DNA of 34,681 bases from Hyphomicrobiales bacterium (lineage in GTDB: Bacteria > Pseudomonadota > Alphaproteobacteria > Rhizobiales > Beijerinckiaceae). Below the pieces are notes generated by a model, which saw only the letters and a program-made list of their open reading frames with translations, ran no database searches and was not told the DNA's origin. Position 1 is the first letter of the stretch; each line of letters starts with the position of its first letter. Positions 1 to 34,681 of this stretch are shown piece after piece. The position numbers were made by a program, and so were the translations under genes. The stretch spans positions 1-34,681 of the forward strand of contig QBLV01000029.1 of assembly GCA_003241815.1 (NCBI GenBank), in the 5' to 3' direction.

Positions 1-20
1 CGGAGAAAGACCCCGCAGCG

Positions 21-1745
21 ATGACCACGAACGACAGCGCGACCACGATTCTGATTCATCTCGCTGGCGGCGTTGCACTGCTGATCTGGTCGGTCAGGCT
101 GGTCCGCACCGGCGCGATGCGCGCCTTCGGCTCCTCGCTCCGGCAAGCCCTGCAGACGTTCACGCAGAACCGCTTCGCCGCTTTCGGCAGCGGCGCGGCG
201 GTGACGATCGTGCTGCAGAGTTCGACGGCGACGACGCTGCTGGTCTCGTCCTTTGCCGGGCGCAAGCTGATCGCCCCCGCCATGGCGTTGGCGGTGCTGC
301 TGGGCGCCAATCTCGGCACGTCGCTGGCCGCCTTCGTCATCTCGATGGATCTGGGCTGGCTTTGGGGCCTGTTGCTGGCGATTGGTGTCGGGCTCTATCT
401 CAGCCATGAGGCGATGGACCGTGCCCGCAACATCGGCCGCGTGCTGGTCGGCGTCGGCCTGATCCTGCTCTCGCTGATCGAGCTCAATGCCGCCGCTGCC
501 CCGCTCGCCCAGTCGCCGACCTTCCGGACCCTGCTGGGCGCACTGGCGAGCGAGCCGCTGATGGCCGCGCTGGTCGCCGTCGCGGCGACCTGGCTGACCC
601 ATTCCAGCATCGCGGTCATCCTGCTGATCGCAACCTTCGCCGCCTCCGGCCTGTTCCCGCCGGCGACCGCGCTGACACTGGTGATCGGCGCCAATCTCGG
701 CAACGCGCTGATCCCGGTGCTCGACCAGCTCGGCGCGCCGGCGGCCCAGCGTCGCGCCGCCATGGGCAACCTGATGACGCGCCTCGTCCTTGCCTTGATG
801 GTGCTGCCCTTCGTTGGCCCGCTTTCGGGTTGGCTTTTGGCGCTGCCCTCGGCCGATGCGCGCCTCGCCATCGAGTTCCACGTCGCCCTGAACCTCGTCG
901 GCGCGCTGCTCTTCCTGCCCTTCATCACCCCCGTCGCCGCGCTGACCGAGCGCTTCATGCCCGACCGGGAGACCGCCGAGACCGTCGTAGCGCCGCGTTA
1001 TCTCGATCCCAACGTGCTCGACAGTCCGACGGAGGCGCTCGCCTGCGCCATGCGTGAGGCCCTGCATCTCGGCGACCGTGTCGAGCTGATGCTGCGGGAC
1101 ACGATGACGCTGCTCGAGAAGGACGAACTCAAGCTCTCGCGGGCGATCGCGCAGGCCGATGACGGCGTGGATTCGATTCACGAAGCGATCAAGCTCTATC
1201 TCGTCCGCGTCTCGCGCAACGAGCTGAGCGACGAGGAAGGCCGCCGCCTGCTCGAGATCATCACGCTGATCACCAATCTCGAGCATATCGGCGACATCAT
1301 CGACAAGAACCTGCGCGAACTCGCCGAGAAGAAGATCCGCAAGCGCTATGCCTTCTCGCCCGAGGGGTTGGCGGAGATCCGCGAGTTCCACCAGCGTGTC
1401 GCCTCGGGCCTTGGGCTCGCCCTCAACGTCTTCGCGACGCGGGATCTCGCGCTGGCGCGCCAGCTCTTTGCCGAGAAGGCGACGATGCGCGATGCCGAAC
1501 GGCGCGCCACCGAGAGCCATTTCCAGCGGCTGCGCAGCGGCCGCCCGGAATCGATCGAGACCAGCGCGATCCACCTCGACATCATCCGCGATCTCAAGCG
1601 CATCCACGGCCATATCGCATCGATCGGGTATCCCATCCTGGAAAGCGCCAATGCGTTGCGCGAGAGCCGGCTGATGGAAACCAAGGAGGCGCGGGCGCGC
1701 CAGGAGCGTGACAGCCTCGTTTCAGCGCCCCAAACGGGCCGCTAG
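21..1745 (+). CDS. Na/Pi cotransporter family protein with C-terminal PhoU-like domain
   Basis: Predicted inner-membrane sodium-dependent phosphate symporter of the NptA/PNaS type, 574 residues. The N-terminal half (about 10-310) is a series of hydrophobic helices holding the two family repeats: the first has QSST at 66-69 followed by GANLGT at 95-100, the second has a degenerate THSS at 193-196 followed by GANLGN at 223-228. Residues about 340-550 are charged and helical and match the PhoU-like tail common in this family. The ATG at 21 follows GGAGAAAG ten bases upstream. The gene stands alone and converges on the NUDIX gene with a 20-bp gap. Transport of phosphate is inferred from the family; some members only set phosphate balance or export. 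Confidence 0.9.
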   Translation: MTTNDSATTILIHLAGGVALLIWSVRLVRTGAMRAFGSSLRQALQTFTQNRFAAFGSGAAVTIVLQSSTATTLLVSSFAGRKLIAPAMALAVLLGANLGTSLAAFVISMDLGWLWGLLLAIGVGLYLSHEAMDRARNIGRVLVGVGLILLSLIELNAAAAPLAQSPTFRTLLGALASEPLMAALVAVAATWLTHSSIAVILLIATFAASGLFPPATALTLVIGANLGNALIPVLDQLGAPAAQRRAAMGNLMTRLVLALMVLPFVGPLSGWLLALPSADARLAIEFHVALNLVGALLFLPFITPVAALTERFMPDRETAETVVAPRYLDPNVLDSPTEALACAMREALHLGDRVELMLRDTMTLLEKDELKLSRAIAQADDGVDSIHEAIKLYLVRVSRNELSDEEGRRLLEIITLITNLEHIGDIIDKNLRELAEKKIRKRYAFSPEGLAEIREFHQRVASGLGLALNVFATRDLALARQLFAEKATMRDAERRATESHFQRLRSGRPESIETSAIHLDIIRDLKRIHGHIASIGYPILESANALRESRLMETKEARARQERDSLVSAPQTGR

Positions 1746-1765
1746 CAAGGCTCGATCGGGCGCCA

Positions 1766-2209
1766 TCAGAGGGCGAAAGCGGGCATCAGATTCCGGATCG
1801 CTGTCGCGAGTTCGGGCTCCTCGACCAAGTCGGCCGCATCGTCGAGGCTGAACCACTGGCTGCGGCGCTGATCCTGCTCTGCCCACGTAGCGAGCTGGCG
1901 CTCGACCTCAAGCAGATAGAGCGTCACCTCGCATAGGATGAAGTGGTCCGACATACGCTTCCAGTAGGTGTAGCGGCCGGCTGGCTCCGACAGAATCCGT
2001 CCCACGACGCCGGCCTCCTCGAAGGCTTCGCGCGCTGCAGCTTCGGGGGGCGTCAAGCCCTTGATCGGCCAGCCCTTGGGCACGATCCAGCGCTTCGTCG
2101 TGCGCGACGTCACGAGCAGGATCTCCGTCGAGCCGTCCGCCAGGCGCCGGATCGGCATGGCCGCGATCTGCGCCCGGATTTCGCCGGGGACGCGCTTCAT
2201 CTTCTTCAT
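1766..2209 (-). CDS. NUDIX hydrolase
   Basis: 147-residue single-domain NUDIX protein. The Nudix box is visible from GWPIKG through EAAAREAFEEAGV (about residues 47-69), with the REAFEEAG core that binds the catalytic metal. The family cleaves nucleoside diphosphates linked to another moiety. The KRWIVPKGWP segment resembles the diphosphoinositol-polyphosphate/Ap6A-type group often found in rhizobia, but the substrate cannot be set from sequence. The open frame extends upstream to 2410, but the ATG at 2209 is preferred because the extension lacks NUDIX character and the complement upstream of 2209 carries GGAGGCAAGGG. It is oriented like the peptidase gene upstream of it but separated by 178 bp, so it may have its own promoter. 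Confidence 0.85.
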   Translation of the reverse strand: MKKMKRVPGEIRAQIAAMPIRRLADGSTEILLVTSRTTKRWIVPKGWPIKGLTPPEAAAREAFEEAGVVGRILSEPAGRYTYWKRMSDHFILCEVTLYLLEVERQLATWAEQDQRRSQWFSLDDAADLVEEPELATAIRNLMPAFAL

Positions 2210-2387
2210 CGATCGGTGATGCCCTTGCCTCCAGCGGCTGACGCCGGGTCGATTCGCTCGACCTGGCGACGATTCAAATATTGCGCCGATGGTCCAAGAT
2301 GGAAAGAGCATTCCACATAATGCCGTGGCGCAATGAGGGCCGATACTGGTGAAAAAATGAGCGCGCTGGATGGGCCACCGACCAACC

Positions 2388-3677
2388 CTAGCCAGACACG
2401 CTTTCCACACCGCACCATTCCGCGACGAAAAGCGCCATCGAACCCGTAATCCGCTTCAGCGAGGCAAGGCTGACGCGCTCGTCGAAGGCGTGGATGTTCT
2501 CGCCCATCGGGCCGTAGCAGAGCGCCGGAATCTTGTCGTAGAGTGCATGCACGCGGGCATCGAGATAGGCCGCCGTCATGAAGCTCTTCAGCGGCTTGCC
2601 CATCGCGGCCTGATGTGCGCGGCCGAGCACGGCTTCCGCCTCGCTGCCCGGCTCCAGGACATAGCCTTCCGCCCAGAAGCCGTTGAACGTGACCTTGGGC
2701 GGGTTGTTGGCCAGGAAGGCGTCGGCGCGGGAGGCCGCCCGGATGCAATCCTCGATGCGTCGCGCCGTCTCCTGTGCGCTGATGCCCGGATACAAGCCCA
2801 CGCGGCAATCGACCTTGCACCAGCACGGCACCGAGGAGGCCCAGTCGCCGCCTTCGATCTTGCCGATATTCAGGTTGATCGGGTGTTCCTGGTCCTCGAA
2901 ATGCACGCGGCCGGCCTTCTCGACGTTGAACTCCTCCTCAAGCTTGCGCAGCGCCGCGATCACCCGATAGGCGGCGTCGATCGCATTGGCGCCGGCGCCC
3001 ATCTCGCGGACATGCACCGGCACGCCACGCACCTCGAACTGGAACCAGATCACGCCGGCATTGGCCCGGCACAGCATCTCGTATTCCGGCTCCGGAATCA
3101 GCGCCGCATCCGCGCGATAGCCGCGCAGATGCGTCATCAGCGCGCCATTGCCCGTCGATTCCTCTTCGACGACGGATTCCAGATACACCGTGGCGGCCGG
3201 CTGCAGACCGATGCGGTTCAGCGCGTCGAGGCAGGCGAAATTCGCGCCGTGGCCCGCCTTCATGTCGGCCCCGCCGCGTCCATAGAGCCAGTCGCCCTCG
3301 ATCACGGGGTCAAAGGGCGCATGCGTCCACTGATCGACAGGCCCGGTCGGCACGACGTCGACATGGGCCTGCAGGATCAGCGAGCGGCCTTTCTCCTCGC
3401 GCGGATGGTGGATGCCGACCACGATCGGCGCGTCGGAATGAAATTCGGAGAACGGCGCACCGCCGGGATGGGCCTTGATCGCTTCTTCGTCCATCTTGAA
3501 GCGATCGATCGTGAAACCGCGGTCCCTCAGCGCCCGGAAGACGAAATCCTGGCAGGCATGCTCCTCGCCCCGCAGCGAGGGAAACCGGATCAACTCCTGC
3601 GTAAAGGCGATCTGCTCGGCAAAGCCTTCCTCGACCGAGGCGAGGATCTTGTCGCGAAGGATGGGGTCGAGAGGCAT
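2388..3677 (-). CDS. M20 family peptidase/deacylase (ArgE/DapE type)
   Basis: 429-residue zinc-dependent M20 metallopeptidase or deacylase. The metal-binding signatures are all present: QAHVDVVP (His105, Asp107), GRGGADMKAG (Asp138) and VVEEES (about 169-174), followed by a lid/dimerisation domain and a C-terminal HAFDERV segment supplying the last metal-ligand His. The family removes acyl groups or N-terminal residues from small amino acid derivatives such as N-acetylornithine, succinyl-diaminopimelate or dipeptides. Its place as the last gene of the dipeptide ABC operon suggests it processes the imported substrate in the cytoplasm (inference). The ATG at 3677 has AGGAGA about nine bases upstream. 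A palindromic repeat at 3701-3789 separates it from the ATPase gene. No signal peptide is visible. Confidence 0.88.
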   Translation of the reverse strand: MPLDPILRDKILASVEEGFAEQIAFTQELIRFPSLRGEEHACQDFVFRALRDRGFTIDRFKMDEEAIKAHPGGAPFSEFHSDAPIVVGIHHPREEKGRSLILQAHVDVVPTGPVDQWTHAPFDPVIEGDWLYGRGGADMKAGHGANFACLDALNRIGLQPAATVYLESVVEEESTGNGALMTHLRGYRADAALIPEPEYEMLCRANAGVIWFQFEVRGVPVHVREMGAGANAIDAAYRVIAALRKLEEEFNVEKAGRVHFEDQEHPINLNIGKIEGGDWASSVPCWCKVDCRVGLYPGISAQETARRIEDCIRAASRADAFLANNPPKVTFNGFWAEGYVLEPGSEAEAVLGRAHQAAMGKPLKSFMTAAYLDARVHALYDKIPALCYGPMGENIHAFDERVSLASLKRITGSMALFVAEWCGVESVSG

Positions 3678-3700
3678 GGGCTTAGTCTCCTGGGATGTGG

Positions 3701-3789
3701 CGTCATGGTCGGGCTTGATCCGACCCTCTCAGAAACCAGTGTCATCTCGGCATGAGATTGTCGGGTCTGCGCTGCGCCCGAGAATGACG
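3701..3789. repeat. Dispersed palindromic intergenic repeat, copy A
   Basis: Begins CGTCATGGTCGGGCTTG and ends in ATGACG, so the outer ends are inverted copies. The left part contains a small hairpin, GTCGG-N7-CCGAC. It fills most of the gap between the double ATPase gene and the M20 gene, both read on the minus strand. The first 17 bases match the inverted right end of copy B at 7297-7389, which supports one family. The internal part is less symmetrical than in the other copies, so this may be a decayed element. Confidence 0.6.
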
Positions 3790-3801
3790 TCGCGCCCCTC
3801 A

Positions 3802-5442
3802 TCAATGCCCGAAACGCCGGCCCCCTGGAACGGCCGCCAGCAAGGCCTGCGTATACGCATGCTGCGGGGCGGCGAACATCACTGCCGTCGGCCCGGTCTC
3901 GACGATCCGGCCGCGCTGCATCACCGCGATGCGGTCGCAGATTTGCGCCGCGACGCGCAGGTCGTGGGTCACGAACAGGATGGCGAGGCCGAGCCGCTGC
4001 TGGATGTCCTTGATCAACGTCAGGATCTGCGCCTGAACCGAGACGTCGAGCGCCGAGACCGCCTCATCCGCCACCAGCACATCCGGTTCCAATGCGAGCG
4101 CGCGCGCGATGCCGATGCGCTGGCGCTGTCCGCCTGAGAACTCGTGCGGATAGCGGTCGATCGCATTGACCGACAGGCCGACCAGTTCGAGCAGTTCGGC
4201 CGCCTTCGCCAGTGCGTCCTTGCGCGAGGTGCCATGCGCCACCGGCCCGTCCGAAATGATGCGCCCGACGGTCTGACGCGGGTTCAGCGAGGCGAAAGGG
4301 TCCTGAAACACCATCTGGATCCGCTTGCGCTGTGCGCGCAGCGCGGCGGGCTTGAGGTCGCTGAGCACGAGATCGCCCGCCGCTTCGCTGCTCAGGACGA
4401 TCCGGCCCGTATCGGGCTCGATCAGCCGCAGGCAGCAGCGCCCGACCGTCGATTTGCCCGACCCCGACTCGCCGACAAGCCCCAGCGTCTCGCCGCGAAC
4501 CAGCGAGAAGGAGATGTCGTCGGCCGCCTTGACCTCGCGCGTCGTGCCGAAGAAAGCGCGCTTGCGGTAGGTTTTACCCAGCCCTTCCACGCTGAGCACC
4601 GGCGCTGTCGCGGCGAGCGGTGGCCGCTGCGGCGGGATCAGCGAGGGCACAGCCGCCAGCAACTTCTGAGTATAAGGGTGGCGCGGCGCGCCCAGCACCT
4701 GGTCGGCCGTGCCTTCCTCGACCAGGAGGCCCTTCTCCAGAACGGCGATCCGGTCGGCGATCTCGGCGACGACGCCCATATCGTGGGTGATGAACAACAC
4801 GGCCGTGCCGTGCTTGTGTCTGAGATTGTCGATGAGCTTGAGGATCTGCGCCTGCGTCGTCACATCGAGCGCCGTCGTCGGCTCGTCGGCGATCAGCAGC
4901 TTGGGCTCCAGCGCCAGCGCCATCGCGATCATCACGCGCTGGCGCTGTCCGCCGGACAATTCATGCGGATAGGCCTTGGCCAGCCGCGGCGGATCGGGCA
5001 GCCCGACCTCGGTCAGAAGATCGACCGCACGCTGGTAGCGCTCGGAGCGGCCGAACAACCCATGTGCCTCGAAGGTCTCGACGATCTGCTCGGCGACCCG
5101 CATGACGGGGTTGAGCGAGGTCATCGGTTCCTGGAAAATCATGCCGACCTCGCGGCCGCGCACATCCTGCATCGCCGTCTCGTCGAGGGCGAGCAGATCG
5201 CGCCCGGCCAGCCTGATCGCGCCACCGGCCGGCTTTACCGCCTTGGGCAGAAGCCCCATCACCGCATGGGCGATCATGGACTTGCCCGAGCCGGATTCGC
5301 CGACGACGCAGAGCGTCTCGCCGGCCCCGATGGTCAGCGTGATGTTCTCCACCGCATGTGGCCGGTCCGCCAGCGCCGGCAGCGCCAGCGTCAGCTTTTC
5401 GATCGAGAGGACCGGTGAGGACACAGGGGACGGCGCGGTCAT
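3802..5442 (-). CDS. Dipeptide/oligopeptide ABC transporter, fused double ATPase (DppD-DppF type)
   Basis: 546-residue cytoplasmic ATPase subunit with two complete ABC domains in one chain. Domain 1 has Walker A GESGSGKS (48-55), LSGGQ (162-166) and a Walker B ending DEP (about 186-188). Domain 2 has GESGSGKS (324-331), FSGGQ (435-439) and DEA where DEP is usual (459-461). Each domain is followed by the peptide-importer tail with HPYTQ or HAYTQ, which marks the DppD/DppF and OppD/OppF families. One chain thus supplies both nucleotide-binding sites that other species encode separately. The ATG at 5442 overlaps the stop of the upstream permease in an ATGA arrangement, so translation is probably coupled; the longer open frame to 5553 is therefore not used. 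Confidence 0.93.
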
Positions 5443-6275
5443 TCGCGGCCCCTCGCCAGGCGCGGGTTCAGGGCGTCGTTCAGGCCCTCGCCGGCGAGGT
5501 TGAGGGCCAGCACCGTCAGGAAGATCGCGAAGCCCGGAAAGAACGAGATCCACCAGGCGTCGAGCAACCGTGTGCGCCCGGCACCGACCATATAGCCCCA
5601 GCTCATCAGGTTGGGATCACCGAGGCCGAGGAACGACAGCGCCGATTCGAGCAGGATCGCCGAGCCGATCATCAGCGAGCCCATCACGATGATCGGGGCG
5701 ATGGTGTTGGGCAGCACCTGGCTGAAGATGATGCGCGGCGTCGATTGGCCGATGGTGACGGCCGCCTGGACATATTCGCGCGATTTCAGCGACAGCACCT
5801 CGCCGCGCACCAGCCGCGCCACCGGCGGCCAGGAGACGACGCCGATGGCGAGCACGATCGAACCGAGCTGCGGTTGCAGGATCGCCACCAGCACGATCGC
5901 CAGCGCGAAGGAGGGGATCGTCTGGAAGAACTCGGTGAAGCGCATCAGCGCGTCGTCGACGAAACCTCCCGCATAGCCGGCCGCCGCGCCGAGCGGCACG
6001 CCGATCAGAAGCGCAACCAGTGTCGAGACAACGCCGATCATCAGCGAGACGCGTGCTCCATGGACGAGGCCCGATGCGAGATTACGGCCCAGCGTATCGG
6101 TGCCCAGCGGAAAGCGCTCCATCGTGAAAGGCGCCAGAAACGGCCGCCCGACCGGCCGCCAGGGCGATTGCGGAAAGAGCGTCGGCGCCAACAGCGCGAA
6201 GGCCACCACCGCGAGCAGGATGACGAGGCCGAGCACAGCGCCGCGATTGCGGCAGAAGCGTTTTAAGAAGTTCAT
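5439..6275 (-). CDS. Dipeptide/oligopeptide ABC transporter permease (DppC type)
   Basis: 278-residue inner-membrane permease. The N-terminus has the short cytoplasmic leader and first helix typical of DppC/OppC (FLKRFCRNRGAVLGL), followed by a periplasmic loop with PFTMERFPLGTDTLGRN, a family hallmark. Later helices surround the EAA-type cytoplasmic loop, where SREYVQAA precedes the ATPase contact. The ATG at 6275 has GAGGTG about seven bases upstream and sits 10 bp after the DppB stop, so the upstream open frame is rejected. The 3' end overlaps the ATPase start by four bases. Together with the neighbouring permease it forms the translocation pore. Confidence 0.92.
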   Translation of the reverse strand: MNFLKRFCRNRGAVLGLVILLAVVAFALLAPTLFPQSPWRPVGRPFLAPFTMERFPLGTDTLGRNLASGLVHGARVSLMIGVVSTLVALLIGVPLGAAAGYAGGFVDDALMRFTEFFQTIPSFALAIVLVAILQPQLGSIVLAIGVVSWPPVARLVRGEVLSLKSREYVQAAVTIGQSTPRIIFSQVLPNTIAPIIVMGSLMIGSAILLESALSFLGLGDPNLMSWGYMVGAGRTRLLDAWWISFFPGFAIFLTVLALNLAGEGLNDALNPRLARGRE

Positions 6276-6285
6276 GCCCGGCACC

Positions 6286-7263
6286 TCACGACGCGGCCTC
6301 GATGCGCGGATCGGCGATCCGGTAGACCAGGTCCGTGATGATGTTGAAGCCCACCACCATGGCCGAGGACATGAAGAAGACGCCGAGCAGCACCGAATAA
6401 TCGCGCTGCAGCAGCGCATCGAACATCAGCCGTCCGATGCCGGGCCAGGCGAAGACGGTCTCGGTCAGCACGGCGCCGCCGACGAGCTGGCCCGCCTGCA
6501 GGCCGGCCAGCGTCACCACGGGCAGGATCGCGTTGCGCGCGACATGCCGCCGCGAGACGATGCCGGGAGACAGCCCCTTGGCACGGGCGGTCTTGACGAA
6601 ATCGGCGCCGGCGACCTCCAGCATCGAGGCGCGCATCATCCGGGCATAGAGGGCCGTGAAGAACAGGCCGAGTGTCATCGCCGGCAGGATCAGGTGGTGG
6701 CCGATATCGAGCGCGCGGGCCAGGCCGGTGTAGTTGGCTCCGATCGTTTCGTAGCCGACATTCGGGACCAGCCCGAACTTCAGCGAAAACACGATCTGGC
6801 TCATCAGCGCGATCCAGAACAGCGGCGTCGCGTAGAACACCAGCGACAGCGCGGTGATCAGGCTGTCCGACCAGCTTCCGACCCGCCGTGCCGCGAGCGC
6901 GCCCATCACCACGCCGAGAGCCAGCGAGATCACGAAGGCGGCCCCCGTCAGCAGCAGCGTCGCCGGCAGGCGGTCGAGCACCAGCGTCAGCACCGGCTGC
7001 TGTTGCCGGTAGCTGAAGCCGAGATCGAAGGTCATGTAGCCCTTGATGTAGATCCAGAGCTGGGTGAGCAGCGGCTCGTTCAGCCCGAAGCGCTCGCGCA
7101 GCTGCTCCAGCAATTGAGCGTCAGCCGCGCCGGCCTCGCCGGCCAGAACCTGCGCCGGATCGCCCGGCGCGGCGCGGATCAGGAAGAAGTTCAGCACCGC
7201 GATGGCGAAGAGCACGAGAACGCCCTTCACCAAACGGCCGGAGAGAAATTGCAGGAGATTCAT
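6286..7263 (-). CDS. Dipeptide/oligopeptide ABC transporter permease (DppB type)
   Basis: 325-residue inner-membrane permease of the DppB/OppB type. It starts with a first helix near residues 10-30, then the conserved GDPA segment (34-37) and a long periplasmic region with FGLNEPL, typical of the family. About six hydrophobic helices follow, with the EAA-like loop containing FVKTARAKGL that docks on the ATPase, and the late TETVFAWPGIGRL motif. No strong Shine-Dalgarno is seen before the ATG at 7263. The gene follows copy B of the palindromic repeat, which separates it from the binding-protein gene; expression below that of the binding protein is therefore likely (inference). Confidence 0.92.
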   Translation of the reverse strand: MNLLQFLSGRLVKGVLVLFAIAVLNFFLIRAAPGDPAQVLAGEAGAADAQLLEQLRERFGLNEPLLTQLWIYIKGYMTFDLGFSYRQQQPVLTLVLDRLPATLLLTGAAFVISLALGVVMGALAARRVGSWSDSLITALSLVFYATPLFWIALMSQIVFSLKFGLVPNVGYETIGANYTGLARALDIGHHLILPAMTLGLFFTALYARMMRASMLEVAGADFVKTARAKGLSPGIVSRRHVARNAILPVVTLAGLQAGQLVGGAVLTETVFAWPGIGRLMFDALLQRDYSVLLGVFFMSSAMVVGFNIITDLVYRIADPRIEAAS

Positions 7264-7296
7264 TCAGTCACGATCCGAGATGGCGTGGCTTTCCGC

Positions 7297-7389
7297 CGTC
7301 ATGCTCGGGCTTGTCCCGAGCATCCACGTCTTGAACACCACTCTCGTCAAAGGAAGACGTGAATGGTCGGGACAAGCCCGACCATGACG
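7297..7389. repeat. Dispersed palindromic intergenic repeat, copy B
   Basis: A near-perfect large inverted repeat. The left arm starts at CGTCATG and reads TCGGGCTTGTCCCGAGC soon after; the right arm, read on the complement, starts CGTCATGGTCGGGCTTGTCC. Over the outer 36 bases the two arms differ at only three positions by my reading, so transcripts of either strand can fold into a long hairpin, and each arm also holds its own smaller hairpin. It lies between the peptide-binding-protein gene and the permease gene on the minus strand. Such a structure could protect the upstream mRNA end or lower downstream expression, as REP elements do. Confidence 0.75.
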
Positions 7390-7424
7390 ACATGCGCGTT
7401 GGCCACCCGGCGGGGGGCGCCACC

Positions 7425-9035
7425 TCACTCCTTCCACGCATCTCTGAAGCCGTCATTGACGCCAATCGCGGTGGTGACGAGGTTCTTGACGTTGCAGCGG
7501 TGAATCGTCGGGAATTCCATCTCCAGCAGCCAGAGCACCGGCAGATCCTCGACAAGCACCTTTTGGACTTTGTTGTAGAGTTCCTGCCTGGCCGCATCGG
7601 TCGGCGCAATGGCGGCTTCGGCGAAGAGCTTATCGACTTCGGGGTTCACATAGGCGCCCTGATTGCCGAACGGATTGCCCTTGACGATATTCGTCGAGAT
7701 ATAGTTGCGCGCCACCCCGATTGCGGGGTCGCCGAGCTGGTAGAGGAAGTTGAAGGTCAGATCGAAATCGCCATTGGAAGCCTTCTGCGTCCAGCCCGGC
7801 ACGTCGGTGGTCTCGATTGCGATGTTGATGCCGGCGTCGGCGAAGTTCTGCTTGATCGCCTCGGCCCAGCGGCTCCAGACCTCGCCATAGGGCAGAGCGA
7901 GGATTTTGAGCGGCTCGCCCTTATATCCGGAGGCTTTGATGAGCTCCTTGGCCTTGGCGACGTCATAGGTGTATTTAGGCACATCGGCCGAATAGAACTT
8001 GGTCTTCGACGAGATCGGTCCAGTGGGCAGCTTGCCGAGCCCGTCCCAGACCACGTCCTTCCCGAATTCGCGATCGATCGCGTACATCATGCCCTGGCGG
8101 AACTGCTTGTTCGCGAGTGGGCCGCCCTTGGCGATGTTTACGGTCATCCAGGCATGGGGCGCGAACATCTCCCAGCCCTTGGTCGTCATGCAGCTGTTCG
8201 GCAGCTTGGCGAGGCGTTGCACGTCGTAGACATCGACCGAACCGCCCGTCAGGACATCGACCTTACCTGTCTCGTAGGCGACGGCGCGCGCCGCGGCATC
8301 GGGAATGATCTGCCAGTAGATCTCGTCCAGGGCCGGCTTGCCCTTGGCCCAGTAGTCCGGGTTGCGCACGAGATGGATGTAGGAGCCCTTCTTCCACTCC
8401 TTGAACTTGAAGGGGCCGGTGCCCATCGGCGTATTGTTGGCCGGGTTGGCCCGATAATCCGTCCCCTCATAGATGTGCTTCGGTATCATTGGCGCGGATG
8501 CGACCTCCTGGGTCGTGATCATCGGGCCGAAGGGCTGTTTCAGCGTGATCTTCACGGTAAGATCATCGACCTTCTCGATCTTTTCGACCTGTGCGTTGAC
8601 GATCGGGCGCCAGCGCGGGTGCACCTCCCGATGGAATTTGTCGAGTGAGAAGACGACGTCATCGGCGCTGAACGGCTTGCCGTCATGCCACTTGACGCCC
8701 TCCTGCAGCTTGAAGGTGTAGACCTTCGAATCCGCCGAAACCTCCCAGCTCTTGGCGAGCGAGGGCATCGGGGTCAGCTTCTCGTCATAGCGCAGCAGCG
8801 ATTCGTAGATGTTGCCGGCGACCATGTTGGTCGGGCCGTTCTGGTTGAGGCCCTGCATCAGCATCGGCGGCTCGGGCTGAACGACGACATGCACGGTGCC
8901 GCCCGCCTTCGGCGTCTGCGCCAGTGCGCCCATGGGTGCCAGGCCGAGCGCGGCGATAGCCGTCGTCAGGGCCAAGGTCGCCTTGAAGGCCAAAGTCTGC
9001 TTGAAGCCAACGCGTCGGCGGATCGCTGAAGTCAT
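7425..9035 (-). CDS. Peptide/solute-binding protein of ABC transporter (family 5, DppA-like)
   Basis: 536-residue periplasmic binding protein. A Sec signal peptide with basic start (residues 4-13) and hydrophobic core (about 20-36) ends at ALAQ, with cleavage likely after residue 39. The mature part carries the family-5 signatures: the cluster near SLAKSWEVS and YTFKLQEGVKWHDGKPFSADDV, and later the PMGTGPFKFKEW segment. Family members bind di- or oligopeptides, opines, nickel or sugars; the exact ligand is not evident. The ATG at 9035 has GGGAGAA upstream, while the open frame continuing to 9239 is not signal-like. It is the first gene of the operon that continues with two permeases, the double ATPase and the M20 peptidase. 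Confidence 0.93.
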   Translation of the reverse strand: MTSAIRRRVGFKQTLAFKATLALTTAIAALGLAPMGALAQTPKAGGTVHVVVQPEPPMLMQGLNQNGPTNMVAGNIYESLLRYDEKLTPMPSLAKSWEVSADSKVYTFKLQEGVKWHDGKPFSADDVVFSLDKFHREVHPRWRPIVNAQVEKIEKVDDLTVKITLKQPFGPMITTQEVASAPMIPKHIYEGTDYRANPANNTPMGTGPFKFKEWKKGSYIHLVRNPDYWAKGKPALDEIYWQIIPDAAARAVAYETGKVDVLTGGSVDVYDVQRLAKLPNSCMTTKGWEMFAPHAWMTVNIAKGGPLANKQFRQGMMYAIDREFGKDVVWDGLGKLPTGPISSKTKFYSADVPKYTYDVAKAKELIKASGYKGEPLKILALPYGEVWSRWAEAIKQNFADAGINIAIETTDVPGWTQKASNGDFDLTFNFLYQLGDPAIGVARNYISTNIVKGNPFGNQGAYVNPEVDKLFAEAAIAPTDAARQELYNKVQKVLVEDLPVLWLLEMEFPTIHRCNVKNLVTTAIGVNDGFRDAWKE

Positions 9036-9267
9036 CGTCGTTCTCCCGTAAACCTGAAACAGTCGCATATGCGGCGGCGCCCCCCTCAGACGCCGCCGAT
9101 CCGAATAGATCACAGCCTGGCGCCGCCGCACAGGCCCATTGCCCGTTGCGCGACGGCGGGACGTCGTAGCAGCAAAATTCTCCGGCAAATTCCGGGCCAT
9201 TCTGATGGGGACAGGCTTCGCCGGGCAGGTGCGGGGCAAGCGTCGCGTCGGCGCGCTGCCCTCGCGC
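9036..9267. other. Intergenic region upstream of the peptide-binding-protein gene
   Basis: 232 bp between the cytochrome gene and the binding-protein gene, both on the minus strand, so it should hold the operon promoter. It contains a perfect 10-bp palindrome CGCATATGCG at 9064-9073, directly followed by a GC hairpin with arms GGCGGCG (9073-9079) and CGCCGCC (9091-9097). These lie about 30-60 bases before the ATG and could be an operator or a leader hairpin. I see no convincing -10/-35 pair and no small gene. Confidence 0.4.
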
Positions 9268-9666
9268 TCACGGCTTCTTGCCGTCCTTGTCGTACTGCTT
9301 GAGGAAGGCGGTCAGGTCCGCGATCTCCTTGTCGTTCTTGATGCCTGCGAAGATCATCTTGGTGCCCGGAATCTTCGCCTTCGGGTCCTTGATGTAGTCG
9401 GCAAACACGGCCTCGTCCCAGGTCAGGCCCGAGTTCTTGTTGGCGGCCGAATAGCTGTAACCCTCGACCGAACCGGCGGGGCGTCCAAACAGGCCGTTCA
9501 ACTGCGGGCCGACCAGGTTCTTGGCGGTTTCGCCGACCTGGTGGCAGGCACGGCACTTGTTCCAGGAGCGCTCGCCGGCGGCGATGTCCTGGGCTGAGGA
9601 GGGCAAGGGGGCGATGACTGGGGCGATCAGGGTAGCGAAAAGCGCGATGCGGGCGATGATGGGCAT
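9268..9666 (-). CDS. Small periplasmic c-type cytochrome (class I, c2-like)
   Basis: 132-residue exported monohaem cytochrome. A signal peptide covers residues 1-25, ending at SSA before QDIAAGE. The haem site is CRACH (Cys38, Cys41, His42), and Met104 in PGTKMIFAG is the expected sixth iron ligand. The rest (VGPQLNGLFGRPAG, YSYSAANK, and the final IADLTAFLKQYD helix) is the classic short cytochrome c2/c550 fold. It should carry electrons in the periplasm between a dehydrogenase or the bc1 complex and an oxidase. The ATG at 9666 has AAGGAC upstream and gives a proper signal peptide; the longer frame to 9711 is not needed. No oxidase or maturation gene lies nearby, so its partner is unknown. 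Confidence 0.93.
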   Translation of the reverse strand: MPIIARIALFATLIAPVIAPLPSSAQDIAAGERSWNKCRACHQVGETAKNLVGPQLNGLFGRPAGSVEGYSYSAANKNSGLTWDEAVFADYIKDPKAKIPGTKMIFAGIKNDKEIADLTAFLKQYDKDGKKP

Positions 9667-9786
9667 GGGTAGTCCTTGCTTTGCGACGCCGGCCAGACGC
9701 TGCGATGTCACGGCCTAGAATTGGAATAATGCAACTCAGCGTGCTGCCTAGGGGCTATTTCGACGCGGGCCGGGCCCCCTTGGCAA

Positions 9787-10620
9787 TCAGCCCAGCCGGC
9801 TGATCCAGTCCGCGACCGTCGAGGTGAAGGCGTCCGGCCGCGAGACCGGGAAGAGATGGCCGCCGCTATCGAGCATCGTCTTGGCGCAGCCCGGCAGCGC
9901 CGCCGCGAGCTCCTCCTGCAGGAAGGCCGGCACGACCATGTCGTCGCGCGCACCGAGCACGAGGATCGGCATGGCGAGCGCGGCCGCGTCCGTCGAACCG
10001 TCGAAGGACAAAAGCGCGTCGATCCGTTCCCGCATCACGGCCTGCGCCTGAGCCGTGGTCGGCGCCGCCGCCAGCGCCGCCTCGAAGACATGCCAGTTCG
10101 CCTCGATCCAGGCCGGCGGATAGGCGCAGAGCACCGAGCTCGCGGCATAGGCCTCCGGGTTCGTCGCCAGGATCGCGCGGCGGGCGCCGAAATAGCCTGC
10201 CATGTAATGGCTAGGCTTCAGCCAGCTCCCACTCAGGATCAGCCCGTCGATGCGTTGCGGCGCCTGACGCGCCAGCGCCTGGGCGATGCAGCCCCCGGTC
10301 GAATGGCCCAGCACCACGGTGCGTTCGATGCCCGCCCTGTCGAGCACGGCGAGGCAGTCGCGAGCCAGCTCATTGATAGTGCAGGCAGCGCTGCCGCGCG
10401 TGCTGGCCGCGATGCCGCGCTGGTCGAAGCTGATGACGCGGAACGAGCGCGCTAACGTCGCCGCGATGCTCTGCCAGAAGGCGGCGGTGCCGCCGAGGCC
10501 GCTGACCAGCAGCAGGGCTTGCCCGCTGCCCTCCGCGAAGGCGCGCAGCGTCGCTCCGTCGCTGGTGCGGATCTCGAAACCGCCAGCCGGACCCGTCAGG
10601 TCGCTCTCGTTCCGGATCAT
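9787..10620 (-). CDS. Alpha/beta hydrolase, RutD/enol-lactonase-like
   Basis: 277-residue cytoplasmic alpha/beta hydrolase with an intact catalytic triad: nucleophile Ser107 in GHSTGG, acid at Asp226 or Asp227 in GARDDMVVP, and His255 in SGGHLFP. The oxyanion-hole region reads SGLGGTAAFW and is followed by SFDQRG. The cap region has GSWLKP and CAYPPAW, which resemble the corresponding parts of E. coli RutD (aminoacrylate hydrolase of pyrimidine breakdown) as I recall it. No other rut gene is nearby, so this is a family likeness only; 3-oxoadipate enol-lactonase-like activity is the main alternative. The ATG at 10620 has GGGAGG seven bases upstream; the open frame continuing to 10758 is rejected. 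It is divergent from the FecR gene. Confidence 0.85.
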   Translation of the reverse strand: MIRNESDLTGPAGGFEIRTSDGATLRAFAEGSGQALLLVSGLGGTAAFWQSIAATLARSFRVISFDQRGIAASTRGSAACTINELARDCLAVLDRAGIERTVVLGHSTGGCIAQALARQAPQRIDGLILSGSWLKPSHYMAGYFGARRAILATNPEAYAASSVLCAYPPAWIEANWHVFEAALAAAPTTAQAQAVMRERIDALLSFDGSTDAAALAMPILVLGARDDMVVPAFLQEELAAALPGCAKTMLDSGGHLFPVSRPDAFTSTVADWISRLG

Positions 10621-10925
10621 CGGCAAACCTCCCTGTACGGCGCATATGGCGCTCATGACGTCGGCGCCGCCCGTGCGATGCGTGCGTGGGCCGACCGGCG
10701 GAGGATGGCGCAGGCGTCTCGCCGCCGCCATGGCCGCAATGGCAGGGGCGAGACGCAATCGGCGCAGGGCGATGGTGCTCGCCGATGCGCGGGCCGCCGG
10801 CGCTCAAATGTCTGTTTCCCCTGTTACAGATCGTGCCGTCCGTGCATGCTAGCGTCGCCTTGACCATGCGGTAGCGGTCATGGCGGATGACATGTGCGCA
10901 ATCGGCAGGGGAAGCGGAGACAGCA
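10621..10925. other. Divergent intergenic region between the hydrolase and FecR genes
   Basis: 305 bp that must hold both divergent promoters. The only symmetrical site I find near the FecR start is TGACC-N10-GGTCA at 10861-10880, listed separately. No clear sigma-70 -35/-10 pair, RNA gene or small gene with a good start is visible. Confidence 0.4.
10861..10880. promoter_or_regulatory. Inverted repeat upstream of the FecR/Crp/cyclase genes, possible operator
   Basis: TGACC, ten bases, GGTCA: a 20-bp two-fold symmetrical site ending 45 bases before the chosen FecR start. The half-sites are short, so chance is a real alternative. It does not have the TGTGA-N6-TCACA layout of enteric CRP, but the Crp-type protein two genes downstream is the natural candidate to bind here. 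Confidence 0.25.
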
Positions 10926-11594
10926 ATGGGTTGCGATGACGGCTTTGCCATCGATCGGCGCCGCCTGCTCGGGGCTGCGTCGTCGTGGGGCGTGGCAGGC
11001 CTGCCTGTAATCGCTCTGCCTTCAATCGCTCTGCCCGCAGCGGCTCTTGCGCAGGTCGCGGTTGCGCAGGCTCGGGCCGGCCTGGTGACGGATGTGAGCG
11101 GCGACGCGGTCGCCGAACTCGATGACGCGCGGCGCCTGCTCTCCACCGATGGACCTGTCTTCGTCGGCGATCGGGTTGCGACCGGCGATGGTGCCCGTGC
11201 CGGCTTCCGGCTCGGCCGTGCCACGGATCTCCGGCTCGGCGAGAAGGCGCGCATCACCATCGACCGCTTCATCGTCGATGCCGGCGGGACCATCACGCTC
11301 GGCGCCGGCGCGCTGCTGGTCGATAAGGCGCCGGGAAGCGAGGCGGGCCGGATTCGCGTGCGCTCGTCCTATGGGCTGATCGCGGTGCGCGGCACGCGCT
11401 TCTTCGCCGGGCCGAGCAACGGCGTCTTCGGCGTCTTCGTGGTCCGCGGCGAGGTCGCGGTTCGGGCCGCAGGCCGCGAGGTCGTCCTGGCGGCGGGCGA
11501 GGGGACAGACATCGCAAGACGAGGGGCCCCGCCGACTCCGGCGCGAGTCTGGGGCGAGGCGCGCATTCGCGCAGCCTTGGCGCAGGTCGATTAG
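10926..11594 (+). CDS. Tat-exported FecR-domain protein
   Basis: 222-residue exported protein. The N-terminus DRRRLLGAA (10-18) followed by a long weakly hydrophobic stretch ending near ALAQ is a twin-arginine signal; a second ALPAAALAQ-like segment makes the cleavage site uncertain (about residue 42). The mature part (about 78-200) is a FecR domain, with VGDRVATGDGARAGFRL, the repeated GALLVDKAPG strand and SSYGLIAVRGTRF. FecR domains are beta-rich periplasmic modules that sense or hold ligands. The ATG at 10926 follows GGGGAAGCGGAG; an ATG at 10887 would add 13 residues without clear benefit. The stop is three bases before the Crp gene, so it opens an operon with regulator and cyclase. Confidence 0.85.
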   Translation: MGCDDGFAIDRRRLLGAASSWGVAGLPVIALPSIALPAAALAQVAVAQARAGLVTDVSGDAVAELDDARRLLSTDGPVFVGDRVATGDGARAGFRLGRATDLRLGEKARITIDRFIVDAGGTITLGAGALLVDKAPGSEAGRIRVRSSYGLIAVRGTRFFAGPSNGVFGVFVVRGEVAVRAAGREVVLAAGEGTDIARRGAPPTPARVWGEARIRAALAQVD

Positions 11595-11597
11595 GAC

Positions 11598-12296
11598 ATG
11601 GACCAAGCCGCCATCGCCGCGATGCTGGGTGAGGCCGCTTTCTTCGCGCGGCTGTCACCCGAGGCGCTGCTGGCCTGCGCCGGAGAGTTCCGGGAGCAGC
11701 GTTTCGAGCAGTCCCAGATCCTGTTCTCGCGCGGCGACCCCGGCGACCAGCTCATTCTCGTCGGCGAGGGCCGCGTCCGGCTGGCGGTGACGACCGAGGA
11801 TGGCCGTGAATTGAGCGTCCGCCACGCCGTGCGCGGCGACCTGATGGGCGAGATCGCGGTGCTCGACGGCGGCGAACGCAGTGCCGCTGCGGTCGCGCTG
11901 ACGCCGGTCGTCGCCTATGGCCTGAGACGGGCGCCGTTCGAGCAGCTCGTCGCCTGCTATCCCGAGTTGTCGGCGGGCATCATCGCCTTCCTGTGCCGGC
12001 GCGTGCGACAGACCACGGACCAGCTCGAAGGTATCGCGCTCTATTCGATCGAGGTCAGGCTTGCCCGCTTCCTGCTGGTCGGCCTGGCCGGTCGCAAGCC
12101 TGCGCCGGGAAAGCGCGTGCCGCTCGACATGACCTTCTCGCAAGGGGAGCTGGCGCAATTGCTGGGGGCGAGCCGTCCCAAGGTCAACGCCGCGCTCGGC
12201 TCGCTCGAACAGGCCGGTGCTATCCGCCGCACCTCCGACCGCATCTTCTGCGATCCCGATCTGCTGGCGAAATGCGCCGGGATCAGCGATGTCTGA
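11598..12296 (+). CDS. Crp/Fnr family transcription regulator with cyclic-nucleotide-binding residues
   Basis: 232-residue regulator. The N-terminal cyclic-nucleotide-binding domain (about 15-130) contains GEIAVLDGGERSA (84-96). This aligns with the phosphate-binding cassette of E. coli CRP, keeping the Glu (Glu85) and the Arg-Ser pair (Arg94-Ser95) that contact cAMP. A long helix (about 125-150) leads to a winged helix domain with the recognition region SQGELAQLLGASRPKVNAAL (181-200). No Fnr-type cysteine cluster is visible near the start. It lies between the FecR gene and the adenylate cyclase, and its last codons overlap the cyclase start by eight bases. This arrangement makes it the likely reader of the cyclase product (inference). 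Confidence 0.92.
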   Translation: MDQAAIAAMLGEAAFFARLSPEALLACAGEFREQRFEQSQILFSRGDPGDQLILVGEGRVRLAVTTEDGRELSVRHAVRGDLMGEIAVLDGGERSAAAVALTPVVAYGLRRAPFEQLVACYPELSAGIIAFLCRRVRQTTDQLEGIALYSIEVRLARFLLVGLAGRKPAPGKRVPLDMTFSQGELAQLLGASRPKVNAALGSLEQAGAIRRTSDRIFCDPDLLAKCAGISDV

Positions 12297-14223
12297 ACGG
12301 CAGCGCCGGCTGTCGTCACCCGTTCTGGCGGGTGTGCTGGCCGGGCTTTGCGTTCTGATGTTATTGGTCGCCGCACCCGCGGCTTGGCGTCAGACCCTGC
12401 GCGAGCGCGTCTTTGATGCAGTCCTGAGCGGCGTCGCGGGCTGGCGTGTCGCGGGGCCGGAGACGAAGCTCGCCATCGTCGACATCGACACCGCCAGCCT
12501 CGAAGCCGTCGGCCCCTGGCCATGGCGGCGCGAGATCGTCGCGCGTCTGGTCTCCGCCGTGAACGGCGCGAAGCCTGCCGCCATCGCAGTGGACATGCTG
12601 CTGGCCGGCGACGATACGCGCTCGCCTGCAGCGCTGGCGCGGCAGCTCGCGGCGGAGACTGGGCGCGCCGATCTCGGCGAACTGGCGCCGACCCTCATCG
12701 ATGGCGACAAGGCCCTGGCGGAAGCCGTCGGTGCCGGCCCCGTCGCGCTCGGCTGGGTTCTCGATCCACGCGGACGCGATGATGTGGCCGAGGTGCCCGT
12801 CCTGACGCGAGAGGGCGTGAAGCTCGGCCCGCTCTGGCGCGAGACCGGCGCGACCGGCCCTCCGCCCACACTGGCGTCGGAGGCAGCGGGTGCGGGCACC
12901 CTGTCCCTGCCGGGTGACGAGGACGGACTGGTCCGGCGCGTGCCCCTCTTCGTCGCGGTCGGCGACGACATCCGCCCCGGCCTGGCCCTGGAGGCGCTGC
13001 GCCTCGCCTCGGGCGCTGCGGGCTATCTGCTCTCGGGCGACCCGGCCCGTCTCGGCGTCGGCGCAATGACGCGCCGCCTGCCATCGGACGGGATGCTGCG
13101 CCTGGTGCCCGGCTCGGCCGGTGTCGCGACGCTCCGGGCCGCTGACGTCCTGCGCGGAGGGGCCGATCTGGCGCCCCTCGCCGGGGCGATCGTCTTCATC
13201 GGCGGTTCGGCCTCAGAACTCGGCGCCTTGCGTGCCAGCGCGCGCGATCCGCTGACGCCGTCATCCGTGCTCCAGGCTGATGCCGTCCGCCAGATCGCGG
13301 CAGGCGTGGTCCCGCTGCGGCCCGCCCGCGCATGGATCTGGGAACTGGCCGTGTCGCTGCTCGGCGTGATGGTCGCGATCGGTCTTGCGCGCGGCTTGCG
13401 ACCGGCGCTGGCGGCGTCGGCGATGGCGGGCCTCCTGCTCGCCAGCGTGCTGGGTGCTGCGGGTCTCGCCGCCGCCGACCTTCTGCTCGATCCGGTGCCG
13501 CCGGCCGCATCCGGCGTGGCTGCCTTCCTCGCGACCTCGCTGGCTGGCTTTTCGGAAACGCGCCTGCGCGAGGCGCGTCTGCGCCGCCGCTTCGAGCAGC
13601 ATCTGGCGCCGGGCGTCGTCGAACGCATCATCGCCAACCCCACGAGCCTCAAGCTCTCGGGCGAGCGGCGCGAGATCACGGCCCTGTTCACGGATATCGA
13701 GGGCTTCACCCAGACCACGCGTGACATCGGCCCCGAGCAGCTCGTCAGCGTGCTCGACGGCTATTTCGACGGCGTCACCCGCATCGTCGGCGAGCATGGC
13801 GGCATGGTCGACAAGCTCGTCGGCGACGCCGTGCACGCTTTCTTCAACGCACCGCTGGATCTCGCCGACCACCCCCGGCGGGCGGTGGCCTGCGCGGTCG
13901 CGATCCTGGCCTGGACGGAGAGCTATCGTGCCCAGGGTCTCGCCGCGACCATCCGGCTCGGCCGCACCCGACAGGGCATCGAGACCGGCATTGCCATCGT
14001 CGGCGATGTCGGCGTCGGCGCCAAGCTAGACTACACCGCCCATGGCGATGCGGTGAACACGGCTGCGAGGCTGGAGGCCCTCAACAAGGAGCTCGGCTCG
14101 TCGATCTGCATCGGCCCGGCGGCGGCGCGGCGCTGTGGCGTCTCGCTCGTGCGTCCGCTCGCCACCGTCGAGCTGCGCGGTCTCGGGCAGGTCGAGGTCT
14201 TCACGCCGATGGAGGTCGCGTGA
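12289..14223 (+). CDS. CHASE2-domain adenylate cyclase (class III)
   Basis: 644-residue membrane cyclase. One helix near 13-31 leads to an extracytoplasmic CHASE2 sensor domain (about 35-340, with VDIDTASLEAVGPWPW and a conserved IVFIGGSA near 301-308). Three helices follow (about 349-420) and then the cytoplasmic class III catalytic domain (about 460-640). Metal ligands Asp469 (FTDIEGF) and Asp513 (VGDAV), adenine-selecting Lys509 and Asp581, and transition-state residues Asn590 and Arg594 (VNTAARL) are all present, so an active adenylate rather than guanylate cyclase is predicted. The ATG at 12289 overlaps the Crp gene. The sensor should receive an envelope signal, perhaps through the FecR or OmpA-like neighbours. 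Confidence 0.93.
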   Translation: MSERQRRLSSPVLAGVLAGLCVLMLLVAAPAAWRQTLRERVFDAVLSGVAGWRVAGPETKLAIVDIDTASLEAVGPWPWRREIVARLVSAVNGAKPAAIAVDMLLAGDDTRSPAALARQLAAETGRADLGELAPTLIDGDKALAEAVGAGPVALGWVLDPRGRDDVAEVPVLTREGVKLGPLWRETGATGPPPTLASEAAGAGTLSLPGDEDGLVRRVPLFVAVGDDIRPGLALEALRLASGAAGYLLSGDPARLGVGAMTRRLPSDGMLRLVPGSAGVATLRAADVLRGGADLAPLAGAIVFIGGSASELGALRASARDPLTPSSVLQADAVRQIAAGVVPLRPARAWIWELAVSLLGVMVAIGLARGLRPALAASAMAGLLLASVLGAAGLAAADLLLDPVPPAASGVAAFLATSLAGFSETRLREARLRRRFEQHLAPGVVERIIANPTSLKLSGERREITALFTDIEGFTQTTRDIGPEQLVSVLDGYFDGVTRIVGEHGGMVDKLVGDAVHAFFNAPLDLADHPRRAVACAVAILAWTESYRAQGLAATIRLGRTRQGIETGIAIVGDVGVGAKLDYTAHGDAVNTAARLEALNKELGSSICIGPAAARRCGVSLVRPLATVELRGLGQVEVFTPMEVA

Positions 14224-14333
14224 TGCGGCTGTTCCCTGCGGGACAGGCAAGCGCGAAGCCTTCGCGCATTCTCACGTCACGCGCTGCTCCGGCTCGCCCG
14301 GCGCATGGATCGCTCACAAAGGGAGATGATATC

Positions 14334-15602
14334 ATGGACCAGCCTTCAGTCCTCGTTTGCAGGCGTCCGGGTGCGGAGCAGGGCGTCAAAGGCCTCTGCC
14401 GGAAACGCGCCATGACGCTGCGCTCATTCTCCGCCGCCGTGATGCTGGCTCTGGCCACTGTGGGCAGCGCCCCGGCCGCGATCGCCCAGCCGGTCGCCGC
14501 GACCAAGGCCCCGGCGCTCGTACCGCTCGAACAGGCCTTCATGAAGGCGGCGACCGATCTCTTCGCAAAGCTGCCCGCCAGCTCCGGCGAGACGACGATC
14601 GTCATCGATCCGCTGATCGACGGCGTCACCGGCATCCAGTCGGCCGCGACGCGCGGCTTCGACAGGCGCATCGCCGCGCTGGTCGCCGAACGCTACCCGC
14701 ATGTGAAGGTCCTGCCCTTCACGCCGGAGAACGTCGCCAAGGCGCGCTTCGTCTTCATCGGCACCTTCAACACGATCAACAATGCCGGCCAGCCCGGGGC
14801 TGAAAAAGATGCCTTCTGGATCTGCTTTGCCCTCGTCGAGCGCGAGGCCAAGACGGTCTACGCTCGCAGCGTCTCCCGCTCCGTCGTCAACAATGTCGAT
14901 ATCGCGCCGGCCGCGTCCTATGCCGATAGCCCGGTCTGGGGCATGGACGCCGCGACGCGGGCCTATATCGAGGCTTGCCAGAAGTCGCAGCCGGGCTCGC
15001 CGGTCGCCCCCGCCTATATCGACCAGCTCGGCGCCGCCGCCCGCATCCGCGAGGCGACGGCCGCCTATGAGGCCGGCGACCACGCCAAAGCGCGCGATCT
15101 CTACCGCGAGGCCAAGGAACAGCCAGGCGGCGACCAGCTCCGCGTGCTGAACGGGCTCTATCTCTCCTACACCGCGCTCGGCGACAACGCGCAGGCCGAC
15201 AGCACCTTCGGCCAGATGGTCGAGCGCGGCTTCGCGCTGGGCCAGCTCGGCGTCAAGTTCCTGTTCGAGCCGAACTCGACAGCCTTCAATGCCGATCGCA
15301 AGCTCTCCGCGAGCTACCCGGCCTGGCTGCGCGAGATCGCCGCCAGGGCGACGAAGGCGGGCGTCTGCCTCGAGGTCGTCGGCCATGCCAGCCGCACGGG
15401 TCCGGAAGACCTCAACGACCGCCTCTCGCGTGAACGTGCCGAGCGCATCGCCTCGCTGATGGCCAGCCAGGCGCCGGGCATCGCCCAGCGCCTGCGCCCC
15501 TCGGGTGTCGGCTATCGCGAAGCTCTCGTCGGTTTGCCCCGCGACGATGCCAGCACGGCGGTCGATCGTCGCGTCGAATTCAAGACGGCGCCCTGCGCAT
15601 GA
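14334..15602 (+). CDS. Exported TPR/OmpA-like envelope protein
   Basis: 422 residues from the ATG at 14334, chosen because AAAGGGAGATGATATC precedes it. Starts at 14223 (touching the cyclase stop) and 14412 (directly before the signal-like MTLRSFSAAVMLALA) are alternatives. A signal peptide ends near AIAQ (residue 52 in this numbering). The middle (about 85-215) is an unrecognised domain, followed by a TPR-like pair of helices with AAYEAGDHAKARDLYREA (about 243-260). The C-terminus (about 305-420) is OmpA-like, with NDRLSRERAERI and DRRVEFK. The Asp that OmpA uses to bind diaminopimelate is Ser353 here (GHAS), so normal peptidoglycan binding is doubtful. The stop overlaps the next start as ATGA. 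Confidence 0.8.
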   Translation: MDQPSVLVCRRPGAEQGVKGLCRKRAMTLRSFSAAVMLALATVGSAPAAIAQPVAATKAPALVPLEQAFMKAATDLFAKLPASSGETTIVIDPLIDGVTGIQSAATRGFDRRIAALVAERYPHVKVLPFTPENVAKARFVFIGTFNTINNAGQPGAEKDAFWICFALVEREAKTVYARSVSRSVVNNVDIAPAASYADSPVWGMDAATRAYIEACQKSQPGSPVAPAYIDQLGAAARIREATAAYEAGDHAKARDLYREAKEQPGGDQLRVLNGLYLSYTALGDNAQADSTFGQMVERGFALGQLGVKFLFEPNSTAFNADRKLSASYPAWLREIAARATKAGVCLEVVGHASRTGPEDLNDRLSRERAERIASLMASQAPGIAQRLRPSGVGYREALVGLPRDDASTAVDRRVEFKTAPCA

Positions 15603-16804
15603 TCCCCTCTCGCGATGCGCCGGGCCTGCAGCGTCGCTGCCTGCCCGGCACAAGCCTGCCTGGCGCAAGGCCGCAGCCGAAGTCGCCCGGCGCCGGACGC
15701 TCTCTTCCGGCCATCGCCGCCGGCATCGGCCTGGTGATGGCGGCGGCTTGCGCAACGGCCCAGACCAAGCCGCCCCAGCAAGGCGCGGCCACCGTCGCCC
15801 CCACGCTGAAACTCCTGCCGGTCGCGCCGCCCAGGGACGCCGCCGTCGAGATGGCGGAGCGCATTGCTGGCACCACGGACCGCGCGGCGCTGCTCGAATT
15901 GCTGGCCGCCGGCGTTGACAAGTCCCGGATCACATCGCGGCTGACCGCGCTGGGCTATGTCGATCTCGCCGCCGGCAGCACCCGGCTCTGGATCAAGCCG
16001 GGATCGGGCGAGGGTTTTCGCGACTGTGCCGACTGCCCGGAACTCGTCCTGGTGCCCGACGGTGATGTCCGGATGCAGCTCTCGACCGGAGCCACGCCAC
16101 GCACCGTCGAGGCCAGCCTGCCGCAGCCTTTCGCGGTCGGCCGCTTCGAGGTGACGCGAGCGCAGTACCGTGTCTTCGTCGCGCAGTCCGGCCATGTCGT
16201 CGAGCTTGGCTGCCATGTCCGCGAGCCGGTCTGGAAGCTTTCTCCCACCCTGTCCTGGCAGGATTCGGGCTATCCGCAGACCGAGAACGATCCCGTCGCC
16301 TGCGTCAGCCATGGCGATGCCAAGGCCTATCTCGCCTGGCTCTCGAAGCGCACCGGCCAGCGCTACCGGCTCCTCACGGATCCGGAATGGCATCATGTCG
16401 CGGCTGCCTCCGCGAAGGAAATGGCCGATCCGAGCCGCCTCTGCGCGATCGGGAACGGTGCCGACCAGACGGCGAAGGCGGCTCATCCGTCGTGGACGGT
16501 CGCGCCTTGCCGCGATGGCCACCGCACCACGGCGCCCGTCGGCAGCTTCGCACCGAGCGCCTGGGGCCTTTCGGATTTGAGCGGAAATCTCTGGGAATGG
16601 GTCGATACCTGCCCGCCCGATCCGTCGGTGCCCGGCCAGCCCTTTCCGCCGCCGATCTGCCGCGAGGAGGAGGGCCGCATCCTGAGGGGAGGCTCCTGGG
16701 CCGATCCGCCGGCCGCGCGCATGCTGGACTCGCGGATCGTCAGCGAACCCGGCATCCGCGATCAGGTCGCGGGCTTCCGCGTCGCGCGCGACCTCGGCAA
16801 CTGA
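15599..16804 (+). CDS. SUMF1/formylglycine-generating-enzyme-fold protein, catalytic cysteines absent
   Basis: 401-residue secreted or lipid-anchored protein. The N-terminus has a long basic leader and a hydrophobic stretch (about 36-51) ending AAACATAQ; Cys51 could be a weak lipobox cysteine. Residues about 145-398 are a SUMF1 (FGE-sulfatase) domain: FAVGRFEVTRAQYRVFV, DPVACVSHGDAKAYLAWLS, YRLLTDPEWHHVA, LSDLSGNLWEWV, ILRGGSWAD and a terminal GFRVAR. After GGSW the positions holding the active-site cysteines of true formylglycine enzymes are non-cysteine, and no sulfatase gene is near, so a binding or scaffold role is more likely. Its ATG overlaps the preceding stop, making it the last member of the five-gene set. 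It converges on the TRAP permease with a 12-bp gap. Confidence 0.87.
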   Translation: MIPSRDAPGLQRRCLPGTSLPGARPQPKSPGAGRSLPAIAAGIGLVMAAACATAQTKPPQQGAATVAPTLKLLPVAPPRDAAVEMAERIAGTTDRAALLELLAAGVDKSRITSRLTALGYVDLAAGSTRLWIKPGSGEGFRDCADCPELVLVPDGDVRMQLSTGATPRTVEASLPQPFAVGRFEVTRAQYRVFVAQSGHVVELGCHVREPVWKLSPTLSWQDSGYPQTENDPVACVSHGDAKAYLAWLSKRTGQRYRLLTDPEWHHVAAASAKEMADPSRLCAIGNGADQTAKAAHPSWTVAPCRDGHRTTAPVGSFAPSAWGLSDLSGNLWEWVDTCPPDPSVPGQPFPPPICREEEGRILRGGSWADPPAARMLDSRIVSEPGIRDQVAGFRVARDLGN

Positions 16805-16810
16805 AGCCGG

Positions 16811-16836
16811 CGAGCCCTATGCGATCCTGGGGCTCG
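16811..16836. terminator. Short inverted repeat at the convergent gene ends
   Basis: CGAGCCC (16811-16817) and GGGCTCG (16830-16836) form a 7-bp stem with a 12-base loop exactly where the SUMF1 gene and the TRAP permease gene converge. There is no T-run on either side, and the right arm lies in the permease 3' end, so it is at best a weak or bidirectional transcription end. Confidence 0.25.
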
Positions 16837-18733
16837 TCCGCCCGGTCTTGCGTCCGGCCCAGAGCCAGGCGGTCGTGCCGGCCAGCAGCACGGCGCCGAC
16901 GATCTCGGTCGTCGCGATCGGCAGGAAAAGGCAGGCCCCGGCGACGAAGAGGATCGCGCGCTTCACCCTGTCCAGCCTGGCGACGTAATAGCCCTCCAGC
17001 GCCGCGTTGAGCGCCAGCACGCCTAGTGCCGCGGTGCCTGCGGAGATGACGATCTGCGCTGTCGATCCCGACAGCAGCAGGGCCGGCTGGTAGATGAAGA
17101 CGAAGGGCAGGAGGAACGCGACCATCGCGATCCGGCACGCCACGACCGCGATCAGCACCGGATTGGCCTTGGCGATCGAGGCGGCCGCGAAAGCCGCGAC
17201 CGCAACCGGCGGCGTGATCGCCGACATCGAGGCGATGTAGACGATGAACAGATGTGCCGGCAAAACCTCGATCCCGAGCGCGATCAGCGCCGGCGCGGCC
17301 AGCACGGCCGAGAGCGCGTAGACGGCCGGTGTCGGCATGCCCATGCCGAGCACGATGATGACGAAGGCCGCCACGAGGATGGTCAGGATCGGGCTGCCTC
17401 CGGACATCTGGAACAGGCCGGAGCTGATCTTGCCGGTCAGGTCCGTCATCGAGAGCGTGCCGACCACCAGCCCCGCGATGGCGCAAGCGACGCCGACCCC
17501 GATCATGCCGCGCATGCCGTCGCTGAGCCCGAAGAACAGCGTCCGGGCGAGTCGAAGCGGGTTGGGCTGCCGCAGCAGGGCCACCGGCAGAAGGGCGGCG
17601 CAGGCGATGGCGCCGGCATAGGAGGGTCGGTTGAGGCTGAGCACGCCCCAGACCAGAAGGCCGATCGGAACCAGATAAGCCCAGTCGCGTCGCAGGACGG
17701 CGACGATGGACGGCGTTTCGCCCTGCGACATTGGCGCGAGCCCATCGCGATGCGCCTTGAAATGCGCCGCGAGAAAGACCGACTGATAATAGAGCAGGGC
17801 CGGGATGAGCGCCGCCAGCACAATCGTCGCATAGGGAATGCCGGTGAAGTCCGTCATCAGGAAGGCGGCCGAGCCCATCACCGGCGGCAATAGCGCGCCG
17901 CCGGTCGATGCGGCGGATTCGATCGCCCCCGCATAGGTGCGGCTGACCCCGGTCTTGATCATCAGCGGGATGCTGAAGGAGCCGGTGGTGACGACGTCGG
18001 CCGTCGGCGAGCCCGAAATCGAGCCATAGAGCCCCGACGAGACCACCGCGACCTTGCTGGCGCCGCCGACCTGCTTGCCGACGAGACTGTTGGCGATGTC
18101 ATAGAAGAAGTCTGCGCCGCCGATGCGATCGAGCAGTGCGCCGAAGATCACGAAGACGACGACGAGGAAGGCCGCGACCTCGATCGCCGGACCAAACAGG
18201 CCGTTGGTCGAGAAGACGAGGTGGTCGACGATCTCCTGCGTGCTGAAGCCGCGATGGGCAAACGAGCCACTCAGCCTGTTGCCGAAGATCGCATAGGCCA
18301 GAAAAATCGTGACCAGCACGACGAGGATCATCCCGATGCAGCGCCGCGTCGCCTCCATGACGAGCGCGATCAGGACGATCGAGGCGGCGATGTCGAGAGT
18401 GGACAGCTCGTCGATCATCGGCAGCCGCATCTCGTGGACGGGCTGCATGATGACGAAATAGCCGCAGCACAGCACCGACAATGCGACCAGCCCCCATGCC
18501 GGCCAGGAGCGGCCGGTGTGGCGCAGCGGGTTGGCCGTGGTCGTCAGGAAGGCGAGCGAGAGCACGGCGCCGAGGAACAGAAACAGCGCGATCTCCCGCT
18601 TGACGTACCAGCCGAACGCCATCGCCAGCAGCAAGAGCCCGGTGGCGACCCCGACGATATGGACGGTCCATTGCTCGGCAGGGTCGAGCCGGCGCGATTG
18701 GCCCGGTGCGAGGAGCTTCAGCAGGACGGGCAT
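16817..18733 (-). CDS. TRAP transporter fused permease (DctQM-type, TAXI system)
   Basis: 638-residue inner-membrane permease. The first about 170 residues hold four or more helices corresponding to the small DctQ subunit; the remaining about 450 form the DctM-like large subunit, with conserved FVIFGALLDRIGGADFF, GSISGSPTADVVTTGSFSIPLM and GMGMPTPAVYAL. Fused permeases of this kind pair with TAXI-type binding proteins, and one lies 44 bp upstream. Uptake is driven by an ion gradient, not ATP. The ATG at 18733 has GAGGTG six bases upstream and is preferred to the start nine codons earlier. Substrates of TAXI systems are mostly unknown; glutamate and some organic acids have been proposed. Confidence 0.93.
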   Translation of the reverse strand: MPVLLKLLAPGQSRRLDPAEQWTVHIVGVATGLLLLAMAFGWYVKREIALFLFLGAVLSLAFLTTTANPLRHTGRSWPAWGLVALSVLCCGYFVIMQPVHEMRLPMIDELSTLDIAASIVLIALVMEATRRCIGMILVVLVTIFLAYAIFGNRLSGSFAHRGFSTQEIVDHLVFSTNGLFGPAIEVAAFLVVVFVIFGALLDRIGGADFFYDIANSLVGKQVGGASKVAVVSSGLYGSISGSPTADVVTTGSFSIPLMIKTGVSRTYAGAIESAASTGGALLPPVMGSAAFLMTDFTGIPYATIVLAALIPALLYYQSVFLAAHFKAHRDGLAPMSQGETPSIVAVLRRDWAYLVPIGLLVWGVLSLNRPSYAGAIACAALLPVALLRQPNPLRLARTLFFGLSDGMRGMIGVGVACAIAGLVVGTLSMTDLTGKISSGLFQMSGGSPILTILVAAFVIIVLGMGMPTPAVYALSAVLAAPALIALGIEVLPAHLFIVYIASMSAITPPVAVAAFAAASIAKANPVLIAVVACRIAMVAFLLPFVFIYQPALLLSGSTAQIVISAGTAALGVLALNAALEGYYVARLDRVKRAILFVAGACLFLPIATTEIVGAVLLAGTTAWLWAGRKTGRTSPRIA

Positions 18734-18777
18734 CGGAGCACCTCGCGAAGGCCTCGGCAATCAGGGGGCGATCGGCC

Positions 18778-19761
18778 TCACTTCAGGACGCCGGCCTTCC
18801 GGAAGGCCTTCTCCGCTCCGGGATGGAGCGCGAGTGGCGCGACCTGCGTCAGATTGACCGGCTCCAGCCGCGCCAGCGTGGCATGGGCCTGCTTGAGATA
18901 GTCGAAATGCTTCAGCATCCCATCGACGATCAGCGCGGCGTCCTCGTCCTTCATCTCGGTCGAGGCGAACAGCACCACGCTGCCCGTGACCGTCGCGATC
19001 GCCTGCGGCTGGAACGGATAGGTGCCCGCCGGAACGGTGATCGCCGCCGTGCCCAGCAGCGCGCCAAGCTTGGCGCTGGCCTCGGGGCTGATGCCCAGCA
19101 TCTTGACCTTGGTTTCGCGGGTCGCGCTGTTGATCTGGCCGGATGGGAAGGCGAGCATGTTGATGATGATGTCGATCTGGCCGTTCTTCATCATCTCGAG
19201 GCCGGCATTGTAATCGACGTGGTGGATGCGGCCGCCCCAGCCCTCGATATCCCTGGCCGTGATGCCATAGGCCTTGAAGACTTCCTCGCCGGTCACCGCC
19301 ATCAATGTGCCGCGCTGATTCAGCGCGATCCGGACCGGCTTCTTGGCTGCCAGGATGCTCTCGAAGCTCTCGATGCCGGAGTCTTCGCGAACCAGGATCT
19401 GCACGGCGGCCTGCGGATCGATCAGCGCGATGGCGCGCAGATTGGTGACGGGTGCCTTGAAGGGCTCTTCGCCGGCCTGCGCGCGCTTGATCAACTGCGC
19501 ATGGGCGATGCCGAGCTCGACCTTGCCCGTCGAGACGAGCTGGATATTGGCGGCCTCGCGGCCGGGCTCGTAGCCAAACGAGGCGCCGGGCGATTCACGC
19601 CGGATCGTCTCGCCAATCGCATTGCCGATGGCGCTCCAGGCGCCGCCGACGGAACCACCGGTCAGCGTGATTTTCTTGGTGGGGGCCGTCTGGGCGAGAG
19701 CGGAGCCGGCTGCGATTGCGAGCGATGCCGCCACGATGGATGCGATAGCCAGTCTCTTCAT
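18778..19761 (-). CDS. TAXI family TRAP transporter solute-binding protein
   Basis: 327-residue periplasmic binding protein. Signal peptide residues 1-23 end at ALAQ. The mature chain opens with KKITLTGGSVGGAWSAIGNAIGETI, the typical TAXI start, and later has GREAANIQLVSTGKVELGIAHAQL and NQRGTLMAVTGEEVFKAYGI. TAXI (TRAP-associated extracytoplasmic immunogenic) proteins deliver ligand to a fused TRAP permease, which is the next gene. The ATG at 19761 follows GGGAGGG, a strong ribosome site; the frame open to 20190 lies in the promoter region and is rejected. The gene is divergent from nadC across a 476-bp region with palindromic sites, so the two units may share regulation. Confidence 0.93.
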   Translation of the reverse strand: MKRLAIASIVAASLAIAAGSALAQTAPTKKITLTGGSVGGAWSAIGNAIGETIRRESPGASFGYEPGREAANIQLVSTGKVELGIAHAQLIKRAQAGEEPFKAPVTNLRAIALIDPQAAVQILVREDSGIESFESILAAKKPVRIALNQRGTLMAVTGEEVFKAYGITARDIEGWGGRIHHVDYNAGLEMMKNGQIDIIINMLAFPSGQINSATRETKVKMLGISPEASAKLGALLGTAAITVPAGTYPFQPQAIATVTGSVVLFASTEMKDEDAALIVDGMLKHFDYLKQAHATLARLEPVNLTQVAPLALHPGAEKAFRKAGVLK

Positions 19762-19937
19762 GATTGCCCTCCCAGGCCTGTATCGAGAGATGGGCCCGCA
19801 TGACGGGCCTGAAAACCCACGACTTCGCGGGTCGCGATCTGCGCCCTGCGATCTGCCGTAACTGTCTATCCCCGGTGGCTTCAAGCCGCTTCGTCGCGTG
19901 TATGTCTTGTTCGTCGGGCAAAGCCCTGCACAGTCCG

Positions 19938-19951
19938 CAACAAGTTTGTTG
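19938..19951. promoter_or_regulatory. Palindromic operator candidate CAACAA-GT-TTGTTG
   Basis: Six-base arms CAACAA and TTGTTG around two bases form a complete two-fold symmetrical site. It covers the -10 position of the candidate promoter reading toward the TAXI gene (TTGACA at 19966-19971 on the complement, 17-base spacer, CAAACT), where a repressor would block transcription. The regulator is not encoded next to it. Confidence 0.4.
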
Positions 19952-19971
19952 GTGTGCATATGGCTTGTCAA
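19943..19971 (-). promoter_or_regulatory. Candidate sigma-70 promoter for the TAXI TRAP operon
   Basis: On the complement, a perfect TTGACA (19971-19966) is followed after 17 bases by CAAACT (19948-19943), which matches the -10 consensus at three of six positions. It would give a leader of about 175 bases before the ATG at 19761. The -35 is convincing, the -10 is not. Confidence 0.3.
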
Positions 19972-20005
19972 TGCTGGTTTCCGCTCAATTTCGCAGCGTG
20001 CAGCG

Positions 20006-20017
20006 CAGCAATTGCTG
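20006..20017. promoter_or_regulatory. Perfect 12-bp palindrome CAGCAATTGCTG
   Basis: Fully symmetrical 12-base site in the TAXI-nadC divergent region, 68 bases from the start of the first palindrome and about 220 bases before nadC. It may be a second operator; a site of this length can also arise by chance. Confidence 0.3.
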
Positions 20018-20237
20018 GCGAATGAGGCGTTGCAACCTTGGGTTATCCTCGCGTTCCGCTGCTGTTGTGCGGTCAATCTGAGATGGATGGCTTCGTGATC
20101 TATTCCTTGCTTGACAGCCTGCGGCGCTCTCCGCATCGTTGGTACACAAACGGTAAGAAAAACGGGCCGGCCATGCTGCTCGCTCCCCATGGCGAGGCCC
20201 GCGCCAAGGCTGCGGGAGCGCGTGTCAGGGGCTGAGA

Positions 20238-21071
20238 ATGTATGACCGTTTCTCCACAGAGCGGCTGATCGACCTCTGGCTGAGGGAGGATATCGGCTCC
20301 TGCGACCTGACGGTCCAGCTTATGATCGAGCCCACCGAGACGGGCTCCTTCCGAATGAACGCGCGCGAGCCCATGGTGCTGGCGGGGATCGACGTCGCCG
20401 CCGCCGTATTCTCCCGCTACGAGCCGCGTCTGTCCGTGACCGTAGAGGCTGCCGATGGCGACCGCGTCGAGGCCGGCGCGACGCTGATCCTGGTCGAGGG
20501 GCCCGCGCAGGGCATCCTGACCGCCGAGCGCACGGCTCTCAACATCGTCCAGCGCCTGTCGGGCATCGCGACCGAGACGGCGCGCTATATCGACATCATC
20601 AAGGGCACTTCGGCCCGGCTCATCGACACCCGCAAGACCACGCCGGGCCTGCGCATGCTGGAGAAGCATGCGGTCGCCTGCGGCGGCGGCCTCAATCATC
20701 GACTGGGTCTCGATAACGGCGTGATGATCAAGGACAATCACATCGCCGTTTGCGGGGGCATCAGGCAGGCTGTCGAGCGCGCCCGCCGCAAGCTGCCAGT
20801 GCTGACCAAGATCGAGGTCGAATGCGACCGCATGGAGCAGGTACGCGACGCGGTCGCGGCCGGCGCCGACGTGATCATGCTCGACAACATGCCGGTGCCG
20901 GAGATGAAGGCGGCGGTGGCCTTCGTCGCCGGCCGCGCCAAGGTGGAAGCCTCCGGCGGCATCCGCTACGAAACCATCCGCGCCATCGCCGAGACCGGCG
21001 TCGATTACATTTCCACCAGCAAGATCACCCAGTCGGCGCCCGCCGTCGATATCGGTCTCGACGAAGCCTGA
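20238..21071 (+). CDS. nadC: Nicotinate-nucleotide pyrophosphorylase, carboxylating (quinolinate phosphoribosyltransferase)
   Basis: 277-residue cytoplasmic enzyme converting quinolinate and PRPP to nicotinate mononucleotide, CO2 and pyrophosphate in NAD synthesis. Family residues are in place: TAERTALNIVQRLSGIAT (95-112), DTRKTTPGLR (130-139), GLNHRLGLDNGVMIKDNHI (151-169, supplying Lys and His/Arg for the carboxylates), the acidic KIEVE (191-195), MLDN (214-217), EASGGI (237-242) and the closing TSKITQSAPAVDIGLD. Normal family length. The ATG has AGGGG seven bases upstream. Unusually, nadA and nadB are not adjacent; it is followed after 16 bp by a PRPP-forming fusion gene and is divergent from a TAXI transporter. 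The related ModD protein is a less likely identity. Confidence 0.9.
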   Translation: MYDRFSTERLIDLWLREDIGSCDLTVQLMIEPTETGSFRMNAREPMVLAGIDVAAAVFSRYEPRLSVTVEAADGDRVEAGATLILVEGPAQGILTAERTALNIVQRLSGIATETARYIDIIKGTSARLIDTRKTTPGLRMLEKHAVACGGGLNHRLGLDNGVMIKDNHIAVCGGIRQAVERARRKLPVLTKIEVECDRMEQVRDAVAAGADVIMLDNMPVPEMKAAVAFVAGRAKVEASGGIRYETIRAIAETGVDYISTSKITQSAPAVDIGLDEA

Positions 21072-21087
21072 GGCGACGAACAACGAC

Positions 21088-23142
21088 ATGCGGCCCGGCA
21101 TCCTCTTCGTCGTCGTCGGCCCCAGCGGCGCCGGCAAGGACACGCTCATGGACGGCGCCCGCAAGGCGCTGGCCGACAGCGGGCGCTTCGCCTTCGCGCG
21201 GCGCCTGATCACGCGCCCGGCCGATGCCGGCGGCGAAGATCACGAGGCGATTGATGAGTCGGGCTTCGCCGCGCTCGTGGCGGCCGGCGGGCTGCTGGTC
21301 TCCTGGAATGCGCATGGTCTGCATTACGGCCTGCGCGCCTCGCTGCGCGACGAACTCGCAAGCGGCAGGCACATCGTCGCCAATGGCTCGCGCGGCGTGC
21401 TGGAGACGCTGGCCCACGCGGTGCAGCGGCTGATCATCATCAATGTGACGGCCTCGCCAGAGATCCTCGCCGTCCGGCTCGCCGCACGCGGCCGGGAGAC
21501 GGCAGACGACATCGCCGCCCGCCTTGCGCGCAAGCCGCCGCAATGGCCGGCCGGAATCGAGACGATCGCCGTTAAGAACGACGGCACGGTCGAGGAGGGG
21601 ATCGAGCACTTCTTGGCGGCGATCGACGCCGCAACCCGCCGGCTCGCACTGAAGCCCGTGCCGATCGACGCCTGGCGCGACAACATCGCCTATCTGCCCC
21701 GCGACAGCATGCTGCGCGTCGAGGATTTCGACGGGCCGGGCAAGGTCGATGTCGCCGGCCAACCCGATGCGGAGGGCCATCGCCGCAGCATCCGCGCCCG
21801 CATCAACGTCGTCGAGCCGGGCTGGCTGCTCGAGCCCGACGAGATCGGCCTGTCCCGCGAGGCCTTTGCGCAACTCGCACTGCCCGAAGGCAGCGCCATC
21901 ACCCTGACCCGCACGCCGCCGCAGCACAGCCGCGACGCTTTGCGGGCGAAAATCCAGGGCAGCGAACTCGGCGCCTCCGAATACGCCATGCTGCTGCGCG
22001 ACATCGTCGAGGGGCGCTATCCGGAAGGCGAAATCTCCGCCTTCCTCGTCGCCGCGACCCGCTCGCTCAGCGATGCCGAGGTCGCCGCGCTCGCCGGCGT
22101 TCGTGCCTCTTTCTCGACGCCCATGCGCTGGGACGAGCGGATCGTCGTCGACAAGCATTCGATGGGCGGCATTCCCGGCAGCCGGATCACGCTGATCGTG
22201 GCGCCCATCGTGGCGGCCCATGGGCTGGCCATGCCCAAGACCTCGTCGCGGGCGATCACCTCCGCGGCCGGCACGGCGGATGCGATGGAGGTGCTGGCCA
22301 AGGTCGATCTGAATGTGGATGACGTGCGCCGCACGGTGGCGCAGGCGCGCGCCTGCATCGCCTGGAACGGCCGCCTCAACCATTCCGCCATCGACGACGT
22401 GATGAACGCGATCACGCGCCCGCTCGGCATCGATTCCAACCGCTGGTCGGTCGCCTCGATCATCTCGAAGAAGCTGACGGCGGGCTCGACCCATGTCGTC
22501 GTCGATCTGCCCTATGGCCGGCGGGCGAAGCTGCGCACGCGGGCCGAAGCCGACGAACTGGCGCGTCTGTTCGAGACGGTGGGCCTGTCGGTCGGCCTGC
22601 ATGTCGAGGCGGTTGCGACCTGCGGGGCTGCGCCCATCGGGCGCGGCATCGGCCCTGCGCTGGAGGTGCGAGACGTGCTGCGGGTGCTGGAGGGCCACGC
22701 CGACGCCCCCGCCGATTTGCGCGAGAAGGCGCTCGCCTTCGCGGGGCGCATCCTGTCCTGGGATCCGGCGATCGCGACGCGCGAACGCGGCCGGGCACGG
22801 GCGGCGCAACTCCTCGCCTCGGGCGCCGCGCGTCAGGCGCTGGACGCGATCGTCGCGGCGCAGGGAAAACGCGACATCGTGCCCCGGCCTGCAGCCCTGA
22901 CCCATACCGTCAAGGCAGGTCGGGCGGGCCGGATCGGTGAGATCGACGGCTGGCGCATGTCCGGCATCGCGCGTCGCGCCGGGGCGCCCTTCGACAAGAG
23001 CGCCGGCATCGACCTGCTGCGCCGCGTCGGTGACGACGTCGCCGTTGGCGAGGGGCTCTTCACCATCCACGCCTCAGCGGGGCCGGACCTTGAGGCGGCC
23101 GTCGCGATGGCGCAGACGGACGATGGTTTCGTGCTGGGCTAA
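21088..23142 (+). CDS. Fused ribose 1,5-bisphosphate phosphokinase (PhnN) / AMP phosphorylase-type enzyme
   Basis: 684-residue two-enzyme chain without frameshift. Residues 1-185 are PhnN-like: P-loop GPSGAGKD (11-18), RRLITRPADAGGEDHEAI (38-55) and VANGSRGVL (97-105). PhnN turns ribose 1,5-bisphosphate and ATP into PRPP. Residues about 190-684 match archaeal-type AMP phosphorylase of the thymidine phosphorylase superfamily, with its extra N-terminal domain (about 190-280), KHSMGGIPGSRIT (356-368) and KTSSRAITSAAGTADAMEVL (384-403). That enzyme splits NMP with phosphate into base and ribose 1,5-bisphosphate, the PhnN substrate. The fusion therefore predicts direct channelling from NMP to PRPP, which the adjacent NadC uses. 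No other phosphonate genes are near. Domain calls are strong; the joint pathway is inference. Confidence 0.88.
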   Translation: MRPGILFVVVGPSGAGKDTLMDGARKALADSGRFAFARRLITRPADAGGEDHEAIDESGFAALVAAGGLLVSWNAHGLHYGLRASLRDELASGRHIVANGSRGVLETLAHAVQRLIIINVTASPEILAVRLAARGRETADDIAARLARKPPQWPAGIETIAVKNDGTVEEGIEHFLAAIDAATRRLALKPVPIDAWRDNIAYLPRDSMLRVEDFDGPGKVDVAGQPDAEGHRRSIRARINVVEPGWLLEPDEIGLSREAFAQLALPEGSAITLTRTPPQHSRDALRAKIQGSELGASEYAMLLRDIVEGRYPEGEISAFLVAATRSLSDAEVAALAGVRASFSTPMRWDERIVVDKHSMGGIPGSRITLIVAPIVAAHGLAMPKTSSRAITSAAGTADAMEVLAKVDLNVDDVRRTVAQARACIAWNGRLNHSAIDDVMNAITRPLGIDSNRWSVASIISKKLTAGSTHVVVDLPYGRRAKLRTRAEADELARLFETVGLSVGLHVEAVATCGAAPIGRGIGPALEVRDVLRVLEGHADAPADLREKALAFAGRILSWDPAIATRERGRARAAQLLASGAARQALDAIVAAQGKRDIVPRPAALTHTVKAGRAGRIGEIDGWRMSGIARRAGAPFDKSAGIDLLRRVGDDVAVGEGLFTIHASAGPDLEAAVAMAQTDDGFVLG

Positions 23143-23187
23143 GGGGCAGAGCTCCGAACGCTTCGGGATAACTCTCGGAACCGCCGC

Positions 23188-23292
23188 CGTCATCCTGGGC
23201 GACCGTAGGTTGTCCGGGATCCATCATAGGGCTCCGCAGCGCCCTATGATGGATCTCGGCCTGCGCCGCTTTGCGACTGGTCCAGGATGACG
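23188..23292. repeat. Dispersed palindromic intergenic repeat, copy C
   Basis: Bounded by CGTCATCCTGG and CCAGGATGACG, which are exact inverted copies. The centre holds a second strong stem, GGGATCCATCATAGGG against CCCTATGATGGATCTC. It lies between the convergent ends of the fusion gene and the Lrp gene and could end or stabilise both transcripts. Its core GGGATCCATC is shared with copy D. Confidence 0.75.
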
Positions 23293-23318
23293 GCTGCGTT
23301 TCAGTGAAATGGGTTGCC

Positions 23319-23819
23319 TCAGGGCTTCGGCATTTTCAGCGGATCGATCGAGATCGCACGCTTCAGCGTTCTCAGCCCGAAGGTCGTCCGGGTCTGGCGG
23401 ATGCCGGGGATGCGGTAGAGCGTCTCGCGCAGGAAGCGCTCGTAATGGTCGGTGCCGCTGACCACGACCTTGACGAGGTAGTCGTATTCGCCGGTGACCA
23501 GATAGGCCTCGACGACCTCGGGAATTTTCGTCAGCGCCTCGCCGAAACGGTCGAGAATCGTGTCGTCATGTTTGTCGAGCGTGATCTCGACGAAGACGAC
23601 ATTGGTGAAGCCGAGCACTTTCTGGTCGAGCACGGCGACGTATTTTTCGATGGTCCCGTTCTCCTCCAGCCGCTTCACCCGCGTCCAGCACGGCGAGGGC
23701 GACAGACCGACCTTCTCCGCCAGCGCATTCGTCGTCAGCCGGCCATCCTCCTGCAGCGCGGAGAGAATCCGCAGATCGGTTTGATCCGGTTGGTCCGATC
23801 GCTTGCTGCGCAATATCAC
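23319..23819 (-). CDS. bkdR: Lrp/AsnC family regulator, probable activator of the bkd operon
   Basis: 166-residue regulator. A helix-turn-helix spans about residues 17-55 (TDLRILSALQEDGRLT, then EKVGLSPSPCWTRVKRLEENG), followed by an effector-binding RAM domain (about 72-150). Lrp proteins of this type (BkdR) activate branched-chain 2-oxoacid dehydrogenase operons in response to branched-chain amino acids, and this gene is divergent from just such an operon. It begins with GTG at 23819: no ATG is in frame near the start, and AGGAC lies about nine bases upstream. A 17-bp imperfect palindrome (23849-23865) lies just upstream and may be an autoregulatory site. The symbol is by context. Confidence 0.88.
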   Translation of the reverse strand: MILRSKRSDQPDQTDLRILSALQEDGRLTTNALAEKVGLSPSPCWTRVKRLEENGTIEKYVAVLDQKVLGFTNVVFVEITLDKHDDTILDRFGEALTKIPEVVEAYLVTGEYDYLVKVVVSGTDHYERFLRETLYRIPGIRQTRTTFGLRTLKRAISIDPLKMPKP

Positions 23820-23848
23820 GGGAGATCGTCCTGCATAATCCTCGATCG

Positions 23849-23865
23849 GCAGATGTTATTTCTGC
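23849..23865. promoter_or_regulatory. Lrp-type operator candidate GCAGA-N7-TCTGC
   Basis: Perfect five-base arms around an A/T-rich centre (TGTTATT) give the size and layout of Lrp/AsnC binding sites. It is 30 bases upstream of the bkdR start within the 264-bp divergent region, which also holds an AGAATTCT palindrome at 23895-23902. Binding by the adjacent BkdR-like protein is inference. Confidence 0.35.
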
Positions 23866-23999
23866 GGACGGTTCCGGGCGCAACCATTTTCGATAGAATT
23901 CTTTTCGCAAGCCGGGCTAGCCTGAGATCAAGAGGGCGAAGGTCCGTGCGCCGTTCGGCACGCATGGCCCAAGGCCCCGAGACAACCGACATGGCTTGA

Positions 24000-25346
<1,347 letters not shown>

Positions 25347-25350
25347 CGCG

Positions 25351-26367
25351 ATGTCCCGCATGACGATGATCGAGGCGATCCGGTCCGCCATGGACGTCTC
25401 GATGGGCCGCGACGACAACGTCGTGGTCTATGGCGAGGATGTCGGCTTCTTCGGCGGCGTGTTTCGCTGCACCCATGGCCTGCAGCAGAAATACGGCGTC
25501 AACCGCTGCTTCGACGCCCCCATCAGCGAACTCGGCATCGTCGGCACCGCGGTTGGCATGGCAGCCTATGGCCTGCGCCCCTGCGTCGAAATCCAGTTCG
25601 CCGACTATATGTATCCGGCCTATGACCAGATCGTCTCGGAAGCCGCGCGGCTGCGCTACCGCTCGGCCGGCGATTTCACCTGCCCGATTGTGATCCGAAT
25701 GCCCACCGGCGGCGGTATCTTCGGGGGCCAGACCCACAGCCAGAGCCCCGAGGCCCTCTTCACCCATGTTTCGGGCCTGAAGACGGTCGTGCCGTCGAAC
25801 CCCTACGACGCCAAGGGCTTGCTGATCGCTGCGATCGAGGACCCGGACCCGGTGATCTTCCTCGAACCCAAGCGGCTCTATAACGGCCCCTTCGACGGTC
25901 ATCATGACCGCCCCGTCACGCCATGGTCTAAGCATGAGCTCGGCGAGGTGCCCGACGGGCATTTTGCGCTGCCGCTCGGCAAGGCCGCGATCCGCCGCGC
26001 GGGGTCCGCCTGCACGATCGTTACCTATGGCACCATGGTCCATGTCGCCGAGGCGGTCGCGCAGGAAAGCGGCATCGACGCCGAGGTCATCGACCTCAGG
26101 ACATTGGTGCCGCTCGATCTGGAGACCATCGTCGCCTCCGTCTCCAAGACTGGCCGCTGCATGGTGCTACACGAGGCGACGCTGACCTCCGGCTTCGGCG
26201 CCGAGCTTGCCGCCCTCGTGCAGGAGCATTGCTTCTATCATCTGGAGGCGCCCGTTGTGCGCGTCGCCGGCTGGGACACGCCCTATCCGCATGCGCAGGA
26301 ATGGGCCTATTTCCCCGGCCCCGACCGTGTCGGTCGGGCGCTGGCCGAGCTGATGGAGAGCCGCTGA
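25351..26367 (+). CDS. bkdA2: Branched-chain 2-oxoacid dehydrogenase E1 beta subunit
   Basis: 338-residue partner of E1 alpha. The pyrimidine-binding transketolase domain occupies about residues 4-180, with [16 protein letters not shown] and the catalytic Glu60 in PISELGIVG that activates thiamine diphosphate. The C-terminal transketolase domain (about 200-330) includes [15 protein letters not shown]. The start lies four bases after the E1 alpha stop and the stop shares a base with the E2 start (TGATG), so the three are translated together. Length and motifs are fully normal for BkdA2/BCKDHB. Confidence 0.95.
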
Positions 26368-27692
26368 TGGCCGAGCGCATCATCAAGCTGCCCGATGTCG
26401 GCGAGGGCATCGCCGAGGCCGAGCTGGTCGAATGGCATGTCAAGGTCGGCGACATCGTCCGCGAGGACGATCTGCTCGCCGCCGTCATGACCGACAAGGC
26501 GACCGTCGAGATTCCGGCGCCGATCGACGGCGAGGTGCTCTGGATCGGCGCCGAGATCGGCGACACCGTCGCGATCGGCTCCGCCATCGTGCGCCTTAAG
26601 ATCGCCGGCGATGCGGCTGTCGCGGAGGAGCCGGAAGCCGGGTCCGGGAATGCAGCCGCGCCCGCGCCGGCGACGCCGGCACCCCGGCCCGCTCCTGCTG
26701 CGAAGCCCGACGTGGTCGAGCCCGCCCCGGATGCTGTCCCCGTGGCGATGCCGACCTCGGTTCCCAGGCGAACCGCCCCGCCGCCGGCTGCCGCCATCGT
26801 CGCACCACGGCGTGCACCAGGCGAAAAGCCCATTGCCTCGCCTGCCGTGCGCCTGAAAGCGCGCGAGGCCGGCCTCGATCTGCGCCAGATTGCGGGCAGC
26901 GGTCCTGCTGGCCGCATCCTGCAAGAGGATATCGACGCCTTTCTCCGGCGCGGGCCCGAGGCCGAGCGCAAGCCGGGCCTCTCCGAGAAGACCGCCGTCA
27001 CCGACGTCAAGATCGTAGGGCTCAGGCGCAAGATTGCCGAGAAGATGGCGCTGTCCAAATCGCGCATCCCACACATCACCATCGTCGAGGAGGTCAACGT
27101 CTCCCCGCTGGAAGATCTGCGCGCGACGCTGAACAAGAAGCCGACGCCGGAGCGGCCGAAGCTGACGCTGCTGCCGTTCCTGATGCGCGCCATGGCCAAG
27201 GCACTGGCCGAGCAGCCGAACCTGAACGCGCTCTTCGACGACGAGGCCGGCATCGTGCACCAGCATGCCGGCATTCATCTCGGCATCGCCACGCAGACGC
27301 CGGGCGGGCTGATGGTGCCTGTGGTGAAGCATGCCGAAGCCCGCGACATCTTCGGCTGCGCTCTGGAACTCAACCGCATCGCAGAACGCGCCCGCGACGG
27401 CACGGCGACCCGCGACGAACTCACCGGCTCGACCATCACCATCACCTCGCTCGGCGCGCTGGGCGGGATTGCGACGACGCCGGTGATCAACCACCCCGAG
27501 GTCGCCATCGTCGGCGTCAACAAGATGATGGTCCGCCCGGTCTGGGACGGCACGACCTTCGTCCCCCGCAAGATGATGAACCTGTCGTCCAGCTTCGACC
27601 ATCGCGTCGTCGACGGCTGGGACGCGGCGGTGTTCGTCCAGCGCCTCAAGGAGCTGCTGGAGAACCCGGCCATGCTGTTCATGGACCTTTGA
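26367..27692 (+). CDS. bkdB: Branched-chain 2-oxoacid dehydrogenase E2, lipoamide acyltransferase
   Basis: 441-residue core of the complex. One lipoyl domain (1-78) carries the lipoylated Lys44 in [10 protein letters not shown]. An Ala/Pro-rich flexible linker (about 85-150) follows, then the E3/E1-binding domain (157-193, [15 protein letters not shown] and GRILQEDI). The catalytic acyltransferase domain (about 212-441) ends with SFDHRVVDG, giving His412 and Asp416. It accepts branched acyl groups from E1 and transfers them to CoA. The stop codon sits inside a perfect 16-base tandem duplication at 27678-27709. Confidence 0.95.
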
Positions 27693-27709
27693 TTTCATGG
27701 ACCTTTGAT
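27678..27709 (+). repeat. 16-bp perfect tandem duplication at the bkdB stop codon
   Basis: The unit TTCATGGACCTTTGAT occurs twice head to tail (27678-27693 and 27694-27709). The first copy encodes the final Phe-Met-Asp-Leu and stop of E2; the second repeats these codons in the untranslated spacer, in a frame shifted by one base. The protein is unaffected because the first stop ends translation. Confidence 0.9.
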
Positions 27710-27729
27710 GTTGAGCAATCGAACCACCG

Positions 27730-27836
27730 CGTCATCCCGGACAAGCCGCGCATGCGGCGCAGCTCCGGGATCCATCGTAGAACGCAGTGCCTTACGATGG
27801 ATCCCGGCGTTCCGCTTCGCTCCAGCCGGGATGACG
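27730..27836. repeat. Dispersed palindromic intergenic repeat, copy D
   Basis: Bounded by CGTCATCCCGG and CCGGGATGACG, exact inverted copies. The centre contains perfect 13-base arms, GGGATCCATCGTA and TACGATGGATCCC. A side hairpin GCCGCGCATGCGGC lies in the left half. It sits between bkdB and lpdV inside the operon, where it could reduce read-through or mark an mRNA processing site, leaving lpdV partly independent. Confidence 0.78.
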
Positions 27837-27883
27837 GTGAGGTTCCACCACATGATTTTGCCCTGTCTTGGCAAGGACCGCCC

Positions 27884-29281
27884 ATGACCGAGATCACCTG
27901 CAAGCTGCTCGTCATCGGCGCCGGCCCCGGCGGCTATGTCTGCGCCATCCGCGCCGGCCAGCTCGGCATCGACACCGTCATCGTCGAGAGCGGCAAGCTC
28001 GGCGGCACCTGCCTGAATGTCGGCTGCATCCCGTCCAAGGCGATGATCCATGTCGCCGAGGAGTTCGAGAAAGCGGCCCATGCCGCAGCCGGCAAGTCGC
28101 CCTTCGGCCTGACGGCGGGCGCTCCCGCACTCGATTTCGGCAAGGCCGTCGCCTGGAAGGACGGCATCGTCGCGCGCCTCAACAACGGCGTCGCCGGCCT
28201 GCTGCGCAAGGCCAAGGTCAAGATCGTCCATGGCCGGGCCCGTTTCCGCGACGGCAAGACCGTGGTGGTCGAGACCGAGACCGGCCCCAAAGTGATCCGC
28301 GCCGAGCGGATCGTCATCGCGACCGGCTCGGTGCCGGTCGAGCTGCCGTTCCTGCCTTACGGGGGGCCAGTGATCTCCTCGACCGAAGCGCTCTCGCTTT
28401 CGGAGGTGCCGAAGAAGCTAGCCGTCGTCGGCGGCGGCTATATCGGGCTGGAACTGGGCATCGCCTTCGCCAGGCTTGGCAGCCAAGTCACCATCGTGGA
28501 GGCACAAGCACGTATCCTGCCGCTCTACGATGCCGATCTGACGGGGCCGGTCGCCAAGCAACTCACCGCGCTCGGCGTGGAAGTCCTGCTCGGCGCCAAG
28601 GCGCGGGGCGCGACGCCGAAGGGTGACGCCCTGCTGGTCGAAACGGCGGACGGCGGGGAACGCCGCATCGCCGCCGACACAATCCTCGTCACGGTCGGCC
28701 GCGCCCCCGCCACCGCAGGCCTCGGCCTGGAAGAACTGGTGCTCGACATGGATGGCCGCTTCATCCGTATCAACGAGCGCTGCGAGACCGCGATGCGCGG
28801 CATTTTCGCGATCGGCGACGTCACCGGCGAGCCGATGCTGGCCCACCGCGCCATGGCGCAGGGGGAAATGGTCGCCGAGATCGCGGCCGGCCTAGCCCGG
28901 GCCTGGGACAAGCGCTGCATTCCGGCGATCTGCTTCACCCATCCCGAGATCGTCTCGGCTGGACTCTCGCCCGACGAGGCAAAGCGCGCCGGGCTCGACG
29001 TCAAGATCGGCCAATTCCCCTTCGCCGCCAATGGCCGTGCCATGACGCGCGATGGCGAGCAGGGCTTCATCCGCATCGTTGCCCAGGCGCAGACGCAGCT
29101 CGTGCTCGGCATCCAGGCCGTCGGATCGGGCGTCTCCGAGCTGTCGACCGCGTTCGGCCTCGCCATCGAAATGGGCGCGACGCTGGAGGACGTGGCCGGG
29201 ACGATCCACGCCCATCCGACGCTCGGCGAGGGCGTCCAGGAGGCAGCACTCAAGGCACTGGGCCACGCCATTCACATCTGA
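27884..29281 (+). CDS. lpdV: Dihydrolipoamide dehydrogenase (E3) of the bkd complex
   Basis: 465-residue FAD-dependent disulfide oxidoreductase that reoxidises lipoyl-E2 with NAD. The FAD-binding [11 protein letters not shown] is at 12-22, the redox disulfide is Cys43/Cys48 in [13 protein letters not shown], the NAD-binding [10 protein letters not shown] is near residues 185-194, and the active-site dyad is His444/Glu449 in HAHPTLGE. All are intact. The ATG at 27884 has AAGGA seven bases upstream; the frame open to 27689 runs through the repeat and is rejected. It is separated from bkdB by 191 bp holding copy D of the palindromic repeat, but orientation and position assign it to the same complex. 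Confidence 0.94.
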
Positions 29282-29412
29282 GGCAGCCGGCGACGCGCAC
29301 GGGGGATCGGCTGATGCAGGCCAGCGATGCGCTTAATGTGATTGCCTTGAACGGCTGGCGCACCCATGTCCGGGCTTTGGCGCTACTTTGCGACATTGAT
29401 CGGGAGAATCTC

Positions 29413-29814
29413 ATGTCAGGTGAGCCATGGCCGCCTCTGTCGCCGCTTCAGACCGGCCTGCGCGGCCGCTGCCCGCGCTGCGGCAAGGGCCATCTGTTTC
29501 AAGGCTTCCTGAAGCTGCGCCCTTCCTGCGAAGTCTGCGGGCTGGACTACTCCTTCGCCGACCCGGCGGACGGCCCTGCCTTCTTCGTGATGATGTTCGT
29601 CTGCGTGCCGGCGGCCGCTTTCCCGCTCTGGCTCGAACTGACCTATAATCCGCCGACCTGGGTGCATCTCGTCACCACCCTGCCGCTGATCCTGCTGACC
29701 TGCATTCCGCCACTCCAGCCGCTGAAGGGCTGGCTCGTCGCCGCGCAGTTTTTCCACAAGGCGGAGGAGGGGCGTTTGGCCAAGCCCATCGAGCGAGAGG
29801 CACCGCCGGGCTGA
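29413..29814 (+). CDS. DUF983 family small membrane protein with zinc-ribbon
   Basis: 133 residues. Two cysteine pairs, CPRCG (20-24) and CEVCG (39-43), form a likely zinc ribbon before two hydrophobic segments (about 56-76 and 83-102), the pattern of DUF983 proteins of alphaproteobacteria. Some DUF983 genes are found near cytochrome oxidase assembly genes, but no such neighbour is present here and no function can be given. The ATG at 29413 has GGGAGAA six bases upstream; the frame reaches back to 29314 without a better start. It follows lpdV by 131 bp and may be separately expressed. Confidence 0.82.
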   Translation: MSGEPWPPLSPLQTGLRGRCPRCGKGHLFQGFLKLRPSCEVCGLDYSFADPADGPAFFVMMFVCVPAAAFPLWLELTYNPPTWVHLVTTLPLILLTCIPPLQPLKGWLVAAQFFHKAEEGRLAKPIEREAPPG

Positions 29815-30085
29815 CCCGTTTCTCAGACCACCGCATGGTCGGCTGCTTACTCGTCGCCGACGATCGCCGTCAGCATCTTCAGCGCCTTGCCGAGACGCGC
29901 CCGGTCAGTGCTTTGCCCGGTGGCGCCAGCACTGTCCGCAGCGCAAGCAGGGCGGGATGCCGCTGTCCTGGTTCGGCGGTGTCGGGAAGGCCCGGTACGC
30001 AGCCCGCTTCACGCAGCGGGCGAAACGGGGGTAGGGTCGGCGCGTCTCCGCGCCAAGGGCGCATCCATCGAAGCTCGCGATCCCA

Positions 30086-30970
30086 TTGAACCTCAAATTC
30101 CTCGAAACCTTCGTCTGGGTCGCAAGGCTGCGGAATTTCTCCGTCGCGGCGGAGAAGCTCTGCACGACGCAGGCCGCGGTCTCCAACCGCATCGCGACGC
30201 TCGAGCGCGAGCTCGGTGTGCGCCTGTTCGAGCGCGATCTGCGCAATGTCGGGCTGACGCCGCATGGCCAGCGCGCTTTGCCGCAGGCGGAGGCGATCAT
30301 GCGGTTGGTGGCGGAACTCGAGCGCTCGATCGCCGACTCCGGCCAGATACGCGGGACGGTGATGATCGGCGCGGTTGATTCCGTCGTCTATGCGTGGCTG
30401 CCGCGCCTGATCGAACGCGTGAAAATCGCCTATCCCAACGTCGCGATCGACCTGAACGTCGACACCAGCCTGAACCTCGCCCGCCAGATTCAGGAGGGGC
30501 AGATCGATCTCGGCCTGATCATGGGGCCGGTGGTGGCGCCCCATATCCGCAACATCGCGCTCTGTGTCTTCGACTGCCTCTGGATTGGCTCGCCGAAGCT
30601 GCTGCTGAAGCCCGGCCGGCTCGCCATTGCCGATCTCAGCGATTATCCCATCTTCGCCTATTCGAAGGGCTCGCAGCCGCATCACTCCGTGTTGCGCGCC
30701 ATCGAGCTCTCCGGCATCGACGCCGAAACGGTGCGGGTGTTCAACTCGAACTCGCTCGCCACCATCACGCGGCTGATCCGCGACGGCGTCGGCGTCGCCG
30801 TGCTGCCGCAGGTCGTGGTGCAGGAATTCCTCGATACGGGCGAGTTGCATGTGCTCGATGTCGAGGCAAAGCTCCCGCCCCTGCATTTCCACGCCGTCTT
30901 CAACGACAATCCCGGAAACACCCTGCCGGCCCTGATCGCCGACATGGCGGCGGAAATCGCGGCATCCTGA
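30086..30970 (+). CDS. LysR family transcription regulator
   Basis: 294-residue regulator with the N-terminal winged helix (about 1-60: FLETFVWVARLRNFSVAAEKL, then TQAAVSNRIATLERELGVRLFERD) and a periplasmic-binding-protein-like effector domain (about 88-290), ending near normal family length. The start is a TTG; I find no in-frame ATG or GTG close upstream, and the ribosome site is poor, so low or conditional translation is likely. It precedes and reads toward the amidohydrolase operon, with a long inverted repeat between them. It is thus the best candidate regulator of that operon, though LysR genes are more often divergent from their targets. Confidence 0.87.
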   Translation: MNLKFLETFVWVARLRNFSVAAEKLCTTQAAVSNRIATLERELGVRLFERDLRNVGLTPHGQRALPQAEAIMRLVAELERSIADSGQIRGTVMIGAVDSVVYAWLPRLIERVKIAYPNVAIDLNVDTSLNLARQIQEGQIDLGLIMGPVVAPHIRNIALCVFDCLWIGSPKLLLKPGRLAIADLSDYPIFAYSKGSQPHHSVLRAIELSGIDAETVRVFNSNSLATITRLIRDGVGVAVLPQVVVQEFLDTGELHVLDVEAKLPPLHFHAVFNDNPGNTLPALIADMAAEIAAS

Positions 30971-31038
30971 GCCGTTGGCGCTTCTCAGGCGATCTGCGCC
31001 AATAAACGCCAGGCTCTGGTCACGACGCTGTCATAAGC

Positions 31039-31064
31039 AATTCTTGTCGGGGCAGACAAGAATT
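31039..31064. promoter_or_regulatory. 26-bp inverted repeat upstream of the amidohydrolase operon
   Basis: Perfect ten-base arms AATTCTTGTC (31039-31048) and GACAAGAATT (31055-31064) enclose GGGGCA. It lies 68 bases after the LysR stop and 62 bases before the GTG start of the next gene. The arms are A/T-rich compared with surroundings and no T-run follows, so an operator fits better than a terminator. The size suits a dimeric regulator; binding by the LysR protein is inference. Confidence 0.6.
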
Positions 31065-31126
31065 TCGCGTTTGCCGGGCCTCCGCGCCTTTGCTCTGCTG
31101 ACTCACGGGCAGCAGGGAGAACGCCG

Positions 31127-31933
31127 GTGAAGGTCTCGCTCATCCAGATGAACTCGCAGGACGACAAGTCCGCGAACCTCAAGACGGCCCGCGCCATGGT
31201 CGAGAAGGTCGTGGCTGAGGATCGGCCCGATCTTATCGTCCTGCCGGAATACTACGCTTTCCTCGACGGCAGCGCGGCCGCAATGCGCGAGAGCGCCGAG
31301 ACCTTTCCCAACGGTGAAAGCTATCGCCTGATGTCGGGGCTGGCGGAAACGCACGGCGTCACCATCCATGCCGGCAGCGTCGCCGAGCGCGACGGCGACG
31401 ACTACTTCAACGCCACCGTCGTCTTCGGTCCCGACGGCGGGCAGATCGCGCATTATCGCAAGATCCATCTCTTCGACGTCGATGCGCCCGGCGGCGTGAG
31501 TTACCGCGAGTCGAACATGGTCTCGCGCGGCAAGGACATCGTCACCTACAAGGTCGGCGAGGCGACCGTCGGCTGCGCCATCTGCTACGATATCCGCTTC
31601 CCCGAGCTGTTCCGAAAACTGCGCGACGCCGGCGCGGACGTCGTCGTCCTGCCCGCCGCCTTCACCCTGATGACCGGCAAGGACCATTGGGAATTGCTGG
31701 CAAGGGCGCGGGCTTGCGAGACCCAGACCTGGTTTGTCGCCACCGGCCAGACCGGCACCCATGCCCAGGGCAAGAACGCCTGCTACGGCCATTCGATGGT
31801 GATCAACCCCTGGGGCCATATCACGGCACAGGCCTCGGACGGCGTCGGCACGACCTCCGGCCGGCTCGATTTCGACTACACGGCGAAGGTCCGCGCGGCG
31901 GTGCCGGTCGCCAATCATCACGTCATCGCCTGA
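31127..31933 (+). CDS. Carbon-nitrogen hydrolase (nitrilase superfamily amidase)
   Basis: 268-residue cytoplasmic hydrolase with the full Glu-Lys-Cys triad: Glu41 in VLPEYY, Lys112 in YRKIHLFD and nucleophile Cys153 in GCAICYDIRFPE. The pattern and length are closest to the Nit1/omega-amidase group (for example deaminated glutathione or 2-oxoglutaramate amidases), though substrates vary widely. The gene starts with GTG at 31127, preceded by GGGAGAA. It is followed after 15 bp by the RraA-like gene and then an ABC importer, so it probably acts on the imported amide or amine (inference). Confidence 0.9.
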   Translation: MKVSLIQMNSQDDKSANLKTARAMVEKVVAEDRPDLIVLPEYYAFLDGSAAAMRESAETFPNGESYRLMSGLAETHGVTIHAGSVAERDGDDYFNATVVFGPDGGQIAHYRKIHLFDVDAPGGVSYRESNMVSRGKDIVTYKVGEATVGCAICYDIRFPELFRKLRDAGADVVVLPAAFTLMTGKDHWELLARARACETQTWFVATGQTGTHAQGKNACYGHSMVINPWGHITAQASDGVGTTSGRLDFDYTAKVRAAVPVANHHVIA

Positions 31934-31948
31934 GCGGGAAAACGCATC

Positions 31949-32617
31949 ATGTTCATCGTCAATCCCATGCCGGCGCAGATCCCCAGCGAGCTTGTCTCCC
32001 TCCTGCAGCAATGCGAGGTCGCGACCATCGGCCATGTCCTGCATTCCGGCTTCGTCGATCGCGAGATCAGGGCGGTTCTGCCGACCAAGCGGATTGCCGG
32101 CACGGCCGTGACGGTCCGCATCCCGCATGCGGATTCGACCGCGCTGCACTACCTGACCAAAATGGTGCGCCCGGGCGACATCGTCGTGATCGACCGCTGC
32201 GGCGACACCAAGCACGCCTGCTGGGGCGGCGTCGTCACCCATGCGATGAAGAATGCCGGCATCGCCGCCGGCGTGATCGACGGCCCGGCGACCGACTTCT
32301 CGGAGATCGTCAAGACCGACATGCCGATGTGGTGCCGCGGCCCCTCGCCGATCACCACCAAGATCCTCGGTACGGAAGGTGCGATCAACGTGCCGGTGAG
32401 TGTCGGAGGCCAGACGATCGAGCCCGGTGATGCGGTGCTGTGCGACGAAAGCGGCGTGGTGGTGCTGAAGGCCGCCACCGCCGAAACCTATGCCCGCAAA
32501 GCCATCGAGATGCAGCAGCAGGAGCTCGTGCTGCTGGAGCGTCTGCGCAAGGGCGAGTGGCTGCCCGACATTTCCGGCGCCACCGCGCTCGTGGAGGGCA
32601 AACTCGCCAAGGCGTGA
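31949..32617 (+). CDS. RraA/HMG-aldolase-like family protein, catalytic Arg replaced
   Basis: 222 residues with the RraA/dimethylmenaquinone-methyltransferase-like fold: GTAVTVRIPHADS, GDIVVIDRCGD and WGGVVTHAMKNAGIAAGVIDG. Class II pyruvate aldolases of this fold use an Arg-Asp-x2-Glu/Asp motif; here the segment is DGPATDFSE, so Thr115 occupies the Arg place while Asp116 and Glu119 remain. Aldol cleavage is therefore doubtful and a lyase, decarboxylase or non-enzymatic role is possible. RraA-like genes are common beside uptake systems and may complete the breakdown of the imported compound. Located 15 bp after the amidase gene. Confidence 0.83.
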   Translation: MFIVNPMPAQIPSELVSLLQQCEVATIGHVLHSGFVDREIRAVLPTKRIAGTAVTVRIPHADSTALHYLTKMVRPGDIVVIDRCGDTKHACWGGVVTHAMKNAGIAAGVIDGPATDFSEIVKTDMPMWCRGPSPITTKILGTEGAINVPVSVGGQTIEPGDAVLCDESGVVVLKAATAETYARKAIEMQQQELVLLERLRKGEWLPDISGATALVEGKLAKA

Positions 32618-32732
32618 GCCTTGCAGGTGCAGCGGAAAATCCGGGGATCGACAAAGCCCGGGATCGAGACGTGACCGAACAGGCCTGACGACGGGCGGAT
32701 CACCGCCCGCGCAACAACAGAGGGGATTGACC

Positions 32733-33782
32733 ATGCAGACATCCACCAAACTCGCCGTCGCCATCGCGCTGGCCACCGGCTTCATCACGCAGGGCGCGCT
32801 CGCCCAGCAGCAGACGGTCACGCTCATGGCCTATTCCGGCCTGTTCCAGGAGCGCTACACCAAGGCCGTGGTCGAGCCCTTCATGAAGGCGAATCCCGGC
32901 ATCAAGGTCGAATATTTCCCGATGCCGAACTCGGCCCAGATGCTCGGCAATCTGCGCGCCCAGAAGGCCGCGCCGCAGGCGGACGTCGTGATCATGGACG
33001 TCTCGGTCTCCAAGGCCGCGACCGACGAGAAGCTGCTGACCAAGATCGACGACAAGGTCTCCAAACACGTCGCCGACCTCTATCCGAACGCCCGCATCGC
33101 CGATGTCGATGGCGTCGCCGTGACCTTCGACAACCTCGTCATGCTCTACAACAGCGAGCTGGTGAAGGAGGCTCCCAAGAGCTGGATGGATTTCGCCAAG
33201 CCGGAGTTCAAGGGCAAGGTCGCGATCCCCGGCATGCCCGACATCCAGGGCCTGTCGCTCGTCCTGATCATGGACAAGGCGCGCGGCGGCACCGACTATC
33301 TCAAGAGCGTCGACAAGGGCATCGCCGCGCTGGGCGACATCGCCCCCAACGTCCAGACCTGGGAGCCCAAGCCCGAGGTCTACGTCACCATCATCTCCGG
33401 TCAGGCAACCGTCGGCGCCGGCTGGAACGCCCGCGCCCAGGTCAATACCGACATCTCGAACGGCAAGCTCAAGGCCGTGCTGCCCACGGAAGGCTCGGCC
33501 TTCCAGATCAACACGATCAACTATGTCGCCGGTGGTCCCGGCAAGGATGCCGGCGCGAAGTTCATCGACTACGCGCTCTCGCCCGAGGCCCAGAAGGCCT
33601 TCACCGAGAGCATGTTCTACGCCCCGACCAACGCCAAGGCGCAGATCTCGGAGGCCGCCATCGCCCGCACGGCGGTCAAGTCGATGGACAAGGTCATCCC
33701 GATCGACTGGATCGCGCTCGCCAAGGTGCGCGAGCCGATCATGGAGCAGTGGCGCCGCAAGGTGATTCCGCTGAGCCGCTGA
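32733..33782 (+). CDS. ABC transporter substrate-binding protein (spermidine/putrescine-type)
   Basis: 349-residue periplasmic protein. Signal peptide 1-24 ends GALAQ. The mature chain has the extracellular solute-binding family 1/8 pattern seen in PotD/PotF-like proteins: LMAYSGLFQERYTKAVVEPF near the start, the QADVVIMDVS segment, PKSWMDFAKPEFKGKVAIP in the middle and a late YALSPEAQKAF. The ligand may be a polyamine, an amino acid derivative or another small solute; the adjacent amidase hints at an amide. The ATG at 32733 follows AGGGGATTGACC; the frame reaching back to 32490 overlaps the RraA gene and is rejected. The ATPase gene follows after 12 bp. Confidence 0.9.
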   Translation: MQTSTKLAVAIALATGFITQGALAQQQTVTLMAYSGLFQERYTKAVVEPFMKANPGIKVEYFPMPNSAQMLGNLRAQKAAPQADVVIMDVSVSKAATDEKLLTKIDDKVSKHVADLYPNARIADVDGVAVTFDNLVMLYNSELVKEAPKSWMDFAKPEFKGKVAIPGMPDIQGLSLVLIMDKARGGTDYLKSVDKGIAALGDIAPNVQTWEPKPEVYVTIISGQATVGAGWNARAQVNTDISNGKLKAVLPTEGSAFQINTINYVAGGPGKDAGAKFIDYALSPEAQKAFTESMFYAPTNAKAQISEAAIARTAVKSMDKVIPIDWIALAKVREPIMEQWRRKVIPLSR

Positions 33783-33794
33783 ACGGGTGAGGAC

Positions 33795-34256
33795 ATGACC
33801 GTCATGAATGATCCCAGCATGGCACAAGGCCAGGGCACGGGTGAAGGCTTTCTCTCGATCCGGGGGCTGACCAAGCGCTATGCCGGCTTCACGGCGGTCG
33901 ACAACCTCGATCTCGATGTTCCCAAGGGCGAGCTCGTCGCCTTTCTCGGCCCCTCGGGCTGCGGCAAGACGACCTCGCTGCGCATGATCGCCGGCCTCGT
34001 GCCGGCGACGGCGGGCCAGATCGTCGTCGGCGGGCAAGACCTGACCACGGTCGCGACGCATCGCCGCGACATGGGGCTGGTGTTCCAGAGCTACGCGCTG
34101 TTTCCGCATATGAACGTGGCGAAGAACGTCGCCTTCGGTTTGGAAATGCGGAAGGTGCCCCGGGACGAGATCGCAAGGCGCGTCAAGGAAGCGATCGCGC
34201 TGGTGCATCTCTCCGGCAAGGAGGAGCACAGGCCGGCGCAGCTTTCGGGCGGCCAG
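33795..34256 (+). pseudogene. ABC transporter ATPase (PotA type), cut off after the signature motif
   Basis: The first 154 residues are a normal PotA-like ATPase: LTKRYAGFTAVDNLDLDV, Walker A GPSGCGKTT (52-60), the Q-loop FQSYALFP (97-104) and the signature LSGGQ (150-154). Immediately after this Gln the reading frame turns into unrelated Ala/Arg-rich sequence and the permease gene starts in another frame two bases later. The Walker B, D-loop and H-loop plus the C-terminal TOBE region, about 200 residues in intact relatives, are missing. Such a chain cannot hydrolyse ATP. Either a real deletion of roughly 600 bp or an assembly collapse joined the two genes. The original frame has no stop before the window end, so any product would be chimeric. 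Confidence 0.8.
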
Positions 34257-34257
34257 C

Positions 34258-34681
34258 ATGCCGGCGCCGGTGCCAGATATCCGCAATCGCGGCCTTGCCC
34301 TCGTCGTCGCGCTGATCGCGCCGATCGCGCTGGTCAATGCGTTTGGCTTCCTGGCGCCTGTGCTCAACCTCGCGCGGATGTCGTTCTACGAGGTCGAGCC
34401 GACGGGGGCGATGCACGAGGCCTTCTCGCTGGTCACCTGGGCCAAAGTTTTCGCCGACAGCTTCTACCTCGAGCTGATCGTCAACAGCATCACGGTCAGC
34501 CTCGGCATCACGCTTTTGACGCTGGTCTGCTCCTATCCGATCGCGCTCTATCTCCACCGCTCCAGCGGAACCTGGAAGACGATCCTGCTCGTGCTGGTGA
34601 TCTCGCCGCTGCTCACCTCGGCGGTGGTGCGAACCTATGGCTGGATCGCGATCCTGTCCGAGAACGGGCTGGTCAACAACC
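34258..34681 (+). CDS. ABC transporter permease (PotB type), 5' part
   Basis: The first 141 residues of an inner-membrane permease are visible; the gene runs off the window. A first helix (about 12-38) is followed by a periplasmic segment with LARMSFYEVEPTGAM, then helices near 72-98 and 107-132. LELIVNSITVSLGIT and SPLLTSAVVRTYGW are characteristic of spermidine/putrescine-type permeases. It starts at the ATG at 34258, directly at the point where the ATPase sequence ends, and no good ribosome site precedes it, which supports loss of upstream sequence. It should partner with the binding protein at 32733. Confidence 0.85.
   Translation, partial: MPAPVPDIRNRGLALVVALIAPIALVNAFGFLAPVLNLARMSFYEVEPTGAMHEAFSLVTWAKVFADSFYLELIVNSITVSLGITLLTLVCSYPIALYLHRSSGTWKTILLVLVISPLLTSAVVRTYGWIAILSENGLVNN

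Follow-up and report, generated by a model that had tools for sequence, protein, structure and literature searches.

A stretch of DNA of 34,681 nucleotides (the window) from a relative of Bosea carries a gene in which a PhnN-type kinase is joined to a nucleotide phosphorylase-like enzyme, and this gene lies behind a nadC homologue. We think it probable that NadC and the fusion work together in a cycle that removes one carboxyl group from imported quinolinate to give nicotinate and recycles its PRPP. In such a cycle, NadC would convert quinolinate and PRPP to NaMN, CO2 and PPi, the phosphorylase half of the fusion would split NaMN with Pi into nicotinate and ribose 1,5-bisphosphate, and the PhnN half would use ATP to turn ribose 1,5-bisphosphate back into PRPP, releasing ADP. 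Summed over one round, quinolinate, Pi and ATP would give nicotinate, CO2, PPi and ADP with PRPP unchanged, the phosphoribosyl group acting as a catalytic carrier that is regenerated each time. The nicotinate could then pass into nicotinate catabolism through hydroxylation followed by 6-hydroxynicotinate reductase (Hnr). Because each product feeds the next enzyme, the scheme would account for both the fusing of the last two activities and their linkage to nadC.

In NaMN the N-glycosidic bond is of the high-energy pyridinium type, and phosphorolysis of NaMN to ribose 1,5-bisphosphate should therefore be favourable, unlike that of AMP. We know of no enzyme for NaMN phosphorolysis, and the open-licence PMC literature searched contained no NaMN phosphorylase, PhnN–phosphorylase fusion or quinolinate-to-nicotinate cycle. 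The case for the cycle is built on gene content and linkage, on the families to which the domains belong, on domain trees that fit one origin and on changed positions in the base site; taken together, these suggest that NaMN is a more likely substrate of the phosphorylase half than nucleoside monophosphates (NMPs) in general and that flux would run in the catabolic direction.

The PhnN–phosphorylase fusion gene

The fusion gene (21088..23142, + strand) is delimited by its translation, by family profiles and by the trees of both domains. Its frame of 684 residues is free of stops and carries KHSMGGIPGSRIT and KTSSRAITSAAGTADAM, and translation thus bears out what an earlier note on this DNA had reported from the letters alone. 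That note had also divided the protein into a PhnN kinase and a phosphorylase, a division that NCBIfam profiles place at residues 4-180 (21097..21627, + strand) and 186-681 (21643..23130, + strand). The first region passes the equivalog profile for PhnN (ribose 1,5-bisphosphokinase), TIGR02322, with 188.3 bits against a cut-off of 156. It holds the Walker-A motif GPSGAGKD, and G11, P12, S13, G14, G16, K17 and D18 are invariant among 23 aligned fusions. By profile, this half belongs to the PhnN family and is predicted to be a PRPP-forming kinase.

The second region passes NF003338, a ‘thymidine phosphorylase’ subfamily (597.8 bits, cut-off 434), and TIGR02645 (465.4 bits, cut-off 434.6). In the AMP phosphorylase profile TIGR03327 the fusion scores 386.5 bits, under the cut-off of 535. 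The earlier note had proposed searching the C-terminal half separately, and there the classical thymidine phosphorylase profiles TIGR02643 (128 bits, cut-off 570.7) and NF004490 (169.6 bits, cut-off 269) both failed; an ordinary thymidine phosphorylase is ruled out by these cut-offs. With NF003338 and the nearest solved structures as guides, the half can be described as NMP-phosphorylase-like, and we propose it as a NaMN phosphorylase. A sequencing error that joined two separate genes, also raised in the earlier note, is ruled out because the same two-domain open frame spans both halves in other genomes of many species. On the opposite strand, an ORF of 681 aa overlaps the fusion gene; the antisense ORFs that lie over the fusion elsewhere vary in length, with medians of 345 and 157 aa in the two largest clusters.

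Structure and base-site residues

The nearest solved structures, both by sequence and by Foldseek with an AlphaFold2 model, are 4ga5 and 4ga4 of the Thermococcus AMP phosphorylase. The model, made from 23 fusion rows, has a mean pLDDT of 87.4 and a pTM of 0.68, with a pLDDT below 50 at residues 389-394. Twenty alignment columns are conserved in the fusion rows and rare in the standalone rows, and nine of these fall within residues 427-453. Some of the twenty (Ser358, Ala393 and Leu430 among them) are not new to the fusion, since Thermococcus has the same residues. Asn440, found in 34/34 fusion rows, and Thr443, found in 88%, occupy the places of Tyr168 and Arg171 of E. coli TP, equivalences that were read through an alignment to the Bacillus pyrimidine nucleoside phosphorylase, whose numbering runs two behind that of E. 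coli TP (from KHS). The 36 standalone bacterial rows have Ile (92%) and Glu (100%) at these places, and the Thermococcus enzyme has Ile247 and Glu250. The stretch KTSSRAITS is kept in the fusions (K384, S386, S387, R388 and I390-S392 at 100%, T385 at 97%), as are S457 and K461, both at 100%, the equivalents of Ser186 and Lys190. We take Tyr168 of E. coli TP to be a base-contacting residue. Arg171 contacts the C4 carbonyl, and Ser186 and Lys190 contact N3 and C2 in proposed variants, according to passages of one report (PMC5238616).

The base-site changes point to an altered specificity rather than to a particular substrate. An acidic base, nicotinate for example, would fit a site that has lost the Glu and gained His432 and Arg452. 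These positions, being unlike those common to Thermococcus and the standalone relatives, also weigh against an alternative in which the fusion turns AMP, CMP or UMP and Pi into PRPP as a supply for NAD, with NadC making NaMN from scavenged quinolinate. We regard this alternative as unlikely, though it has enzymological precedent. Activities of both enzyme types are described in parts of PMC9700705, where the Thermococcus NMP phosphorylase uses AMP, CMP and UMP and E. coli PhnN forms PRPP; one report speaks of all natural 5'-mononucleotides as substrates of the Thermococcus NMP phosphorylase (PMC8376864); and PhnN has, by the title of a cited paper, two roles, one in the phosphonate pathway and one in that of NAD.

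Distribution and origin of the fusion

A scan of GTDB-representative contigs gave 27 loci, from Bosea, Herbaspirillum, Cupriavidus, Limibaculum and MAGs. Two of the matches (L011 and L031) are cut by the end of the locus, one (L030) is a PhnN-only remnant, and the rest span both halves. Four plasmid records match with at least 80% cover: three fusions (H1-H3) and one standalone gene (H18). Of 199 genomes sampled from the family, 8 carry the full fusion (G000, G148, G163, G176, G004, G132, G052 and G011, the last counted from two matches within one open frame), and G110 has a PhnN remnant in its stead. In a phylum sample, 45/398 genomes match at E <= 1e-60, and PhnN and phosphorylase are found together in five of the 45 (G000, G011, G578, G495 and G438); the other matches cover the phosphorylase part, the PhnN domain check having been made on part of them only.

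The domain order that the earlier note wished to see surveyed therefore recurs in other genomes, and its 34 fusion rows fall into one clade of the phosphorylase-domain tree, with an SH-aLRT of 100 and a stem of 0.74. This tree set the 34 rows against 36 standalone rows and Thermococcus, by a quick method and with long branches flagged. In the PhnN tree, a branch with support of 95 parts the 34 fusion rows and the L030 remnant from 11 free PhnN proteins. Both trees are consistent with a single fusion event.

The nadC partner and uptake genes

The window's nadC homologue, for a quinolinate phosphoribosyltransferase (QPRTase; 20238..21071, + strand), stops 16 bp short of the fusion. Its product scores 329.2 bits in the NCBIfam profile for NadC, TIGR00078 (cut-off 198.4), and is the sole PF01729 match in its own genome assembly, which is 90.3% complete. 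Divergent from the pair are the genes for a TAXI-type TRAP solute-binding protein (18778..19761, - strand; PF16868 NMT1_3), whose start at 19761 was taken from the sequence and whose longest ORF reaches 20190, and for a DctM-type TRAP transporter permease (16817..18760, - strand; PF06808). The intergenic region 19762..20237 is common to the two divergent units. We propose that the TAXI protein and the permease together import quinolinate in this organism.

The neighbourhoods of 31 fusion loci were compared using ORFs up to 9 kb from the fusion. In 30/31, nadC lies upstream on the same strand within about 1 kb; the two genes adjoin immediately in most loci and are about 1 kb apart in the Cupriavidus-type loci. 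The sole locus lacking nadC, L012, meets the contig edge 431 bases before the fusion. A NadC match was found in the fetched flank of 0/45 loci with standalone relatives. Most of these flanks measure about 1.5 kb and 13 are longer; 9 of the loci are wider versions of places also present among the short ones. On two annotated plasmids, the standalone phosphorylase gene overlaps a gene for ribose-phosphate diphosphokinase.

Uptake genes recur beside the pair and vary in type. TAXI and TRAP genes stand alongside nadC and the fusion in 9/31 loci. A gene for a TctC-type binding protein lies downstream of the fusion in Variovorax (by Pfam) and in Cupriavidus (by clustering); upstream genes include an NMT1-type ABC system at L010 and a branched-chain-type ABC system at Alcaligenaceae-like loci, the latter recognised by the type of its binding protein together with its size and order. 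The differences among these systems could be explained if the cycle worked on another substrate, some N-heteroaromatic 2-carboxylate that NadC and the phosphorylase would convert to the matching decarboxylated acid, and enzymes of the QPRTase family might take such analogues. This is improbable, however, in that the module's NadC scores above the cut-off of the QPRTase equivalog and can be aligned across TRKTTPGLR, NHRLGL and IKDNHI of solved QPRTases, nicotinate genes neighbour five of the loci, and Bug27 and Bug69 prefer quinolinate in the account given in part of PMC11452294. The uptake genes also argue against a purely homeostatic role, in which the fusion would break down surplus NaMN to nicotinate and PRPP as overflow control for NAD and serve no catabolic end. 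The three reactions would be identical in that case and the linkage to nadC would be compatible with it; even so, we give this reading very little weight, as the uptake systems adjoin the nadC–fusion pair.

NadC and NAD synthesis

Ten genomes of the window's genus were sampled, and nadC is present in 7/7 that have the full fusion and 0/3 that do not. NadA was found in 0/10, and a PF04095 gene of the nicotinate phosphoribosyltransferase family in 9/10, the exception being the window's own 90%-complete genome. As nadC occurs only with the fusion, in a genus where NadA is absent and PF04095 nearly always present, nadC is dispensable here and tracks the fusion. In Bosea AAP35 (L030), nadC, the transporter and the phosphorylase half are all absent; the downstream synteny is kept, and what remains of the fusion is a PhnN of about 200 residues.

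Elsewhere the relation to NAD synthesis differs. In eight genomes (G588-G594 and G438), the module's nadC is extra to at least one other strong PF01729 match, and NadA is present in 8/8. The NadC proteins that adjoin fusions are 59-94% identical to that of the window; five other Cupriavidus copies (L153-L157) are 44-47% identical to it, and four of these lie within about 1 kb of NadA. G587 (L013) and G495 have NadA and, apart from the module's NadC, no strong PF01729 match, so that this NadC may also serve NAD synthesis there. A module-type NadC that is 70% identical (L152) occurs in Herbaspirillum with no fusion detected beside it, which counts against the proposed cycle.

The supply of PRPP for NAD draws support from the absence of NadA in Bosea-type genomes, from the two genomes just named, which have NadA and no second strong QPRTase, and from a published interpretation of nadC-phnN-bug27 as NAD-related (in part of PMC11452294). 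Quinolinate salvage for NAD is indeed possible, because NaMN can also feed NAD. Against this, a dedicated source of PRPP should be needless at vitamin-level flux, both NadA and a further QPRTase are already present in eight genomes, and nadC is missing from 3/10 genomes of the window's genus.

The origin of the quinolinate can be approached in the same way. 3-Hydroxyanthranilate dioxygenase (PF06052) was found in 4/24 fusion genomes, 1/3 others and 0/14 control genomes, and the kynurenine route was rejected as a general endogenous source on these counts. In Bosea-type genomes, where NadA is absent, and given PF06052 in only 4/24 fusion genomes, quinolinate should come from outside the cell if the known routes are the only ones, in keeping with the uptake genes.

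Hnr and nicotinate degradation

Downstream metabolism of nicotinate is suggested by clusters containing Hnr. Neither Pfam nor NCBIfam gave a match for a 519-residue neighbour in L066, which is 66-70% identical to plasmid proteins; 7/15 of the plasmid matches listed are annotated as 6-hydroxynicotinate reductase, the rest being hypothetical or unannotated, and Hnr identity was assigned through these annotated relatives. The ordinary cluster on an annotated Sulfitobacter plasmid comprises the FAD and Mo subunits of a Mo-hydroxylase, Hnr, UPF0280, two AA_synth genes and a MarR regulator. At L064/L115, from another genus of the window's family, nadC, the fusion, the Mo-hydroxylase FAD subunit (12 bp downstream of the fusion), the Mo/2Fe-2S subunit, Hnr, UPF0280 and two AA_synth genes form one co-directional run. 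At L013 (Limibaculum), the Mo subunit, Hnr, UPF0280 and two AA_synth genes lie upstream of TAXI, TRAP, nadC and the fusion, and at L065, L066 and L067, which belong to the window's genus, nadC and the Hnr genes run divergently. In total, Hnr is linked in 5/31 fusion loci, and close Mo-hydroxylase homologues occur in 2 of those 5. The five clusters speak against the supply of PRPP for NAD. NaMN overflow control is made less likely by the catabolic genes of L064, which follow the fusion in one and the same direction.

Across the family sample (199 genomes), Hnr occurs in 49, with 8/8 of the genomes that carry the full fusion and 41/191 of the others (Fisher 8.5e-6, kinship ignored). It lies within 10 kb of the fusion in 4/8, for which the chance under random placement is 2.7e-8, three of the four being of one genus. 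The window holds no nicotinate gene linked to the fusion, and the Hnr cluster of its own genome is on a separate contig (C44), unlinked to the fusion. Among 16 further fusion genomes, Hnr was found in 5 and not in 11. These 11 of the 24 fusion genomes searched (G578, G495, G438, Herbaspirillum G586 and seven of Cupriavidus type), for which we know of no other downstream route, count against the proposed cycle and would agree with NaMN overflow control.

The general NMP substrate (AMP, CMP or UMP) put forward in the earlier note is accordingly disfavoured by three observations: the nadC partner in 30/31 loci, the Asn/Thr base site and the Hnr clusters in 5/31. Its logic that ribose 1,5-bisphosphate from one half feeds the other holds up, so that the NMP-to-PRPP salvage reading is partly supported, and it leaves the nadC neighbourhood out of account.

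Relation to known systems and significance

Returning to the cycle of quinolinate decarboxylation, we judge on balance, with little to spare, that it would be a new catabolic strategy, in which a phosphoribosyl carrier is recycled for aromatic decarboxylation, a NaMN phosphorylase is fused to a PRPP-regenerating kinase, and NadC acts as a degradative quinolinate decarboxylase. If so, what is annotated as a phosphonate-metabolism or thymidine-phosphorolysis gene would supply the missing piece of a route for degrading quinolinate, the retention of nadC without nadA in some bacteria would be accounted for, and a previously unknown reaction, NaMN phosphorolysis, would be added. Quinolinate is a neuroactive tryptophan metabolite, and its microbial removal is of wider interest for this reason.

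The nearest pathway analogue of the proposed cycle is the C-P lyase route, in which the substrate is phosphoribosyl-bound and ribose 1,5-bisphosphate is returned to PRPP; if the cycle holds, that last step would be part of a more general device of activating on ribose phosphate, cleaving and recycling. Like PhnN of that pathway, the PhnN half of the fusion passes TIGR02322 and would catalyse the PRPP-forming step, but it is partnered with a phosphorylase and NadC, and none was seen in a phn operon. A role in a C-P lyase (phn) operon was rejected, as PhnJ, the sole phn marker searched, was not seen adjoining the fusion. PhnJ is present in 25/27 genomes checked and in 22/24 with the fusion, including the window's own, where it is on a different contig; in G438 it is 26 kb from the fusion, the nearest placement noted. 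The earlier note's phrase ‘without a phosphonate pathway’ is therefore wrong for the whole cell.

The archaeal AMP/NMP phosphorylase of Thermococcus kodakarensis (TK0352, PDB 4ga4-4ga6) shares its fold and phosphate-site stretch with the fusion. The window's protein retains the N-terminal domain, which is shorter by about 100 residues in many fusions from betaproteobacteria, and ribose 1,5-bisphosphate would be the expected product. The fusion differs from TK0352 in falling under the TIGR03327 cut-off, in having Asn/Thr for Ile247/Glu250 and in being joined to PhnN.

Quinolinate-binding proteins provide the closest published gene context. According to parts of PMC11452294, Bug27 and Bug69 bind quinolinate with submicromolar affinity, and in Variovorax and Jezberella the bug27 orthologues stand next to nadC and phnN, an arrangement interpreted in that paper as NAD biosynthesis. 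The nadQ-nadC-bug69 and bug27-nadC-phnN loci of that report resemble the fusion loci in placing nadC beside a quinolinate-binding protein, with phnN noted; in the latter, phnN is treated as a kinase for NAD synthesis, unlike in the cycle proposed here, and ‘thymidine phosphorylase’ has no occurrence in the main text of the paper. The adjacency of nadC, phnN and bug27 is thus already published, the fusion and the cycle being what was not found in the open-licence PMC literature searched. A phthalate dioxygenase is described as active on quinolinate in part of PMC13040137. The Azorhizobium-type nicotinate cluster, as far as PMC3511419 describes it in part, contains Hnr and conserved unknown genes like those at L064, L013 and L065-L067; its route begins at nicotinate or 6-chloronicotinate, and nadC and the fusion would extend it to quinolinate.

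Components outside the module

The NadC (QPRTase) subfamily of the module, in which nadC accompanies the fusion, is also present outside it, since the Herbaspirillum genome of locus L010 encodes a second NadC (L152) that is 70% identical to that of the window and beside which no adjoining fusion was detected. On two annotated plasmids (L162:5995-8375 and L004:9136-11573), the gene for a standalone phosphorylase of the NF003338 family shares a few bases with one for ribose-phosphate diphosphokinase, which gives the impression that such enzymes also feed ribose 1,5-bisphosphate or PRPP metabolism.

In many betaproteobacterial fusions (L014, L021, L026 and their relatives), the NMP-phosphorylase half is missing most of its N-terminal domain, and these proteins are about 100 residues shorter. 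Bosea sp. AAP35 (L030) retains a lone PhnN remnant of the fusion, about 600 bases from position 10001, at a locus that has neither nadC nor the transporter nor the phosphorylase half.

Flanking and unlinked genes

Downstream of the fusion, the window carries 2-oxoacid dehydrogenase genes for E1 alpha, E1 beta, E2 and E3 (24012-29281); in the neighborhood comparison of 31 fusion loci, such clusters accompany only Bosea loci. Also in the window, a FecR-domain gene (10887-11594) is followed by consecutive genes for a CHASE2-adenylate/guanylate cyclase, an OmpA-like protein and an FGE-sulfatase domain (12217-16804). Elsewhere in this genome, on contig C44, the match to the large Mo-hydroxylase subunit consists of two abutting pieces (L164:10339-13057), which may reflect an assembly error or a split gene.
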